This document shows, in pieces, positions 1 to 64,000 of a stretch of DNA of 64,000 bases. A program made the translations under genes and the position numbers. The DNA is from Tranquillimonas alkanivorans (lineage in GTDB: Bacteria > Pseudomonadota > Alphaproteobacteria > Rhodobacterales > Rhodobacteraceae): the NCBI RefSeq assembly GCF_900115595.1, contig NZ_FOXA01000007.1, positions 124,001-188,000 on the forward strand. The letters are read 5' to 3'. The notes under the pieces were generated by a model, which did no database searches, was not told the DNA's origin, and was given only the letters and a program-made list of their open reading frames with translations. Each line of letters opens with the position of its first letter. Positions within the stretch are counted from its first letter, which is position 1.

Positions 1-573
1 AAGCGAGAACAGGCCGATCGTCAGCACCACGTCGTGAAACAGCGCCACGACCGCCCCGACCGAGAACTGCCACTCGAAGCGCAGCCAGATGTAGAACAGG
101 ATCGCCGCGAGCGAGGCCGCCACCGCGATGAACGCCGTCTGGATCAGTTCGCCCGACACCTTGGGCCCGACGGATTCCACCGACGGGAAGGTGATCGACG
201 GGTCGACCTGCTGCAGCGCCGTCTCGACCTCGGCGATGGTCTCGGCGGTGACGCTCTCCTGCCCCTCCTGGGCCTGGATGCGGACCATCGCGACGTTCTG
301 ATCCTCGTCGAACGAGGGATCGAAGATCTCGGTGATCGTCACGTCGCCCAGGCCCAGCGGCGCGATGGCGTCGCGATAGGCGCCGACATCCACCGCCTCG
401 GTCGACTGGGTGCGGATCGTGGTGCCGCCCCGGAAGTCGATGCCGAAGTTCAGGCCCATCACGGCCCACACCACCAGCGACAGGACCATCAGCACCATCG
501 ACACCCCGAAGGTCGAGCGCCGGTACTTGAAGAAGTCGATGTCGGTGGTCTCGGGAACGAGTCTCAGACGCAT
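1..573 (-). CDS. secF: Protein translocase subunit SecF (C-terminus beyond window)
   Basis: SecF is the membrane partner of SecD in the SecDF complex, which uses the proton gradient to help SecYEG finish protein export. The visible part, about 191 residues, starts MRLRLVPETTDIDFFKYR, has one transmembrane segment near residues 25-43, then the motif FGIDFRGGT typical of the SecF periplasmic entry, and the start of a second membrane block (FIAVAASLAAILFYIWLRF). The start ATG lies one base from the secD stop, so the two are co-transcribed as secD-secF with translational coupling likely. The end of the gene is outside the window at its left edge. Confidence 0.95.
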   Translation of the reverse strand, partial: MRLRLVPETTDIDFFKYRRSTFGVSMVLMVLSLVVWAVMGLNFGIDFRGGTTIRTQSTEAVDVGAYRDAIAPLGLGDVTITEIFDPSFDEDQNVAMVRIQAQEGQESVTAETIAEVETALQQVDPSITFPSVESVGPKVSGELIQTAFIAVAASLAAILFYIWLRFEWQFSVGAVVALFHDVVLTIGLFSL

Positions 574-574
574 G

Positions 575-2236
575 TCAGACCTCGATTGTCTTGGGGCGGC
601 GACGCTCGAACCACGTCACGATGATCAGGCGCGTCACGAAGATCGCGGTGAACACCGACGTGATGATCCCGAGGCCGAGCGTGACGGCGAAGCCGCGCAC
701 CGGGCCGGAGCCCAGCATGAACAGGATGGTGGCGATGATGAACGTGGTGATGTTGGCGTCCACGATGGCCGAAAGCGCCCGGTCGTACCCAAGCTCGATC
801 GCCCGCGCGGGGCCGCGCGCCGTCTTCATCTCTTCCCGGATACGCTCGAACACCAGCACGTTCGCGTCCACCGCCATGCCGATGGTCAGCACGATGCCCG
901 CGATGCCCGGCAGCGTCAGCGTCGCCCCGATCATCGACAGAAGGCCGAACAGGAGCCCCACGTTGATGAGCAGCGCGATGTTGGCGAAGATGCCGAACAG
1001 CCCGTAGCTCAGGCCCATGAAGACCAGCACGGCCGTGAACGCGACGATCGCCGCGATCTCGCCCGCCTCGATGCTGTCCTGCCCCAGCTCGGGGCCGATG
1101 GTCCGCTCTTCCAGGAACGTCATCTCGGCCGGCAGCGCACCCGCGCGCAGAAGCACGGCAAGCTGCGTCGATTCCTCGACCGAGAAGTTGCCGGTGATGA
1201 TGCCCGAGCCGCCGGGAATGTGATCGCGGATCACGGGGGCCGAGATCACCTCTTCGTCCAGCACGATGGCGAAGGGCGAGCCGATGTTCTCGGCCGTGTA
1301 GTCGCCGAACTTGCGCGCGCCCGAAGGGTTGAAGCGGAAGTTCACCGCCGGCTGGCCGTTCTGGTCGAAGGCCGGCTGCGCGTCGACCAGATCCTCGCCG
1401 GTGACGACGGGCGACTCCTCGACAGTGTAGTACGTCCCCTCCTCGGTCATCGACGGCAGCAGCTGAGCGCGCGGCGGCACGTCGGCATCCGCGTCGCCGG
1501 TGCGGCCGAGCACCGGGTGGAAAGTCAGCTGCGCGGTGGTGCCGATCAGATCCTTGAGCTCCTGCGCCGAGCCGATGCCGGGCACCTGGATCAGGATGCG
1601 GTCAGCGCCCTGGCGCTGGATCGTCGGCTCGCGGGTGCCCGCCTCGTCCACGCGGCGGCGGATGATCTCGAGCGACTGGCGAATGGTGCGGTCGTCGGTG
1701 GCCTGCTGCTCGGCTTCCGAGAGCTGGACGATGATTTCGTCCCCCTGGCCCGCCACGACGATGTCGGTCGCGCCGACGCCCGACAGGCTGGTGACGGGGC
1801 TTGCCAGCCCGCGCACGACCTCGAGCGCGCGGGCCATCCCCTCGGGTCGCGATACGCGGATGCGAAGCTCGCCCGCGGGCGCGTCCTGCCGGCGGATCGT
1901 GCCGACGGTGTCACGCTCGTCGCGCAGGGCGTCGCGGATTTCCGGCCAATAGGCGTCGAGCCGGTCGTCGTAGACGTCCTCGACCTGCACTTCGGCCAGA
2001 AGGTGCGCCCCGCCCCGCAGGTCGAGGCCCAGGTTCACCAGCGACGAGGGCAGCCAGTCCGGCCAGGCCCCGGCCGCGGCCTCGCGCTCGGGGGTGGCGC
2101 CGGCAGCCTCGATCGCGGCCTCGGCGTCGTTGCTCAGCTCGACCCGCGAATAGAACAGGTTGGGCATCGCATAAAGCAGCCCCAGCGCGACGACGCCCCA
2201 GATGACGACCCGCTTCCAGAGAGGGATGTTCAGCAT
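575..2236 (-). CDS. secD: Protein translocase subunit SecD
   Basis: SecD pairs with SecF in the inner membrane and drives late steps of Sec-dependent export. The 553-residue protein begins with a membrane anchor (VVIWGVVALGLLYAMPNLF), has the D-rich LGLDLRGGAHL motif, a large periplasmic domain, and a C-terminal block of five membrane helices with the conserved GMAVDANVLVFERIREE stretch. Length is normal for the family. It lies 9 bases downstream of yajC and 1 base upstream of secF, giving the classical yajC-secD-secF order on the minus strand. Confidence 0.97.
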   Translation of the reverse strand: MLNIPLWKRVVIWGVVALGLLYAMPNLFYSRVELSNDAEAAIEAAGATPEREAAAGAWPDWLPSSLVNLGLDLRGGAHLLAEVQVEDVYDDRLDAYWPEIRDALRDERDTVGTIRRQDAPAGELRIRVSRPEGMARALEVVRGLASPVTSLSGVGATDIVVAGQGDEIIVQLSEAEQQATDDRTIRQSLEIIRRRVDEAGTREPTIQRQGADRILIQVPGIGSAQELKDLIGTTAQLTFHPVLGRTGDADADVPPRAQLLPSMTEEGTYYTVEESPVVTGEDLVDAQPAFDQNGQPAVNFRFNPSGARKFGDYTAENIGSPFAIVLDEEVISAPVIRDHIPGGSGIITGNFSVEESTQLAVLLRAGALPAEMTFLEERTIGPELGQDSIEAGEIAAIVAFTAVLVFMGLSYGLFGIFANIALLINVGLLFGLLSMIGATLTLPGIAGIVLTIGMAVDANVLVFERIREEMKTARGPARAIELGYDRALSAIVDANITTFIIATILFMLGSGPVRGFAVTLGLGIITSVFTAIFVTRLIIVTWFERRRPKTIEV

Positions 2237-2245
2237 GTGCGGCCT

Positions 2246-2569
2246 TTACGACTTGGCCGGTTCGGTCTTGTTGAGAACCTGGCTGATGGTGGACTTGACG
2301 ACGCGGACCTTCACGCCCTCGCTCAGCTCGACCTCGAGCTCGCCGTCCTCCTTGACCTTGCTGACCTTTCCGATCAACCCGCCGGCCGTCACCACCTGGT
2401 CGCCCCGGCGCAGCGCCTCGACCATCTTCTGGTGTTCCTTCACCTTTTTCTGCTGCGGGCGGATCAGCAGAAAGTACATAATGGCGAAGATCAGGATGAG
2501 AGGAACGAAGCTGGCGAACGCGCCCCCGACCCCGTCGGCCGCTTGCGCGTAGGCAGGCGTAGCAAACAT
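2246..2569 (-). CDS. yajC: Sec translocon accessory protein YajC
   Basis: YajC is a small single-span membrane protein that co-purifies with SecDF. The 107 residues show an N-terminal hydrophobic span (FVPLILIFAIMYFLLIRPQ) followed directly by the family signature QQKKVKEHQKMVEALRRGD and a short beta-rich cytoplasmic domain with GDQVVTAGGLIGKV. It is the first gene of the yajC-secD-secF set. The promoter must lie in the 2570-2812 gap, shared with the divergent protease gene. Confidence 0.96.
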   Translation of the reverse strand: MFATPAYAQAADGVGGAFASFVPLILIFAIMYFLLIRPQQKKVKEHQKMVEALRRGDQVVTAGGLIGKVSKVKEDGELEVELSEGVKVRVVKSTISQVLNKTEPAKS

Positions 2570-2708
2570 GCGATTGTCCTTCTTTGGCGGGGCAGCAGGC
2601 CCCTTCTTGAGTTGGCGCGCACCCTACTTGTGGGGTCGGGGGTTGGCAAGCAAGCCACGGCGCGGTCACGGTGTCGCAAGCCGCCCGCGCCCCGCGCACC
2701 GCCGGCCG

Positions 2709-2757
2709 CGAATTTTCGCCGAAAATTCGGACCCGCAAATCTTCGACGAAGATTTGC
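2709..2757. repeat. Paired palindromes with three-base loops
   Basis: Two perfect stem-loops stand side by side in the gap between yajC and the divergent protease gene. The first has 9-base arms (2709-2717 and 2721-2729), the second 10-base arms (2735-2744 and 2748-2757), both with a 3-base loop and six bases between them. The same design recurs at 46079-46128. No U-run follows on either strand, so they are not obvious terminators. Confidence 0.75.
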
Positions 2758-2812
2758 GCCGCCCTGCATCCGGGGCCACACTCGCCTTGTTCGCAACGCG
2801 TCGGGGCCGCCC

Positions 2813-3520
<708 letters not shown>

Positions 3521-3553
3521 GCCGTTTGCCACGTGTCAGCCGGACGCAGCCCG

Positions 3554-3569
3554 ATTGACGGCCGTCAAT
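3554..3569. promoter_or_regulatory. FNR/DNR-type operator
   Basis: A perfect 16-base palindrome with core TTGAC-N4-GTCAA (3555-3568), the form bound by Crp/Fnr-family regulators of the FnrL/DNR/NnrR type. Its centre is about 85 bases before the ATG of the triple-repeat protein, compatible with activation from near -41. A sister site stands before the sulfite dehydrogenase gene at 5856-5869, and a Crp/Fnr gene lies at 6123. The link between site and regulator is inference. Confidence 0.6.
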
Positions 3570-3646
3570 GCCCCGCCCGGGGATCACTCCTAACGTGGCT
3601 TTGGTGCCGGTGGCGTACCGGCACGGTTGTACACGGGAGGCACCGA

Positions 3647-4165
3647 ATGAAAGCCAAACTACTCGTCCCGCTCCTCTGCGGACTCGTCGCCCTGCAGTCC
3701 GGCGCCTTCGCGCAATCGGACGCCGGGAAAGAACAGCTCGCGCGCTCGCTGGGCGTCGATCCCGCCGACTACACGATGATGGAACTGGGGCAGCTGAAAT
3801 GCCGCCTGGAGTCGGCCGACAGCGACGCCGAGCGCCGCCGCCTGCTGGAAAGCGTGAAGGGCTACGGCGAAGTCCCGCAGGAGCCGAGCAGCGCGTCGAA
3901 GGAACAGCTCGCGCGGCAGGCCGGGGTCGACCCGGACGATTTCACCACGGCGGAACTGGTCTATCTGCTTCACCTGGCCGAGGCCAACGACTGCAGCTTC
4001 GCCGACGTGGCGCGTTACGCTCACAGCAGCGAAACGCTTTCCCCGACATCGGCCGCGGTCAAGGCGCAGCTCGCGCAGTCGGTCGGGGTGGAACCCGGCG
4101 AATACACTCTGATGGAGCTTGTGAAGATGAAGCTTGGGGAGTCCGGCGAGACCCACGGCGAGTGA
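3647..4165 (+). CDS. Exported protein with three internal repeats, function unknown
   Basis: A 172-residue protein starting at an ATG with a good ribosome site (gggagg at 3635-3640). A signal peptide ends near SGAFAQ (residue 22). The mature part holds three copies of a roughly 25-residue unit: KEQLARSLGVDPADYTMMEL, KEQLARQAGVDPDDFTTAEL and KAQLAQSVGVEPGEYTLMEL, starting near residues 27, 84 and 145. The pattern (K-x-Q-L-A, G-V-x-P, a D or E before Y/F-T, then E-L) suggests a small helical fold. Two cysteines lie between repeats (C46, C118). I know of no function. The FNR-like box upstream, matched by one in front of the sulfite dehydrogenase, suggests it responds to the same redox or respiratory signal. 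Confidence 0.8.
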   Translation: MKAKLLVPLLCGLVALQSGAFAQSDAGKEQLARSLGVDPADYTMMELGQLKCRLESADSDAERRRLLESVKGYGEVPQEPSSASKEQLARQAGVDPDDFTTAELVYLLHLAEANDCSFADVARYAHSSETLSPTSAAVKAQLAQSVGVEPGEYTLMELVKMKLGESGETHGE

Positions 4166-4194
4166 TCTCTCGCGGCGCGATCCTAGTGATTTCG

Positions 4195-4224
4195 GGGCCC
4201 GGCGGCACGACGGCCGCCGGGCCC
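4195..4224. terminator. Shared bidirectional stem-loop
   Basis: A perfect 12-base GC-only stem (4195-4206 with 4213-4224) and a six-base loop lie between two converging genes, 30 bases after the stop at 4165 and 2 bases beyond the stop of the cytochrome gene at 4227. There is no clear U-run on either strand, so efficiency is uncertain. Confidence 0.6.
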
Positions 4225-4226
4225 GC

Positions 4227-4568
4227 TCACTCTTGCACCGCGCGCGCCACGTAGTCCGCCAGCGCGCGCAGTCGATCCTCCGGCAATTCCTCGGAAAACG
4301 CCGGCATGACGCCTACCCCGTCCCGCAAGGCAAGGTAGACCTGCTGCTCGGTCGGTTCGAGCAGATCGAGGTCCGGGCCCACCGTGCCGGTCGCCTCTGC
4401 CGCGTCCAGCGAATGGCAGATGCCGCAGGCTGGCATTGCCCCGCCCTCGAGGAAATACGTCCGCGCCCAGTCATCCTCGGCCGCGGGCGCCGCCGCACAC
4501 GTGAGCGCAAGAACGCCCGATGCGACGACGCCCGCGGCGCCGCGACGGCTCCCCCTCACCGGCGGCAT
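4227..4568 (-). CDS. sorB: Monohaem cytochrome c, electron acceptor subunit (SorB-like)
   Basis: A 113-residue exported class I cytochrome c. The N-terminus is basic then hydrophobic (signal peptide ending near AAAPAA, residue 30). One haem site CGICH lies at residues 48-52, and the likely sixth ligand is Met88 in GVGVMPAF. Its start overlaps the stop of the molybdopterin enzyme gene upstream (TGATG), so the two are translated together. Size, single haem and pairing with a sulfite-oxidase-fold protein match the SorB subunit of the SorAB sulfite dehydrogenase, which passes electrons from sulfite oxidation to cytochrome c. The symbol is assigned by analogy. Confidence 0.8.
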   Translation of the reverse strand: MPPVRGSRRGAAGVVASGVLALTCAAAPAAEDDWARTYFLEGGAMPACGICHSLDAAEATGTVGPDLDLLEPTEQQVYLALRDGVGVMPAFSEELPEDRLRALADYVARAVQE

Positions 4569-5761
4569 CACTGAACGGTCACGTCCACGGCGTGGGCGTC
4601 CCAGCCGTTGTGGCCGTAGCCGCGGTGGTTCGGCTCGAAGTCCCTCGGCTGCGCCGCACCGCTCGCCGTCGTGGCCCGGCTGGCGATGCGGTGGGTGCCG
4701 GGGGCGAGGTCGGCGGCCAGAACGAAGGGCCGCCACGCGAAGCGCCCGAGGTCCGGGCCGACAAAACGCGCCTCCTCCCATGTTTCGCCTCCGTCGGTCG
4801 AGACCTCCACGCGGTCCAGGTCCTCGGTGCCGCCGAGCGCGACGCCCCAGATCTGCGTGCGCCCGGTTCCGGCCTCGCGCAGCGGGTGGGTGACCCAGGA
4901 CTTCACGTTCATCTGGTACATCGACGGCTGGTCCGGCGCGCCGCTCTCGCCCACCGGCCGCACGCGGTAGCCGCTTCGCTGGATGTCCGCCTGCGACTGC
5001 GTCTCGTCGAAGGACAACCGCTTGAGGTGCTTGACGTTGTTGACGCCGTAGTAGCCCGGCAGCACCAGCCGCACGGGGCCGCCATGGGCCAGCGGGATCG
5101 GCTCTCCGTTCATCTCCCACGCCAAAAGCGCGACCTCCTGCGCCTCAAGCGGGACCGAGCGCTCGACGATCACGGTAAGCGGGTCGAGCCCCTCGGGAAT
5201 CGGTTCGCCGCCGGTGCCGGTCATGAAGCTCTTGTCGCCGTCGACGCCGCCCATCGCCTCGACCACCGTGCGGACCGGCACGCCGGTCCACGACACGTTG
5301 GCGGCCGCGCCCGTGAGCCACTGCGACCCGCTGGTCTCGTGCTCGAAGAAGCCGCGTCCGTTGCCCGAGCACTGCAACACGCAGGCGACCGTTTCAGGAC
5401 CCAGCGTCCTGAGTTCGGCGAGCGTGATGGGGCGCGGCTGCGCTACGCCCTCGACGTTGACCTCCCACGCCTCGGGGTCCCCCACCTGCTCCTCGGTCAG
5501 CGAGGGCAGGTTGTTGCGCACGAAAACGAGGTCGTTCGGCGTGAGCGGCGACAGGCCGATCTCGCCGCGCATCGTCTCGAGCGTCTGGGGCGAGTGCTGG
5601 ATGAACGCGCCCGGCTCCTTCCACGAGACATAGTCCGGCAGGCCGCTTGCCTCCTGCGCGCGGGCGGCCCGAACGCCGGCGTCGCCCAACGCCGCCGCGC
5701 CGGCGGCCCCGGCGGCGCCCACCAGGAAGTGCCGCCGCTTCACCTTCAGTTCGTCCAGCAT
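4568..5761 (-). CDS. sorA: Tat-exported molybdopterin sulfite dehydrogenase (SorA-like)
   Basis: A 397-residue periplasmic member of the sulfite oxidase family. The N-terminus carries a twin-arginine signal (KVKRRHFLVGAAGAAGAA, residues 6-23), as needed for a folded molybdenum protein. The Mo-binding cysteine is Cys131 in VLQCSGNGRG; the C-terminal part is the dimerisation domain with VEVSTDGGETW. The start at 5761 is chosen over an in-frame one at 5824 because a ggagg ribosome site precedes it and the Tat signal begins there. It forms a two-gene operon with the cytochrome downstream. Expected reaction: sulfite to sulfate, two electrons to cytochrome c. A SoxC role is less likely since no sox genes are nearby and the cytochrome has one haem. 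Confidence 0.85.
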   Translation of the reverse strand: MLDELKVKRRHFLVGAAGAAGAAALGDAGVRAARAQEASGLPDYVSWKEPGAFIQHSPQTLETMRGEIGLSPLTPNDLVFVRNNLPSLTEEQVGDPEAWEVNVEGVAQPRPITLAELRTLGPETVACVLQCSGNGRGFFEHETSGSQWLTGAAANVSWTGVPVRTVVEAMGGVDGDKSFMTGTGGEPIPEGLDPLTVIVERSVPLEAQEVALLAWEMNGEPIPLAHGGPVRLVLPGYYGVNNVKHLKRLSFDETQSQADIQRSGYRVRPVGESGAPDQPSMYQMNVKSWVTHPLREAGTGRTQIWGVALGGTEDLDRVEVSTDGGETWEEARFVGPDLGRFAWRPFVLAADLAPGTHRIASRATTASGAAQPRDFEPNHRGYGHNGWDAHAVDVTVQ

Positions 5762-5854
5762 GCTTCGTCCTCCCTGCGACAAGCGGCACCGGCGGCTCCT
5801 CCGACCGCGGTGCGCGAACATCACATCTACGGTACGTCAGCGCCCGCGCGGCGC

Positions 5855-5870
5855 ATTGACGGGCATCAAT
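5855..5870. promoter_or_regulatory. FNR/DNR-type operator before sorAB
   Basis: TTGAC-N4-ATCAA (5856-5869), extended by A and T on either side to a near-perfect 16-base palindrome. It lies about 95 bases upstream of the sorA start in the 361-base gap between sorA and the divergent Crp/Fnr gene. The remainder of the gap contains an AT-rich stretch near 5965-6010, unusual for this DNA and a plausible promoter region of the regulator; I see no gene in it. Confidence 0.6.
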
Positions 5871-6122
5871 GAGGTTCCGCCGCAACTACCATGTCGTGGC
5901 GGAGGAATGTGCCCGGCGGGCCAGCGCCGATGCGACATCGAGGGGGCTTAACACACGGTGCGTGTTTCCCTATATTCAATAATGGAAATATTATTAGCGA
6001 TTGATGCTCGCGGCGACACGATTCGCTCGATTTTCCTTATAACCTCCGACTGCTTCGGCCATTTGGGCCGGTCGCCGCCTCCGCGTTTTTCGTTCTTCCA
6101 TTTCGAGACACTGGAGATTTCG

Positions 6123-6908
6123 ATGCCGCTCAAAACGTATTCGTCCGAGCAACCCGTGGCCGATCCCGAAGACCTCTGTTCGCCGTCACTGCACGACGCC
6201 TTGGCGCAACGCGGGCCCGGGATGACCCGGCTTCAGCGCCATCGCGCCGGCGAGACGGTCGCGGCGGTGGCCTGCGACCTCGGCTACGTGGGCAGCGTCG
6301 TCAGCGGTATCCTGCGGCTCATCCGGACGACGGACGACGGCCACCGGCAGATCGTCGCGTTCCTCACCCCCTCGGATGTCTTCGGCGGCGCCTTTTCCGA
6401 GCACGAGGATTACGCTGTCGAGGCGGTCACCGACGCCACGGTTCGCCAGCTCGACCGCCGGGCGGTGGAAGAGCTTCTGAACCGCCGGCCCTGCCTGGAG
6501 CGGCAGTTCATGCAGCGCTCGCTCCGAGCCCTGCACCGGGCGCGGGAACTCGTGTCGCTTCTGGGCTATCGCAGTGTCCGCCAGCGTCTTGCAGGCTTTC
6601 TTCTGGCGGAACTGGGCCATCCCCGGGTGACGACGCTGCGCCCCGGCGACGACCTGACGCTCGAGATCCCGCGCCTGGACCTGGCGAACTACCTCGCCAC
6701 CTCGCCGGAATCGGTCTGCCGGAGCCTGCGCGACCTGGACCGCCACGGCCTGATCACGATCCTGGATCCGGGCCGCTTCGTGATCCGGGATCGCCAGGGC
6801 CTCCGCCAGCTCGCGGAGGGCCGGGCCGATCCGGCGACGCGGGGTCACGGGCTTTCCGAATGCAACGGCCATGGCGGCGCCCCCGCGCCCCACGGGGTCC
6901 GCCTGTAG
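6123..6908 (+). CDS. Crp/Fnr-family transcription regulator
   Basis: A 261-residue regulator with an N-terminal cyclic-nucleotide-like beta-barrel sensor domain (about residues 25-140), a dimerisation helix (QFMQRSLRALHRARELVSLL) and a C-terminal winged helix with recognition region LANYLATSPESVCRSLRDL. There is no N-terminal cluster of cysteines (only Cys20 near the start), so an FNR-type iron-sulfur sensor is unlikely; a DNR/NnrR or other effector type is possible. The start at 6123 follows a tggag ribosome site; an upstream in-frame start at 5958 would add a poor, non-conserved segment. It diverges from sorAB, and FNR-like boxes before sorAB and before the 3647 gene are the likely targets. 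Confidence 0.85.
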   Translation: MPLKTYSSEQPVADPEDLCSPSLHDALAQRGPGMTRLQRHRAGETVAAVACDLGYVGSVVSGILRLIRTTDDGHRQIVAFLTPSDVFGGAFSEHEDYAVEAVTDATVRQLDRRAVEELLNRRPCLERQFMQRSLRALHRARELVSLLGYRSVRQRLAGFLLAELGHPRVTTLRPGDDLTLEIPRLDLANYLATSPESVCRSLRDLDRHGLITILDPGRFVIRDRQGLRQLAEGRADPATRGHGLSECNGHGGAPAPHGVRL

Positions 6909-7057
6909 CGACGGCCGCTCGGCTCCCGCATCCTTCGATCGGCCGGGGCACGGGGCACGGCTCAGGCCGGTTCGCGCCCTGCTTGAGAGGCTCAAACTGC
7001 ACGAGCCGGCCTCGACCCGCGTCCCTTCGGGCGGACCGACGACCCGACGCGCTGGCC

Positions 7058-8443
7058 TCAGGTAGCCGAGAGCGGTGCGACGACGAAGGTGCGCACGCCG
7101 TCCCGCTCGATCAGCAGCAGGACGGTGCGGCGGCCGCTGCGGGCGGCGTCGCGCACCGCCGCCGACACGTCGTCGAGATCGGCCACCCCGAAGCGCTGGA
7201 CCGAGACGATCACGTCGCCCGGCTGCACGTCCACCTCGCCGGGCAGCGTGGCGGGCACGTCGGTCACCACGACACCCTCGGCATCCGGGGGCAGCGCGAA
7301 GCGGTCGCGGGTCTTGTCGGTGATCTCGGCCAGCGACAGATCCAGCCCCGGCACCGCGTCCTGCGGCGCGTCGCGCTGCGCCTCCGGTTCGCCGTCGGGC
7401 AGCGCCGCGATGACGGCCTCGACCTCCACCGCGCCGTCCCCGCGCCAGATGTCGAGCCGCACAGCCTCGCCCGGCGCCATGTCCGAGACCTGTCGCGACA
7501 GGTCCTCCGGCCCCTCCACCGGCGCGTCCCCCACGCCGAGGATCACGTCGCCCGGCGTCAGCCCCGCCGCCTGGGCCGGAGAACCCGGCTGCACCTCGGT
7601 GACCAGCGCGCCGCGCGGCTCGGGCAGGCCCAGCGCCGCCGCCACGTCGCCGCCGACGCCCTGGATGCGCACGCCGAGATAGCCGCGCGCCGCCGTGCCC
7701 TGCCCCGGGTCCGCGGCCAGCGCGGCGATGATGTCCGCCGGAATGGCGAGCGACGCGCCCGCGGGGGCATCACCGTCGGCCCCGACCATGCCCAGCACCC
7801 GGCCCTGCGCGTCGATGAGCGGCGCACCCGCCAGGCCCCCGGGCAGCTCGTCGTCGATCAGAAGGCGCGCGGCGTCCCCCTCGCCGAACCGCGCCGCCAC
7901 GCGGCCCCCGGCGGCGAGGGTGCCGTAGCTCTCGCTCCGCCCCACGGCCAGGACCTCCGCGCCCAGCACGGGCGTGTCTTCGGCCCAGTCCAGCGACGGA
8001 AGGTCCCCGTCGGCCTCGACGCGCAACACCGTCACGCCGCCGTCCCGCGCCACGACCTGCGCGGGCAGCCGGGTGCCGTCGTCCAGCACGATTTCGGGCT
8101 CCGCGCCCGACCCGTCCCAAACGGTCGCCACCAATCCGCCGTCGATCACGAAACCCGAGGCGACGGCCGCCCCGCGCCCCATGCGCGGCATACGCGGCTC
8201 GCCGCCGAACCGGCGATAGAACTCGTCGATGAACCGCTCGTCCGGCATCCCGTCGAGCCCCGGCATATCGCCGGTCCCCGTGACGGCAACAACCGCGGGC
8301 GCGACCCGCTCCACCACCTCCGCCGGCTGCGCCACATCGGCCATCTGCGCCACGGCGGGCGGCGCAGACGCCTGCATCCCCACGAGCGCCACGCCGGCCA
8401 AGAGCGCGGCGCCGCTTCTGCGAAACCGATCCAGGTTTGTCAT
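7058..8443 (-). CDS. HtrA/Deg-like periplasmic protein lacking the catalytic triad, two PDZ domains
   Basis: A 461-residue exported protein with the HtrA layout: signal peptide (to about residue 33), trypsin-like domain (about 40-225), PDZ1 (about 235-330, with YLGVRIQGVG) and PDZ2 (about 365-455). The protease residues are gone. The region normally holding NHV reads VATVWDGSG (near 105-113). The catalytic Asp position is Gly136 in ARDGGVTVL. The GNSGGP site reads PGGLAGAPL, Ala205 in place of Ser. It is therefore probably a pseudoprotease acting as chaperone, adaptor or inhibitor. The second of two adjacent ATGs is taken as start because the ribosome site gggagaggg abuts the first. The gene ends convergent to the Crp/Fnr gene. 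Confidence 0.88.
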   Translation of the reverse strand: MTNLDRFRRSGAALLAGVALVGMQASAPPAVAQMADVAQPAEVVERVAPAVVAVTGTGDMPGLDGMPDERFIDEFYRRFGGEPRMPRMGRGAAVASGFVIDGGLVATVWDGSGAEPEIVLDDGTRLPAQVVARDGGVTVLRVEADGDLPSLDWAEDTPVLGAEVLAVGRSESYGTLAAGGRVAARFGEGDAARLLIDDELPGGLAGAPLIDAQGRVLGMVGADGDAPAGASLAIPADIIAALAADPGQGTAARGYLGVRIQGVGGDVAAALGLPEPRGALVTEVQPGSPAQAAGLTPGDVILGVGDAPVEGPEDLSRQVSDMAPGEAVRLDIWRGDGAVEVEAVIAALPDGEPEAQRDAPQDAVPGLDLSLAEITDKTRDRFALPPDAEGVVVTDVPATLPGEVDVQPGDVIVSVQRFGVADLDDVSAAVRDAARSGRRTVLLLIERDGVRTFVVAPLSAT

Positions 8444-8699
8444 CATCCCTCTCCCGAACTTGCAAACCGCGACTCGCAGGCCGCCCCGGCCGAAGTATGG
8501 CGCGACTCACCCGCCGCGCGTTGAGAATGGTCAAGCCTTCACGAAGATTTAACGTCTTCACCCGGCCGCAGTTCGGTCCCCGGCCACGCGCCACTTGCCT
8601 GACCCGCCGCGACCCAGCAGGCTCGACAGCGGGAGCCATTTCCGCCCTCGTTCGTTCGCCCCCGAGTGGACGATTTTTCCGGTCGCGGAGCTTATTTCG

Positions 8700-9767
8700 A
8701 TGAAAGACCTTTCCCCCCAAGAGGTGCTCGACACCGCGCTGCGCAACGCCGAGGCGCTGTTCGGCGGTGTCACGCTGAAATACGCCGTCGTCATCGGCGT
8801 CTTCGTCGGCACCACGCTGGCGCTCGCCTGGATCGCGTGGCGGCTGCACTACGTGAAGCGCAGCGCTCCGGGGCCGATGAACTTCCTGCGGTTCCTGTTC
8901 CCGCGCTCGGTCTACCTGCACCGCTCGACCTGGGTGGACATCCAGCTGATCGTGATCAACCAGCTCTTCTCGCCGCTGACGCTGTCGCTGACGGCGCTCG
9001 GCACCGGCGTCATCGCCTCGGCCACGAGCGAGGGGCTGGGCCGGATCCTTCCGGGGCACGACCCGTCGTTCTCGTGGGGGCTGTGGTCGCTGCTGCTGTT
9101 CACGCTGGCGCTCGCGCTGGTGTCGGACCTTGCGACCTATGTCGTGCACCGGCTCTATCACACGATCCCGGCGCTGTGGGAGATCCACAAGGTCCACCAC
9201 TCGGCCGAGGTGATGAGCCCGCTGACCATCTTTCGTATCCACCCGCTCTACGACCTTGCGGCGCGGGCGCTCAAGGCGCTGCTGATGGGGCCGCTTCAGG
9301 GGCTGGTCTTCTTCGCCTGGGCGGGGCCGGTGGACGCGATGACGGCGTTCGGCGCGAACCTCGTCTTCGCCGTCTTCCACATGTTCGGCGCGGGGCTCAG
9401 GCACAGCCATGTCTGGCTGAGCTACGGGCCCTGGCTCGAGCGGGTGTTCATCAGCCCGGCGCAGCACCAGATCCACCACTCTGTCGCGCGCAAGCACTGG
9501 GACAAGAACTTCGGCCAGATCTTCGCGCTGTGGGACTGGGTGTTCGGCTCGCTCTACGTCCCGAAGGGATACGAAGAGCTGAAGTTCGGCATCACGGGCG
9601 ACCCATCGGTGAACTTCTCGGGCGTCGCGGGCGGGCTGGTGCGCCCGGTCGTCAACGGCTGGCTGGTGGCCACCGGCCGGCGGCGCGGTGCACGGCCCAC
9701 GCGGGCCTGGCGCCGGCGGCAGGAGCGCGAGAACGCGCCGCCGCAATCGCTTCCGGCCGAGGAATAG
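8700..9767 (+). CDS. Fatty acid hydroxylase / sterol desaturase superfamily membrane protein
   Basis: A 355-residue integral membrane di-iron oxygenase-type protein. Membrane segments occupy about residues 28-47, 80-100, 120-145 and 195-240. The histidine clusters that bind iron are complete: HRLYH, HKVHHS, a single H in LRHSHVWL and HQIHHS. The C-terminus after residue 310 is basic and variable. Relatives hydroxylate or desaturate fatty acids, sterols, carotenoids or ornithine lipids; nothing nearby tells which. It stands alone, divergent from the HtrA-like gene. Confidence 0.88.
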   Translation: MKDLSPQEVLDTALRNAEALFGGVTLKYAVVIGVFVGTTLALAWIAWRLHYVKRSAPGPMNFLRFLFPRSVYLHRSTWVDIQLIVINQLFSPLTLSLTALGTGVIASATSEGLGRILPGHDPSFSWGLWSLLLFTLALALVSDLATYVVHRLYHTIPALWEIHKVHHSAEVMSPLTIFRIHPLYDLAARALKALLMGPLQGLVFFAWAGPVDAMTAFGANLVFAVFHMFGAGLRHSHVWLSYGPWLERVFISPAQHQIHHSVARKHWDKNFGQIFALWDWVFGSLYVPKGYEELKFGITGDPSVNFSGVAGGLVRPVVNGWLVATGRRRGARPTRAWRRRQERENAPPQSLPAEE

Positions 9768-9783
9768 GCGGCGCGCCGCCGGC

Positions 9784-9797
9784 ATGACCGAGGTCAA
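9784..9797. promoter_or_regulatory. Weaker FNR/DNR-like box
   Basis: ATGAC-N4-GTCAA, one mismatch from the TTGAC-N4-GTCAA form seen at 3555. It lies about 60 bases before the ATG of the small membrane protein at 9856. The match is short and could be chance. Confidence 0.35.
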
Positions 9798-9855
9798 GGA
9801 CCGGTTCTGCCCAGGCCGCCACACTGGCGGCATCGCAAGGGACACGAGGTGCGGG

Positions 9856-10035
9856 ATGGCGGACAAGAGGATCAGGGTCGAGCAGCACGGGGGCCTCGGG
9901 CTGCTCTGGATCGCGGGGTGGCTGTTCACGATCGGCTACCTCGACCTGTCGTTCTGGCGCGGGGTGCTGGCGATCGTGCTGTGGCCTTATTTCCTGGGCG
10001 CGGACCTGGCCGCGCCCGTGCCCTTACCGGGCTGA
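9856..10035 (+). CDS. Small membrane protein, unknown function
   Basis: A 59-residue protein starting MADKRIRVEQHGGLGLLW. Most of the chain is hydrophobic: a segment LLWIAGWLFTIGYLDL and a second GVLAIVLWPYFLGADL, arranged as one long or two short spans. The start at 9856 follows a gaggtgcggg ribosome site. Similar short proteins of unknown role are frequent in Rhodobacteraceae. It ends 7 bases before the convergent oxyR stop. Confidence 0.7.
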   Translation: MADKRIRVEQHGGLGLLWIAGWLFTIGYLDLSFWRGVLAIVLWPYFLGADLAAPVPLPG

Positions 10036-10042
10036 GCGGCGC

Positions 10043-10972
10043 TCACGCCGCTTCGACCGGCTCCATCCCGTTGGCGCGGCGCATCTCTTCGCCCGAGTGG
10101 CGCACCACCTCGGCGATCCGGGTGAGTTGCTCGGCCAGCGGGCTGGTGCGGCGCCAGATCATGCCGATGGTGCGCGTGGGCTCGGGCCGTTCCAGCCGCG
10201 CGACCGAGACGGGGGCCGACCGCGTCTCGACCGGCACGGCCATCTCGGGGATCAGCGTCAGGCCCAGCCCCGCCCCCACCATCTGCACCAGCGTGGCCAG
10301 CGAACTACCGTCGAGCCCGCCATGCGCCTCGGCCGTGCCGATCTTGCAGAACGACAGCGCCTGCTCGCGGAAACAGTGCCCCTCTTCCAGCAGCAGCAGC
10401 CGCATGCGGCGCAGTGCCTCGCCGCTGGGCACCGGCGCGTCGGCCTCGTCGGCGGGGCGGATCAGCACGAAGCGTTCGCTGAACAGCGCGGCCTCGGTGA
10501 AGGCGGGGTCCGAAACCGGCAGCGCCACCACGGCGGCGTCGAGCCGACCGTCCGACAGCTCGCGCATCAGCCGCGGGGTCACCGTTTCGCGCACCTGCAC
10601 GTCGAGCCCCTCGAACTCGCGCGTCAGATTCACGATCAGCGACGGCAGCAGGTACGGCGCGACGGTGGGAATCACGCCCATCCGCAGCCGTCCCGCCAGC
10701 CGGCCGCGCGAGGCGCGGGCCAGGTCCTCGAGCTCGTCGACCGAGCGCAGGATGTCGTGGACGCGCGGCGCGAACGCCTCTCCGAAGCCGGTCAGCCGCA
10801 CCTTGCGCGCCCCGCGTTCGAACAGCGCCGCGCCGAGCGTTTCCTCCAGTTCCCTGATCTGCATGGAAAGCGCCGGCTGCGAGATGGCGCAGACATCGGC
10901 GGCCCGGCCGAAATGTCCCGACCGGGCGAGCGCCTCGAAATAGCGGAGCTGTTTCAGCGTGAGGTTAGCCAT
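10043..10972 (-). CDS. oxyR: LysR-family peroxide sensor OxyR
   Basis: A 309-residue LysR-type regulator: N-terminal winged helix (residues 1-60, with AADVCAISQPALSMQIRELE) and a two-lobed effector domain. The redox pair of OxyR is present as Cys200 and Cys209 in GHCFREQALSFC, matching Cys199/Cys208 of the E. coli protein in place and spacing. Hydrogen peroxide would form the disulfide and switch on target genes. It diverges from katG, the usual OxyR target, over a 243-base gap. Confidence 0.95.
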   Translation of the reverse strand: MANLTLKQLRYFEALARSGHFGRAADVCAISQPALSMQIRELEETLGAALFERGARKVRLTGFGEAFAPRVHDILRSVDELEDLARASRGRLAGRLRMGVIPTVAPYLLPSLIVNLTREFEGLDVQVRETVTPRLMRELSDGRLDAAVVALPVSDPAFTEAALFSERFVLIRPADEADAPVPSGEALRRMRLLLLEEGHCFREQALSFCKIGTAEAHGGLDGSSLATLVQMVGAGLGLTLIPEMAVPVETRSAPVSVARLERPEPTRTIGMIWRRTSPLAEQLTRIAEVVRHSGEEMRRANGMEPVEAA

Positions 10973-10981
10973 AAGCGCACC

Positions 10982-11001
10982 TTATCCAAAGCATCAGATA
11001 A
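10982..11001. promoter_or_regulatory. Candidate OxyR operator in the oxyR-katG gap
   Basis: An inverted repeat TTATC-N10-GATAA starts 9 bases beyond the oxyR ATG. Its placement over the oxyR start fits autoregulation and activation of katG. LysR sites are degenerate, so only the symmetry and position support this. Confidence 0.45.
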
Positions 11002-11152
11002 TTCAACTTCCACTGATGGTTCGGGAGGGGTATGCAGAACCTCGGAACGGCACGGAGCGACGAGGCGTCGGAGAGGGAACGAAGCGTGCGGACCGCCGCG
11101 CACGGCAGAGCGCCACGCCCCCTTCACATCGGCGGACCATGATCACAGGTAA

Positions 11153-13426
<2,274 letters not shown>

Positions 13427-13468
13427 TCGGCGCATCTTCGGCCCTGCGTGTCGAAGGAAAACACGATG

Positions 13469-13505
13469 GGGGCGCGCGGCTCGATCCGCGCGCCCCTTCT
13501 TTCTT
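13469..13505 (+). terminator. Rho-independent terminator of katG
   Basis: A perfect 11-base GC stem (13469-13479 with 13486-13496), a six-base loop, then TTCTTTCTT. It begins 43 bases after the katG stop. Confidence 0.9.
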
Positions 13506-13622
13506 CGCGGCGCGGCAGGCGCACCGGGCGCGGGGTCATCTTCGCGTCTTTTCGCCCTGCCCGCTTGGCAAAGGCACGTTCGGGGCCTATACGCGCGCCC
13601 TGACCATCCGGAAGGTGACGAC

Positions 13623-14408
13623 ATGCAGGGCAGCGCCAATCTCAACATCATGATCAAGGCCGCGCGGAAGGCCGGGCGGAGCCTGGTCAAGGACTTCCGC
13701 GAGGTCGAGAACCTGCAGGTCTCGACCAAGGGCGCCGGCGACTTCGTCAGCCGCGCCGACACCGCGGCCGAGAAGATCGTCTTCGAGGAACTGACCCAGG
13801 CCCGCCCGAACTACGGCTGGGTCGGCGAGGAAAGCGACCCGGTCGAGGGCAAGGACCCCACGCGCCGCTGGATCGTCGATCCGCTCGACGGGACCAACAA
13901 CTTCCTGCACGGCCAGCCACACTGGTGCGTGTCCATCGCGCTCGAGCACAAGGGCGAGGTCGTCTCGGCCGTCGTCTTCGACCCTGCCAAGGACGAGATG
14001 TTCGTGGCCGAAAAGGGCGGCGGCGCCTGGATGAACGAGATGCGCCTGCGCGTCTCGGGCCGCCACCGCATGATCGAATGCCTCTTCGCCACCGGGCTGC
14101 CGCAGGCCGGGCGCAGCGGGCTTCCCGCCGCGATGCAGGAGCTGGGCCGCGTCTTGCCCGCCGCCTCCGGCGTGCGGCAGTGGGGCGCGGCGGCGCTGGA
14201 CCTGGCCTATGTCGCGGCGGGCCGCTTCGACGGCTACTGGCAGCGCCGGCTGAGCGCCTGGGACATCGCGGCGGGGATGCTGATCGTGCGCGAGGCCGGC
14301 GGCCTCGTCGACGGCATCCGCGAGGGCGACGACCCGCTCGAGCGCGGCGAGATCATCGCCGCCAACGAGGGCGTTTTCGACGCCTTCGCCAAGGCCGTGC
14401 GGGGCTGA
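13623..14408 (+). CDS. Inositol monophosphatase family protein (SuhB-like)
   Basis: A 261-residue Mg-dependent phosphatase of the FIG fold. Metal-binding motifs are intact: WVGEES near residue 78, DPLDGTNNF near 87, and AWDIAAG near 216. Family members dephosphorylate inositol-1-phosphate or related sugar phosphates; SuhB types also act in rRNA antitermination. The substrate cannot be told from sequence. The start is preceded by aaggtgacg. A single-gene unit between katG and the repeat-rich gap. Confidence 0.9.
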   Translation: MQGSANLNIMIKAARKAGRSLVKDFREVENLQVSTKGAGDFVSRADTAAEKIVFEELTQARPNYGWVGEESDPVEGKDPTRRWIVDPLDGTNNFLHGQPHWCVSIALEHKGEVVSAVVFDPAKDEMFVAEKGGGAWMNEMRLRVSGRHRMIECLFATGLPQAGRSGLPAAMQELGRVLPAASGVRQWGAAALDLAYVAAGRFDGYWQRRLSAWDIAAGMLIVREAGGLVDGIREGDDPLERGEIIAANEGVFDAFAKAVRG

Positions 14409-14473
14409 GGCGCCAAGCCTGCTTTCAAACGGTTCCGAGGCGCGGCGGCGTCCCGCCACAGCACCCGACGACA

Positions 14474-14558
14474 GGGCATCGCCCGACCGAGGGCGGGAGC
14501 GATGCGCCCGCCCCTGGGGGCGGTCGGGCGCTGCCCGGGCCGGTGGCCCGGGCGGGTG
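14474..14558. repeat. GC-rich dispersed repeat, copy 1
   Basis: An element of about 85 bases beginning gggcatcgcccg and containing tgggggcggtcgggcgctgc followed by a palindromic cccgggc block. It recurs at 14691 and, in part, at 35660. Its inner arms can fold into strong hairpins. Together with the second copy it fills most of the 425-base gap between the phosphatase and rhomboid genes; the 130 bases between copies show no gene. Confidence 0.8.
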
Positions 14559-14690
14559 GCTTCGAGAACAGCGCTGGATGTCTTCCATCCTTGCCGCAGT
14601 GGACTGGTCGCAGCCAGAGTGAGCATGTCGACGCTGCGCGCCGGGACGGCCCGGACCACTCCCCGGTCCCACCGCAGCTCACCAACAATA

Positions 14691-14778
14691 GGGCATCGCC
14701 CGGCCGCGGGGGGGGGGGCGCGAAGCGCCCGCCCATGGGGGCGGTCGGGCGCTGCCCGGGCCGCGGGCCCGGGCGGAT
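14691..14778. repeat. GC-rich dispersed repeat, copy 2
   Basis: A second copy of the element at 14474 in the same orientation, with the same opening and core. It contains an uninterrupted run of 11 G (14708-14718), a likely site of length variation or sequencing error. Confidence 0.8.
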
Positions 14779-14833
14779 GAGCCTTAAACGTGTCGCGCAA
14801 GCCCCTGATGAGCAGTCGACACCTCCCCGCGCC

Positions 14834-15568
14834 TCACCGCCGCCGTCCAGTCCGAGGGATCGGTGTCCGGCGTATGCGGTAACGGGCCTCGGGGTGCGGC
14901 GGGTGGCCGTGGGTGCGGGTCCAGTAGGCCGGACCGCCGCGCCGCTGCCAGACCGGCAGGGTCAGCGCCAGGCCCACGACAAAGCCCCCGGCATGCGCCC
15001 AGTAGGCCACGCCACCCATTCCGGCTGGCGTGGCCGCGCCGGAAAAGACCCGGATCGCGAACCAGAAGCCCAGCACCAGCCAGGCCGGGATCGGGATGAC
15101 GCGGAAGAACACGATCAGGATGATCAACACGTCCACCCGCGCGCGGGGGAACATCAGAAGATAGCCGCCCATCACCCCGGCGATGGCGCCCGAGGCGCCG
15201 ACCATCGGGATGGTCGAGGTCGGATCCGGCAACACCTGCGCCAGCGCCGCCCCCACGCCCGAGGCAAGGTAGAAGAGGAGGAAGCGCAGATGGCCCATCT
15301 CCTCTTCCAGGTTGTCGCCGAAGATCCACAAAAACAGCATGTTGCCGGCCAGGTGCAGCAGCCCGCCGTGCAGGAACTGCGAGGTGACGAAGGTCACCGG
15401 GTCCGAAATCGCCGGGACCAGCGCCCACTGGAAGTAGAAGGCCTGCAACACCCGCTCGTCCGCCATCAGCGGCACGGTGGCGAGGAACACCAGGACGTTC
15501 ACCGCGATCAGCGCGTAGGTGACGAAGGGCGTGCCCTCCGACGGGTTGTGATCGCGGATCGGGAACAT
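14834..15568 (-). CDS. Rhomboid family intramembrane serine protease
   Basis: A 244-residue polytopic membrane protein with about six spans. The catalytic dyad is Ser127 in VGASGAIAG and His192 in YWAHAGGF; the oxyanion/loop motif HGGLLHLAGNMLFLWIFGDN is conserved. Such enzymes cleave membrane anchors of other proteins inside the bilayer. The soluble tail after residue 210 is basic. It lies 32 bases downstream of the putA stop on the same strand; co-transcription is possible but not required. Confidence 0.93.
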   Translation of the reverse strand: MFPIRDHNPSEGTPFVTYALIAVNVLVFLATVPLMADERVLQAFYFQWALVPAISDPVTFVTSQFLHGGLLHLAGNMLFLWIFGDNLEEEMGHLRFLLFYLASGVGAALAQVLPDPTSTIPMVGASGAIAGVMGGYLLMFPRARVDVLIILIVFFRVIPIPAWLVLGFWFAIRVFSGAATPAGMGGVAYWAHAGGFVVGLALTLPVWQRRGGPAYWTRTHGHPPHPEARYRIRRTPIPRTGRRR

Positions 15569-15600
15569 GGGCGCGACGCTCGCCCATGTCCCCGGTCAGG

Positions 15601-18600
15601 TCAAGCCGATGCCGCCTCGGCCAGAAGCTGCGCGTTCCCGCCCGAGGCGGTGGTGTCCACGCAGACGTGGCGCTCGAGCAGCACGTCGCAGGGGCGCGGC
15701 TGCCCCGTGAGAAGCGGCAGGATCGCGCCCTCACGCCGGGCCAGCGCCTGCGCGTAGTCCCGCGCCGTCGCCGCGTCGCCCCACCAGAGCGCGCCTGCGA
15801 TGCCGTCCCGCTTGGTCAGTTCGTCGGGCGCCATGTCCTCGGCCACGACCGCCCGACCGCCGAGCGCCTCGACCGCCTTCGCCTGCGCGCGGGCGTCGGG
15901 GCCGAGGCAGACGAAGGGCGCGCGGGGGAAGGTCGAGTAGCGGTTCGACTCGCCCGTGGGCCCCGGCAGGTCGCGGGGGCCGCCGGACGGTTGCACCTGC
16001 AACTGTTGCGATTGCGACTTCTCTGCCCCCTCGGCCCGCGTCATCTTGCGCACGTACATCGGACCGCCCGCCTTGGGCCCGGTGCCCGACAACCCCTCGC
16101 CGCCGAAGGGCTGCGATCCGACGATCGCGCCGATCTGGTTGCGGTTGACGTAGAGGTTGCCGGCATGAACCCGCTCGACCACGTGCTGCACGCGGCTGTC
16201 GATGCGGGTGTGCAGCCCGAAGGTCAGCCCGAAGCCGCGCGCGTTCACCGCGTCGATCACGGCGTCCAGTTCGTCGGCCTCGAAGGTGGCAAGGTGGAGG
16301 ACCGGGCCGAAGACCTCTTTCTCTATGGCCTCGATTCCGCTCACGCCGATGACCACGGGGCCGAGGAAATGGCCGCCGGCGGTGGCGTTCAGCTCCTTCA
16401 GCACGCGGCCCTCCGACCGCGCCTTGTCCACGTAGCCCTTGATCGCGGCATGCGCCTCGCCGTCGATCAGCGGGCCCACGTCGGTCGCCAGCGACCAAGG
16501 ATCGCCCAGGCGCAACTCCTCCATCGCGCCAAAGAGCATCTCCTTGAACATCGGCGCGACGTCGGCCTGCACGTAGAGGCAGCGCAGCGCCGAGCAGCGC
16601 TGGCCGGCGGACTGGAAGGCCGAGGTCAGGACGTCCGCCACCGCCTGTTCGGCCAGCGCCGTGCTGTCCACGATCATCGCGTTCAGCCCGCCTGTTTCCG
16701 CCGTCAGCGGCGCGCCGGGGGCGAGGTTCTCGGCCATCGCCTTGCGGATCTTCAGCGCGGTTTCGGTTGAGCCGGTGAAGGTCACGCCGTCCACCCGCGC
16801 GTCCGAGGTCAGCGCCGCGCCGATCTCGCCCCCGCCGGGCAGAAGCTGGATGGCGGTGCGCGGCACGCCCGCCTCGTGCATCAGGCGCACGGCGAGGTCG
16901 GCGATGAGCGGCGTCTGCTCGGCGGGCTTGGCCAGCACGGCGTTGCCGGCGGCCAGCGCGGCGGCGATCTGGCCGGTGAAGATCGCCAGCGGGAAGTTCC
17001 AAGGCGAGATGCAGGTGACGCGGCCCAGCGGCGGCGCGTCGAGCTCGGCGATGCGGGCGGCGTAGTAGCGCAGGAAATCCACCGCCTCGCGCAGTTCGCC
17101 CACTGCGTCGGGTAGCGACTTGCCGGCCTCGCGGGCGACGATGGCGAAGATTTCGCCGTGGTGTTCCTCGTAAAGGTCGGCCACGCCGTTCAACACCCGC
17201 GCGCGCTCCTCGGGCGCGGCGTCCCACGGCTGCGCGGCGGCGAGCGCGGTGTCCACGTCGGCGGGCGTGGACCAGCGCACCTCGCCCACCGTGTCGCCCG
17301 GATCGGCGGGGTTGGGCAGCGGTTGCGGCTCCCTCGCCGCAGGCTCGCCCGCGAGCAGCGGCGCGGCGGTGAAGCGGGTATCGCGGAAGGGCAGGCGGGC
17401 GGCCTCGATCTCCGCCAGATGCGTGGCGTTAGCCAGGTCCCAGCCGCGGGAGTTCGGGCGCTCGGGCAGGAACAGGTCGGTGCCCGGCGGGATCTGCGGC
17501 GCGCGGCCCACCATGTCGAACGGGTCGGCGGCGACCGTTTCAGGCGGCACTTCCTCGTCCACGATCTGGTTTACGAAGGACGAATTCGCGCCGTTCTCCA
17601 GGAGACGCCGGACGAGATAGGCCAGCAGGTCCCGGTGCGCGCCGACGGGGGCGTAGATGCGGCAGCGGGTCTTTTCCTCGGCCAGCACGATGTCGTGCAG
17701 CCGTTCGCCCATGCCGTGCAGGCGCTGGAACTCGAAAACGCTGCGGTCCTCGGCCATCTCGAGGATGGCGGCGACGGTGTGGGCGTTGTGGGTGGCGAAC
17801 TGCGGATAGATGCGGTCGGTCATGCCCAGGAGCTTGCGGGCGTTCGCGATGTAGCTCACGTCGGTCGCGGCCTTCGAGGTGAAGACCGGGAAGCTTCCCA
17901 TCCCCAGCGTCTGGGCGTGCTTGATCTCGGTGTCCCAGTACGCGCCCTTTACCAGCCGCACCATGATCCGGCGGTCGAGCTTTTCCGCCAAGGCGTAAAG
18001 CCAGTCGAGCGTCGCGCCCGCGCGGGGGCCGTACGCCTGCACCACCACGCCGAAACCATCCCAGCCGTGAAGCTCGGTGTCCGACAGCACCTCTTCGATG
18101 ACGGCGAGGGACAGGGTCAGGCGGTCGGCCTCCTCGGCATCGACGTTCAGGCCGATGCCCAGCTTCGCCGCCTGCCGGGCCAGCGTGCGGACGCGGGGGA
18201 CGAGTTCCTCCATGATCCGATCGCCCTGCGCGACCTCGTAACGGGGGTGGAGCGCCGAGAACTTGACCGAGATGCCGGGGTTCTTGGCGATGTCGCCGTG
18301 GGTCGCGGCCTTCGACATGGTGTCGATCGCGTCGGCATAGGCCTTGTGATAGCGCTGCGCGTCGCGGTCGGTGCGGGCGGCTTCGCCCAGCATGTCGTAG
18401 GAATAGGTGTAGCCCTTGGCCTCCATCTTCCGGCCCCGCTCCATCGCGGCGCTCATGGTTTCGCCCAGCACGAACTGGCGGCCCATCTCGCGCATGGCGC
18501 GGCCGACGGCGGTACGGATCACCGGCTCGCCCAGACGGCGCACTGCGCCGCGCAGGTGGCCGACGACGCCCGGCTTCTCGTCCTCGAGCACGCGGCCCGT

Positions 18601-18987
18601 CAGCATCAGCGCCCAGGTCGAGGCGTTGACGAGCGACGACGACGAGTGACCGAGGTGCTTGCCCCAGTCGGACGGCGCGATCTTGTCCTCGATCAGCGCG
18701 TCGATGGTCTCGGAATCCGGCACGCGCAGCAGCGCCTCGGCCAGGCACATCAGGGCGATGCCTTCCTCGGTCGACAGGCCGTACTCGGCCAGGAACATCT
18801 CCATCAGCCCCGGCCGGGCCGAGGCGCGGATGCGGCGAACCAGCTCGGCCCCGCGCGCGGTGGTGCGGGCGCGGGCGTCGGGCGCAAGGTCCGCCTCGGC
18901 CACCAGATCACGCAGGATGGCGTCCTGGTCGGGATAGGTATCGACGGACAGGCGGGCGAGCGGGGGGGTGACGGTGTCGCGCGGCAT
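15601..18987 (-). CDS. putA: Bifunctional proline dehydrogenase / P5C dehydrogenase PutA
   Basis: A 1128-residue enzyme converting proline to glutamate via pyrroline-5-carboxylate. The N-terminal half is the FAD-dependent proline dehydrogenase barrel (about residues 100-480, with GLNVDAEEADRL and MVRLVKGAYWD). The C-terminal half is the aldehyde dehydrogenase with LTAETGGLNAMIVD and the catalytic Cys in SAGQRCSALR, followed by an extra C-terminal region. There is no N-terminal ribbon-helix-helix domain, so unlike the E. coli protein it cannot repress its own gene; the divergent Lrp-family gene is the likely regulator. Confidence 0.97.
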   Translation of the reverse strand: MPRDTVTPPLARLSVDTYPDQDAILRDLVAEADLAPDARARTTARGAELVRRIRASARPGLMEMFLAEYGLSTEEGIALMCLAEALLRVPDSETIDALIEDKIAPSDWGKHLGHSSSSLVNASTWALMLTGRVLEDEKPGVVGHLRGAVRRLGEPVIRTAVGRAMREMGRQFVLGETMSAAMERGRKMEAKGYTYSYDMLGEAARTDRDAQRYHKAYADAIDTMSKAATHGDIAKNPGISVKFSALHPRYEVAQGDRIMEELVPRVRTLARQAAKLGIGLNVDAEEADRLTLSLAVIEEVLSDTELHGWDGFGVVVQAYGPRAGATLDWLYALAEKLDRRIMVRLVKGAYWDTEIKHAQTLGMGSFPVFTSKAATDVSYIANARKLLGMTDRIYPQFATHNAHTVAAILEMAEDRSVFEFQRLHGMGERLHDIVLAEEKTRCRIYAPVGAHRDLLAYLVRRLLENGANSSFVNQIVDEEVPPETVAADPFDMVGRAPQIPPGTDLFLPERPNSRGWDLANATHLAEIEAARLPFRDTRFTAAPLLAGEPAAREPQPLPNPADPGDTVGEVRWSTPADVDTALAAAQPWDAAPEERARVLNGVADLYEEHHGEIFAIVAREAGKSLPDAVGELREAVDFLRYYAARIAELDAPPLGRVTCISPWNFPLAIFTGQIAAALAAGNAVLAKPAEQTPLIADLAVRLMHEAGVPRTAIQLLPGGGEIGAALTSDARVDGVTFTGSTETALKIRKAMAENLAPGAPLTAETGGLNAMIVDSTALAEQAVADVLTSAFQSAGQRCSALRCLYVQADVAPMFKEMLFGAMEELRLGDPWSLATDVGPLIDGEAHAAIKGYVDKARSEGRVLKELNATAGGHFLGPVVIGVSGIEAIEKEVFGPVLHLATFEADELDAVIDAVNARGFGLTFGLHTRIDSRVQHVVERVHAGNLYVNRNQIGAIVGSQPFGGEGLSGTGPKAGGPMYVRKMTRAEGAEKSQSQQLQVQPSGGPRDLPGPTGESNRYSTFPRAPFVCLGPDARAQAKAVEALGGRAVVAEDMAPDELTKRDGIAGALWWGDAATARDYAQALARREGAILPLLTGQPRPCDVLLERHVCVDTTASGGNAQLLAEAASA

Positions 18988-19091
18988 GGTCTCCTCCGGT
19001 ATGATAATCTAATGTAGCGCGAAGCGGCGCGACGATCGGCCCGATCTTTCGCGCCAGACAGGCGAACGTTCTGAATGAAGGGGCTTTGACG

Positions 19092-19556
19092 ATGCAATTG
19101 AACGACAGCGGGCTCGACGGCTTCGACCGCGCGATCCTGCGCGAGCTTTCGAAAAACGGCCGGATCAGCGTCACCGCGCTGGCCGAGAAGATCGGGTTGT
19201 CGAAGTCGCCCACGCAGGCGCGGCTCAAGCGGCTGGAGGCTGACGGCATCATCATGGGCTACCGCGCCCTGATCGATCCCGTGCGCGTGGGGCGCGAGCA
19301 CGTGGCCTTCGTCGAGGTGAAGCTGACCGACACGCGCGAGGCGGCGCTGGCCGCGTTCAACAACGCCGTTCGGCAGGTGCCCGAGGTCGAGCAGTGCCAC
19401 ATGATCGCGGGTGACTTCGACTACCTGCTGAAGGTGCGCACCGGATCGATGACGGATTACCGCGAGGTGCTGGGCGAACGCATCTCGGCGCTGCCGCATG
19501 TCAGCCAGACCTCGACCTACGTGGCGATGCAGGCGGTGGTCGATGCGGCGCTGTGA
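19092..19556 (+). CDS. putR: Lrp/AsnC-family regulator, probable PutR
   Basis: A 154-residue protein with an N-terminal helix-turn-helix (ISVTALAEKIGLSKSPTQAR) and a C-terminal ligand-binding RAM domain. It diverges from putA over 104 bases, the arrangement in which Lrp-type PutR activates putA in response to proline in other alphaproteobacteria. ATG at 19092 is preferred over an in-frame TTG at 19086 because the ribosome site gaagggg fits. The symbol rests on context. Confidence 0.9.
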   Translation: MQLNDSGLDGFDRAILRELSKNGRISVTALAEKIGLSKSPTQARLKRLEADGIIMGYRALIDPVRVGREHVAFVEVKLTDTREAALAAFNNAVRQVPEVEQCHMIAGDFDYLLKVRTGSMTDYREVLGERISALPHVSQTSTYVAMQAVVDAAL

Positions 19557-19712
19557 TCGGGGGCGGCGCCTTCTTTCACCGGAAGGGCGGAGGCGGCTGG
19601 CGTCCCGGCTCCGGTCGCTGGTGCGGCTCCGCGAGCAGCGCGTGTCCGGGGCCGCTTGCCGGGCGGCCTGACAAGCAGCCGGTCCGAGGCATGGTATGGG
19701 CCGATCTTTCGG

Positions 19713-19797
19713 TGGTGCGGGCGGCGGGACTCGAACCCGCACGGGCGATGCCCTAGCGATTTTAAGTCGCTTGTGTCTACCGTTCCACCACGCCCGC
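19713..19797 (-). tRNA. tRNA-Leu(UAA)
   Basis: An 85-base tRNA including the encoded CCA. The acceptor stem GCGGGCG pairs with CGCCCGC; discriminator A. The anticodon stem GCGAC/GTCGC reads out anticodon TAA. There is an enlarged variable arm as expected for tRNA-Leu, and the T-loop GGTTCGAGTCC is standard. Confidence 0.96.
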
Positions 19798-19864
19798 GAC
19801 CGGCCTTCCGGGGCCGCGTTCTACCCCACCGAGATCGCGCCGACAACTCGCCCGTGCGCGGCTC

Positions 19865-20545
19865 TCACTCCAGCGCGAAGACCACGGTGACCTGAGCGCT
19901 CACGTCGATCTCGCCCTCGGCGACGGGGACGGAGCGGGCCATTTCCATCATCACGGGGCCCGGCTGGCCGCCTCCCCCGTTCTCGGTGATCGAGACGATG
20001 GTGCCCAGCTCCTGCTCCGCCGCGCCGGCGATGATACGGGCCTTGCGCATCGCGTCCTCGACGGCGGCGACGCGGGCGGCATCCTCTGCCGGCTGCGGCT
20101 CCTGCAGACCGAAGCGCAGGCCGTCGAAGACGTTCGCGCCGTCGGTCACCACGGCGTCGAGCACGCCGCCCAGCGACTGAAGGTCGAGCACCCGCACCGA
20201 CAGCCGGTTGACCGCGCGGAACCGCTCGATCTCGGGCGTGCGAGCGGGGCCGTCGACCGCGCGATCGGCATAGACGGGGTGAAGGAGCAGCTGGTCGGTC
20301 TGGATGTCGCTGGCCGCGACGCCGGCCTCGACCAGCCGCGACAGCACGCGGGAGGTGGCGACCGAGGTCTCCTCGACCGCCTCGGCCGCACTCGGGGCCT
20401 CGGCCGCGACGCCGAGGTTGATCGTCGCCATGTCGGGCGCGTGCGTCACGCTGCCCTGCCCGGTCACCGTCAGCCGCCCCTCGGGCGTCTGCGCCGCCGC
20501 GACGCCCGCCCAGACCAGCGCCAGCACGAAAATCAGCCTGCTCAT
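19865..20545 (-). CDS. SIMPL (DUF541) domain periplasmic protein
   Basis: A 226-residue exported protein; the signal peptide is MSRLIFVLALVWAGVAAAQ. The body has the SIMPL-domain features: a GQGSVTHAPDMATINLGV opening, DIQTDQLLLHPVY in the middle and AMRKARIIAGAAEQELGTIV near the end. Relatives (YggE-like) form multimeric periplasmic rings and have been tied to stress tolerance and outer membrane upkeep, with no enzymatic role known. It sits alone upstream of tRNA-Leu, divergent from the large pilus-like gene. Confidence 0.9.
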   Translation of the reverse strand: MSRLIFVLALVWAGVAAAQTPEGRLTVTGQGSVTHAPDMATINLGVAAEAPSAAEAVEETSVATSRVLSRLVEAGVAASDIQTDQLLLHPVYADRAVDGPARTPEIERFRAVNRLSVRVLDLQSLGGVLDAVVTDGANVFDGLRFGLQEPQPAEDAARVAAVEDAMRKARIIAGAAEQELGTIVSITENGGGGQPGPVMMEMARSVPVAEGEIDVSAQVTVVFALE

Positions 20546-20686
20546 CGTAATTCTCCCGAAGCCCGCGCCGGCGACACCCTGCCGCCGGACCGCCGCCTCC
20601 GCCGTTTTCTTTGGCGTGAAGCTGTTGTAGTTGTAGGCCAGTCATACTCGGGACGCTGGTCCTGCGCCACAGATTAGGCCGTTGAC

Positions 20687-23600
20687 ATGAAGCCGAACTT
20701 CGCTCTCGAACTGTCGCTCGACGGCATCCGCCTGCACCACCTCGCCGCCGAGGGGGCGCCGTTCCTCGGAGAGGCGCGGCTCGACGATCCGGAGTTCGAG
20801 GCGCGGGTGGACCTGCTGCGGCGCGACGCAGAGGCGCTGTCGGACGGGCCGCTACGCACCGAGCTGGTAATCCCGAACTCCGAGATCCTGTATTGCACCC
20901 TGCACGTTCCCGGCGGCGACGACACCGCGCGCCGGCAGGCCGTGCGCGCGGGGCTCGAGGGGCGCACCCCCTACACGCTGGACGAACTGGTCTTCGACTG
21001 GTGCGCGGACAAGGACGCCGCGCAGGTCGCCGCCGTGGCCCGCCAGACCCTGGACGAGGCGCAGGCCTTCGCGGCGCAGAACGGCTTCAACCCCGTCCGC
21101 TTCACCGCCCGCCCCGAGGCCGGCGCGTTCCCGGGGCAGCCGGACTTCGGGCCGGTCGGGGGATTGGGGGACGCGGTTGAGGCGACGGCGGCCGGCGCGG
21201 AGCGCGGTCAGGCGGTGGAGCCTCCGGAGGCGGAGGACCGCGGCGAGGAGCTCGCGCAGGCTGTTCCCGAGAAACCGGTAGAGGCCGGGGCGACGGTGGC
21301 GGCCCATGAGCCGGGACAGGCGGATTCGGAAGCCGCCCGGACAAGTGCGGCAACGGCCGTCTTCGGGCCTCCGATCGAGGCGGCGGCGGATGCCGAGCCG
21401 GGACAGCCGGGCTCGAAGGACATAGGGGCGAGTCCCGCGCCGACCGTTTCCGCACCTCCGGCCGAGGCCGGGGCGACAGCTTCTACCGGCGCGTACGCCG
21501 AGACGGCGCGCGCGGGTGAACCGAACGGGACGCAGGAGAGCGTCGAGGACGACGCCCCTGCGGAGGAGCCGGCGGATCGAGTGCAGACCGAGGGTGCGAC
21601 GGCCTCGGAGGGCGCGGATGCCGCTCGCTCCGATAGCCGTGGACCGGGTCATGACGACCGAACCGTTCCGGATGAGCGGAAGCAAGAGACGCGCGCCCTG
21701 GAAGAAGGGGACGCCAAGGGCGCTCCGACCTTGGCGGGCTCCGAACCCTCGCCGGGTCTTGCAGCTCTTGCACCGGATGTGTCCGGGCGGAAGCCCCTGC
21801 GGGGCGACATGGGCGTCACCGACGACACCGACGCGGCCCACGCTCCGCAGGATCGCTCCGCCAAGCCGACTGGCGACCGTCACACGTCACGGGCCGACAA
21901 GGCACCTCGCCCTTCCGCTCTGGACGACGGAGCAGCCGTCGCAGCCGGCGACGAAGAGAGTTCACGAGGAGCGGGCGAAGCCTCCGGCCCATCGTCGCGC
22001 ACGCTTGGCCCGAAGCTGGGCGCGCCCGGCTTGATCGGCCCGCGCTTTCCCGTCGCCGAGGACACGGCGAAGGCGAAGGAGCACGCCCGGCCAAAGCTCG
22101 GCCCGTCGCTGCGGCCGGCGAACATGGAGCCCGTTCTGCCCCCGACCGGTCCTGCGGCAGCGAGCCTTGCCCCGGCGCGCGGGGCGGACGGCGAGGCGCT
22201 GGCGCCCGAGGCGCGGGACCGGCTGACCGCGCGCATGGCCGCCGGGCACACGCTGGACGAGGAAGAGGCGCTGACCGTCTTCGGCGCGCGGAGCCGGCCG
22301 GAGCGGCGGGGCGGACGGCGCATCGTCCTTGCCGCGGGACTCGCCGCCGTGGTGGCCGCAGGCGCGGCCTATGGTGCGTGGAACGTGCTGGGCGGGTCGC
22401 CGGCGGGCGAGATGGTGGCGCTCGACAGCTCGGCCCTCGCGCCCGAGGACCGGGCGGTGGTCCTGATGGAGGAAGCGGCGCAGCCCGACCTGCCGGATGC
22501 GCGGGCGGCGCGAGATGTGGCCTCTGCCCCTGAGCCGACACCGGCAGGGATTGGCCCCACCGCGCCTGTCGATACCACAAGCGCTGCCCCGGAGGAGCAG
22601 GCGGTGGAGAGCGCTGCCCGAGGCCAGGCGGATGGCGCGGATGTCCCCGAGCGAGACGCCGCACCCACGGAGGCGGCGACCGACAGCACGTCCACCGCGT
22701 CCGCAACACCGGTCGAGACGGCCTCCGCCAACGCCGGGACCGGCGCATCGGTGGACATGGCGTCCTCTGACGCTCAGCCGGACATCGCACTCGCCAACGC
22801 CGCACCCGGCCCGCTGACACCGCAACAGGCGGTCACCCGCTATGCGGCGACCGGCATCTGGCAGCTCTCGCCGGAAGAGCCCGCCGCCCCGCCGGGCGGG
22901 GCCCCCAACGACGTCTACCTCGCCTCCGTCGATCCGGAGGTGGAGCTGTCCGACCTAACGCCGCTTTCCGCCCCGCCGGCAGAGGCCGCCGCGTCGCTCG
23001 AGGCGCCGTTGCCGCCCGCCCCCGCCGGCACCACCTTCGAGATGGGCGAGGACGGGCGCGTGGTGGCGACGCCAGACGGCGCGCTGTCGCCCGCGGGCGT
23101 CCTCGTAACCGCAGGCGCGCCGCCGATCACGCCCCCGCAAACGCCGGAACGGCCGGCGGTCGTGGCCGGCATTCCGGAGGAACTTCAGCCCACGACCGGG
23201 ACGCCCGCGATCCGCCCGCGGCCGCGCCCCGCGACAGCAGAGGATACGGCATCGCAGGCCGATGACCTGCCCGAGGTTGCCGAGGCGGTGTCTGGTGTCG
23301 TGGAGGACGTGGCGCGCGACGACGCGGTGGCACGCGCGGTCGAGGCCGCCCGCGCGTCGAGCGCGGCGTCGTTGTTCGCCCGCACCGACGAAGAGGCGGT
23401 CGAGGGCGCCGAGGCCGAGGAGGAGAGTGCCGAGGCGTCGCCCTATGCCGTCGCTCGTTCGCTTCGCCCCGCCAGCCGGCCCGAGGATTTCGAGGAGCGG
23501 GTCGCGCCAGTCCAGGTGGCGGCGGCCAGCTCGGTGGTCACCCCGAGCCGACCCACTGCGCCCGAGGTGGCGCGCCGGGCGACGCTGTCGGACGAGCTGA

Positions 23601-23800
23601 ACCTGCGGCGGCTGAACCTCGTGGGGGTCTACGGCTCGGACGCGGATCGCCGCGCGCTGGTCCGCCTGCCCTCGGGCCGGTTCGTGAAGGTCAAGGTCGG
23701 CGACAGCGTCGACGGCGGGCGCATCGCGGCGATTGGCGAGTCCGAAATTCGCTACATCAAGAACGGCCGCGACGTGACGCTGAGCATGCCGCAGGGCTGA
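20687..23800 (+). CDS. Large bitopic protein with PilM-like N-terminus and PilP-like C-terminus
   Basis: A 1037-residue protein. Residues 1-150 look like the start of an actin-like PilM/GspL domain (NFALELSLDGIRLHHL, TELVIPNSEILYC). Residues about 150-520 are low complexity, rich in Ala, Glu, Pro and Gly. A basic patch and one membrane span follow near 535-563 (RRIVLAAGLAAVVAAGAAYG). A second acidic, Pro/Ala-rich stretch runs to about 960, presumably periplasmic. The last 70 residues (NLVGVYGSDADRRALVRL, VKVKVGDSVDGGRIAAIGE) resemble the beta domain of PilP/GspC. It thus looks like a one-chain link from cytoplasm to periplasm, as PilM-N-O-P forms in pilus and secretion machines, but no pilus gene is adjacent. 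Function unproven. Confidence 0.75.
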   Translation: MKPNFALELSLDGIRLHHLAAEGAPFLGEARLDDPEFEARVDLLRRDAEALSDGPLRTELVIPNSEILYCTLHVPGGDDTARRQAVRAGLEGRTPYTLDELVFDWCADKDAAQVAAVARQTLDEAQAFAAQNGFNPVRFTARPEAGAFPGQPDFGPVGGLGDAVEATAAGAERGQAVEPPEAEDRGEELAQAVPEKPVEAGATVAAHEPGQADSEAARTSAATAVFGPPIEAAADAEPGQPGSKDIGASPAPTVSAPPAEAGATASTGAYAETARAGEPNGTQESVEDDAPAEEPADRVQTEGATASEGADAARSDSRGPGHDDRTVPDERKQETRALEEGDAKGAPTLAGSEPSPGLAALAPDVSGRKPLRGDMGVTDDTDAAHAPQDRSAKPTGDRHTSRADKAPRPSALDDGAAVAAGDEESSRGAGEASGPSSRTLGPKLGAPGLIGPRFPVAEDTAKAKEHARPKLGPSLRPANMEPVLPPTGPAAASLAPARGADGEALAPEARDRLTARMAAGHTLDEEEALTVFGARSRPERRGGRRIVLAAGLAAVVAAGAAYGAWNVLGGSPAGEMVALDSSALAPEDRAVVLMEEAAQPDLPDARAARDVASAPEPTPAGIGPTAPVDTTSAAPEEQAVESAARGQADGADVPERDAAPTEAATDSTSTASATPVETASANAGTGASVDMASSDAQPDIALANAAPGPLTPQQAVTRYAATGIWQLSPEEPAAPPGGAPNDVYLASVDPEVELSDLTPLSAPPAEAAASLEAPLPPAPAGTTFEMGEDGRVVATPDGALSPAGVLVTAGAPPITPPQTPERPAVVAGIPEELQPTTGTPAIRPRPRPATAEDTASQADDLPEVAEAVSGVVEDVARDDAVARAVEAARASSAASLFARTDEEAVEGAEAEEESAEASPYAVARSLRPASRPEDFEERVAPVQVAAASSVVTPSRPTAPEVARRATLSDELNLRRLNLVGVYGSDADRRALVRLPSGRFVKVKVGDSVDGGRIAAIGESEIRYIKNGRDVTLSMPQG

Positions 23801-23810
23801 CCGGGGCGGC

Positions 23811-24230
23811 TCAGCCGATCAGGCGGGCATACTCGATCTTCGGGCAGCGGTCCTGGATGACGGTGACGCCGGCCGCCTCCGCCCGCGCCGCCGCCGCGTC
23901 GTCGCGCACGCCAATCTGAGTCCACAGCACGTCAAGGTCGGGAAACCGTTCAATCGCCGCGCCGACGACCTCGGCCACCGCGTCCGAGCGGCGGAAGACG
24001 TCGATCATGTCCACCCCGTCGGGCAGCGAGGCGATGTCGGGCACGACGACCTCGCCGAACAGGTGCTTGCCGCCGTGGCCCGGGTTGACCGGGATCACGC
24101 GGTAGCCCTTCTGCCGCAGGTATTGCGAGACATAGTGCGACGGGCGCGCGGGATTGGGCGAGGCGCCGATGCAGGCGATGGTCTTCACCCGGCCCAGCAC
24201 GTCGCGCAGCAAATCATCGGAGTGGGTCAT
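23811..24230 (-). CDS. CoA-binding domain protein (YccU family)
   Basis: A 139-residue single-domain Rossmann protein of the CoA-binding type: GASPNPARPSHYVSQYL with the nucleotide loop near the N-terminus, YRVIPVNPG, and PDLDVLWTQIGVRDDAAA. The ATG at 24230 is favoured over an in-frame TTG at 24248 by a ctcgggg ribosome site. Proteins of this family bind CoA but have no settled role. It converges on the large gene to its left with only 10 bases between stops. Confidence 0.87.
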   Translation of the reverse strand: MTHSDDLLRDVLGRVKTIACIGASPNPARPSHYVSQYLRQKGYRVIPVNPGHGGKHLFGEVVVPDIASLPDGVDMIDVFRRSDAVAEVVGAAIERFPDLDVLWTQIGVRDDAAAARAEAAGVTVIQDRCPKIEYARLIG

Positions 24231-24246
24231 GCCCCGAGTTTCGGAC

Positions 24247-24276
24247 AAAAAAGCGCCCGAAGCAAACTCCGGGCGC
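24247..24276 (-). terminator. Rho-independent terminator of rlmB
   Basis: On the minus strand a seven-base GC stem (24270-24276 with 24253-24259) and ten-base loop are followed by six T (24252-24247). It lies about 160 bases after the rlmB stop and directly before the CoA-binding gene. The stretch between (24277-24434) shows no gene. Confidence 0.75.
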
Positions 24277-24434
24277 AGTGTCGGAACGAGGGACAGTGAA
24301 GTGAAACGCAGGGTGTTCCGCCCCCACGATCATGACCCATAGTTAGGGACGCTGCCCTTGGGTGAAAGGGGCGGTAATGTATCTGTGAAGATAAAATTCT
24401 ACTTGCCTGTGGCAGCGGCGCATCGCCGGCGGGG

Positions 24435-25214
24435 TTACGCCTGCCGCGCCGCGTAGAGCGAGACCGCCGCCGCGTTCGACACGTTGAGCGACCCGAACGG
24501 GCCGGCGAAGGGGATCTTCACCAGCCGGTCGCAGGTGTCGCGCGTCTTTTCGCGCAGGCCCGGCCCCTCGGCCCCCAGCACCAGCGCCACCGGGCGGTCA
24601 CCGGTGTCGGCCAGCGCCTCACCCAGCGTCGCCTCGGCCTCGCCGGCTAAGCCCAGCAGCACGTAGCCCATGTCGCGCAGCCGCTCGAGCGCGGAGGCGA
24701 GGTTCGTCACCCGCAGGTACGGCTGCCGCTCGAGCGCACCCGACGCCGTCTTGGCCAGCGCGCCGGTCTCAGGTGCGGAGTGGCGGGCGGGGGCGATCAC
24801 GGCGCGGGCGCCGAAGACCTCGGCCGAGCGCAGGATGGCGCCGACGTTGTGCGGATCGGTCACCCGGTCGAGCGCGACGACCACCGGCCGCCCCTGCCCG
24901 CCCGTGGCACAGCGCTCCTCGACCGAGCCCCAGTCCAGCGGCTTGACCTCGAGCGCCGCGCCCTGGTGCACCGAGCCCGGGTCGAGCGGGGCGGGAAACT
25001 TGCGCGGATCGGCGATCTCGGGCGCGATACCCGATCCGGTCACCGCCTCGCCCAGCCTGTCGGCGGCGTTCTTGGTCAGCACCAGCCGCAGCTTTTCGCG
25101 CGCCGGGTTCTCGAGCGCGTCGCGCACCGCGTGCAGGCCGAACAGCCACACGGTTTCGGCCGCCGCCGCACGGCGCCCGCGCTCTTTCTCGATCACCCAT
25201 TTCGGCTTCTTCAT
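24435..25214 (-). CDS. rlmB: 23S rRNA 2'-O-methyltransferase RlmB-like (TrmH/SpoU family)
   Basis: A 259-residue SPOUT methyltransferase. The N-terminal substrate-binding domain begins ETVWLFGLHAVRDALENP; the catalytic part carries motif 1 ALDRVTDPHNVGAILRSAE, motif 2 LVLGAEGPGLREKT and motif 3 GSLNVSNAAAVSLYAAR, which form the knotted SAM site. RlmB methylates G2251 of 23S rRNA; the family match is firm, the exact target inferred. A long in-frame upstream extension is rejected: the ATG at 25214 has a gagagag ribosome site and starts with the usual basic lead. Confidence 0.9.
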   Translation of the reverse strand: MKKPKWVIEKERGRRAAAAETVWLFGLHAVRDALENPAREKLRLVLTKNAADRLGEAVTGSGIAPEIADPRKFPAPLDPGSVHQGAALEVKPLDWGSVEERCATGGQGRPVVVALDRVTDPHNVGAILRSAEVFGARAVIAPARHSAPETGALAKTASGALERQPYLRVTNLASALERLRDMGYVLLGLAGEAEATLGEALADTGDRPVALVLGAEGPGLREKTRDTCDRLVKIPFAGPFGSLNVSNAAAVSLYAARQA

Positions 25215-25347
25215 GGCTCTCTCGCCCCACGCTTGCTGAGGGTGCACCCATGCGATGCTGACGTGGCGCACGCAAGGGATTTTGCGGTTGACGCCTCCGC
25301 ACCGCCCGAGTATCCCCCACCCCACGCCGGACGGAGCGCCGGCGCTA

Positions 25348-25431
25348 GGGCGACGTGCTGCAAGGTGCGGCAGCGGACTGTAAATCCGCCGGGGAGACCC
25401 ATGCCAGGTTCGATTCCTGGGTCGCCCACCA
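25348..25431 (+). tRNA. tRNA-Tyr(GUA)
   Basis: An 84-base tRNA with encoded CCA. The acceptor stem GGGCGAC pairs with GTCGCCC; the anticodon loop CTGTAAA gives anticodon GTA; a class II variable arm (ccggggagacccatgcc) follows, as expected for bacterial tRNA-Tyr. T-loop GGTTCGATTCC. Confidence 0.96.
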
Positions 25432-25535
25432 TTCACCTCCTGTAAATCAGAATGATGGTAGGACCCGCGCAAGGCGCCGCGTGTCCGGTTTCCGCGTTCC
25501 GGCCCGCGGCGGAGTCATGTCGAGGGAGGAACTGC

Positions 25536-25736
25536 ATGGCCAGGATCAAACGCTACACCGTTCTGTCGGCGCTCTATCGCGAGGATGCGGATACCGCCGC
25601 CCTGCGCGACCGGCTGTCGAAACAGGTCGAGGAATACCTGGCCGCCGGGTGGCAGCCCCATGGCTCGATGAATGTCGGGATGAACGACAATCTGCTCGTT
25701 CTGATGCAGCCGATGGTGAAATACCAAAGCGCCTGA
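25536..25736 (+). CDS. Small DUF1737-like protein
   Basis: A 66-residue cytosolic protein starting MARIKRYTVLSAL with a strong ggagga ribosome site. The pattern Y-x-V-L, a mid-chain helix, then AAGWQPHGSMNVG and a hydrophobic LLVLMQPMVKY resembles DUF1737, a family of short domains of unknown function. It lies about 100 bases after tRNA-Tyr. Confidence 0.7.
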   Translation: MARIKRYTVLSALYREDADTAALRDRLSKQVEEYLAAGWQPHGSMNVGMNDNLLVLMQPMVKYQSA

Positions 25737-25823
25737 GGAACGGCGGGTCAGGAACGTCTTCCTCTTCGGGCACGTTGCCGCAACGGCCGGACGAGCCGCG
25801 GCTGCAACGACGGTGGAGACCGC

Positions 25824-26582
25824 ATGGACTATATCCTCGCCCTTCTGAGCGACCCCGCCGCATGGGCCGCTCTGGTGACGCTCATCGCGATGGAAATCGT
25901 GCTGGGCATCGACAACCTGATCTTCATCTCGATCCTCACCAACAAGCTGCCCGAGGACCAACGCGCCCGCGCGCGCCGCATGGGCATCGGCGGGGCGCTG
26001 ATCCTGCGGCTGGGGCTTCTGGGCACGGTCGCGATCATCGTGCAACTGACCGACCCGGTCTTCACCGCCTTCGGCCACGGCTTTTCCTGGCGCGACCTGA
26101 TCCTGATCGCGGGCGGGTTGTTCCTGGTCTGGAAGGCCACGAAGGAGATCCACCACAACGTGGATCCCGACCCCGGCCCCGACATGTTCGAGGGCGGGCG
26201 CAGCATCGGGTTCTCGGCCGCGATCCTGCAAATCCTGCTGCTGGACCTCGTCTTCTCGGTCGACAGCATCATCACGGCCGTGGGCATGACCGACCACGTC
26301 CCGATCATGGTCGTCGCGGTGCTTGTCACCGTGGGTGTGATGTTGCTGGCCGCGGACCCGCTGGCCAACTTCATCGCCGACAACCCCACCATCGTGATGC
26401 TCGCGCTCGGCTTTCTTCTGATGATCGGCACGACTCTGATCGCCGACGGCTTCGGGGTGCACGTGCCGAAGGGCTACATCTATGCGGCGATGGCCTTCTC
26501 GGCGCTGGTCGAGGTGCTCAACATTCTGGGCCGCCGCGCGCGACGCAGGCGCGGGGAGCCGCGCCCGCACGCTGAACGATGA
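25824..26582 (+). CDS. TerC family integral membrane protein
   Basis: A 252-residue protein with about seven membrane spans. The TerC hallmarks are the two acidic intramembrane motifs [16 protein letters not shown] (near residue 23) and [16 protein letters not shown] (near 141), both implicated in metal ion binding. Relatives include tellurite-resistance TerC and manganese exporters of the Alx/YoaE type. There is no CBS or CorC domain. The stop overlaps the next gene by four bases (ATGA), so both are made together. Confidence 0.9.
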
Positions 26583-27751
26583 GCGCCGACGGCACCGCAC
26601 GGCCCACGGGCCCGAAGGTCGAGGTTGCGTGGCTGATCGAAGCCGGGGCGAGCGAGCGGCTGCGCCAGGCGGTTCCGGCGGCGGCGGACGCGATGGCCGG
26701 GATGCTGTCGGGTTGCCTGCCGGCCTTCGACTGGCACGTGAGCACCGTGACCCGCTCCGACGACTCGGGCGGCGGCACGGTGGAACCGGTGCGCCTGCTC
26801 GACGCGGCCGAGGTCGAGCGGGACGCGGGCGGCTGGGACTTCGTACTGGTCGTCACCGAAAGCGAACTGGCCAGCCATGTCCACCCGCAGGCCCTGGGCG
26901 TGACGTCGAGCGTGTTCGAGACGGCGATCCTGTCCACCGCCTTCCTCACCCGCACCGATGCCGAGGACAACGCGCTTGCCCGCCGGCTGACGGCGTTGGC
27001 GCTGCACCTCTTCGGGCGGCTGAACGGCCTGTCGCCGGACGCCGCCGGCGACCTGATGGCGCCCATCGACGTGCCCGGCGACCTGGACGGCCGCAACCGC
27101 TTCACCGAAGCGGCCCTGCCGGTGCTCGGACGGCGGCTGGAAGAGGTCGCCGACCTGCGGGTGGAAGAGATGGAGGGTGCGGGCGCGGGGCCGGTGGCCT
27201 TCTACGCCCGCTCGCTCTGGCGCAACCGCACCGCTCTGCCCGGCGCGATCTTCCGGATGCGGCCGTGGAGCTTTCCGCTGCGGCTGAGCCGCCTGACCAC
27301 CGCCGCCGCCTCGGCGCTCGCCGTGCTGATGATGACCGCGGAGTCGTGGGAGGTGGCGGCGAACCTGGGCCTTCCCGCGGTGGTGGTGCTGTCGCTTCTC
27401 GCGCTGACGGCCACCAGCGTCTACCTCTTGCGGGCGCAGCGCCTGCTGGCCCCGCGCCGGGGGCCGCTGCGCGAACAGCGGGCCGTCAGCAATGTCAGCA
27501 CCGTCGTCGCCGTGGCGTTGGGGATGTGCGTGACCTACCTGAGCGTCTTCGCCGTGGCCTTCGCCATGGGGGCGGGGCTGTTCGGCGACGCGCTACTGGC
27601 CGGCTGGGTCGGGGCCGGCGAGCTGCCTGGCCTGCGCCCGCACATGGCCGCCTTCACCGCCTCGCTCAGCGTGGCGATCGGCGCGCTCGGCGCGTCGTTT
27701 GAACCCTACGGCTATTTCCGGCACGTCACGCAGGTGGACGAGGAGGTGTAG
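26579..27751 (+). CDS. Membrane protein of unknown function
   Basis: A 390-residue protein I cannot assign. The first 230 residues are soluble, with an alternating pattern ([34 protein letters not shown]) suggesting an alpha/beta domain, and contain no HExxH, Walker or other catalytic motif that I can see. The last third has hydrophobic segments at about residues 238-285 (two spans), 303-330 and 350-372. Its start overlaps the TerC stop by four bases, so it may be a partner of that transporter. Confidence 0.75.
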
Positions 27752-27815
27752 GACACGCTTTACCGGTGCCGCACGGGCGTTACCATCGACGAATGACAGC
27801 ACCACGGAGGCCCCG

Positions 27816-29651
27816 ATGCGCACCGCCCCGCTCGCCGCTCTCGCCCTTGTCACCGCGCTTCCGGCGGCGGCGCAGGAGGTGACCGTCCGCCACGGCATCT
27901 CTCCGTTCGGGGAGCTGAAGTACCCGCCGGATTTCCCGCATTTCGAGTACGTGAACCCGGACGCGCCGCAGGGCGGCACGCTCAGCTTCCGCGGCACCGG
28001 CGCCTCACGCACCTTCGACAGCCTGAACCCGTTCATCCTGAAAGGCGAGCCGGCCCAGGGGCTCGAGCGGCTCTACGACACGCTTCTGGCGCCGTCGCTC
28101 GACGAGCCCGGCGCGGCCTATGGGCTAATCGCCGAGACGGTGGAATACCCCGAGGACCGCAGCTGGGCGATCTTCAACCTGCGTCCCGAGGCGCGTTTCA
28201 CCGACGGCGAGTCTCTGACCGCCGAGGACGTCGTCTTCACTTTCGAGGCGCTGAAAGAGCACGGGATGCCCTGGTACCGCATCACGCTCGCCGACGTGGA
28301 AACGGTCGAGGCACTGGACCCGCATCGGGTGAGGTTCACCTTCCGCGAGGGCGCGGCGACCCGCGACCTTGCCGCCGAGGTGGGCAGCATCGAGATCCTG
28401 CCCGCACATTACTACGCCGAGGTGCCCTTCGAGGAGTCGACGCTCGACCCGCCCGTGGGCTCGGGCGGGTTCGAGGTGGCCGAGGTGTCGCCCGGCCGTT
28501 CGATCACCTATTGCCGGACCGACGAGTACTGGGGCGCGGAGCTGCCGGTGAACGTTGGCAAGGACAACTTCGACTGCGTCGTCTACGAATATTTCGGCGA
28601 CAACACCGCCGCCTTCGAGGCGCTGAAAGTCGGCGAGTACCTGTTCCACGAGGAGTTCACCTCGGCCCTCTGGGCCACCGCCTATGACTTCCCGGCGGTC
28701 GAGAGGGGTTGGATCAAGCGCGAGACGCTGCCCGATGGACGCCCCTCCGGCGCACAAGGCTTCTGGTTCAACCTGCGCCGCGAGAAATTCGCCGACCCGC
28801 GCGTGCGCGAGGCGATCGCGCTGATGTTCAACTTCGAATGGGCCAACCAGACGCTGTTCCACGGCCTCTACGAGCGCACGGACAGCTTCTGGGAGAACTC
28901 GGAACTCGAGGCCGAGGGCCTGCCCGAGGGTGACGAACTGGCCCTGCTCGAAGAATACCGCGACCAGCTGCCCGAGGCGGTGTTCACCGAACCCGCCTAT
29001 TCCCCGCCGGTGAGCAGCCTGAGCCAGACCGACCGGCGCGCGCTGCGCGAGGGCTCGCGACTGCTGGACGCGGCGGGCTGGACCGTGGGGGAGGACGGCC
29101 TGCGCCGGAACGCGCAAGGCGAGGTGCTGCGGGTCGAGATGGTCGACGACAGCCCCGCCTTCGAGCGCATCGCGCTGCCCTTCATCGGCAACTTGCGCGC
29201 GCTCGGGATCGACGCGACGCACACCCTGATCGACCCCGCGCAGATGCAGGAGCGGCAGGAGGTCTTCGACTACGACATCGCCATCGGCCGGCTGGTCATG
29301 CAGCTCAGCCCCTCGGTCGAGCTGCGCTCGCTTTTCGGATCCGAGGGCGCGGACAACCCGGGCACGCTGAACCTGGCGGGCGTCGCGGACCCGGTGGTGG
29401 ATGCGCTGATCGAGCGGATCATCCAGGCCGAGAGCCGCGGAGAGCTGGTCACGCGGGTCCGTGCGCTGGATCGGGTGCTGCGGGCCAAGCACATCTGGGT
29501 GCCGAACTGGTACAAGGGGTCGCACTTCCTGGCCTACTGGGACGTCTTCGGCCGGCCCGAGGAGAAGCCGCCATACGACCGGGGCGACGATTTCTGGTGG
29601 TGGGACGAGGAGAAGTACCAGAGCTTGCGGGCCGAGGGCGCGCTGCGGTGA
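27816..29651 (+). CDS. Peptide ABC transporter substrate-binding protein (YejA type)
   Basis: A 611-residue periplasmic family-5 solute-binding protein. The signal peptide ends at AAAQ (about residue 20). Family features include EPAQGLERLYDTLLAPSLDE, FNLRPEARFTDGESLTAEDV and FWFNLRREKFADPRVREAIA. Length and the opening HGISPFGELKYPPDFPHFEY match the YejA branch, which feeds oligopeptides or microcin C-like compounds to YejBEF. Start at 27816 follows ggagg. No permease or ATPase gene is adjacent, so it is an orphan here: it must borrow a transporter or the partners are elsewhere. Confidence 0.9.
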   Translation: MRTAPLAALALVTALPAAAQEVTVRHGISPFGELKYPPDFPHFEYVNPDAPQGGTLSFRGTGASRTFDSLNPFILKGEPAQGLERLYDTLLAPSLDEPGAAYGLIAETVEYPEDRSWAIFNLRPEARFTDGESLTAEDVVFTFEALKEHGMPWYRITLADVETVEALDPHRVRFTFREGAATRDLAAEVGSIEILPAHYYAEVPFEESTLDPPVGSGGFEVAEVSPGRSITYCRTDEYWGAELPVNVGKDNFDCVVYEYFGDNTAAFEALKVGEYLFHEEFTSALWATAYDFPAVERGWIKRETLPDGRPSGAQGFWFNLRREKFADPRVREAIALMFNFEWANQTLFHGLYERTDSFWENSELEAEGLPEGDELALLEEYRDQLPEAVFTEPAYSPPVSSLSQTDRRALREGSRLLDAAGWTVGEDGLRRNAQGEVLRVEMVDDSPAFERIALPFIGNLRALGIDATHTLIDPAQMQERQEVFDYDIAIGRLVMQLSPSVELRSLFGSEGADNPGTLNLAGVADPVVDALIERIIQAESRGELVTRVRALDRVLRAKHIWVPNWYKGSHFLAYWDVFGRPEEKPPYDRGDDFWWWDEEKYQSLRAEGALR

Positions 29652-29680
29652 CGCCGCGCGGGCGGTGAACGCGGGACCGG

Positions 29681-29718
29681 CGGGGGTTTTCCACCCCCGC
29701 ACCCCCGGAGGATATTTA
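29681..29718. repeat. Dispersed 38-base repeat, copy 1
   Basis: Identical over 38 bases to 48718-48755. It holds a hairpin (cgggggt with acccccg, loop of about six bases) followed by a ggaggatattta tail. Both copies lie just beyond the 3' end of a minus-strand gene and in the same orientation to it, so a role in transcript ends is possible. Confidence 0.85.
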
Positions 29719-29745
29719 GGGACCGAAGATGAGGGCCGGGTCGCG

Positions 29746-30570
29746 CTATTGCTGCTGCGACTGCGCGGCCTCGGCCACGTCGACCGAGACGTCGAGCCGT
29801 TCCTCGCCCACGCCCTGCGCGAGGCCGCGAATGGGGGCGGCGAGTTGCGCGTCGTGGCCGGAGCCAAGCCGGATATAGCGAGCGTCGGGGCAGCAGCGGT
29901 TGGCGGGGTCGAAGCCCACCCAGCCCAGTTCGGGGACGTGGATCTCGGCCCAGGCGTGGCTGGCCTCGCCCATCGGCTCGTCGCCCACGAAGAGGTAGCC
30001 GGTGACGTAGCGGGCGGGCATGTCGGCGGCGATGGCCGCGCCGATCAGGGCGTGCGCGTGGTCCTGGCAGACGCCCTTGCCCAGCGACAGCGCCTCGGCC
30101 GCGCTGGTATGGGCGTGCGTTTCGCCCGGGACATAGGCGATGGCCTCGGCCACGGCGCGCGACAGCCGGTGCGCGCGGTCCAGCGGGTCGCCATCGGCGC
30201 CGGCGAGCGCGTCGGCCGAAAGCTCGCGCAGGCCGGTGTCCGGATGCGTGGCGCGGGTCGTGCGCAGGTAGGCGGTCGGCGGCACCGTTTCGCGGTGACC
30301 GCGCAGCACGCCGGCCAAATCCTGCGTCTCGACCTCGCCCGTGACCTCGACCAGCACCTCCTCGACCGGGCCCAGCATCGACACCGTCTCGATCCGGTCG
30401 CCCGCGCCGTCGCGGAAGGTCGCGCCGGTCCAGGCACCGGGGACGCTGATGTTCCACCAGATCGTCTGCTGCCCCTCGAAGACAGAGGGCGTCAGCCGGT
30501 GGCTCTGAACCACGGCGCGGCGCGGCGGCGCGTAGCGGTAGGTCGTAGTGTGACGGACCGTCAGCCTCAT
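29746..30570 (-). CDS. Transglutaminase-like cysteine protein
   Basis: A 274-residue cytosolic protein with an N-terminal beta-rich domain (MRLTVRHTTTYRYAPP) and a C-terminal transglutaminase/peptidase core. The triad is visible: Cys in GKGVCQDHAHALIG, His in GEASHAWAEI and Asp in GWVGFDPANR. It is the last gene of a three-gene operon with alpha-E and ATP-grasp proteins; its start overlaps the alpha-E stop (ATGA). In this context it is more likely a peptidase or amide-forming enzyme acting on a ligase product than a protein cross-linker. Confidence 0.9.
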   Translation of the reverse strand: MRLTVRHTTTYRYAPPRRAVVQSHRLTPSVFEGQQTIWWNISVPGAWTGATFRDGAGDRIETVSMLGPVEEVLVEVTGEVETQDLAGVLRGHRETVPPTAYLRTTRATHPDTGLRELSADALAGADGDPLDRAHRLSRAVAEAIAYVPGETHAHTSAAEALSLGKGVCQDHAHALIGAAIAADMPARYVTGYLFVGDEPMGEASHAWAEIHVPELGWVGFDPANRCCPDARYIRLGSGHDAQLAAPIRGLAQGVGEERLDVSVDVAEAAQSQQQ

Positions 30571-31520
30571 CGCGTCTCTCCGCTCAGGTAGGTCTCGTGC
30601 ACCACCTCGGACAACGCCGACACATCGCGGACGAAGCGGGTCAGGAATTCGTGCAGGCCCTCGTCGAAAATGTCCTCGGGCGTGAGCTCGGCCATTTCGC
30701 CCAAAAGCATGCGCGCCCGCGTCTGCGCGCTCGTCGCCTTGCCGTAAGCGCGTGCCAGGCGGTCGAGGTGGTGGTTCACGCCCTCGACCGCCGTCAGAAG
30801 CGAGCGCGGCGAGGCGCGGTTGAGCACCAGGAAGTCGACGATCTTGGGCGGCGTAATCTCGCCCCCGTAGGCCCAGTTGAAGGCACGGTGGGCGCTGAGC
30901 GCGCGCAGAAGCGTGCGCCACTGGTAATTGTCGAGCCCCGAGCCAACGAAGGTCACGTGCGGCAGCAGCACGAAGTACTTCGTGTCAAGAAGCCGCGCCG
31001 TGCTGTCGGCCCGTTCCAGGAAATGGCCGATATTGGTGAAGTCGTAGCCGTCGTTGCGCAACTGCGTGCCCATGGCCGCGCCGCGCACCAGCGATGCGGT
31101 GCGCAGCGTCCAGTCCACCAGGTCGCTGGTGCCGAGTTTCGAGCGTTCGGTGCGTCCGAATTCGCGCACCTCGGCCCAGGCGGTGTTGAGCGCGTCCCAG
31201 ACCTGGCTTGTCAGCGCCGTACGGACGATGCGCCCGTTCTCGCGCGCCTTCTCGATGCAGGCGGTGACCGAGGACGGATTGTCGCGGTCGAAGAACAGCC
31301 AGGTTTCGACGTTGCGCTGCACCGCCTCGCCGTACTTGGCGCGGAAGGCGTCCGAGGTGCCGCTGGCGTGCAGGATCGATTCCCACTCGTTGCGGTAACC
31401 GCCGCCGGTGTTGGGGATCAGCGCGTTGCGTGCGCCGACCTCGAGCAGGCGGGCGTTGGTCTCGGCCCGCTCGATGTAGCGGGCGGTCCAGAACAGGTTG
31501 GCGGCGGTCCGGCTCAGCAT
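30567..31520 (-). CDS. Alpha-E domain protein (DUF403)
   Basis: A 317-residue all-helical protein starting MLSRTAANLFWTARYIERA, the usual opening of the family, with further conserved GHFLERADSTARLLDTKYF and DFLVLNRASPRSLL. Alpha-E proteins are found almost only beside circularly permuted ATP-grasp ligases and transglutaminase-like proteins. No catalytic residues are defined. Its start and stop overlap both neighbours (TGATG upstream, ATGA downstream), so the three are made in fixed ratio. Confidence 0.93.
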   Translation of the reverse strand: MLSRTAANLFWTARYIERAETNARLLEVGARNALIPNTGGGYRNEWESILHASGTSDAFRAKYGEAVQRNVETWLFFDRDNPSSVTACIEKARENGRIVRTALTSQVWDALNTAWAEVREFGRTERSKLGTSDLVDWTLRTASLVRGAAMGTQLRNDGYDFTNIGHFLERADSTARLLDTKYFVLLPHVTFVGSGLDNYQWRTLLRALSAHRAFNWAYGGEITPPKIVDFLVLNRASPRSLLTAVEGVNHHLDRLARAYGKATSAQTRARMLLGEMAELTPEDIFDEGLHEFLTRFVRDVSALSEVVHETYLSGETR

Positions 31521-32950
31521 CACTCGTCCACCACCCAGGTATCCTTGACCCCGCCGCCCTGCGACGAGTTCACCACCAGCGAGCCCTCGGTCAGCGCCAC
31601 GCGCGTCAGCCCGCCGGGGACAAGCTCGACCGTTTCGCCCACCAGGCAATAGGGCCGCAGGTCCACGTGGCGCGGCGCGACGCCCTCTTCCACGAAGGTC
31701 GGCGTGGTCGACAGCGCCAGCGTGGGCTGCGCGATGTAGTTGTCGGGATCGGCCTTGATCTTCTCGGCGAAGGCGGCGACCTGCTCCTGCGTGGCCTTGG
31801 GGCCCACGAGCATGCCGTAGCCGCCCGAGCCGTGCACCTCTTTCACCACCAGCTCGGACAGGTTGTCGAGCACGTAGGCGCAATCGTCGGATTTCGCGCA
31901 CTGCCAGGTGGGCACGTTGTTCAGAATCGGTTCCTCGCCCAGGTAGAAGCGCACCATCTCGGGGACGTAGGTATAGATCGCCTTGTCGTCCGCGACGCCC
32001 GCACCGGGCGCGCTGGCGATGGTCACCCCGCCCGAGCGATAGACGTTCATCAGCCCCGGCACGCCGAGCATCGAGTCCGGGCGAAAGCACAGCGGGTCAA
32101 TGAAGGCGTCGTCGATCCGGCGATAGATCACATCCACGCGCTTCGGCCCCTCGGTCGTGCGCATCCAGCAATAATCGCCCTCGACGAACAGGTCCTGCCC
32201 CTCGACCAGCTCGACACCCATCTGGTCGGCGAGGAAGGAGTGCTCGTAATAGGCCGAGTTGAAGTGGCCGGGCGTCAGGATCGCGACGCGCGGCTCGCCC
32301 TGGCACTTGGCGGGCGCGACCGAGGCCAGCGTGCGCTTGAGCAGCGCCGGGTACGTCTCAACCGGGAGGATGCGCTTCTGCTGGAAGAGATGCGGGAACA
32401 TCCGCATCATGATCTCACGGTTCTCCAGCATGTAGGACACGCCCGAGGGCGTGCGGCAGTTGTCTTCGAGCACGAAGAACTCGTCCGGCCCCGTGCGCAC
32501 CAAGTCCACGCCCACGATGTGAGAATAGACGCCCTTGGGGGGCGTGATGCCGGCGACCGCCGTCTCGTATGCCTCGTTGCAATAAACCAGCCGCGCCGGG
32601 ATGCGGCCGGCCTTCACGATCTCGCCCCGGCCATAGACGTCGACGAGGAAGGCGTTCAGCGCGCGGGCGCGTTGCTTGATGCCGTTTTCCAGCCGCCGCC
32701 ATTCGTCGGCGCCGAAGACGCGCGGGAACATGTCGAAGGGGATCAGCCGGTCCGGCGATCCGCCCTCGCCGTAGACGGCGAAGGTGATGCCGATGCGGCG
32801 GAACAGCGCCTCGGCTTCGGATTGCTTGAGGCTGCGCAGTTCTTCGGGCATGGCCGCCGCCCAGCCGTCGAGCCCGCCATAGGGCGGGCGGACGGCGCCG
32901 GTGGCATCGAACATCTCGTTGAAAAAGGGCGGTGTGTTTCCGTCGCTCAT
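31520..32950 (-). CDS. Circularly permuted ATP-grasp peptide ligase-like protein
   Basis: A 476-residue protein of the permuted ATP-grasp type (DUF404/407), first gene of the operon. Recognisable stretches are FPRVFGADEWRRLENGIKQR, VGVDLVRTGPDEFFVLEDN, ILTPGHFNSAYYEHSFLADQ and the ATP-binding VVKEVHGSGGYGMLVGPKA near residue 370. ATP-grasp enzymes make amide bonds through acyl phosphates; this group is thought to build a small peptide or peptide tag processed by the transglutaminase-like partner, but no product is known. Confidence 0.92.
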   Translation of the reverse strand: MSDGNTPPFFNEMFDATGAVRPPYGGLDGWAAAMPEELRSLKQSEAEALFRRIGITFAVYGEGGSPDRLIPFDMFPRVFGADEWRRLENGIKQRARALNAFLVDVYGRGEIVKAGRIPARLVYCNEAYETAVAGITPPKGVYSHIVGVDLVRTGPDEFFVLEDNCRTPSGVSYMLENREIMMRMFPHLFQQKRILPVETYPALLKRTLASVAPAKCQGEPRVAILTPGHFNSAYYEHSFLADQMGVELVEGQDLFVEGDYCWMRTTEGPKRVDVIYRRIDDAFIDPLCFRPDSMLGVPGLMNVYRSGGVTIASAPGAGVADDKAIYTYVPEMVRFYLGEEPILNNVPTWQCAKSDDCAYVLDNLSELVVKEVHGSGGYGMLVGPKATQEQVAAFAEKIKADPDNYIAQPTLALSTTPTFVEEGVAPRHVDLRPYCLVGETVELVPGGLTRVALTEGSLVVNSSQGGGVKDTWVVDE

Positions 32951-33066
32951 GAGCCGAGGATAGGCCGCGGCGTTAACGATTGGGAAGCCCCGTGTTCCGG
33001 CACCGGGCCGGGGCCGGGCGCCGCGCGCCGGAAATCCGTGCGCGACGCCCGTTTATTGGGCGGTGT

Positions 33067-33519
33067 TCAGGCGGCCTTCGCCTCGGCCTCCATCCACGCC
33101 TTGTGGCTGCGCTCGTCCTCGAGCGCTCGGGCGAAGATGGCCCGGTCCTCGACCGGCACCGCCGTGTTGTCGCAGCCCCGCTCATAGGCGGTGACGGTGT
33201 CGGTTTCGTTGGTGCTCATCGCCTTGAGGATGGCGCCGTCGCCACCCGCCATGTCAGCGAGCTGCACCTCGCCTGTGGTCAGCATGGACTTGGCGTCGGG
33301 CTCCTGCGGGACGTTCGCACCGACCCGCGCGGCCAGCCGCGTGAGCTCGTCCAGGTGCCGTTCGTGGTCGGACTTGAACTGGCTCACCCGTTCCTTGCGG
33401 GCGGGCGAGTCCAGCCTGGCGATCACCTCGTCATAGGCGGCGATCGCATCCCGTTCGAGCAGGATGAAGTTCTCGACCAGGTCCTTGATGTCGGTCGATG
33501 TTCCAACGGTGGTAACCAT
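33067..33519 (-). CDS. Ferritin-like / DUF2383-type four-helix protein
   Basis: A 150-residue helical protein with carboxylate/His pairs typical of ferritin-like folds: FILLERDAIAAYDEVIARL, KSDHERHLDEL, ETDTVTAYERG and LEDERSHKAWME. These could bind a di-metal centre. It lies 36 bases downstream of the manganese catalase gene on the same strand and probably shares its promoter, which points to peroxide or general stress. A gaaaggagga ribosome site precedes the ATG. Confidence 0.82.
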   Translation of the reverse strand: MVTTVGTSTDIKDLVENFILLERDAIAAYDEVIARLDSPARKERVSQFKSDHERHLDELTRLAARVGANVPQEPDAKSMLTTGEVQLADMAGGDGAILKAMSTNETDTVTAYERGCDNTAVPVEDRAIFARALEDERSHKAWMEAEAKAA

Positions 33520-33555
33520 GTCCGTCCTCCTTTCGAATGGCTGCGGGCAGATGTC

Positions 33556-34380
33556 TTACATCTGCTCCTTCTGGGCGCCGGATCCCGGCTTGGCCTTGCC
33601 CAGGTCTGGCTTCTGGCCCAGCGGATCGGGCTTCTCGCGGATGGTGAATTCCGAGCGGCCGTCGAGCGACTTGCCGCTGGTCCAGCGCCCCTCGGGGGTG
33701 GGCTCGTCAAGCGAGGTGTTGAGGAAGTAGTAGGAATGCTCGGTGTTCTCGTGCGCCTCGGGCGTCGAGTTGGGAACCGGAAGCTGCGCCTCCATGCCGC
33801 CGAGTTCCTCGATCACCGCCATCCACTGCTGCTGGTGCATCGTGTCGCGCGCGATCAGGAAGGACAGCATGTCCTTCATGCCCGGGTCGTCGGTCATGTT
33901 GTAAAGCCGGCTGGCCAGAACGCGCCCGCCGCCCTCGGCCGTGGCGTTGGCCATCATGTCGGCGGCCAGGTTGCCGGTGGCGTAGACGTGGCTCATGTCG
34001 AAGGGCACGCCGTTGGAGTTGACCGGCATCGCCGACAGCCCCGACGACAGGACGTGACGCGGGTTCATGCCGCCCAGGATGGCGTGCACGACGGGGTCCT
34101 TGGCGGCGTCCTCGGTCACCTCGACCGGCGCGCCCTCGAGGTTCAGGGCGACGGCGTGGCCCAGGAACTCGATATGGCTGAGTTCTTCGGTCGCCGTCAT
34201 CATCAGCATGTCGCGGTACTTCGGATTGCCGCGCGCGCCCATCGCCTGGAAGAAATACTGCATCGCGACGCGGATCTCGCCCTCGATCCCGCCGATGGCC
34301 TGCTGCAGGTACTTCGCGAAGGCCGGGTTCGGTTTGTCGCAGCGCACTTCGTACTGCAGCTTCGAGGAATGGTGGAACAT
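33556..34380 (-). CDS. Manganese catalase
   Basis: A 274-residue non-haem catalase. Dimanganese ligands are readable in IGGIEGEIRVAMQYFFQA, MTATEELSHIEFLG and LIARDTMHQQQWMAVIEE. The C-terminal tail after residue 215 is polar and disordered-looking, as in KatN-type enzymes. It removes hydrogen peroxide without haem, so complementing KatG in this window. A candidate EcfG promoter stands upstream, which fits the general stress regulon where such enzymes often belong. Confidence 0.95.
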   Translation of the reverse strand: MFHHSSKLQYEVRCDKPNPAFAKYLQQAIGGIEGEIRVAMQYFFQAMGARGNPKYRDMLMMTATEELSHIEFLGHAVALNLEGAPVEVTEDAAKDPVVHAILGGMNPRHVLSSGLSAMPVNSNGVPFDMSHVYATGNLAADMMANATAEGGGRVLASRLYNMTDDPGMKDMLSFLIARDTMHQQQWMAVIEELGGMEAQLPVPNSTPEAHENTEHSYYFLNTSLDEPTPEGRWTSGKSLDGRSEFTIREKPDPLGQKPDLGKAKPGSGAQKEQM

Positions 34381-34431
34381 GTGATCGTCTCCTTGTGAAA
34401 CCGTTACTGTCTTGCGTCCCCACGCCCCGCC

Positions 34432-34456
34432 AACCGGCCACCCCCCTCCGTGTTCC
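34432..34456 (-). promoter_or_regulatory. Candidate EcfG (general stress sigma) promoter
   Basis: On the minus strand GGAAC (34456-34452), 16 bases, GGTT (34435-34432). This matches the alphaproteobacterial EcfG pattern GGAAC-N16/17-CGTT with one mismatch in the -10. It would start transcripts about 45 bases before the manganese catalase ATG. The rest of the gap to 34564 shows no gene. Confidence 0.5.
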
Positions 34457-34564
34457 CGCCGCCTGATCACGTTTTGCGCCGCCGCGGCGTCGTGGCGCGG
34501 GGCGGTGAACCGCAAGCGTCTGAGCGCGTTGGGAATGCCGCTTTCACGCCCTAGGTTACGCCAC

Positions 34565-35587
34565 ATGACCGAGCCGCTTCTGACCTTCACCGACCGCGGG
34601 ATCTGCTGCCCCAAGGGCGGCTTCCACATCGATCCGTGGCGACCGGTGGACCGCGCGCTCGTCACCCATGGCCACGCCGACCACGCCCGCCCCGGGCATC
34701 GCCGTTACCTCGCCACCCGCGCCGCCGCGCCGGGGATGCGCCACCGGCTGGGCGACATCGACGTCGAGACGGTGGAGTACGGCGAGGTGCGCGAGATCGG
34801 GGGCGTGCGGGTGTCTTATCACCCGGCGGGCCACGTGCCGGGCTCGGCCCAGATCCGGGTGGAGCACCGGGGCGAGGTCTGGGTCGTCTCTGGCGATTAC
34901 AAGGTCGAGCCCGACGGCCTGTCCGAGCCGTTCGAGCCGCTGCGCTGCCACGCCTTCATCTCGGAATGCACCTTCGGCCTGCCGGTCTTCAAATGGCAAC
35001 CGCAGGCCGAGGTGGCGAGCGAGATCAACGGCTGGTGGGCGAAGAACAAGGCCGAGGGGCGGGTGTCGGTGCTGGGGGCCTATGCGCTCGGCAAGGCGCA
35101 GCGCATCCTCGCTGCCGTCGATCCCGACATCGGTCCCATCCTCACCCATGGCGCGGTCGAGAACACGAACGAGGTGCTGCGCGCGCAGGGCGTCGCGCTG
35201 CCCGACACCATCCGCGTGACGCCGGAGCTCGATGCGAAGGCGCATCCCGGCGCGTTGGTGCTGGCCACGCCTTCGGCGCTCGGCACGCCGTGGATGAGGC
35301 GCTTCGGCCCCGCCTCGACCGGCTTCGCCAGCGGCTGGATGGCGCTGCGCGGCGTGCGGCGCAGGCGGGCGGCCGACCGGGGCTTCGTCATGTCCGACCA
35401 CGCCGACTGGGAGGGGCTGAATGCCGCCATCCGCGACACCGGGGCCGAGCGCGTCTTCGTCACCCACGGCTACACCTCGATCTTCTGCCGCTGGCTCTCC
35501 GAGCAGGGCTTCGATGCGCAGGTGGTCGAAACCGCATGGGAGGGCGAGAGCCTGGACACCGCCGACGAGGGGGAGGTCGAGGGGTGA
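34565..35587 (+). CDS. Ligase-associated DNA exonuclease (beta-lactamase fold)
   Basis: A 340-residue metallo-beta-lactamase/beta-CASP-type nuclease. Metal motifs: LVTHGHADHARPGH (near residue 32), VSGDYK (near 113), VMSDHADW (near 278) and VFVTHGYTSIF (near 298). The opening LTFTDRGICCPKGGFHIDPW is typical of the exonuclease found beside bacterial ATP-dependent DNA ligases in a repair cassette. The ligase follows at 35771 on the same strand. The usual Lhr-type helicase and PdeM phosphoesterase of that cassette are not next to it. Confidence 0.9.
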   Translation: MTEPLLTFTDRGICCPKGGFHIDPWRPVDRALVTHGHADHARPGHRRYLATRAAAPGMRHRLGDIDVETVEYGEVREIGGVRVSYHPAGHVPGSAQIRVEHRGEVWVVSGDYKVEPDGLSEPFEPLRCHAFISECTFGLPVFKWQPQAEVASEINGWWAKNKAEGRVSVLGAYALGKAQRILAAVDPDIGPILTHGAVENTNEVLRAQGVALPDTIRVTPELDAKAHPGALVLATPSALGTPWMRRFGPASTGFASGWMALRGVRRRRAADRGFVMSDHADWEGLNAAIRDTGAERVFVTHGYTSIFCRWLSEQGFDAQVVETAWEGESLDTADEGEVEG

Positions 35588-35659
35588 GCGGCGTCTCCAC
35601 GACTGGCAAGCACACGTTGCGGAAGAACGGCGAGCAGAGGGCAGCGGCCGCCCGTGGTG

Positions 35660-35728
35660 GGCGCGGAAGCGCCCGCCTTGGGGGCGGGCGGGCGCTGCCC
35701 GGCGGTTCCCGCCGGGCGGAACAGCGGG
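35660..35728. repeat. GC-rich dispersed repeat, partial copy
   Basis: Shares the core of the 14474 and 14691 elements (aagcgcccgcc, then a gggggcgg-type block and gggcgctgcccgg), followed by its own hairpin ggcggttcccgccgggcgg. It separates the exonuclease and ligase genes and may end or slow transcription between them. Confidence 0.7.
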
Positions 35729-35770
35729 AGGGGCGCGCTCCATTTCCGGCACTCGGCGAACGGTAACCCC

Positions 35771-37363
35771 ATGAAACGCTTCGCCAACCTCTTCACCCGG
35801 CTCGACCAGACCACCAAGACAAGCCTCAAGGTCGCCGCCCTCTCGGACTATTTCCGCGAGGCGCCCGAGGACGACCGGCTGTGGACCATCGCGCTGCTCT
35901 CGGGCCGCCGGCCCAAGCGCACCGTCACCACAACGCGCCTGCGCGAATGGGCCGCCGAGCGCGCCGGTATCCCGCTGTGGCTGTTCGAGGAGAGTTATCC
36001 GATCGTCGGCGACCTCGCCGAGACCATTGCGCTGGTCCTGCCCGACGCCGAGGAGGAAAGCGACCGATCCCTCACGCACTGGATCAGTCACATCAAGAGC
36101 CTGTCGCAACACGCTGAAGAGGAACGGAAACGGCAGGTTCTCGAGGCGTGGAACCAGATGGGCAAGACCGAGCGCTTCGTGTTCAACAAGCTGATCACCG
36201 GCGGCTTCCGGATGGGCGTCAGCCAAAAGCTGATGACCCGCGCGCTGAGCCAGGCGACCGGCGTCGAGGAGCCCGACCTCGCCCACCGCCTGATGGGCGA
36301 CTGGAGCCCCGAGACGACCTCGTACCGCGCGCTGATCCTGGAGCACGACCCGTCAGCCGACCTGTCGAAGCCCTATCCGTTCTACCTCGCCTATCAGCTC
36401 GACGAAGGACCGTGGGAGCTGGGCGACCCGGCGGAATGGGCGGCCGAGCGCAAGTGGGACGGCATCCGCGGCCAGTTGATCCTGCGCGGCGGCGACCACT
36501 ACCTCTGGTCCCGCGGGGAGGAGCTGATGACCGACCGCTTCCCCGAACTGGCCGTGCTGAAGGACTTCCTGCCGATGGGCACCGTGATCGACGGCGAGGT
36601 GCTGGCGTGGACGCAGGACGCCCCGCTGCCGTTCGCCCAGCTTCAGAAGCGCATCGGGCGCAAGACGGTGCCGAAGAAGCTGCTGGCGGAGGCGCCCGTG
36701 ATCCTGAAGGCCTATGACCTGCTGGAGCACGAGGGCGAGGATGTCCGAAGCATCCCCTTCGCCGAGCGCCGCAACCTTCTGGAAACGCTCGTGGAACGGG
36801 CCCCGCCCGAGGCTCCTGTGCGGCTCTCCCCGCTTGTGCCGTTCGACCACTGGGATGCGCTCGCCGCCGAGCGCGAGCGCTCCCGCGACCTGCAGGCCGA
36901 GGGCGTCATGCTCAAGCGACTCGACAGCCCCTACCGCGACGGGCGCAGGAAGGGCGACTGGTGGAAGTGGAAGGTGGACCCGCTGACCGTGGACGCGGTG
37001 CTGATCTATGCCCAGCAGGGCCACGGACGCCGCGCCAACCTTTTCACCGACTTCACCTTCGCCGTGTGGTCGGGCAACGAACTCGTCCCCTTCACCAAGG
37101 CCTATTCCGGCCTGACCGACGCCGAGTTCCGCCGCATCACGGCCTGGGTGCGGAAGAACACGCTGGAACGATACGGCCCCGTGCGCGCTGTGAAACCGGA
37201 ACACGTCTTCGAGATCGCCTTCGAAGGCATACAGGAAAGCCCGCGCCACAAATCCGGTGTCGCCCTGCGCTTCCCGCGCATGGCAAGATGGCGTCACGAC
37301 AAGCCGGCGCAGGAAGCGAACACGTTGAACGACCTGAGGGAGATGCTCGCCGCCTATGGATGA
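35771..37363 (+). CDS. ATP-dependent DNA ligase (repair type)
   Basis: A 530-residue eukaryote-like ligase. The N-terminal alpha-helical DNA-binding domain covers about residues 1-200. The adenylation domain carries the nucleotidyl lysine Lys228 in AERKWDGIRG, followed by DGEVLAW and AEGVMLKRLDSPY; motif KGDWWKWKVDP leads into the OB domain. This bacterial group joins breaks in repair together with the exonuclease upstream. The last eight bases overlap the next gene. Confidence 0.95.
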   Translation: MKRFANLFTRLDQTTKTSLKVAALSDYFREAPEDDRLWTIALLSGRRPKRTVTTTRLREWAAERAGIPLWLFEESYPIVGDLAETIALVLPDAEEESDRSLTHWISHIKSLSQHAEEERKRQVLEAWNQMGKTERFVFNKLITGGFRMGVSQKLMTRALSQATGVEEPDLAHRLMGDWSPETTSYRALILEHDPSADLSKPYPFYLAYQLDEGPWELGDPAEWAAERKWDGIRGQLILRGGDHYLWSRGEELMTDRFPELAVLKDFLPMGTVIDGEVLAWTQDAPLPFAQLQKRIGRKTVPKKLLAEAPVILKAYDLLEHEGEDVRSIPFAERRNLLETLVERAPPEAPVRLSPLVPFDHWDALAAERERSRDLQAEGVMLKRLDSPYRDGRRKGDWWKWKVDPLTVDAVLIYAQQGHGRRANLFTDFTFAVWSGNELVPFTKAYSGLTDAEFRRITAWVRKNTLERYGPVRAVKPEHVFEIAFEGIQESPRHKSGVALRFPRMARWRHDKPAQEANTLNDLREMLAAYG

Positions 37364-38291
37364 CCCCGACGATATCGCTGCAGCCACGCCCGAGCGCACG
37401 CCCGACACGACCGAGCGCCGTCCCATCGGCCACCACCCCGTGCCGGTGCCCAAGAAGCCCTCGATCCAGCCGCCGCCCGGCGCGTGTGACGCGCATTTCC
37501 ACATGCTGGGCGGCCCCGCCGAGTTCCCGCTCGACGACGACCGGCCCGAGGACCCGGCCCCCGACATGGGGTTTGACGACTGGATGGCGCTGTTTCACGA
37601 ACATCTCGACATTCTCGGCATCACTCGCGGCGTCGTCGTGCAGTCGATGATCCACGGCACCGACAACGCCGTGACCGCCGAGACGCTGCGCCGCCTGGGG
37701 CCCGAGTTCCGGGGCGTGGCGCTGGTTCCCGACGAGGTCAGCGCCGGCACGCTCGACCGGCTGGCGCATGCCCGGATCAAGGGCGTGCGGCTGAACTACG
37801 TGCACGGCGGCGTGCTCAGCTGGGCGGGCGCGCAGAACCTCGCCCCGATGCTGGCCGACCGCGACATGCACGTCGAGATGCTGCTGCATGCCCACGAGCA
37901 CATGGGCGAGGTCGCTGACACGATCGACCGCATGGCCGTCCCCGTCGTCTTCGACCACATGGGCTGGCCGGATCTCGCCGCCGGACCGGACGAGCCCGGC
38001 TTCGCGGCCCTGCGCCGGCTGCTGGAAGACGGCCGCGCCTGGGTGAAGCTGTCGGGCGTCTACCGCTTCTGCGCCGATCCCTATGACCAGGCCGACGAGA
38101 TGATCGCCGCGCTGGTCGCGGCGAACCCCGAGCGGTGCCTGTGGGGGTCGGACTGGCCGCACATCCTGCTCGACGGGCTGCCGATGCCGGATGCGGGTCA
38201 CCTTCTCGACGCGTTCTACCGCGCCGTGCCGCGGGCCGAGGACCGCCAGCGCATCCTGGTGGACAACCCCGCCAAGCTGTACGGCTTCTAG
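37356..38291 (+). CDS. Amidohydrolase, 2-pyrone-4,6-dicarboxylate hydrolase-like
   Basis: A 311-residue TIM-barrel metal hydrolase. The metal motif is CDAHFHMLG (near residue 46); later conserved parts are HAHEHMGEVADTIDRM, VFDHMGWPD and WGSDWPH with the active-site Asp. The best-known relative, LigI, opens the PDC ring in lignin breakdown, but no other aromatic degradation gene is near, so a general lactonase or amidohydrolase role is equally open. It overlaps the ligase gene by eight bases, so it may be co-expressed with repair genes without a functional link. The first 40 residues are Pro-rich and likely flexible. Confidence 0.85.
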   Translation: MDDPDDIAAATPERTPDTTERRPIGHHPVPVPKKPSIQPPPGACDAHFHMLGGPAEFPLDDDRPEDPAPDMGFDDWMALFHEHLDILGITRGVVVQSMIHGTDNAVTAETLRRLGPEFRGVALVPDEVSAGTLDRLAHARIKGVRLNYVHGGVLSWAGAQNLAPMLADRDMHVEMLLHAHEHMGEVADTIDRMAVPVVFDHMGWPDLAAGPDEPGFAALRRLLEDGRAWVKLSGVYRFCADPYDQADEMIAALVAANPERCLWGSDWPHILLDGLPMPDAGHLLDAFYRAVPRAEDRQRILVDNPAKLYGF

Positions 38292-38424
38292 GCCGGGGGC
38301 TCCCCGGTCCTGCCGTCCCTCGTCGCCCCGAAAAGCGACGGCAGGAGCGACGAGGCGTCGCCCGCCTTGCGCCGCCGGCCCGCGCAACCTTATGTCAGGG
38401 GCGACAGCAACAACGAGGTATCCC

Positions 38425-40257
38425 ATGACGCTTCCCCTGCCCGCCCCCGTCTTCGACGCCAACGCCCAGGGCGGAAAGGATCTGGGCAAGCTGCCCGAGT
38501 GGGACCTGACCGACCTCTACCCCGCGCCGGACGCGCCCGAACTGAAGCGCGACATGGACTGGCTGGAAAAGGCCTGCGCCGACTTCGCCTCCGACTACGA
38601 GGGCAAGCTGGCCGGCCTGGACGCTGCGGGGATGCTGGAGTGCGTCCTGCGCTACGAGAAGATCGACCTGATCGCCGGGCGCATCATGTCCTTTGCCGGT
38701 CTGCGCTACTATCAGCAGACCACCGACCCCGAGCGGGCCAAGTTCATGTCCGACTGCCAGGACAAGATCACCACCTACACGACGCCGCTCGTCTTCTTCT
38801 CGCTCGAGATCAACCGCATCCCCGACGACCAACTCGACGCGCTGTTCGAGGCGAACGAGGACCTCGCCCGCTACAAGCCGGTCTTCGAGCGGTTGCGCGC
38901 GATGCGGCCCTACCAGCTATCCGACGAGCTCGAGAAATTCCTGCACGACCAGTCGGTGGTCGGCGCGAGCGCGTGGAACAAGCTGTTCGACGAGACGATG
39001 GCGGGTCTTGAATTCCAGGTGCAGGGCGAGACGCTGGGCCTCGAGGCCACGCTGAACCTGCTGACCGACCACGACCGTGCCCGGCGCGAGGCGGCGGCGC
39101 GGGAGCTGGCAGCGACCTTCACCAACAACATCAAGCTCTTCGCCCGCGTGCACAACACGCTGACGAAAGAGAAGGAGATCGAGGACCGCTGGCGCGGCAT
39201 GCCCACGCCGCAGACCGGCCGGCACCTCGCCAACCACGTGGAGCCCGAGGTCGTCGAGGCGCTGCGCGACGCGGTGGTGAACGCCTATCCGAAGCTGTCG
39301 CACCGCTACTACGAGCTCAAGCGCAAGTGGCTGGGGCTCGACAAGCTCGAGGTCTGGGACCGCAACGCGCCGCTGCCGATGGAAGACCCGCGCACCATCG
39401 GCTGGGACGACGCGCGCTCGATGGTGCTGGACGCCTATACCGATTTCGCGCCGAAGATGGCCGAGATCGCCGAGCCGTTCTTCCACAAGGGCTGGATCGA
39501 CGCGGGCGTGAAGCCGGGCAAGGCGCCGGGCGCATTCGCGCATCCGACCGTCGTGGACGTGCACCCCTACGTGATGCTCAACTACCTGGGCAAGCCGCGG
39601 GACGTGATGACGCTGGCGCACGAGCTGGGCCACGGCGTGCATCAGGTGCTGGCCGCCGGCCAGGGCGAGCTTCTGGCCTCCACGCCCCTCACGCTGGCCG
39701 AAACGGCGAGCGTCTTCGGCGAGATGCTGACCTTCCGCAAGCTTCTGGCCAAGGCCAAGGACCCGGCCGAGAAGAAGGTACTGCTGGCCGGCAAGGTCGA
39801 AGACATGATCAACACGGTCGTGCGTCAGATCGCCTTCTACGACTTCGAGTGCAAGCTGCACGCCGCCCGCCGCGGCGGAGAGCTCACGCCCGACGACATC
39901 AATGCGCTGTGGATGTCGGTGCAGGACGAAAGCCTGGGGCCCGCGTTCAACTTCATGGAAGGGTACGAGACGTTCTGGGCCTATATCCCGCACTTCGTCC
40001 ACTCGCCCTTCTACGTCTATGCCTATGCCTTCGGCGACGGCCTCGTGAACGCGCTCTACGCCGTCTACGAGGAGGGGAACCCGGACTTCCAGGACAAGTA
40101 CTTCGAGATGCTCAAGGCGGGCGGCTCCAAGCATCACAAGGAGCTTTTGGCGCCCTTCGGCCTCGACGCCTCGGACCCGAAGTTCTGGGACAAGGGCCTG
40201 TCGATGATCTCGGGCATGATCGATGAGCTCGAGGCGATGGAGGACGGCGCGGCCTGA
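38425..40257 (+). CDS. pepF: Oligoendopeptidase F (M3 family)
   Basis: A 610-residue cytosolic zinc peptidase that cuts short peptides. The zinc site is HELGHG (His399, Glu400, His403), with the third ligand in the ETASVFGEM stretch downstream. The opening GKLPEWDLTDLYP and the C-terminal SPFYVYAYAFGDGLVNALY are typical of the family. ATG at 38425 was chosen because the long upstream frame has no conserved content and lies over a hairpin-rich gap. Confidence 0.95.
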   Translation: MTLPLPAPVFDANAQGGKDLGKLPEWDLTDLYPAPDAPELKRDMDWLEKACADFASDYEGKLAGLDAAGMLECVLRYEKIDLIAGRIMSFAGLRYYQQTTDPERAKFMSDCQDKITTYTTPLVFFSLEINRIPDDQLDALFEANEDLARYKPVFERLRAMRPYQLSDELEKFLHDQSVVGASAWNKLFDETMAGLEFQVQGETLGLEATLNLLTDHDRARREAAARELAATFTNNIKLFARVHNTLTKEKEIEDRWRGMPTPQTGRHLANHVEPEVVEALRDAVVNAYPKLSHRYYELKRKWLGLDKLEVWDRNAPLPMEDPRTIGWDDARSMVLDAYTDFAPKMAEIAEPFFHKGWIDAGVKPGKAPGAFAHPTVVDVHPYVMLNYLGKPRDVMTLAHELGHGVHQVLAAGQGELLASTPLTLAETASVFGEMLTFRKLLAKAKDPAEKKVLLAGKVEDMINTVVRQIAFYDFECKLHAARRGGELTPDDINALWMSVQDESLGPAFNFMEGYETFWAYIPHFVHSPFYVYAYAFGDGLVNALYAVYEEGNPDFQDKYFEMLKAGGSKHHKELLAPFGLDASDPKFWDKGLSMISGMIDELEAMEDGAA

Positions 40258-40268
40258 GAGGCCGCCAC

Positions 40269-40623
40269 CTGTCATGCCCGTGAAAGGCGGGCACCTGCCG
40301 ACGCCTGCGCGAGCGGGCGTCCACCAGCACCTGTGCGCACCGGAGAGAGGTCTCCGCTTGAGCGGGAATGACAGGACGCCGGTGGAGTAGAACACCTCTT
40401 CCGGGTGTCATGCCCGCGGAAGCGAGCACCTCCCGACGCCCTGCGCCACAGAGAGTCCCGCTTGCGCGGGAATGACAGGCGTCAGGCGGGGATGACAGCG
40501 GGCGCGCGGGAATGACAGATAGCGCGTCGGACACCCCCTGTCCCTGTCATATCCACGAAAGCGGGCACCTCCCGCCCACCTGTGCCAACGGACGGAGGTC
40601 CCGGCTTTCGCGGCGATGACAGC
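40269..40623. repeat. Cluster of REP-like inverted units
   Basis: Three divergent-arm units at about 40269-40374, 40406-40480 and 40544-40623. Each opens with a gtcat-x-cc-cgaaagcgggcacct-type arm and closes with its inverted copy (cccgcttgcgcgggaatgac). A fourth half arm lies at 40490-40520. They fill the gap between pepF and the convergent oxidoreductase gene and leave no room for a gene. Such BIME-type clusters often sit between convergent genes and may act on mRNA ends. Confidence 0.88.
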
Positions 40624-40636
40624 CCCGCCCGATGCC

Positions 40637-41608
40637 CTACTCCGCCGCGGCGGCGAAGACCATGTCGATCATCCGCTGCGTTCCGCGGCTGAACTCCAGC
40701 GGGCACGGGTACTCATCGCCCTCGCGCAGCGACCGGCCGAAGGCCTCGACCTGGAGCTTGTACTGGTTTACGCCCGGAATGCGTTCGGTGCGGACGACCT
40801 TGCCGTCCGTCTCCACATGCACCTCGGCCTGGCCGAACACGCCCGCGTTGAATGGCGCGGTCAGGCGCATCACGCCCTGCGTGCCATGGAACACCATTTC
40901 CTGCCGCGGGAACATCCGCATCGACACCATGGCGTTATAGCCGAAGCCGGGGAAGCGGGCCGAGACGTGGGCATAGACGTCCACCCCGTTTTCCCATTGC
41001 ACGTGCGCGTCCACGTTATCTGGCTCGGCCCCCGTGACGAAGCGGGCCGACCCGAAGGTATAGACGCCGATATCGCGCAGGCCGCCGCCCCCGGTGTCCG
41101 AGCGGTTGCGGATGTTCTCGGTGTCGTGGGAGTTGTCGAAGCTGAACGCGCCGTCCACGTGCAGGATCCGCCCGATCTCGCCCGACTGCGCAATCTCGCG
41201 AGCGCGCTGCCATTGCGGATGGTGCACGATCATGTAGGCCTCGGCCGCCAGCAGCCCGGCCTTTTCCCGCGCCGCGATGAGGTCATCAAACTCTTCTTCC
41301 TGCAGCGCGATTGGTTTCTCGCACAGCACTGGTTTGCCAGCGGCGAGCGCCTTCTTCGTCCACTCGACATGCATGTGGTTGGGCAGCGGGATGTAGACCG
41401 CGTCGATCTCCGGATCGGCCAGCAGCGCGTCGTAATCGCCGAAGACCCTCAGGCCGGGCGCAAAGGCGCGGAACGGTTCGGCCTTCGCCGGGTCCGAAGT
41501 GGCGAGCCCGGCGAGCACCGCGTGTTCGGCCTGATGGATGGCGGGCCCCATGTGTTCGCGCGCGAACTTCCCCGCGCCGAGGATGCCCCAGCGGATCGGC
41601 GTCTTCAT
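40637..41608 (-). CDS. Gfo/Idh/MocA family NAD(P)-dependent oxidoreductase
   Basis: A 323-residue sugar or polyol dehydrogenase-type enzyme. The Rossmann motif is GILGAGKFAREHM; the catalytic lysine motif is LCEKPIAL (near residue 92). The C-terminal domain has GGGGLRDIGVYTFGSARFV with the usual His replaced by Tyr/Thr context. Substrate unknown. Start taken at 41608 because the upstream in-frame extension is not conserved-looking. Single gene, convergent to the repeat cluster. Confidence 0.9.
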   Translation of the reverse strand: MKTPIRWGILGAGKFAREHMGPAIHQAEHAVLAGLATSDPAKAEPFRAFAPGLRVFGDYDALLADPEIDAVYIPLPNHMHVEWTKKALAAGKPVLCEKPIALQEEEFDDLIAAREKAGLLAAEAYMIVHHPQWQRAREIAQSGEIGRILHVDGAFSFDNSHDTENIRNRSDTGGGGLRDIGVYTFGSARFVTGAEPDNVDAHVQWENGVDVYAHVSARFPGFGYNAMVSMRMFPRQEMVFHGTQGVMRLTAPFNAGVFGQAEVHVETDGKVVRTERIPGVNQYKLQVEAFGRSLREGDEYPCPLEFSRGTQRMIDMVFAAAAE

Positions 41609-41718
41609 CGTGCTGTCCCCTATCTTGATGGTCGGCGCGAGGGTACTTGCCCGGGCCCGGCCGTCAATCACACAGCATCTGCGAATGGGACAGGCATCCG
41701 CTCACTCGCCTACATGCG

Positions 41719-41746
41719 AAAAGGGCCCGGACGCATGTCCGGGCCC
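41719..41746 (-). terminator. Rho-independent terminator of rpoH
   Basis: A perfect ten-base GC stem (41737-41746 with 41723-41732), loop of four, then TTTT on the minus strand (41722-41719). It starts 41 bases after the rpoH stop. Confidence 0.9.
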
Positions 41747-41787
41747 TGGCAATTCAGAAGGAAGGTACGATGCGGGGGACGTCCGCC

Positions 41788-42684
41788 TCAGGCGGTCGCC
41801 ATCATCCCCTTTTCGCGCGCAAGCTCGGTCATGCGCTTTTGCAGCTTCTCGAACGCGCGCACCTCGATCTGGCGGATACGCTCGCGGCTGACATCGTACT
41901 GGCCCGACAGTTCTTCCAGCGTCACCGGCTGATCCTGCAGGCGGCGCTGCATCAGGATGTCCTTCTCGCGGTCGTTGAGCACGTCCATCGCGTCCATCAG
42001 CAGGGCGCGGCGGCTTTCCAGCTCGTTGCGCTCCTCATAGTCGGTGGCCTGGTTGGCGTCCTCGTCCTCAAGCCAGTCCTGCCACTGGGCAGTGCCCTCG
42101 CTGTCGTTCGAGATGGTGGCGTTCAGCGACGCGTCCCCGCCCGACATGCGGCGGTTCATCGAGATCACCTCGTCCTCGGTCACGCCGAGATCGGTGGCGA
42201 TCTGCTTGACGTTCTCGGGGCGCAGGTCCCCTTCCTCGAGCGCGCCGATGCGGGCCTTGGCCTTGCGCAGGTTGAAGAACAGTTTCTTCTGCCCGCTGGT
42301 TGTGCCGAGCTTCACAAGGCTCCACGATCGCAGGATATACTCCTGGATCGAGGCGCGGATCCACCACATCGCATAGGTCGCCAGGCGGAACCCCTTCTCC
42401 GGGTCGAACCGCTTGACCGCCTGCATCAGGCCCACGTTCGCCTCGGAAATCACCTCGGCCTGCGGCAGGCCATAGCCGCGGTAGCCCATGGCGATCTTGG
42501 CCGCCAGGCGCAGATGGCTGGTGACCAGCTGGTGCGCGGCCTCGGTATCCTGATCCTCGGCCCAACGCTTGGCCAGCATGTATTCCTGCTCGGGCTCCAG
42601 CATCGGAAACTTGCGGATTTCCTGCAGGTACCGGTTAAGCCCCTGTTCCGGGCTCGGGGCCGGAAGATTCGCGTATGTGCTCAT
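41788..42684 (-). CDS. rpoH: Heat-shock sigma factor RpoH (sigma 32)
   Basis: A 298-residue sigma factor that directs RNA polymerase to heat-shock and, in this bacterial group, oxidative-stress promoters. Region 2 reads LRLAAKIAMGYRGYGLPQAE and GFRLATYAMWWIRASIQEYI; the diagnostic RpoH box is QKKLFFNLRKAKARIGALEE (start near residue 132); region 4 is VTLEELSGQYDVSRERIRQI. The gene stands alone with its own promoter (see 42728) and terminator. Rhodobacteraceae often have two rpoH copies; one is seen here. Confidence 0.96.
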   Translation of the reverse strand: MSTYANLPAPSPEQGLNRYLQEIRKFPMLEPEQEYMLAKRWAEDQDTEAAHQLVTSHLRLAAKIAMGYRGYGLPQAEVISEANVGLMQAVKRFDPEKGFRLATYAMWWIRASIQEYILRSWSLVKLGTTSGQKKLFFNLRKAKARIGALEEGDLRPENVKQIATDLGVTEDEVISMNRRMSGGDASLNATISNDSEGTAQWQDWLEDEDANQATDYEERNELESRRALLMDAMDVLNDREKDILMQRRLQDQPVTLEELSGQYDVSRERIRQIEVRAFEKLQKRMTELAREKGMMATA

Positions 42685-42727
42685 GACAGTCCCTCCTTCC
42701 CCCGACGCGTGTCGGGAGGTTGGAATG

Positions 42728-42755
42728 CATATGTGAACCGATCGGTTCAGTTCAA
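42728..42755 (-). promoter_or_regulatory. rpoH promoter with palindromic operator in the spacer
   Basis: Reading the minus strand: -35 TTGAAC (42755-42750), exactly 16 bases, -10-like CATATG (42733-42728). The 16-base spacer is itself a perfect palindrome, TGAACCGATCGGTTCA (42749-42734). The start codon lies 43 bases further on. A dimeric repressor bound there would block the promoter. CTTGAA followed 17 bases later by CATATG can also be read as a sigma-32-type promoter, allowing autoregulation. Confidence 0.55.
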
Positions 42756-42827
42756 GGGGGTGCGCACCCGGTTCTTGCCCGAAACAATGAACGCCACCTT
42801 GTAACGGGTCCGTAAGACCTTACATCC

Positions 42828-43868
42828 TCACGCGCTTGTGCGCAGCGATCCTTCGCGCAGCATTTCCTGCAAAGTCGCGAAATCCTCGGGCGGGGCGCTC
42901 TCGAAGGCCAGCCACCTGCCGTCGGCGGGATGCGCGAAGCCCAGTTCCGCCGCATGCAACGCCTGGCGCGGGAAGGTCCGCGCGGCCTCGGCCGCCGCCG
43001 CGCCCACTTCGGCCGGCGAGACCTTGCGCCGCCCGCCATAGACCGCGTCGCCGATCAGGCCGTGCCCGGCATGGGACATGTGCACCCGGATCTGGTGCGT
43101 CCGCCCGGTCTCGAGCCGGCAGGCCACCAGCGCCGCGGCACGGCCGAAACGCTCCTCGACCTGCACGCGGGTGACGGCGTGCCGCCCGCCGTTGAAGATC
43201 ACCGCCTGCCGCTGCCGGTCCGTCCGGTGCCGGGCGAGCCCCGTCGTGATCTTGACCACGCCGCCCGGCTCGACGCTCACGCCCCGTGTACCGGTCAACC
43301 GGGGGTCGGCTACCTCCGGCACCCCGTGGCACAGGGCGAGATACCGGCGATGCACGTCGTGCGCCTCGAACTGCGCGGCCAGCGCGTGGTGCGCGCGGTC
43401 GGTCTTGGCCACGACCAGAAGCCCCGTCGTGTCCTTGTCGATCCGGTGCACGATGCCCGGCCGCTTCTCGCCGCCCACGCCAGACAGCGCGCCGCCGAAA
43501 TGGTGCAGAAGCGCGTTGACCAGCGTACCGCCCGGCGTGCCCGGCGCGGGATGCACGACCATGCCGGCGGGCTTGTCCACGACCACGAGGTCGTCGTCTT
43601 CGTACAGGATCGCAAGGGGGATGTCCTCGGGGCCGATATGGCTCTCGGCCGCCTCCTCGACCGCGATTTCGAAGACGTCGCCCTCGGCCACCTTCGCCTT
43701 GGCGTCGGTCACGGCCACGCCCCGGCACGTCACCGCCCCGTCGGCGATGAGCCGGGCCAGTCGCGAGCGGCTCAGATGCGCATCCTCTGGCACGTCGCGC
43801 GCCAGTGCCTTATCAAGGCGGCCGGGCGGGTCGGCGGCAAGGATCACCCGGACGAGCGAGGCGGGCAT
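42828..43868 (-). CDS. rluD: 23S rRNA pseudouridine synthase RluD-like
   Basis: A 346-residue RluA-family synthase. An N-terminal S4 RNA-binding domain (RLDKALARDVPE, LSRSRLARLIADGAV) precedes the catalytic core with GIVHRIDKDTTGLLVVAKT containing the active Asp, and RLETGRTHQIRVHM near the C-terminus. RluD makes pseudouridines in helix 69 of 23S rRNA. The ATG at 43868 overlaps by two bases the ATG of the divergent gene (shared CATG), so an upstream in-frame start at 43940 is unlikely. Confidence 0.93.
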   Translation of the reverse strand: MPASLVRVILAADPPGRLDKALARDVPEDAHLSRSRLARLIADGAVTCRGVAVTDAKAKVAEGDVFEIAVEEAAESHIGPEDIPLAILYEDDDLVVVDKPAGMVVHPAPGTPGGTLVNALLHHFGGALSGVGGEKRPGIVHRIDKDTTGLLVVAKTDRAHHALAAQFEAHDVHRRYLALCHGVPEVADPRLTGTRGVSVEPGGVVKITTGLARHRTDRQRQAVIFNGGRHAVTRVQVEERFGRAAALVACRLETGRTHQIRVHMSHAGHGLIGDAVYGGRRKVSPAEVGAAAAEAARTFPRQALHAAELGFAHPADGRWLAFESAPPEDFATLQEMLREGSLRTSA

Positions 43869-44166
43869 GACGGATACTCCAAGCGGACAGGACCGCCACC
43901 TCAGGTTCCTGAAGTGGCTCGTGACCGGGCTGACCGGCACGATGATGGCGGGCCTCTTAGTCCTGATCTATCTCTTTGTCACCCGTTTCCCCGATCCGAG
44001 CCGGATCCCCCTGCCCGAAAGCGTCACCCTGCCCTCTGGGACCGAAGCCGTGGCTTTCACCCGCGGGCCGGGCTGGTACGCCGTGGTCACGGCCGAGGAC
44101 GAGATCCTGATTCTCGACCCGGGCAGCGGCGCCGTGCGCCAGACTGTCCGGATCGAGCCACGCTGA
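43867..44166 (+). CDS. Single-span membrane protein (DUF6476-like)
   Basis: A 99-residue protein with one membrane span (LVTGLTGTMMAGLLVLIYLF, about residues 19-38) and a small periplasmic domain (LPSGTEAVAFTRGPGWYAVV, EDEILILDPGSGAVRQTV) that looks like a single beta-propeller-like blade. Its start ATG shares two bases with that of divergent rluD. Function unknown; the pairing with rluD is common in Rhodobacteraceae. Confidence 0.85.
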   Translation: MTDTPSGQDRHLRFLKWLVTGLTGTMMAGLLVLIYLFVTRFPDPSRIPLPESVTLPSGTEAVAFTRGPGWYAVVTAEDEILILDPGSGAVRQTVRIEPR

Positions 44167-44170
44167 CGCC

Positions 44171-44629
44171 TCAGACCAGGTCTCGACGCATCGTCGCCAT
44201 GCCGCCGCGCCGCGCCAGCTCCTCGTAGCCGGCGGCGACGTAGACGGCGAAGGCGGGCTCGTTGTCGGTCTCGACCTTCAGCGTGATCGACAGCGCGCCG
44301 AGGCTGCGCGCCGCCTCCTCGGCCAGCGCGGCCAGCTGCGCGCCCGCGCCGCCCCGCGCTGCCTCCTCGACGAAGACATAGGCCAGGTGCCGCACCTCGG
44401 GCCCGACGCCCACGCGCAGGGCGAAGAAGCCGACCTCGCGCCCGGTCCCGTCAACCAGGTAGAACGAAGCGTCGTCGGGCTCGTTCAGCCACTTCTCCTG
44501 CCATTCGCGCGGATCGAAGGGACGCTGCGCGTTCGGGTTCACGAGGGCGAGCTCCTTCCCGTCCGCCAGAAGCCGCGCCAGCGGCCCCAGGTCGAAGGGC
44601 ACGTTCGGTCGGATCGTCAGGTCTGACAC
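44171..44629 (-). CDS. GNAT family N-acetyltransferase
   Basis: A 152-residue single-domain acetyltransferase. The acetyl-CoA region is HLAYVFVEEAARGGAGAQLA and the following ALSITLKVETDNEPAFAVYV with the terminal YVAAGYEELARRGGMATM. The GTG at 44629 is taken as start because a ggagagg ribosome site precedes it and the protein then begins VSDLTIRPNVPFD, a normal GNAT opening; the in-frame frame upstream to 44890 runs over repeats and the tRNA. Substrate unknown. Four bases separate its stop from the converging DUF6476-like gene. Confidence 0.85.
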   Translation of the reverse strand: MSDLTIRPNVPFDLGPLARLLADGKELALVNPNAQRPFDPREWQEKWLNEPDDASFYLVDGTGREVGFFALRVGVGPEVRHLAYVFVEEAARGGAGAQLAALAEEAARSLGALSITLKVETDNEPAFAVYVAAGYEELARRGGMATMRRDLV

Positions 44630-44736
44630 GTCACCTCTCCCGCTCCACGGAAAACCCGCCGCCTCGCACAACGCCGCGCCGTGATCAACCGCCCCCGGTG
44701 TTTCTCCTTGCCGAAATACTTCCGCCGGAGGCATCG

Positions 44737-44780
44737 CGCGCCGCAGGCGCGCAACACATCGGCGTCGCGCCGCAGGCGCG
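44737..44780. repeat. Direct repeat of a 15-base palindromic unit
   Basis: CGCGCCGCAGGCGCG occurs at 44737-44751 and again at 44766-44780, each able to fold on itself. A nearby ttgccgaaatacttccgccg (44708-44727) resembles repeat tails common in Rhodobacteraceae. The gap between the acetyltransferase and tRNA-His thus holds repeats and no gene. Confidence 0.7.
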
Positions 44781-44845
44781 TCAATATCCTCGGCGGCTCC
44801 GGAATCAGAGGGCCACGCCAGCGCCGAGATCAAGATGAGGGGGAG

Positions 44846-44922
44846 TGGTACCGCCTCCCCGGCTCGAACGGGGGACCTCTGGATCCACAATCCAGCGCTC
44901 TAACCAACTGAGCTAAGGCGGC
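44846..44922 (-). tRNA. tRNA-His(GUG)
   Basis: A 77-base tRNA with encoded CCA. Anticodon loop TTGTGGA gives GTG. The 5' end is GCCGCCT and the 3' end AGGCGGT then A and CCA. There is no G at position -1 (the genomic base is T) and the discriminator is A, not C. That is the atypical histidine tRNA found in most alphaproteobacteria. Confidence 0.95.
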
Positions 44923-45084
44923 ATCGCGTCTTGCGTGGGGCGCGGTTTAGCGAGGGCGCGAACCGATTGCAAGAGGTCCGGCGCACGGTCGTGCCGCTTT
45001 CCGTCGCGGCGGCCCACCGGCCGGCGGATCTTGCGCCCCGGCGCGGCTCGGAGTACCCACAGCCGCCGTGCGAAGGAGACAGAC

Positions 45085-45300
45085 ATGGGCATCGACAGCG
45101 AATCCGACACCGAAGTCAACCTGCAGATCGGCCCCACCACCCTGGGCATGGTCCGCATCTACGTCGAGGGCAGCGGCATCGAGGTGCCGATGGATTTCGA
45201 GCCCGAGGAGGCCGAGGAGATCGCCGAGGAGATCCGCGCCGCCGCCGCGCGCGCCCGGCAGATGGCCAAGGGCAACAAGGGCGGCAAGGGCAAGCGCTGA
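45085..45300 (+). CDS. Small acidic-basic protein (DUF6324-like)
   Basis: A 71-residue protein with an aaggaga ribosome site. The first 35 residues form a beta-like part (EVNLQIGPTTLGMVRIYVEG), the middle a strongly helical acidic stretch (DFEPEEAEEIAEEIRAAAA), and the end a basic tail (KGNKGGKGKR). No known function. It converges on mmcB with three bases between the stops. Confidence 0.8.
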   Translation: MGIDSESDTEVNLQIGPTTLGMVRIYVEGSGIEVPMDFEPEEAEEIAEEIRAAAARARQMAKGNKGGKGKR

Positions 45301-45303
45301 TGC

Positions 45304-45756
45304 TCAGCCGAGCGCCGCGCCCGGATCGCGCGCCGCCTGCCAGCGCAGCGCGGCGTGCCGGGCGAACTTCTGCACCATGACCTTGCGCCGGGCCGGCGCC
45401 AGCTTCGCCTCGGGCGCCATGCGCACGATCTCGGCGTCGTAGGGATCGGCGACGATCAGGCCGGTGTCGTCCGGCAGCAGCTCGACCGGGAAGTCGGCGT
45501 CGACGGCCCAGAAGAACCGGTCGCACCATTCGAGGTAGTAGTGCCACTTGCGGTCCGAGGTGAAGTCGACGCGGCTCGACTTGCACTCGACCACCCAGAT
45601 CTCGCCCTTGGGCCCCAGCGCCATGACGTCGACGCGCAGTCCCGGCGCCGGGATCAGTTCCTCGACCGTGACGAAATCGTGGCCCAGCAGGTGCCGGCAC
45701 ACGCCGCGCGCCAGAAGCTGGCCGGGTTTGATTTCGGAGGCGTGATCGTCTGGCAT
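45304..45756 (-). CDS. mmcB: MmcB family DNA repair protein
   Basis: A 150-residue protein with a PD-(D/E)xK nuclease-like core: LRVDVMALGPKGEIWVVECK places the Asp and the Glu-x-Lys in the usual order, followed by SSRVDFTSDRKWHYYLEWCD. MmcB is an alphaproteobacterial SOS-linked factor first tied to mutagenesis in Caulobacter. A LexA-like site overlaps the promoter region just upstream. Confidence 0.88.
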   Translation of the reverse strand: MPDDHASEIKPGQLLARGVCRHLLGHDFVTVEELIPAPGLRVDVMALGPKGEIWVVECKSSRVDFTSDRKWHYYLEWCDRFFWAVDADFPVELLPDDTGLIVADPYDAEIVRMAPEAKLAPARRKVMVQKFARHAALRWQAARDPGAALG

Positions 45757-45767
45757 GATCAGAGTGT

Positions 45768-45782
45768 GAACAAAAGGTAAAC
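45768..45782. promoter_or_regulatory. Candidate LexA (SOS) box before mmcB
   Basis: On the minus strand GTTT-N7-GTTC, one mismatch from the alphaproteobacterial LexA site GTTC-N7-GTTC, about 12 bases upstream of the mmcB ATG. The match is degenerate, but the position and the SOS link of mmcB support it. Confidence 0.5.
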
Positions 45783-45889
45783 GAAATGCAAGGCGCGGAC
45801 CGCCACGAAGAATTCGCGCTGCCCCCTTGCCGGCACCGGGGCGCGGGCTTAAGTCTGCCGCGTGACGGGCACTGCCCTTCCCGTGCAGG

Positions 45890-46030
45890 GGAGAATTCCG
45901 GTGGCCTTACTCAATTCCGAGGGAGCTGGCTCTGAGCGGATCCTGGTCCGTTTACCTGGCGCCCACCTGTTCTTACAGGTCCTCGGGAATTTAAAAACCC
46001 CACGTTTGCGGTGGTCCCGTCACATTCTCC
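45890..46030 (+). ncRNA. ssrS: Probable 6S RNA
   Basis: A 6S RNA binds the sigma-70 holoenzyme by mimicking an open promoter. Here a closing stem GGAGAAT/ATTCTCC (45890-45896 with 46024-46030) brackets an internal bubble. Above it a long stem pairs AATTCCGAGG (45913-45922) with 45981-45991 with one bulged G, and the tip is an ACCTG/CAGGT hairpin (45965-45980). On the 3' side of the bubble a small CCAC/GTGG hairpin is possible. Segments ctgagcgga, ggcgcccacctg and tcctcgggaattt look like the conserved 6S parts. An upstream TTGCCG-N17-TAAGTC could be the promoter, so the true 5' end may be near 45862. This accounts for the 374-base gap. Confidence 0.72.
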
Positions 46031-46078
46031 AGCCACAGCTTCGCAAGGTGTCCTGACAGGGGCACGCGACCGCAAAGG

Positions 46079-46128
46079 GCCAAGTTCGTTCAGAACGAAC
46101 TTGGCAAAAGCCTTTTGAAGGCTTTTGC
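46079..46128. repeat. Paired palindromes with three-base loops
   Basis: Two perfect stem-loops: 12-base arms 46079-46090 and 46094-46105, then 11-base arms 46104-46114 and 46118-46128, both with three-base loops; they overlap by two bases. The design matches the pair at 2709-2757 though the sequence differs. It ends two bases before the stop of the minus-strand gene that follows and may serve as its transcript end. Confidence 0.8.
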
Positions 46129-46130
46129 GC

Positions 46131-46424
46131 TCAGCAGCGGCGATCCTCGACCGGCACAGGGATCGCGTCGAACTGCCGCACGCCGCCGCGCGGGGGACGC
46201 TCGTCCTCGGCCAGCCGCATCACGGCGATGCCGAACTGCGCGCCCGAGAACACGATGCCGTTGAACATGACCAGCAGGCCCACGGCCAGAAGGCCGTCGG
46301 GCGAATGCGTCACGAGGTGCCAAAGGTTGGCGACGTTGAAATACAGCAGCATCGCCACGAAGGCGGCCGAGAGGCCGAAGCCGATCAGGACGTGCCGGAT
46401 GTAGAAGCGGACGAGTCGGGGCAT
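46131..46424 (-). CDS. Small two-span membrane protein
   Basis: A 97-residue protein starting MPRLVRFYIRHVLIGFGLS, with a strong ggaagga ribosome site. Membrane spans cover about residues 9-29 and 46-66 (GLLAVGLLVMFNGIVFSGAQ). The C-terminus is polar. It resembles unannotated proteins common in Rhodobacteraceae; no function known. Confidence 0.8.
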   Translation of the reverse strand: MPRLVRFYIRHVLIGFGLSAAFVAMLLYFNVANLWHLVTHSPDGLLAVGLLVMFNGIVFSGAQFGIAVMRLAEDERPPRGGVRQFDAIPVPVEDRRC

Positions 46425-46478
46425 GGTCTGTCTCCTTCCACCGCTCAATCTAGGAGCGGGAGCGGCGGAAGGAAGGGG

Positions 46479-46943
46479 TCAGAATGCCTCGGGCTTGGCC
46501 TCGCGCGCCATGTGGTCGAGCACGGCGTTCACGAATTTCGGCTCGCGCCCGTCGGGGTAGAACGCCTTGGCCACGTCCACGTATTCGACGATCACCACCT
46601 TCGGCGGCGCCGCGCCCTCGATCAACTCCGCGCCGGCGGCGCGGAACAGCGCGCGCAGCGTGGGATCGATGCGGGCGATCGGCCACTTGGCGACCAGGGC
46701 CCGGTGGGTCATCTGGTCGATTTTCGCCTGCCAATTCACCGCGTCCTCGACGAGCTTTCGGAAGAGGTCCACGTCGCCTTCCGCCATCTCGTCTTCGTCA
46801 TAGACGGCGCCGAAGCGGAAATCCTCGAACTCCCGCCGGATCTTCTCGACCGTCTGGCCCGATTGCTCCATCTGGAACAGCGCCTGCACGGCGTAAAGCC
46901 GCGCGGCCGAGCGCATCTGCCGCTTGTCGGGTGCCTTGGTCAT
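46479..46943 (-). CDS. nusB: Transcription antitermination factor NusB
   Basis: A 154-residue helical protein. NusB with NusE binds boxA RNA and keeps RNA polymerase processive on rRNA operons. Recognisable segments: SAARLYAVQALFQMEQSG, DPTLRALFRAAGAELIEG, VVIVEYVDVAKAFY and FVNAVLDHMAREA. The start overlaps the ribH stop by four bases (ATGA), the conserved ribH-nusB arrangement. Confidence 0.95.
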   Translation of the reverse strand: MTKAPDKRQMRSAARLYAVQALFQMEQSGQTVEKIRREFEDFRFGAVYDEDEMAEGDVDLFRKLVEDAVNWQAKIDQMTHRALVAKWPIARIDPTLRALFRAAGAELIEGAAPPKVVIVEYVDVAKAFYPDGREPKFVNAVLDHMAREAKPEAF

Positions 46944-47482
46944 GCCGATGCCGGTCCTTCGTTGTCGCCCGCCACGCGGTAGCTGCCGGGCTTGAAGCCC
47001 ACGCCCTTGGTCTGGCGCGCCCACTTGCGCGACAGCGCGATCAGGTGCAGCGCCGCCTCGGCCGCGCCGCCGCCCTTGTTCTGGCCCTGCGGGTCGGCGC
47101 GCACGGCCGCCTGGTCGTGGTTCTCGACCGTCAGGATGCCGTTGCCGATATTCGCGCCCTCGAGCCCCAGCAGCGTCAGCGCCCGGCTGGAGTCGTTGCA
47201 GACCGTCTCGTAATGTGTCGTCTCGCCCCGGATCACGCAGCCCAGCGCCACGAAGCCGTCGAAATTCGACTGCCGGTGCGCGATACGGATGGCGATCGGC
47301 ACCTCGAGCGCGCCGGGCACCTCGACCACCTCGGCGGTGGCGCCCGCGCCTTCCAGCGCGGCGAGCGCGCCGGCAACCAGGTCGTCGGCGATGTCCTTGT
47401 AGTACGGCGCCACCACGACCAGGACCTTCACGGGCTCGTCAAACGCGGGCAGCGGCGGGGTGTAATGCGATGCGCCAGCCAT
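46940..47482 (-). CDS. ribH: Lumazine synthase RibH
   Basis: A 180-residue subunit of 6,7-dimethyl-8-ribityllumazine synthase, the penultimate step of riboflavin synthesis. Motifs: VEVPGALEVPIAIRIA, FVALGCVIRGETTHYETVCN and GNGILTVENHDQAAVRA. The last places the expected active His. ATG at 47482 lies one base from the ribBX stop, so riboflavin genes and nusB form one operon. No separate riboflavin synthase or ribD is in the window. Confidence 0.95.
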   Translation of the reverse strand: MAGASHYTPPLPAFDEPVKVLVVVAPYYKDIADDLVAGALAALEGAGATAEVVEVPGALEVPIAIRIAHRQSNFDGFVALGCVIRGETTHYETVCNDSSRALTLLGLEGANIGNGILTVENHDQAAVRADPQGQNKGGGAAEAALHLIALSRKWARQTKGVGFKPGSYRVAGDNEGPASA

Positions 47483-47483
47483 G

Positions 47484-48596
47484 TCAGCTCTCCAGCGGGA
47501 TGCGGCGGGTGCCCTCGATCGAGAGCCCATAGCCTTCCAGGCCCACTACCTTGGGCGTCGGGGAATTCGTCAGCAACACCAGCTTCGACAGCCCGAGCGA
47601 CGACAGGATCTGCGCGCCCAGCCCGTACTGCCGCAGCTTCTGGGGCGAAACGTGGTCGTCGGCGTCCAGTTTCATGTGCAGGTCGCGCAGCAGCACCAGA
47701 GCACCCCGCCCTTCCTCGGCGATCGCGCGCATGGCGCAGCCGAACTCGGTCGTGCGTCCCGGCTCGCCCAACCCGATCATGTCGAGCATCGGGTCGAGCG
47801 TGTGCATCCGCACCAGCACCGGGTCGTCGCCCGACACGTCGCCCTTGATCAGCACGATGTGCTCGGCGCCCTGGGTGGTGTCGGCATAGATGCGCATGCG
47901 CCACTCGCCGCCGAATTCGCTGGTCACCTGCGTTTCGGACTGCAGCGCCACGAGGTTGTCGTGCCGCCGGCGGTAGGCGATCAGGTCGCTGATCGTGCCG
48001 ATCTTGAGCCCGTGGCGCTGCGCGAAGGACACCAGGTCCGGCAGCCGCGCCATGGTGCCGTCTTCCTTCATGATCTCGCAGATCACGCCCGCGGGGTTCA
48101 GCCCCGCCAGGCGCGAGATATCGACCGCCGCCTCGGTATGACCGGCACGGACCAGCACGCCGCCCTCGCGGGCGCGCAGCGGGAAGACGTGGCCAGGCGT
48201 GGCGATGTCGGCCCCGGTCTTGGTCGGATCGATGGCGACCGAGACGGTGCGCGCCCGGTCATGGGCCGAGATGCCGGTCGACACGCCCTCGCGCGCCTCG
48301 ATCGAGACGGTGAAGGCGGTCTCGTGCCGCGAGGAGTTGTTCGACGCCATCAGCGGCAGCCCCAGCGCGTCGATCCGCTCGCCCGGCAGGCTCAGGCAGA
48401 TCAGGCCGCGGCCATAGGTGGCCATGAAGTTGATCGCGTCCGGCGTCGCCATCTGCGCGGGGATGACCAGGTCGCCCTCGTTCTCGCGGTCCTCGTGGTC
48501 GACCAGGATGAACATCCGGCCGTTGCGCGCGTCCTCGATGATCTCCTCGACCGAGGAGATGGCGTCGGAATAGTCGTCGTTCGTGCTGTCGGTCAT
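47484..48596 (-). CDS. ribB: DHBP synthase with inactive GTP cyclohydrolase II-like domain (RibBX type)
   Basis: A 370-residue two-domain protein. The N-terminal half (to about residue 205) is 3,4-dihydroxy-2-butanone-4-phosphate synthase with its acidic loop DHEDRENEGDLVIPA and SNNSSRHETAFTVS, making the four-carbon unit of riboflavin. The C-terminal half follows the fold of GTP cyclohydrolase II (IAEEGRGALVLLRD, SSLGLSKLVLLTN) but lacks its zinc cysteines: the place of the first reads RMHTLDPMLDMIG and of the CDC pair TTEFGCAMRAI. It should therefore not hydrolyse GTP, so a separate RibA is expected elsewhere. Start at 48596; upstream in-frame sequence runs into a repeat. Confidence 0.9.
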   Translation of the reverse strand: MTDSTNDDYSDAISSVEEIIEDARNGRMFILVDHEDRENEGDLVIPAQMATPDAINFMATYGRGLICLSLPGERIDALGLPLMASNNSSRHETAFTVSIEAREGVSTGISAHDRARTVSVAIDPTKTGADIATPGHVFPLRAREGGVLVRAGHTEAAVDISRLAGLNPAGVICEIMKEDGTMARLPDLVSFAQRHGLKIGTISDLIAYRRRHDNLVALQSETQVTSEFGGEWRMRIYADTTQGAEHIVLIKGDVSGDDPVLVRMHTLDPMLDMIGLGEPGRTTEFGCAMRAIAEEGRGALVLLRDLHMKLDADDHVSPQKLRQYGLGAQILSSLGLSKLVLLTNSPTPKVVGLEGYGLSIEGTRRIPLES

Positions 48597-48717
48597 GGCG
48601 CCCCGGTCCGTGGTTGCGGGCCATGTAGCGCAGCCGTCCGGCGAACGCCAGAGCACCGGGCGGCGGCGCGGGCGCGCACAGGTGTCGCACCGGGCCCGCA
48701 GTCGGGGCCCGGCGAAG

Positions 48718-48755
48718 CGGGGGTTTTCCACCCCCGCACCCCCGGAGGATATTTA
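48718..48755. repeat. Dispersed 38-base repeat, copy 2
   Basis: Identical to 29681-29718 (hairpin plus ggaggatattta tail), and like it placed 17-28 bases beyond the stop of a minus-strand gene. A gaccgaagatg tail follows in both copies. Confidence 0.85.
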
Positions 48756-48771
48756 GACCGAAGATGGGGCC

Positions 48772-49797
48772 TCAGCGCAGGCCGGCGTAGACGCGGTCGA
48801 GCACGCCGGACAGGCGGACGAGGTTTTCGGCAGAGGGATCGAAGCGCGGATCGCGTGCCAACCTCTCCGCCCAGGCCGCCGCGGCGCGGCCGCCCCAGTC
48901 GTCCGGCGGCACGGCGACGGCGCGACTGGCCGTGCCCTCGTGCAGGTGGGCCGTGAAATTGAAGAACGAGCCGTCGACATTGGCGAACGATGCCCCGCCC
49001 CCGGTGCCGTAGAAATCGGCGCCGATCACCGCGTCGCGCCCGGCAGGCAGGTTCCACGAGCAAGTGAGCCGGACCACCGCGCCGGTGGCGAGCGTCAGGG
49101 TGACGACGGCGAAATCCTCGACCTGCGCTTCGGCGTCCTCGAGCGGGCGGCCGCCGGCGTAGAGGTGGGCGGAGACGTCCGCCACCTCGGGGAAATCCAG
49201 CGCCCACAACGCCATGTCGACGAGGTGCACGCCCAGATCCATCACGCAGCCCCCGCCCGACTGCGTGACGTCGAAGAACCACGGCTTGTCGGGGCCGTAG
49301 GCGTTGTGGAACGTCAGATCCACGGCGAAGACCTCGCCCAGCGCCCCGGCGTCCAGCGCGGTGCGGATCGCGCGCAGGGCCGCGGTGTGACGGTAGGACA
49401 GGTCGACGTGCAGCAGCCGGTCCGCGCGCCGCGCCGCCGCGACGGCCGCCTCGGCTTCGTCGCGCGTCCGGCCCAGCGGCTTCTGGCAGAACACGGCCGC
49501 GCCCGCTTCGAGGGCGCGGATGGTCTGGTCGGCGTGCATGGCGCTTGGGGTCGCGATCACGACGCCGTCGGGCCGCTCGGCCAGCACCTCGTCGAGCGAG
49601 GCGCAGCGCGCGGCGCCGGGCGAGAGCGCGGCGCTGGCCTCGACAGCCTCGGGCGCGGGGTCGGAGAGCGCCACGATCTCGGCATGACCCGAGGCCGCGA
49701 TCGCCTCCATCCGGTGCCGCCCGATCCAGCCCAGCCCGACGAAGCCGAGGCGGGGCTTCCGGGTCGCGGTCTCGACGGTCGTTCGCGTGTCGCTCAT
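48772..49797 (-). CDS. Gfo/Idh/MocA family oxidoreductase of the glycan locus
   Basis: A 341-residue NAD(P)-dependent dehydrogenase-type protein. Rossmann motif GFVGLGWIGRHRM; the lysine motif reads FCQKPLGR, with Gln for the usual Glu; the His of the substrate site is probably in GGGCVMDLGVHLVDMAL. The start is taken at 49797, where it overlaps the stop of the zinc dehydrogenase gene (TGATG); an ATG two codons earlier is possible. Together the two probably oxidise and reduce the same sugar or cyclitol at different carbons. Substrate unknown. Confidence 0.88.
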   Translation of the reverse strand: MSDTRTTVETATRKPRLGFVGLGWIGRHRMEAIAASGHAEIVALSDPAPEAVEASAALSPGAARCASLDEVLAERPDGVVIATPSAMHADQTIRALEAGAAVFCQKPLGRTRDEAEAAVAAARRADRLLHVDLSYRHTAALRAIRTALDAGALGEVFAVDLTFHNAYGPDKPWFFDVTQSGGGCVMDLGVHLVDMALWALDFPEVADVSAHLYAGGRPLEDAEAQVEDFAVVTLTLATGAVVRLTCSWNLPAGRDAVIGADFYGTGGGASFANVDGSFFNFTAHLHEGTASRAVAVPPDDWGGRAAAAWAERLARDPRFDPSAENLVRLSGVLDRVYAGLR

Positions 49798-50798
49798 CAG
49801 CATGTGACGTAGGCCTTCACGAAGTCGCCCGGCTTGTCGCGCGTGGCGTCGAGGGCGGCGTCGAGCTCGGACAGGTCGTAGCTGTGGGTCAGCAGCGCCT
49901 GGAGGTCGAGCCGGCCCGAGGCGACGGCCTCGATCCCCTCGGTCATGCCGCGGACGTACTTGGCCGGGTCGCGTTCGTGCGCGTTGATCACGTCGATGCC
50001 ACGCCAGTTCCAGCTTTGCATGTCCACCTGCCGCGGCCCGTCCTGGTGGTATCCCGCGATGACCAGCCGCCCGCCGGTCGCCACCAGCGAGCCGGCGAGG
50101 TCGAGCGCGCCCTGCTTGCCCACGGCCTCGATCACCACGTCGCAGAAGCGCCCGACGGTGAGCTCTCCGACGACCTCGTGGATGCGGGTATTGTCATCCA
50201 TCGTTACCGTCTGCGCCGCGCCCATCCGCCGGGCGAGCGCGAGCGAGCTGTCGCGGCGCGAGATGGCGATGACCTCGGCCCCGGCCTCGGAGGCGAGCTG
50301 CGTGAGGATTGCGCCGAGAAAGCCGATGCCGACGATGGCGACGCGGTCGCCGGCGGCGATGCCGGAGCGGCGGAAGATGTTCATCGCGCAGCCCAGCGGC
50401 TCGGCCGGAACCGGCTGACCGTCGAGCGCGGCGGGCAGCGCCACCACCTCGGCGGCCGCCACGATGTCATGGCTGGCGAAGCTGTGCTGGCCCAGGCAGG
50501 CGACGCGCTGGCCCTCGGACAGGCCCGTCACCCCCTCGCCCAGCGCATCGATCGTGCCCCACCCCTCGTGCCCCATGTCGCCGGGGCCGGTGGGGAACTG
50601 CATCCAGTCGGGGCCCGCCCAGGGCTCGAGGTTCGAGGCGCAGACGCCGCAGCCTTCCAGCCGCACGCGCACCTCGCCCGCGCCGGGTTCGGGCAGCGGG
50701 GCCGAGACGACCTCGATCCGGCCGGGACCGGTCACGCGGACGGCGCGCATGTGCGCCGCACGGCCCTCGTGCGCAAGATCGCTGGCGGGCTTGTTCAT
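49797..50798 (-). CDS. Zinc-dependent medium-chain dehydrogenase
   Basis: A 333-residue MDR alcohol/polyol dehydrogenase. Catalytic zinc ligands are Cys53 in GCGVCASN and His77-Glu78 in MGHEGWG; the four-cysteine structural zinc lobe is missing. The NAD site is VGIGFLGAILTQLA. The start has a gcaggagga ribosome site. It is the first gene of the minus-strand pair facing the eight-gene glycan operon, with 237 bases between. A sugar or cyclitol substrate is inferred from the partner gene and the locus. Confidence 0.9.
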   Translation of the reverse strand: MNKPASDLAHEGRAAHMRAVRVTGPGRIEVVSAPLPEPGAGEVRVRLEGCGVCASNLEPWAGPDWMQFPTGPGDMGHEGWGTIDALGEGVTGLSEGQRVACLGQHSFASHDIVAAAEVVALPAALDGQPVPAEPLGCAMNIFRRSGIAAGDRVAIVGIGFLGAILTQLASEAGAEVIAISRRDSSLALARRMGAAQTVTMDDNTRIHEVVGELTVGRFCDVVIEAVGKQGALDLAGSLVATGGRLVIAGYHQDGPRQVDMQSWNWRGIDVINAHERDPAKYVRGMTEGIEAVASGRLDLQALLTHSYDLSELDAALDATRDKPGDFVKAYVTC

Positions 50799-50909
50799 GG
50801 GTTCCTCCTGCATGCTCGCGGGGCCGGCGGGAAGGCCCCGGCGGCCGCTTCTTCACCGTCCCAATTCCGCGCCCCCGCGATCTGTTCCGGAAGAAGCTGC
50901 GCGCCCCTT

Positions 50910-50927
50910 TGTCAGCCGCCGCTGACA
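50910..50927. promoter_or_regulatory. Palindromic operator candidate in the divergent glycan promoter
   Basis: TGTCAGC-N4-GCTGACA, a perfect 18-base inverted repeat, lies between the diverging dehydrogenase pair and the glycan operon, about 110 bases from each start. Placement suits a regulator acting on both units. No regulator gene is adjacent. Confidence 0.5.
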
Positions 50928-51035
50928 CCGCGGATGCACGCCAAGTCCCGGCAGAGTCGGTGAATTCTTTGGAACATTCTCCAGCTTCATCCGGTTCGGG
51001 GCCTGACAGCTTCAACAGCCGAGCGAAGGACGATT

Positions 51036-52142
51036 ATGACGACCATCCTCATCACCGGAGGCTGCGGCTTCATTGGCCGCCACGTCGCCGAAGAGATGCT
51101 CGGGCGCGGCTACGACGTGCGCCTTTACGACGCGATGATCGACCAGGTTCACGGCGACACGCAGGTCGACCTGCCCGAGGGCGCCGACCTGATCCGGGGC
51201 GAGATGCGCGACCGCGAGCGGCTGCGCGGGGCGCTGAAAGGCTGCGACGGCGTCATCCACCTGGCCGCCGAGGTCGGCGTGGGCCAATCGATGTATGAGA
51301 TCGCCCGTTACGTCGGTGCCAACGACCTGGGCACGGCGGTTCTGCTCGAGGAGCTGCTGGAGCACCCGGTGCGCCGGCTGGTCATTGCCTCGTCGATGAG
51401 CATCTACGGCGAAGGCTACTATGCCACCGAAGACGGGCGGGTGCTGGAAACCATCCGTCGCCGGCCCGAGGACGTGCGCGCCGGTCAGTGGAACCCGACC
51501 GGCCCGGACGGCGAGGCGTTGACCGCGATCCCGACGGACGAGCACAAGCGCCCGGACCTCGCCTCGATCTACGCGCTGACGAAGTATGCGCAGGAGCGCG
51601 AGGCGCTGATCTTCGGCGATGCTTACGAGACGGAGGCGGTGGCGCTGCGGCTGTTCAACGTGTTCGGCGCGGGACAGGCGCTGTCGAATCCCTATACCGG
51701 CGTGCTGGCCAACTTTGCCTCGCGCCTGGCGAACGGCGAGCGGCCGACGATCTTCGAGGACGGCGAGCAGAAGCGGGATTTCGTGCACGTCCGCGACGTG
51801 GCCCGCGCCTTCCGCCTGGCCTACGAGACACCGGAGGCGGCGGGCGAGACGTTCAACGTGGGCTCCGGGCAGGCCTATACCGTCTCGGGCGTGGCCCGGC
51901 TGCTGGCCGGCGCGATGGATCTGCCGCAACTGACGCCCGAAATCCTGGGCAAGTCCCGCTCGGGCGACATCCGCAACTGCTTCGCCGACGCCACCAAGGC
52001 GCGCGACATGCTGGGCTTCGAGGCGGAACTGAGGCTCGAGGATTCGCTGGACGAGTTCGTCGACTGGGTCCGCGGCGAGGTCGTGCAGGACCGCGGCGCC
52101 GACATGCGCCGGCACCTGGAGGAACGAGGGCTCGTCACATGA
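51036..52142 (+). CDS. NAD-dependent sugar epimerase (dTDP-rhamnose 4-epimerase-like)
   Basis: A 368-residue extended SDR acting on nucleotide sugars. Cofactor motif GGCGFIG (8-14); catalytic Ser-Tyr-Lys as SSMSIYGEGYY (119-129) and Tyr179-x3-Lys183 in SIYALTKYAQ; LFNVFGAGQALSNPYTG and DFVHVRDVARAF are typical of 4-epimerases. The long insertion between strands (about 130-170, including GQWNPTGPDG) recalls dTDP-L-rhamnose 4-epimerases. First gene of an eight-gene operon; the stop overlaps the next start (ATGA). Confidence 0.88.
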   Translation: MTTILITGGCGFIGRHVAEEMLGRGYDVRLYDAMIDQVHGDTQVDLPEGADLIRGEMRDRERLRGALKGCDGVIHLAAEVGVGQSMYEIARYVGANDLGTAVLLEELLEHPVRRLVIASSMSIYGEGYYATEDGRVLETIRRRPEDVRAGQWNPTGPDGEALTAIPTDEHKRPDLASIYALTKYAQEREALIFGDAYETEAVALRLFNVFGAGQALSNPYTGVLANFASRLANGERPTIFEDGEQKRDFVHVRDVARAFRLAYETPEAAGETFNVGSGQAYTVSGVARLLAGAMDLPQLTPEILGKSRSGDIRNCFADATKARDMLGFEAELRLEDSLDEFVDWVRGEVVQDRGADMRRHLEERGLVT

Positions 52143-54151
52143 GACGGCTCTCGGACTACGGCTTCGTCGAGTGGTTCCGCCCCGGTGAACACGACCGGGT
52201 CGAAGAAACGCTGCCGGGCCTTGTCGCGTCCGGCGCGAAGCACCTGCGCACGCACCTGTCCTGGGCCGAGTACCACGCGCCCGGCGGGCAGGAGTGGTAC
52301 GACTGGCTGCTGCCGAAGCTGGGCGCGCATTTCGACGTGCTGCCCTGCGTGCACTACACGCCGCCGTCCTTGTCGCGCACCGGCAAGTCCTCGGGCCCGC
52401 CGAAGAACCCCAAGGATTACGCCGACTTCATCGACATGGCGCTCACCCGCCACGGTGAACACTTCACGCATGTCGAGCTGTGGAACGAGCCCAACAACCT
52501 GCTCGACTGGGACTGGCGGGTGGACCCCGACTGCGCGATCTTCGCCGAGATGGTGGGCGGCGCGGCCCACTGGGTTCGCGAGCGTGGCTGGAGGCCGGTG
52601 CTGGGGGGGCCTTGCCCCTTCGATCCAGTGTGGCTCGACACGATGGGTCGCCGCGGGGTGCTCGACAGGGTCGACGCCGTCGGCTTCCACGGCTTCCCCG
52701 GCACCTGGGACAGCGAAGAGGGCAGCTGGGAAGGCTGGCACACGCATCTCGACGCGATGCGCCGCATCCTGCGCAGCTATAACGAGACCGCCGAGGTCTG
52801 GATCACGGAGGCCGGTTACTCCACGTGGCGCGGCGACCAGATCGAACAGGTCCGGCGGTTCGACGAATGCCTCTCGGCCCCGGCCGAGCGAGTCTATTGG
52901 TATTCCTGGCGCGACCTTCCGCCCGAGGTGGCGGTGCAGGAGGGTCACTGGTTCGACCCGCGCCACTACCACCTTGGTGTCGTGGACGCGGACAACAACC
53001 CGAAGCTTCTGGGCCGGCTGCTGAAGTCCGGCGGACTCCAGCGGCTCGACGGCGTGCTGGAGCTCGCCGCCCCGCGCGTGGCCCGTGCCGCCGAGCCCGT
53101 GGTGATCACCGGCGGCAGCGGCTTCATCGGCTCGAACCTCGCCGACAGCATCCTCAGCGACGGGCGCGAGGTGGTCGTGGTCGACAACCTCAGCCGCGAC
53201 GGCGTGGAACAGAACCTCGCCTGGCTGGCCGAACGGCACGGCCAGCGCGTGCACGCCGTCCCGGCTGACCTGCGCAACGTTCAGGCCATGCGCGATGCCG
53301 TGCACGACGCGGCGACGGTGGTGCACCTGGCCGCGCAGACGGCGGTGACCACCAGCTTGGATGCGCCGGTTGACGATTTCGAGGTCAACGCACGCGGCAC
53401 GCTCAACGTGCTCGAGGCAATCCGCACCACGGGACGGCAGGTGCCGGTGGTCTTCGCCTCGACCAACAAGGTCTACGGCGCGCTCGACGACATGGAGATG
53501 GAGCCGCTCAACGACCGTTACCTCCCTGCCGATCCCGACCTGCGCGCACGCGGAGTGGGCGAGGATCGGCCGCTGGACTTCTGCACGCCGTACGGCTGTT
53601 CGAAGGGCGTGGCGGACCAGTACGTGCTGGACTACGCCAAGTCCTACGGCATCCCGGCGGCGGTGCTGCGGATGAGCTGCATCTACGGCCCGCGCCAGTT
53701 CGGAACCGAGGACCAGGGCTGGGTCGCCCACTTCCTGATCCGCGCGCTGAAGGGCGAGCCGATCTCGGTCTTCGGCGACGGCCGGCAGGTGCGCGACATC
53801 CTGCACGTGGACGACGCCGTGGCCGCCTATCGCGCGGTCATGGGCAACGTCGGCAGCATTTCGGGCCGGGCCTTCAACCTGGGCGGCGGGCCGGGCAACG
53901 CCGTGAGCCTCGTCGCCGTCCTGCGCGAGATCGAGGCCGTCATCGGCCGGCCGGTCGAGGTGCATCACGGTGACTGGCGGCAGGGCGACCAGCATTACTT
54001 CGTGGCCGACACCACGCGGCTGACGCAGGCGACCGGATGGCGCCCTCGCGTCGGCTGGCGCGACGGGATCGCGCAACTCGCCGACTGGCTGGCGGAAAAC
54101 CGGGTCGCACCCTCCGCCCCCGCGCGGGAACCGGAGCGTCTGCGCGCATGA
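52139..54151 (+). CDS. Fusion: clan GH-A-like glycosidase plus CDP-paratose 2-epimerase-like SDR
   Basis: A 670-residue protein with two enzymes in one chain. Residues 1-310 form a TIM-barrel glycosidase: acid/base Glu117 in VELWNEPNN and nucleophile Glu224 in VWITEAGYSTW, the strand 4 and strand 7 pair of retaining clan GH-A enzymes, with substrate-binding WYSWRDLP. Residues 318-670 are an extended SDR: GGSGFIG (325-331), FASTNKVYG, Tyr485-x3-Lys489 in TPYGCSKGVADQYVLDYA and IYGPRQFGTEDQGWVAHF, closely patterned on CDP-paratose 2-epimerase (RfbE). No signal peptide, so both act in the cytosol. Overlaps both neighbours (ATGA). The split is not a frameshift: frame is open across the junction. 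Confidence 0.85.
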   Translation: MRRLSDYGFVEWFRPGEHDRVEETLPGLVASGAKHLRTHLSWAEYHAPGGQEWYDWLLPKLGAHFDVLPCVHYTPPSLSRTGKSSGPPKNPKDYADFIDMALTRHGEHFTHVELWNEPNNLLDWDWRVDPDCAIFAEMVGGAAHWVRERGWRPVLGGPCPFDPVWLDTMGRRGVLDRVDAVGFHGFPGTWDSEEGSWEGWHTHLDAMRRILRSYNETAEVWITEAGYSTWRGDQIEQVRRFDECLSAPAERVYWYSWRDLPPEVAVQEGHWFDPRHYHLGVVDADNNPKLLGRLLKSGGLQRLDGVLELAAPRVARAAEPVVITGGSGFIGSNLADSILSDGREVVVVDNLSRDGVEQNLAWLAERHGQRVHAVPADLRNVQAMRDAVHDAATVVHLAAQTAVTTSLDAPVDDFEVNARGTLNVLEAIRTTGRQVPVVFASTNKVYGALDDMEMEPLNDRYLPADPDLRARGVGEDRPLDFCTPYGCSKGVADQYVLDYAKSYGIPAAVLRMSCIYGPRQFGTEDQGWVAHFLIRALKGEPISVFGDGRQVRDILHVDDAVAAYRAVMGNVGSISGRAFNLGGGPGNAVSLVAVLREIEAVIGRPVEVHHGDWRQGDQHYFVADTTRLTQATGWRPRVGWRDGIAQLADWLAENRVAPSAPAREPERLRA

Positions 54152-55254
54152 CCGACTGCCTGACGATACCCTCCGCGCACCCGCCGCGCGTGCTGATGAC
54201 GCTCGACGCCGTGGGCGGCGTGTGGCGCTACGCCATCGACCTGGCGCGCGGCCTGCGTGACGCCGGGTGCGGAGTCACGCTCGCCGGCTTCGGCCCCCGC
54301 CCCGAGGCCGCGAAGCAGCAGGAGGCCGAGGCGGTCGGCACGCTCGACTGGTGCGATGCGCCGCTTGACTGGATGTGCGAGAGCGAGGCGCAATTGCGCG
54401 ACGTTCCGGCCGAGATGAAGCGCCTGATCCGCACCCACCGACCCGACGTGGTACAGGTGAACTACCCGTCGCAGGCCGCAAGGCTGGACGTGCAGGTGCC
54501 CGTGGTCGCTGTCTCGCATTCCTGCGTCGCCACGTGGTTCGCCGCCGTGCGCGGCACGGAGCTTCCGACGAACTGGCAATGGCAGGCGCGGCTGAACCGG
54601 GCAGGCTTTGACCGGGCCGACGCCGTTGTCGCCCCCTCCCGTGCCCATGCGGCGCTGATGGAGCGGACCTATGGCCCGATCACCGAGCTGCGCGCGGTGC
54701 ACAATGCCACCTCCGCGCCAGAGGCCGACGGCCCCGGCGGCGAGCGTGTGATCGCCATGGGCCGCTGGTGGGACGATGGCAAGGACGGCGCGACGCTCGA
54801 CGCCGCCGCCGGCATGACCGGCTGGCCCGTGACGATGCTGGGCGCCACGACCGGCGGGAACGGCACGCACCTCGACGTGCGCAACGCCGAGGCGCCGGGC
54901 GAGATGGACCACGCCCGCGCGCTCGATCACCTGCGCCATGCCGGCGCCTTCGTCGCGCCCTCGATCCACGAACCCTTCGGCCTGGCCGTGGCCGAGGCCG
55001 CGCGGGCCGGACTGCCGCTGGTGCTGTCGGATATCCCGACGTTCCGCGAACTTTGGGACGGCGCGGCGGTCTTCGTCCCTCCGCGCGACCCCACGGCGCT
55101 GGCCGACGCGCTCAACCATCTCGCCGCCGCACCCGAGCGTCGCCGCGCACTCGGCACCGCCGCCCGGACCCGCGCGGCCCGCTACACGCCGGCGGCGCAG
55201 ACCCACGGCATGCTCGACCTCTACGCAACACTGCCCGCGACGGAGGCCGCCTGA
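54148..55254 (+). CDS. GT4-type glycosyltransferase
   Basis: A 368-residue GT-B glycosyltransferase. The N-terminal acceptor domain starts RVLMTLDAVGGVWRYAIDLA; the donor domain ends with SIHEPFGLAVAEAARAGLPL, the E-x7-E motif of retaining family 4 enzymes that bind nucleotide sugar. No membrane span. Start overlaps the fusion gene's stop (ATGA) and its stop overlaps the next start (TGATG). Donor and acceptor unknown; the epimerases in the operon suggest a modified hexose. Confidence 0.9.
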   Translation: MTDCLTIPSAHPPRVLMTLDAVGGVWRYAIDLARGLRDAGCGVTLAGFGPRPEAAKQQEAEAVGTLDWCDAPLDWMCESEAQLRDVPAEMKRLIRTHRPDVVQVNYPSQAARLDVQVPVVAVSHSCVATWFAAVRGTELPTNWQWQARLNRAGFDRADAVVAPSRAHAALMERTYGPITELRAVHNATSAPEADGPGGERVIAMGRWWDDGKDGATLDAAAGMTGWPVTMLGATTGGNGTHLDVRNAEAPGEMDHARALDHLRHAGAFVAPSIHEPFGLAVAEAARAGLPLVLSDIPTFRELWDGAAVFVPPRDPTALADALNHLAAAPERRRALGTAARTRAARYTPAAQTHGMLDLYATLPATEAA

Positions 55255-56372
55255 TGCGATTTCTCTTCTACACCCACTCGCTCGTTTCGGACTGGAACCA
55301 CGGCAACGCTCACTTCCTGCGGGGCGTGATGCGCGATCTCGTCCGCCGGGGGCACGAGGCCGTCGCGCTTGAACCCGAAGGCGCGTGGAGCCGCGTGAAC
55401 CTGGTGACCGACCAGGGGCAGGCCCCGGTGATGGAGTTCCACCGCACGTTCCCGATGCTCGAATCGCGCCAGTACGGCCTCGATTTCGATCACGAGGCCG
55501 AGCTGGACCGTGCCGACGTCGTGGTGGTCCACGAATGGACAGACCCCGCGCTCGTCGCCCGTATCGGCCGTGCCCGCGAGGCCGGCGGACGCTTCCGGCT
55601 GCTGTTCCATGACACTCACCACCGCGCCGTGAGCGCCGAGAGCGACATCCGCGGACTCGACCTGTCGGGCTATGACGGCGTGCTGGCCTTCGGCGAGGCG
55701 CTGCGCCAGCTTTACCTCGACGCGGGCTGGGGCCGGCAGGTCTTTACCTGGCACGAGGCCGCCGACGACGCGCTGTTTCACCCCGTGGAGGCGCCCGAGG
55801 AGGGCGACCTGATCTGGATCGGCAACTGGGGGGACGACGAACGGACCGAGGAGCTGGAAGAGTTCCTGATCGAACCGGCCGAGACACTTAACCTGCGCAC
55901 GAAAATCCACGGCGTCCGGTACCCAGATGCGGCGCTGGAGCGGCTGGACGCCGCCGGCATCGACTATGGCGGCTGGATCGCCAACGCGAAGGTGCCCGAG
56001 ACCTTCGCGCGCTTCAAGGTGACGGTGCACGTCCCCCGCCGCCCGTATGTCGAGGCGCTGCCGGGCATTCCCACGATCCGCCCGTTCGAGGCGATGGCCT
56101 GCGGCATCCCGCTGGTCTCGGCCCCGTGGGACGACGCCGAGGGGCTGTTCCGCCCCGGCACCGACTACCTGATCGCGCAGGACGGGGCCGAGATGAAGCG
56201 CCACCTGTCGACGCTCATGAACGAGCCCGCCGCGCGCGAAGAACTGGCGCAGCACGGGCTCGCCGCCATCCGCGCGCGCCACACCTGCCGCCACCGGGTC
56301 GAGGAGCTTCTCGCCATCCTCGACCGGCTCGCGACGCCCGCCACGACCCCCGCCAAGGAGACCGCCGAATGA
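55254..56372 (+). CDS. CgeB-like glycosyltransferase 1
   Basis: A 372-residue GT-B protein of the CgeB/YkvP group. The N-terminal nucleotide-domain opening is FYTHSLVSDWNHGNAHFLRG; the donor-site block is RPFEAMACGIPLVSAPWDD near residue 276. It is the first of three related genes in a row that share this block at the same place (residues 272-276). No signal or membrane segment. Overlaps both neighbours. Likely adds one sugar; its donor cannot be told from sequence. Confidence 0.86.
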   Translation: MRFLFYTHSLVSDWNHGNAHFLRGVMRDLVRRGHEAVALEPEGAWSRVNLVTDQGQAPVMEFHRTFPMLESRQYGLDFDHEAELDRADVVVVHEWTDPALVARIGRAREAGGRFRLLFHDTHHRAVSAESDIRGLDLSGYDGVLAFGEALRQLYLDAGWGRQVFTWHEAADDALFHPVEAPEEGDLIWIGNWGDDERTEELEEFLIEPAETLNLRTKIHGVRYPDAALERLDAAGIDYGGWIANAKVPETFARFKVTVHVPRRPYVEALPGIPTIRPFEAMACGIPLVSAPWDDAEGLFRPGTDYLIAQDGAEMKRHLSTLMNEPAAREELAQHGLAAIRARHTCRHRVEELLAILDRLATPATTPAKETAE

Positions 56373-57460
56373 CCTCAATCGCCTTCTACGGCTCGAGCAT
56401 CCTGTCCGCCTACTGGAACGGCGCGGCGACCTACTACCGGGGCATGCTGCGTGCGCTGGCGGCCGAGGGCTACGCGATCACCTTCTACGAGCCCGACGTG
56501 CTCGACCGACAGAACAATCGCGACATCGAGCCGCCGTCGTGGTGCGACGTGGTAGTCTACGACGGCACGGTCGAGGGGCTGAAGGCCGCCGCCGCCCGCG
56601 CCGCCGAGGCCGACATCGTGGTCAAGGCCAGTGGCGTGGGGTTCGAGGACGACCTGGTGCTGGCCGAGGTGATGAAAGCCGCGCGGCCCGACGCGCTGCG
56701 CATCTTCTGGGACGTCGACGCTCCCGCCACGCTGGCCGAGATGCAGACCGCGCCGGACCACCCTCTGCGACGCACCCTGCCCGACCTGGACCTCGTGCTG
56801 ACCTACGGCGGCGGCGACCCGGTCGTGAGCGCGTATCGCGACCTCGGCGCGCGCGAGTGCGTGCCGATCTACAACGCGCTCGACCCGGACACGCACCACC
56901 CCGCCCCGCCGCAGGAGCGGTTCCGGGGCGACCTCGCCTTCCTTGGCAACCGCCTGCCCGACCGCGACGCGCGGGTCGAGGAGTTTTTCCTGCGCCCCGC
57001 CAAGCAGACGCCCGAGGCCCGGTTCCTGCTGGGCGGCTCGGGCTGGGACGCCTATCCGCTGCCGCGCAACGTGCACCTTCTGGGCCACGTCCGCACCGCC
57101 GACCACAACGCGCTGAACTGCACGCCGCGCATGGTGCTGAACGTGGCGCGCGACAGCATGGCGAAGAACGGCTACTCCCCCGCCACCCGCGTGTTCGAGG
57201 CCGCCGGCGCCGGCGCCTGCCTGATCACCGATGCGTGGGAGGGGATCGAGCTGTTCCTCGAACCGGGCGAAGAGGTCCTGGTCGCCCGCGACGGCGAGGA
57301 CGTGGCGGAGATCCTCAAGACCCTGCCCGACGACGCGCCGCAGCAGATCGGCGCGCGCGCCCGCGCCCGCGTGCTGGCCGAGCACACCTATGCCGACCGC
57401 GCCAAGCAGGCCGACGCGCTGTTCCGCGCCCACGCCCCCAGGCTGGAGGCCGCGTCGTGA
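56369..57460 (+). CDS. CgeB-like glycosyltransferase 2
   Basis: A 363-residue paralogue of the preceding gene. N-terminal motif YWNGAATYYRGMLRAL (residues 15-30) and donor block RVFEAAGAGACLITDAWEG near 274. A middle segment FWDVDAPATLAEM carries acidic residues where the other two have FHDTHHRAV and FYDIDTPVTMDKL. Starts inside the stop of gene 1 (ATGA) and ends overlapping gene 3 (GTGA). Similarity to the neighbours is clear but moderate, so the duplications are old and the specificities probably differ. Confidence 0.86.
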   Translation: MTSIAFYGSSILSAYWNGAATYYRGMLRALAAEGYAITFYEPDVLDRQNNRDIEPPSWCDVVVYDGTVEGLKAAAARAAEADIVVKASGVGFEDDLVLAEVMKAARPDALRIFWDVDAPATLAEMQTAPDHPLRRTLPDLDLVLTYGGGDPVVSAYRDLGARECVPIYNALDPDTHHPAPPQERFRGDLAFLGNRLPDRDARVEEFFLRPAKQTPEARFLLGGSGWDAYPLPRNVHLLGHVRTADHNALNCTPRMVLNVARDSMAKNGYSPATRVFEAAGAGACLITDAWEGIELFLEPGEEVLVARDGEDVAEILKTLPDDAPQQIGARARARVLAEHTYADRAKQADALFRAHAPRLEAAS

Positions 57461-58551
57461 GCATGGACATCGTCATCCTGGGCCTCACGCTCTCGTCCTC
57501 CTGGGGCAACGGCCACGCCACGACCTTCCGCTCGCTTTTGCGGGGGCTGAACGCGGACGGGCACCGGGTGCTGTTCCTGGAACGCGACGCGCCGTGGTAC
57601 GCGCCCCACCGCGACCTGCCGGACCCGGACTTTTGCGAACTGCGGCTTTACGACGACATCCCCGCGATGCTCGAGAACTACCGCGACCGCCTGCTGTCCG
57701 CCGACGCGGTGATCGTGGGTTCCTACGTCCCCGAGGGGCCGAGGCTGATCGACGCGCTGCACGAGATGCGGCCGAACCTGCTGTGCTTCTACGACATCGA
57801 CACGCCGGTGACGATGGACAAGCTGGATGCCGGTGACGAGGAGTACCTGTCGCCCCGGCAGATCCCGCTGTTCGACACCTATTTCTCGTTCTCCGGCGGC
57901 GAGGTGCTGGATCACCTCGAACGCGAGCGGGGTGCGCAGCGGGCAGAGGCGCTTTACTGCTCGGTCGATCCCGACCGCTATGCCAGCCGTCCCGACGCAC
58001 CCAAGAAATGGGACCTGGGCTACCTGGGCACGTACAGCCCCGACCGGCAGCCCCCGCTGGAACAGTTGCTGATCGAGCCGGCCCACCGCCTGCCAGAGAT
58101 GCGTTTCATCGTGGCCGGCCCGGGCTACCCGGACGACATCGACTGGCCGGACAACGTCGAGCGGATCGACCACCTGCCGCCGGCCGAACACGAGGATTTC
58201 TACAACGCGCAGCGCTTCACGCTTAACGTCACCCGCGCGGCGATGCGGAGGATGGGCTGGTCGCCCAGCGTTCGCCTGTTCGAGGCCGCCGCCTGCGGCA
58301 CCCCCATCGTCAGCGACGCCTGGCGCGGCTTGAGCGAGCTTCTGCCGGACGGAGAGGCGGCGATCATAGCAGAGACAACCGAAGACGTGGTTCGCGCGCT
58401 GACAGATCTGAATGACGCCGAGCGGCGTAAGATCGGTAAAGGCGGCATGGACCGCGTGCTGTCGGCCCACACGGGCCGCGCCCGCGCGCGTGATCTGGTT
58501 CGGGCCTTGTCGTCGGCCCGGGCGGATGCGCCGCAGGCCGTGGGCATGTGA
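57457..58551 (+). CDS. CgeB-like glycosyltransferase 3
   Basis: A 364-residue third paralogue. N-terminal motif SWGNGHATTFRSLLRGL and donor block RLFEAAACGTPIVSDAWRG near residue 273; the middle acidic motif is LLCFYDIDTPVTMDKL. The GTG at 57457 is taken as start because ggagg lies eight bases before it and GTGA overlaps the previous stop; an ATG at 57463 is an alternative. Twelve bases separate its stop from the next gene. Confidence 0.85.
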   Translation: MSMDIVILGLTLSSSWGNGHATTFRSLLRGLNADGHRVLFLERDAPWYAPHRDLPDPDFCELRLYDDIPAMLENYRDRLLSADAVIVGSYVPEGPRLIDALHEMRPNLLCFYDIDTPVTMDKLDAGDEEYLSPRQIPLFDTYFSFSGGEVLDHLERERGAQRAEALYCSVDPDRYASRPDAPKKWDLGYLGTYSPDRQPPLEQLLIEPAHRLPEMRFIVAGPGYPDDIDWPDNVERIDHLPPAEHEDFYNAQRFTLNVTRAAMRRMGWSPSVRLFEAAACGTPIVSDAWRGLSELLPDGEAAIIAETTEDVVRALTDLNDAERRKIGKGGMDRVLSAHTGRARARDLVRALSSARADAPQAVGM

Positions 58552-58563
58552 GGGAGAGTAGTG

Positions 58564-59595
58564 ATGAACATGATCAGACCCAACGACTCGGGCCCGCGCA
58601 CCATCGTCGTGGCGGGCGGCGCGGGCTTCGTCGGATCGCACCTGTGCGAGAACCTGCTTCAGCAGGGCCACCGCGTGATCTGCGTCGACAGCTTCCTGAC
58701 GGGAACCGAGGCGAACGTCGAGCCGCTGTCGAACTTCGCGGGCTTCCGGCTGATCCGCCAGGACGTGGCCGAACCGCTGGACCCCGGCGAGCCGGTGGAC
58801 GAGATCTACAACCTCGCCAGCCCCGCCTCGCCGCCGCATTACCAGGCGGACCCGGTGCACACGATGATGACCAACGTCGTGGGCACGGCGCGCCTGCTCG
58901 ACCTCGCCTCGGCGCACGAGGCGCGGTTCCTGCAGGCCTCGACCAGCGAGATCTACGGCGACCCCGAGCAGCACCCCCAGCGCGAGGATTACCTGGGCCA
59001 CGTGAACTGCACCGGGACGCGCGCCTGTTATGACGAGGGCAAGCGCGCGGCCGAGGCTCTGTGCTACGACTATGCCCGCACCCGCGGGCTGGACGTGCGC
59101 GTGGCGCGGATCTTCAACACCTACGGGCCCCGGATGCGCCCCGACGACGGGCGCATCGTGTCGAACATGATCGTGCAGGCCCTGGCCGGAGAGCCGCTGA
59201 CCGTCTACGGCACCGGCAAGCAGACGCGGTCGTTCTGCTTCGTGTCGGACCTCGTCGACGGGCTGATGGCGCTGATGAACGTCTCCGCCGCCCCCGACGC
59301 GCCGGTGAACCTGGGCAACCCGCAGGAATTCTCGATCGCCGAGCTCGCCTCCCAGGTACGCGACCTGATCCCCAGTGGATCGCAGATCGTGCACCGCCCG
59401 CTGCCCGAGGACGACCCCAAGCGCCGCCGCCCCGACATCAGCCGGGCGAAGGAGCTTCTGGGCTGGTCGCCCAAGGTCAGCCTCGACCGCGGCCTGCCCG
59501 AGACGGCGAGTTGGTTCGCCCTGCATCTCGGCCACGGGCCGATTCCCCAAACCAACCGGACAAGCGGCGCGCGCGCCGCGGGAGCGACTGCATGA
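58564..59595 (+). CDS. UDP-glucuronate decarboxylase (UDP-xylose synthase) family SDR
   Basis: A 343-residue extended SDR. Cofactor motif GGAGFVGSHL (18-27). The decarboxylase signature is present: IYNLASPASPPHYQADPVHT, STSEIYGDP with Glu129, HVNCTGTRACYDEGKRAAE with Tyr156 and Lys160, and NTYGPRMRPDDGRIVSNMI. Such enzymes turn UDP-glucuronate into UDP-xylose via a 4-keto intermediate. The ATG at 58564 sits behind agggagag. This gives a plausible pentose donor for the glycosyltransferases upstream. No UDP-glucose dehydrogenase is in the window. Confidence 0.9.
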   Translation: MNMIRPNDSGPRTIVVAGGAGFVGSHLCENLLQQGHRVICVDSFLTGTEANVEPLSNFAGFRLIRQDVAEPLDPGEPVDEIYNLASPASPPHYQADPVHTMMTNVVGTARLLDLASAHEARFLQASTSEIYGDPEQHPQREDYLGHVNCTGTRACYDEGKRAAEALCYDYARTRGLDVRVARIFNTYGPRMRPDDGRIVSNMIVQALAGEPLTVYGTGKQTRSFCFVSDLVDGLMALMNVSAAPDAPVNLGNPQEFSIAELASQVRDLIPSGSQIVHRPLPEDDPKRRRPDISRAKELLGWSPKVSLDRGLPETASWFALHLGHGPIPQTNRTSGARAAGATA

Positions 59596-60356
59596 ACCTT
59601 CACGCGACCCCGAAGAGCGAGGATACGGCCCGCCGCATCCGCGAGCTGGGGCCGTGGTTCCAGAACATGCGCCTGGACGGGATCGACACGGCCCCCGACC
59701 ACTTCCTGGGCGACTATCCCCGCTTCAAGTGGGAGGGGTTCCGCCACGTCGTCCCCGAGGACCTGACCGGAAAGACCGTCCTGGACATCGGCTGCAACGC
59801 GGGCTTCTACGCGCTCGAGATGGCGCGCCGGGGGGCGAGCCGCGTCGTCGGCATCGACAGCGACCCGCATTACCTGGCCCAAGCCGAGTTCGCCGCCGAG
59901 CGCGAGGGGCTGGACATCGAGCTGCGGCAGATGTCGGTCTACGACGTGGGCAGCCTGGGCGAGCGCTTCGACCTCGTGATCTTCATGGGCGTGCTCTATC
60001 ACCTGCGCCACCCACTCCTGGCGCTCGACCTGCTGCACGAGCACGTCGTCGGCGACATGATGCTGTTCCAGTGCATGCAGCGCGGGTCCGAGGCGGTGGC
60101 GAAACTGCCCGAGAACCACGACTTCGACGACTGGTCGCCGTTTCGCCGCGAGGATGCGCCGACGCTGTGGTTCGTCGAGGAGCGGTATTCCGACGACCCG
60201 ACCAACTGGTTCATCCCCAACCGCGCCGCCGTCGAGGCGATGCTGCGCTCGTCCGGCTTCGAGATCGCGGCCCACCCCGAGCGCGAGGTCTACATGTGCA
60301 CCCGCGGCGAACGCTACTTCGCCGCCGACCCGCCACCGAAGATCGCCGGCGCCTGA
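59592..60356 (+). CDS. SAM-dependent methyltransferase (TIGR04290-like)
   Basis: A 254-residue class I methyltransferase. Motif I TVLDIGCNAGFYALEMARRG (62-81), motif II around VVGIDSDPHYLAQA, and FDLVIFMGVLYHLRHP. Overall it resembles CmoB-related proteins and, from memory, the Rta_06860 family, seen near glycosyltransferase genes; that recall is unverified. It is the last gene of the operon and overlaps the decarboxylase stop (ATGA). Methylation of a sugar hydroxyl or carboxyl is the likely role. Confidence 0.86.
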   Translation: MNLHATPKSEDTARRIRELGPWFQNMRLDGIDTAPDHFLGDYPRFKWEGFRHVVPEDLTGKTVLDIGCNAGFYALEMARRGASRVVGIDSDPHYLAQAEFAAEREGLDIELRQMSVYDVGSLGERFDLVIFMGVLYHLRHPLLALDLLHEHVVGDMMLFQCMQRGSEAVAKLPENHDFDDWSPFRREDAPTLWFVEERYSDDPTNWFIPNRAAVEAMLRSSGFEIAAHPEREVYMCTRGERYFAADPPPKIAGA

Positions 60357-60359
60357 GCG

Positions 60360-61163
60360 TCAGGCCGGCGTCGCTTCGGCGCCGTCCCCGGCCTCGGGCT
60401 TGGGTGCGGCGAAGGCGGGCGGCGGGCCGAAAAGCCGGGCCGACAAATCCACCATCTCGTCGTCGAAAATCGCGCGGTAGCGGGCGTCGTTCTCGTAGGC
60501 GCGCCAGCGCTCGCGCGTGCGCATCTCGGCCGCGCGCCCGTCGAAGGCCGTGCCGTCGAACGAGCTTCCCCCCTGCGTGCGCGGCACTTCGTCCGCGCCG
60601 GCGTCGGTGAAGCGCAGGCCAAGTTGCCCGGCGACGTCTTTCCTGTAGTCGCGGTCGACCGCCCAGCGGTTGTAGAGGACCACGACCTTGTCCCTGACCT
60701 TACGCGTCTCGCCCAGCGCCTCGCGCGCATGCTGTTTCCACATGCGGCGCGAGATATGCGGCGACAACGCCGCTCCCATCTTCAGCCGGCTGGCGAACAG
60801 GTTGAACGGGTCGCGCAGGATCAGAAGACGCACCCGACGCTTCGACGGCCCGAGCCACGTGTCGTGGTTTTCTTCCAGCGGCTTGCTGAAGGCGTGGGCA
60901 AGCCAGCTGTCCTCGTAGCTGTGAAACAGCAGCGCCTTGTCCGCGAAACGCCCCGCCGCCTCGGCCTCGACGTCGAAGTCCGGCTCACCACGCCAGCCGA
61001 AGCCGCCGGTCGACAGCGGGCGGCAGGTCTCGAACGGGTTGGTCTTGCCCTCTGCGCAGTTGAGAAGAAGCTTCGGAGCGTCGGCCTGGGCGAAGATCCA
61101 GTTCGCCACTGCGTGGTTGCCGCTTCGGGACATGCCCAATGCCTGGATCTCGAGCTCGTTCAC
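60360..61163 (-). CDS. Sulfotransferase-like protein
   Basis: A 267-residue P-loop protein. GMSRSGNHAVANWIF (10-24) fits the 5'-phosphosulfate-binding loop (usual form G-x-x-R-S-G-T/N), and LLILRDPFNLFASRLKMG (113-130) the 3'-phosphate-binding motif with RDP and a conserved Ser. If so it would transfer sulfate from PAPS to the glycan. Other P-loop transferases have similar loops, so the reaction is inferred. The C-terminal 30 residues are Ala/Pro-rich. It converges on the operon with three bases between stops. No PAPS synthesis genes are seen here. Confidence 0.72.
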   Translation of the reverse strand: MNELEIQALGMSRSGNHAVANWIFAQADAPKLLLNCAEGKTNPFETCRPLSTGGFGWRGEPDFDVEAEAAGRFADKALLFHSYEDSWLAHAFSKPLEENHDTWLGPSKRRVRLLILRDPFNLFASRLKMGAALSPHISRRMWKQHAREALGETRKVRDKVVVLYNRWAVDRDYRKDVAGQLGLRFTDAGADEVPRTQGGSSFDGTAFDGRAAEMRTRERWRAYENDARYRAIFDDEMVDLSARLFGPPPAFAAPKPEAGDGAEATPA

Positions 61164-61248
61164 GCCTTCCCCTCCGGTTCGATCTGCCCGGCAAACCGGG
61201 TAACACGCGCGCCCGGGGGCCGGTCAACCGATGCACCAGAAGCTGGGC

Positions 61249-63018
61249 TCACTCGTCCAGCCCGTGGCGCTTCTCCGGCTCGCCCTCGCGCACGAGCGTG
61301 GCGAAGGACAGCGGCGGCAGTTCCAGCCCCACCTCTGACGTGCGCACGCTCATGCCGGGGCCGCAGACAAGATCTCCCCCGCCGAGCTTTTCCAGCCGCA
61401 CGCTTTGCCGCGAGGTCGAGAAGTTGGCCACGCAGGTCATCGTACGCCCGCCGCCGAACCGATCCCAGATGATCAGCGGGGCCAGCTTCGGCGAATGCAC
61501 CAGTTCGCCACCCCATCGCAGAAGCGGCTGGTCCTTCCGCCACGCTAGGAAATCGCGCAGGAAGTGCAGCGGGCTGTCCTCGCGCGCCTCTTGCGCGGCA
61601 ACACTCAGCCCGCAATGGGTGTCGGGCACGTCGATCCACGGGCTGTCGCCGTCGGTGAACCCGCAGCGCGGCGGCTGTCCGGTCCAGGGCATTGGCGTCC
61701 GCGCCCCGTCGCGCCCTTCGAAATCCGGCCAGAACGCCTTGCCCCAGGGATCGCGCAGATCCTCGTACTCGAGCTGCGGATGCGGCAGGCCCAGTTCCTC
61801 GCCCTGGTACAGGATGCCGCCGCCCTTCAGCGCGAACTGCATGAACATCAGAAGCTTCGCCGCCTCCTCGCGCAGACCCGCCTCTTCGGCGAAATGGGTC
61901 AGGTCGCTGACCGCGCGCTTGGAGTCGTGGTTCGAAAACACGTTCATCATCCAGCCCGTCCGCAGGTACGAGCTGCGATAGGTCAGGATGTCGGTCAGCG
62001 GCTCCACGTCCTTCGGCCCGTTGACCAGGCTGAAGTCGTAGATCGCGTGCAGGCCCATGCCGTCGACGGTGTATTTCTCGCTCAGCCGGGCCGAGTCCAC
62101 GTCGGCGAGTTCCCCGATCAGAACGCGCTCGGGTTCGAAATCGCTCAGCGCCTCGCGCATCCGCTCGATGATCGGGAACGCCTCGGGCACGTCGCGGTCA
62201 TAGAGGTGCGCCTGCTGGCGGAACGGGTTGTTCTTGCCGCCGCCCAGCGGAGCCACCGGCCCCTTCGACGATTCCGGCGGGTTCCACCGCAGGTCGGGGT
62301 CGAAGGCCAGGCACTGCACCGCATCCAGCCGGAACCCGTCCGCCCCCCGCTCGAGCCAATAGCGCATGGCGTCGATGACGGCGTCCAGCACCTCGGGCTT
62401 TTGCAGGTTCAGCGCCGGCTGGCAGGTCAGGAACGGGTGATAATAATACTGCGACCGCCGCGGCTCCCACGTCCAGGCGGGCCCGCCGAACGACGACAGC
62501 CAATTGTTGGGCGGCCCGCCGTCGGGGCGCGCGTCGGCCCAGACGTACCAGTCGCCGTACTGCCCCCCGGGGTCGCTGCGGCTTTGCTGGAACCACGGAT
62601 GCTCCTCGGAGGTGTGGCAGGGGATGAAATCCAGCAGCACCTTCAGACCCCGCGCATGCGCCCCGTCCACCAGCGCGGCGAAGTCCGCCATGTCGCCATG
62701 GATCGGGTCGATGGAGCGGAAATCGGTGACGTCGTAGCCAAAATCCTTCTGCGGCGAAGGACTGATCGGGCTTAGCCAGAACCCGTCGACGCCGAGGCTC
62801 TCGATGTAATCGAGCTTCTCGATCACGCCCTTCAGATCTCCGATCCCGTCGCCCGAGGCGTCGCGGAAGCTGCGCACGTACACCTGGTAGAGCGCCGCCC
62901 CCCGCCACCACTCGCGCCGGGTCATCGGCTCGATCGGGTCGCGCAGGGTGGCGCGCGCCATCATCGCCTCGCGCGTCAGCCTCAGGGTCGAGGGGCTGCG
63001 TCGGTTGATCTCGTCCAT
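61249..63018 (-). CDS. GH13 family alpha-glucosidase / transglucosidase
   Basis: A 589-residue alpha-amylase-fold enzyme. Catalytic residues: Asp232 in GFRLDAV, Glu303 in LIGELAD, Asp365 in FSNHDSKR. The domain order is barrel (about 38-480) then a beta C-domain. Opening WWRGAALYQVYVRSFRDASG and KDFGYDVTDFRSIDPIHGD match the oligo-1,6-glucosidase/alpha-glucosidase branch. No signal peptide, so it is cytosolic. It may hydrolyse or transfer glucose on the locus product, or act in general maltose/trehalose use; no sugar transporter adjoins it. Confidence 0.92.
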   Translation of the reverse strand: MDEINRRSPSTLRLTREAMMARATLRDPIEPMTRREWWRGAALYQVYVRSFRDASGDGIGDLKGVIEKLDYIESLGVDGFWLSPISPSPQKDFGYDVTDFRSIDPIHGDMADFAALVDGAHARGLKVLLDFIPCHTSEEHPWFQQSRSDPGGQYGDWYVWADARPDGGPPNNWLSSFGGPAWTWEPRRSQYYYHPFLTCQPALNLQKPEVLDAVIDAMRYWLERGADGFRLDAVQCLAFDPDLRWNPPESSKGPVAPLGGGKNNPFRQQAHLYDRDVPEAFPIIERMREALSDFEPERVLIGELADVDSARLSEKYTVDGMGLHAIYDFSLVNGPKDVEPLTDILTYRSSYLRTGWMMNVFSNHDSKRAVSDLTHFAEEAGLREEAAKLLMFMQFALKGGGILYQGEELGLPHPQLEYEDLRDPWGKAFWPDFEGRDGARTPMPWTGQPPRCGFTDGDSPWIDVPDTHCGLSVAAQEAREDSPLHFLRDFLAWRKDQPLLRWGGELVHSPKLAPLIIWDRFGGGRTMTCVANFSTSRQSVRLEKLGGGDLVCGPGMSVRTSEVGLELPPLSFATLVREGEPEKRHGLDE

Positions 63019-63157
63019 GTGTTCACTCGCCTCGGGTCGTTCTTCACCCGGTCAACAAAGGGCCGCGCATCACCGTTCCCGCCTCGCCCTGCCTCCACCT
63101 TCCGATGTCCGGGCGCGCGTGCTAGTCACGGCCCGGGGCAGAACCGGCGGAAAGTCC

Positions 63158-64000
63158 ATGACCGAGAGCAGCGGAAGTGCAGGCCATTTCAATGTGATGG
63201 TCGTGGGACAGGATGGCCGGGTCGGGTACGAGGCGGCGCTCTTCGCCGCCTCCCTCCGCCGCTTCGACCCCGGCTTCGCCGGCACGCTCTACGTGGCGGA
63301 ACCCCGGCCCGGTCCGCTCTGGTCCCGCGACCCGCGCATGCAGGACCCCGACCTCCGCCGCCTGCTGATAGAGGACCTCGGCGCGACGATCCTGCCGTTC
63401 GACTCCCGCCATTTCGGAGAAGCCTACCCTTACGGCAACAAGATCGAGGCGCTCGCCGCCCTGCCCGAAGGCGAGCCGTTCGTCTTCTTCGACAGCGACA
63501 CGCTGATCACCGGGCCGCTCAGCCGCGTTCCCTTCGACTTCGACCGCCCCACCGCGTCGCTCAATCGCACCGGCACCTGGCCGGTGATCGAACTTTACGG
63601 GCCCGGCTACACCCAGACCTGGCGCGCGCTCTACGACCGCTTCGGGCTGGACTTCGAAAGCTCCCTGGACCTGTCGCAGCCCGAGGAGTTCTGGAAGCGC
63701 TACCTCTACTTCAACGCCGGCTGGTTCTTCCACCGCTGCCCGCGCGAGTTCGGCCGCCTGTTCCTGGACTACGCGCTGTCGATCCGCGACGACCCCCCGC
63801 CCGAGCTCGTCTGCCAGCGCCTCGACCCCTGGCTCGACCAGGTGGCGCTGCCGCTGGTGATCCACGCCCTGGGCGGCGGCCGCGACACGCTGCCCGAGGG
63901 GCTGCTCGACGGCACGATCAGCCGCCACTACCGCCTGTTCCCCCTGCTCTACGCCCGCGAAAGCGACGCCACCATCGCCGCGCTGGAACAGACCGTTGCG
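63158..64000 (+). CDS. Glycosyltransferase-like protein with DxD motif (C-terminus beyond window)
   Basis: An open frame of 281 codons with no stop before the right edge, starting MTESSGSAGHFNVMVVGQDG. FFDSDTLITGP (Asp112-Ser-Asp114) looks like the DxD metal/nucleotide-sugar site of GT-A glycosyltransferases, preceded by AYPYGNKIEALAAL, as in GT8-like or related families. The rest includes FNAGWFFHRCPREFG and a Trp-rich acceptor region. Codon use is like its neighbours. It diverges from the GH13 gene and may be a further sugar transferase of the locus. The family is not firmly identified. Confidence 0.78.
   Translation, partial: MTESSGSAGHFNVMVVGQDGRVGYEAALFAASLRRFDPGFAGTLYVAEPRPGPLWSRDPRMQDPDLRRLLIEDLGATILPFDSRHFGEAYPYGNKIEALAALPEGEPFVFFDSDTLITGPLSRVPFDFDRPTASLNRTGTWPVIELYGPGYTQTWRALYDRFGLDFESSLDLSQPEEFWKRYLYFNAGWFFHRCPREFGRLFLDYALSIRDDPPPELVCQRLDPWLDQVALPLVIHALGGGRDTLPEGLLDGTISRHYRLFPLLYARESDATIAALEQTVA

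Follow-up and report, generated by a model that had tools for sequence, protein, structure and literature searches.

A recurrent glycosyltransferase operon of Tranquillimonas alkanivorans as a candidate pathway for a soluble, methylated xylose oligosaccharide

Results

Operon layout and flanking genes

The window analyzed here is a 64,000-nucleotide stretch of the Tranquillimonas alkanivorans genome. Eight plus-strand genes form an operon at 51036-60356, and six of the seven junctions overlap; ORF and start coordinates bear out this arrangement, which was described in a first-pass annotation. The first gene, EPI1 (51036..52142), encodes an NDP-sugar epimerase/dehydratase of the extended SDR type. 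It shares an ATGA with the GHx-EPI2 fusion gene (52139-54151), whose N-terminal domain, GHx (52139..53068), is a putative PslG-like glycosidase and whose C-terminal domain, EPI2 (53069..54151), resembles NDP-sugar 2-epimerases. Another ATGA overlap leads into a GT4 glycosyltransferase gene (54148..55254). Three CgeB-like transferase genes follow: CgeB1 (55254..56372, TGATG overlap), CgeB2 (56369..57460, ATGA overlap), and CgeB3 (57457..58551, GTGA overlap). An alternative CgeB3 start, ATG at 57463, would turn the last of these overlaps into a 2-base gap. UXS (58564..59595), UDP-glucuronate decarboxylase-like, begins 12 bases after CgeB3, or 9 bases if the GTG at 58561 is used. The final gene, MT (59592..60356), overlaps UXS by ATGA and encodes a SAM-dependent methyltransferase of the TIGR04290 family. 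Family searches agree with the gene names given earlier. By hydropathy scan, all eight proteins are free of transmembrane-like segments, also as claimed, and no signal-like segment was found in the operon.

Two minus-strand genes diverge from EPI1: a zinc-dependent alcohol dehydrogenase-like gene (49797..50813; PF00107, PF08240) and a Gfo/Idh/MocA oxidoreductase gene (48772..49803; PF01408, PF22725). A homologue of the zinc dehydrogenase occurs in 39 of 95 related loci and lies divergently beside EPI1 in 34 of the 95, while tblastn found a Gfo/Idh/MocA homologue in 24. Both dehydrogenases are part of the recurring module, which the first-pass annotation had missed. Beyond MT, also on the minus strand, lie a gene at 60360..61163 with no NCBIfam or Pfam match, whose product is presumably sulfotransferase-like by its motif and its earlier label, and a GH13 alpha-amylase-family gene (61249..63018; PF00128, 342 bits). 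Homologues of these were found in 2/95 loci (tblastn) and 3/95 loci (30-37% identity), respectively. Of the flanking genes that had been listed, the two dehydrogenases thus recur with the module. The GH13 and sulfotransferase-like genes are unsupported as module parts, and the link of the latter to the module is uncertain.

Recurrence and distribution of the module

The annotation had named a lack of conserved order in relatives as evidence against its reading, so gene order was compared. The same order of module genes was found in 31 of the 95 related loci by tblastn, with 12 more lacking the GH domain and one more carrying a radical-SAM gene. Because this order recurs, the arrangement reflects more than chance. 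The genes of relatives were called with a G+C-periodicity script, which misses some genes and extends some starts. Of 559 confirmed stretches, the best 80 make up the named loci, and close relatives are therefore over-represented among these.

The module is present in Sinorhizobium meliloti, Rhizobium etli, Bradyrhizobium, Roseomonas, and Paracoccus, and relatives of it occur in Acidobacteriota and Bacteroidota. This spread, far beyond the Rhodobacteraceae, had not been recognized in the first pass. Among 385 alphaproteobacterial genomes, with at most six candidates scored per genome, the glycosidase was found in 14, all within the 16 that carry TIGR04290. The two TIGR04290 genomes without it are 82 and 83% complete. 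No description of the module was found among the listed matches in the openly licensed PMC literature, nor any mention there of TIGR04290, TIGR04295, or rhizo-twelve, or of CgeB together with inositol-3-phosphate synthase. The module is a widespread, undescribed system, and the operon is one version of it.

The distribution is patchy, with 16/385 genomes of the class and 6/198 of the family (T. alkanivorans included), and the methyltransferase is encoded on 133 of 72,556 plasmid records (E up to 1e-40). Such a distribution would suit a small glycoside that is secreted as a signal or antibiotic-like metabolite via an unlinked transporter. Against this, no gene for forming an aglycone (polyketide, peptide, or terpene) was conspicuous among the recurrent families, and the module itself contains no transporter. 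We consider a secreted glycoside very unlikely.

Sugar-donor enzymes, transferases, and methyltransferase

EPI1 matches PF01370 (168 bits); among chains of solved structure, NAD-dependent epimerases and UDP-glucose 4-epimerase are nearest to it. EPI2 and UXS were compared with related SDR enzymes of solved structure. The nearest to EPI2 was CDP-tyvelose 2-epimerase, 1orr (275 bits; next different family, 138 bits), and EPI2 is predicted to be of that type. Likewise, UXS is nearest to human UXS1 (380 bits; next family, 141 bits) and is, judged by sequence, a UDP-glucuronate decarboxylase (UDP-xylose synthase)-like enzyme. A nucleotide-sugar dehydrogenase of TIGR03026 (468.6 bits) is encoded outside the operon in the same genome. 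Genes of this type lie 113-690 bases from module genes in 8/95 loci, and the two members tested both scored above the cut-off.

The GT4 enzyme matches PF13439 (70 bits) and PF00534 (55 bits). CgeB1, CgeB2, and CgeB3 match PF13524 with 131, 141, and 131 bits, and they fall into three clades of 72, 78, and 93 rows, with support of 95-100 in a FastTree phylogeny that carries a long-branch warning. The third clade also includes a fourth CgeB-like protein from some relatives. The order CgeB1-2-3 is fixed in 75 of the 76 loci that have all three. These results support the earlier view of four soluble transferases with their own donor enzymes and a methyltransferase as a dedicated, conserved set.

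CgeB is considered to glycosylate proteins on the Bacillus spore crust. The homology through PF13524 raises the alternative that the three CgeB-like enzymes glycosylate proteins, such as a surface layer or flagellin, and sequential O-glycosylation by soluble enzymes needs no lipid carrier gene. However, no acceptor-protein candidate was apparent among the recurrent neighbour families of the 95 loci, a minority of which were identified, and the INO1-phosphatase-glycosidase set of variant II, described below, is hard to fit into this picture. Protein glycosylation appears improbable to us.

MT scores 381 bits against TIGR04290, above the curated cut-off of 300, and belongs to that family. NCBIfam models cover two proteins of the system, the methyltransferase (TIGR04290) and a radical-SAM protein of relatives (TIGR04295), which indicates that the model builders had seen these proteins. 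Both models are hypothetical equivalogs whose entries give no function or product; the system name is, we presume, 'rhizo-twelve'. The best TIGR04295 score in the T. alkanivorans genome is 19.6 bits, against a cut-off of 400.

Membrane and export genes in the neighbourhood

The first-pass annotation had noted that the operon lacks an export or polymerase gene. The absence holds for the operon. It also holds for the module in 85 related loci that each keep four or more module genes: there, the hydropathy scan picked up not one gene with at least four membrane-like segments. Within 4 kb outside the module, the same 85 loci hold 24 such genes, which are diverse. With no export or polymerase gene, the operon does not have the make-up of a Wzx/Wzy or ABC-exported polysaccharide cluster. 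The search covered the locus neighbourhoods, and export genes may lie elsewhere in the genome.

This bears on another alternative, that the sugars added by the operon are the outer ones of a lipid-anchored surface glycan, such as a lipopolysaccharide core or a glycolipid, with carrier, flippase, and export genes elsewhere. CgeB-like and GT4 enzymes act also in lipid-linked and protein glycosylation, and soluble ones would fit a lipid-linked acceptor at the inner membrane face. A polysaccharide pyruvyl transferase-type gene also lies 0-2.5 kb from module genes in seven loci (the member at L124 is PF04230). However, the module of the 85 relatives is free of multi-membrane-segment genes, and just one recurrent family of transport genes was seen, an importer-type ABC ATPase (13 loci, one member tested), which lies 1.1-10 kb away from the closest module gene and is never adjacent. 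The GH domain and the INO1 of variant II are, to our knowledge, unusual in such clusters. We regard a lipid-anchored product as unlikely, and a soluble one remains our preferred reading. A defence system was considered as well and rejected, as the single PADLOC match among seven window proteins was a 49.9-bit methyltransferase overlap.

The glycosidase domain and its permuted form

GHx has no Pfam match. It did not match Glyco_hydro_39 (GH39) at E <=10, and the GHx of the L092 relative reached 11.1 bits, below the cut-off of 26. The AlphaFold model (pLDDT 83.3) has PslG as its top Foldseek matches, with a VIA Z of 24.4 over 296 residues. By this score, PslG (24.0-24.4) and GH1 glycosidases (23.4) are hardly separable. 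The model is a (beta/alpha)8 barrel in which Glu117 follows strand 4 and Glu224 sits where strand 7 ends; both are invariant (33/33) and are the putative catalytic residues. Fold and Glu placement are those of clan GH-A retaining glycosidases, and GHx is predicted from its model to be a PslG-like member of that clan. The PslG-like nature of this half of the fusion was absent from the first-pass account.

Relatives with an unfused epimerase carry a second glycosidase, GHx2, in place of GHx (18/18 genomes). In profile alignment, GHx2 and GHx share 279 columns when rotated and 178 unrotated, and by this measure GHx2 is a circularly permuted homologue of GHx. Order-dependent structure searches with the GHx2 model gave generic barrels only (Z up to 13.3; best Foldseek E 4e-4), so its kinship to GHx rests on the profile alignment. 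GHx2 has an ATG at residue 1 in 31/31 cases, and the upstream frame is open for at least 60 codons in 8/31. No second copy of the moved part was found within 600 bases upstream (one 11-residue match, E 0.6). On the ATG and the lack of an upstream copy, a start-choice artefact or a partial duplicate was rejected. No report of circular permutation in GH39, PslG, or clan GH-A was found among the literature matches listed.

In a genome test, for which 50 of the 80 named loci were picked by hand, INO1 (inositol-phosphate synthase) was found in 28 of 31 GHx2-only genomes and in none of 29 GHx-only genomes; Fisher's test on this association ignores kinship. Three genomes, G147, G421, and G432, have GHx2 without INO1. 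The counts omit the G421 match (21.8 bits) and include that of G433, which is split in two (218.6 and 83.9 bits). The scores of full-length INO1 homologues, 419-575 bits, are below the curated cut-off of 638. The three genomes with GHx2 but no INO1, four genomes with both GHx and GHx2, and two with neither speak against a strict swap. After correction for phylogeny, four independent switches between fused and unfused EPI2 are supported. GHx2 switches along with EPI2 in 2 to 4 of the four (mean 3.5) and never in the opposite direction (sign test, median p 0.125), and phylogeny-corrected support for the swap is thin.

The variant II set comprises GHx2, unfused EPI2, INO1, and a phosphatase. Since GHx2, INO1, and the phosphatase occur together, its acceptor or building block is probably myo-inositol. 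The T. alkanivorans genome is not of this variant: it has no TIGR03450 (INO1) match and no GHx2, and its EPI2 is fused to GHx.

Discussion

We somewhat favor the view that the operon encodes a cytoplasmic assembly line whose product would be a single short, defined, methylated oligosaccharide or glycoside that contains xylose. UXS would convert UDP-glucuronate to UDP-xylose, with a UDP-glucose dehydrogenase-type gene elsewhere in the genome, and the SDR enzymes EPI1 and EPI2 would supply additional NDP-sugars, with C2 epimerisation as the probable reaction of EPI2. The GT4 enzyme would start the chain, CgeB1, CgeB2, and CgeB3 would each add one specific sugar, and the TIGR04290 enzyme would methylate the oligosaccharide. 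We infer a soluble product of fixed length from this scheme. The PslG-like glycosidase fused to EPI2 might trim, proof-read, or recycle the product. Against the scheme, by analogy with PslG and Psl, a glycosidase within a biosynthetic operon may also serve polymer processing.

More tentatively, at somewhat less than an even chance, there may be two interchangeable versions of an undescribed soluble, methylated xylose-oligosaccharide pathway in soil, plant-associated, and marine bacteria. One would have GHx fused to EPI2. The other would have EPI2 alone with GHx2 and INO1 and would make an inositol-based oligosaccharide, the clan GH-A permuted form apparently having been exchanged several times for its unpermuted homologue.

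The four ordered transferases of this ten-gene pathway predict a defined oligosaccharide that could be found by mass spectrometry in laboratory strains. Both variants occur among model strains (Sinorhizobium meliloti 1021 and Rhizobium etli CFN 42), which makes the module directly testable. In S. meliloti 1021, CgeB1-CgeB3 lie at about 244.3-247.6 kb of pSymB, and INO1 and GHx2 at 255.2-257.9 kb. R. etli CFN 42 has the fused form, like T. alkanivorans, on p42b (RHE_RS22265-RS22300), and some close Rhizobium species additionally carry GHx2 and INO1 elsewhere. The two glycosidase forms offer a natural experiment on the role of a hydrolase within a biosynthetic pathway. They would also amount to a natural circular permutation whose fused and permuted forms substitute for one another and, if the reading is true, one within clan GH-A.

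Parts of the module recall known systems. The mycothiol pathway uses INO1 and MshA, a GT4 enzyme; variant II similarly brings together an INO1 homologue, a phosphatase, and a GT4 enzyme, as in inositol-phosphate glycosylation. In contrast to mycothiol synthesis, variant II has three further transferases and an INO1 below the cut-off, and the genome of the window lacks INO1. GH70 enzymes have a catalytic domain permuted relative to GH13 and belong to a clan other than GH-A. What they share with the present case is a glycosidase (beta/alpha)8 barrel that has been circularly permuted in nature. Here, however, permuted and unpermuted forms substitute for one another within one pathway, and the fold is that of clan GH-A and PslG-like.

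The methylmannose polysaccharide (MMP) cluster of mycobacteria comprises MeT1, a putative MeT3, ManT, and MmpH, and the products of its glycosidase prime new chains (PMC9883506). Like the present module, it is small, conserved, and scattered and combines a glycosyltransferase and methyltransferase(s) with a dedicated glycosidase (PMC9883506). By architecture, the level at which the two were compared, the module differs in having four different ordered transferases instead of one ManT, its own UDP-xylose synthesis, and a PslG-like glycosidase fused to an epimerase. In the Psl cluster of Pseudomonas aeruginosa, the retaining glycosidase PslG is co-transcribed with glycosyltransferases (PMC9075953, PMC11912335). 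The two systems share a glycosidase alongside glycosyltransferases, and PslG is the top Foldseek match of GHx. Psl is an exopolysaccharide, whereas the operon here is without a membrane gene or a signal-like segment, and its glycosidase forms one protein with a sugar-nucleotide epimerase or, in relatives, is circularly permuted.

Operon layout and enzyme families

The open reading frames bear out the eight plus-strand genes (51036-60356) and the junctions described in the first-pass annotation, with six of seven overlapping. ATGA overlaps join the epimerase gene EPI1 to the glycosidase-epimerase fusion (start 52139), the fusion to GT4 (54148), CgeB1 to CgeB2 (56369) and UXS to the methyltransferase gene MT (59592). 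GT4 and CgeB1 (55254) share TGATG, and CgeB2 and CgeB3 (57457) share GTGA; an alternative CgeB3 start, ATG at 57463, leaves a 2-base gap. The exception is UXS (58564), which follows CgeB3 after 12 bases. The claim that these proteins lack a membrane span also stood, since a Kyte-Doolittle scan gave no transmembrane-like segment in any of the eight.

MT belongs to TIGR04290 (381 bits, cut-off 300). The best-scoring relative of UXS is UDP-glucuronate decarboxylase 1, at 380 bits against 141 for the next family; for EPI2, which forms the C-terminal part of the fusion, it is CDP-tyvelose 2-epimerase, at 275 bits against 138 for the next different family. EPI1 is a 4-epimerase-like SDR protein. PF13524 was found in all three CgeB-like proteins (131-141 bits), and PF13439 with PF00534 in the GT4 protein. 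UDP-glucuronate for UXS is probably obtainable, since the organism's own genome encodes, on another contig, a single nucleotide-sugar dehydrogenase that scores above the cut-off of TIGR03026 (468.6 bits).

The N-terminal glycosidase domain, GHx (fusion residues 1-310), went unmatched in Pfam up to E 10, and sequence comparison with the PDB gave no clear relative (best E 0.15). Its AlphaFold model (pLDDT 83.3, pTM 0.86) is an eight-stranded barrel in which Glu117 directly follows strand 4 and Glu224 ends strand 7. A glutamate at each of these positions is the pattern of clan GH-A, and neither residue varies among the 33 aligned members. The best Foldseek matches were three PslG entries (E 4e-13 to 3e-12) and one GH39 enzyme. 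VIA gave Z 24.0-24.4 for PslG (9g17: 3.3 A over 296 residues) and at most 23.4 for GH1 enzymes, hardly separable from PslG. Because GHx did not match the Pfam GH39 model, we name it PslG-like and not a GH39 member. As modeled, GHx is a predicted PslG-like glycosidase with the clan GH-A pattern.

A recurrent module in relatives

TIGR04290 was over cut-off in 16 of 385 alphaproteobacterial genomes, and MT homologues occur on 133 of 72,556 plasmid records (E up to 1e-40). Gene order was scored by tblastn, disregarding intervening other genes, in 95 related loci: 15 other neighborhoods of the class and 80 from named genomes, the best 80 of 559 confirmed stretches. All locus counts below refer to these 95 loci. 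A lack of conserved order in relatives, which the first-pass annotation had held would speak against its reading, was looked for; the full order EPI1-GHx-EPI2-GT4-CgeB1-CgeB2-CgeB3-UXS-MT is kept in 31 of the 95. Twelve more show it minus the glycosidase domain, and one has an inserted radical-SAM gene. A divergent zinc dehydrogenase (ADH) adjoins EPI1 in 34 loci. The order CgeB1-CgeB2-CgeB3 is kept in 75 of the 76 loci with all three. In a FastTree that carried a long-branch warning, the proteins form three clades of 72, 78 and 93 rows (support 100, 100 and 95); a fourth CgeB-like protein, present in some relatives, falls in the third. From sequence, the three clades and fixed order fit three non-interchangeable steps.

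The operon was also said to contain no export or polymerase gene. By hydropathy, no gene with at least four membrane-like segments lies inside the module in the 85 loci having at least four module genes; 24 diverse genes of this kind lie outside, within 4 kb. An importer-type ABC ATPase family (one member tested) occurs in 13 of the 95 loci, with 1.1-10 kb separating it from the closest module gene. A TIGR03026-family gene lies 113-690 bases from module genes in eight loci, mostly adjoining EPI1; the two members tested were over cut-off though truncated by the locus edge.

Genes for inositol-phosphate synthase (INO1, 33 of 95 loci), a histidine phosphatase (33) and a stand-alone glycosidase, GHx2 (39), often adjoin the methyltransferase gene. 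A TIGR04295-type gene lies between EPI2 and GT4 in 24 loci; its identity (B12_rSAM_oligo) was tested on the L041 member (701 bits, cut-off 400). The organism's own genome has no INO1 match and no TIGR04295 (best 19.6 bits against 400). A nucleotidyltransferase family (PF00483 in L114:9180-9980, plus strand) occurs in 17 loci; in most of them its gene is the immediate neighbor of a CgeB-like gene, the methyltransferase gene or GHx2. A family of about 580 residues, whose member at L088:10743-12491 (minus strand) had no Pfam match, is present in seven (L088, L058, L087, L101, L106, L124, L131) and adjoins INO1 in six. Polysaccharide pyruvyl transferase-type and FrhB/FdhB-type genes (labels tested on the L124 and L125 members, respectively) occur together near the module in L087, L088, L106, L110, L124, L125 and L131. 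Near the module of L096, a large protein (6464-8998, minus strand) carries, by Pfam, an SDR epimerase domain joined to the membrane domains VKOR and SPW; L093 and L102 encode proteins with a similar start and membrane count by hydropathy.

Two forms of the glycosidase

GHx or GHx2 was found in 14 of the 385 class genomes, all within the 16 with TIGR04290; the remaining two are 82% and 83% complete. Since only six of 198 genomes in the organism's family have the glycosidase, its own counted, the module is patchy. We also compared 66 TIGR04290 genomes: the 16 of the class draw and 50 of the 80 named genomes, themselves the best of 559. Within this selection, 64 of 66 have a dedicated glycosidase: GHx alone in 29, GHx2 alone in 31 and both forms in 4; the other 2 have neither. 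INO1 is present in 0/29, 28/31, 4/4 and 1/2 of these four groups, respectively (GHx-only versus GHx2-only, Fisher p 4e-14, uncorrected for kinship). TIGR04295 occurs in both (6/29 GHx-only, 14/31 GHx2-only). Among the 49 genomes with EPI2 seen, GHx2 accompanies unfused EPI2 in 18 of 18 and fused EPI2 in 3 of 31. The EPI2 tree has 10 fused/unfused changes, at least four on supported branches. In the four pairs that are both independent and supported, GHx2 goes with the unfused state in two to four (mean 3.5) and against it in none (median p 0.125, too few pairs for significance).

GHx2 starts directly before a WNEPNN motif, equivalent to GHx residue ~110, and the last third of the protein matches GHx residues 8 to ~107. 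Profile comparison gave 178 columns (score 221) unrotated and 279 columns (score 308, E 1e-45) when rotated at residue ~198; a scan in steps of 10 placed the optimum at 190-200. On whole genomes, the window included, the GHx2 profile matched GHx in two segments whose order was swapped. The ATG falls at the same residue in 31 of 31 GHx2 genes, and the moved part is not duplicated in the 600 bases upstream of any. The L044 GHx2 is narrowly over the Pfam Glyco_hydro_cc cut-off, and its residue 3 aligns with position 67 of that profile. The GHx2 model (pLDDT 85.6) has eight strands, the first bearing WNEPNN. It matched only generic barrels in order-dependent structure searches, as would be expected of a permuted model, which is no proof of permutation. 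GH70 is a known natural permutation of a glycosidase barrel; none in GH39/PslG was found among the literature matches listed. In L131 (Devosia aurantiaca, G434:C3:151102-151985) GHx2 is split over two overlapping frames, as if frameshifted. Public annotation of Roseomonas mucosa plasmids (e.g., NZ_CP025188.1:135800-136681) calls it 'beta-xylosidase' or hypothetical protein.

Both variants occur in rhizobial model strains. S. meliloti 1021 pSymB (NC_003078.1, 242439-257896) carries the inositol variant, with matches to MT, UXS, CgeB3-1, GT4, unfused EPI2, EPI1, ADH, the oxidoreductase MocA, INO1, the phosphatase and GHx2, and none to the radical-SAM gene. A search of R. etli CFN 42 p42b (NC_007763.1, 53391-64938) found the window's fused variant complete, with the same ten genes as in the window. 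Both are laboratory strains, so the oligosaccharide predicted for the module is open to immediate testing.

Interpretation and comparison with known systems

The best reading of the operon is a soluble assembly line for a defined oligosaccharide. Donor enzymes would provide nucleotide sugars, a starter transferase would begin the chain and three fixed extender transferases would lengthen it. The methyltransferase would methylate the oligosaccharide, with the dedicated glycosidase as part of the same line. In the second variant, myo-inositol may be an acceptor or unit, because INO1 and the phosphatase are present. NCBIfam models, without function, already cover two parts, and the openly licensed literature searched yielded no publication on TIGR04290, TIGR04295 or the pairing of CgeB with inositol-3-phosphate synthase.

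Of known systems, the mycobacterial methylmannose polysaccharide cluster comes closest to the module in its way of working. That cluster is described as small, conserved and scattered, with methyltransferases, a mannosyltransferase and a hydrolase that supplies primers for new chains (PMC9883506). The module's glycosidase resembles PslG, described as a hydrolase that is intracellular and belongs to an exopolysaccharide cluster, and also as a retaining endo-beta-glucosidase (PMC9075953, PMC11912335). Both comparisons are of likeness and not of membership.
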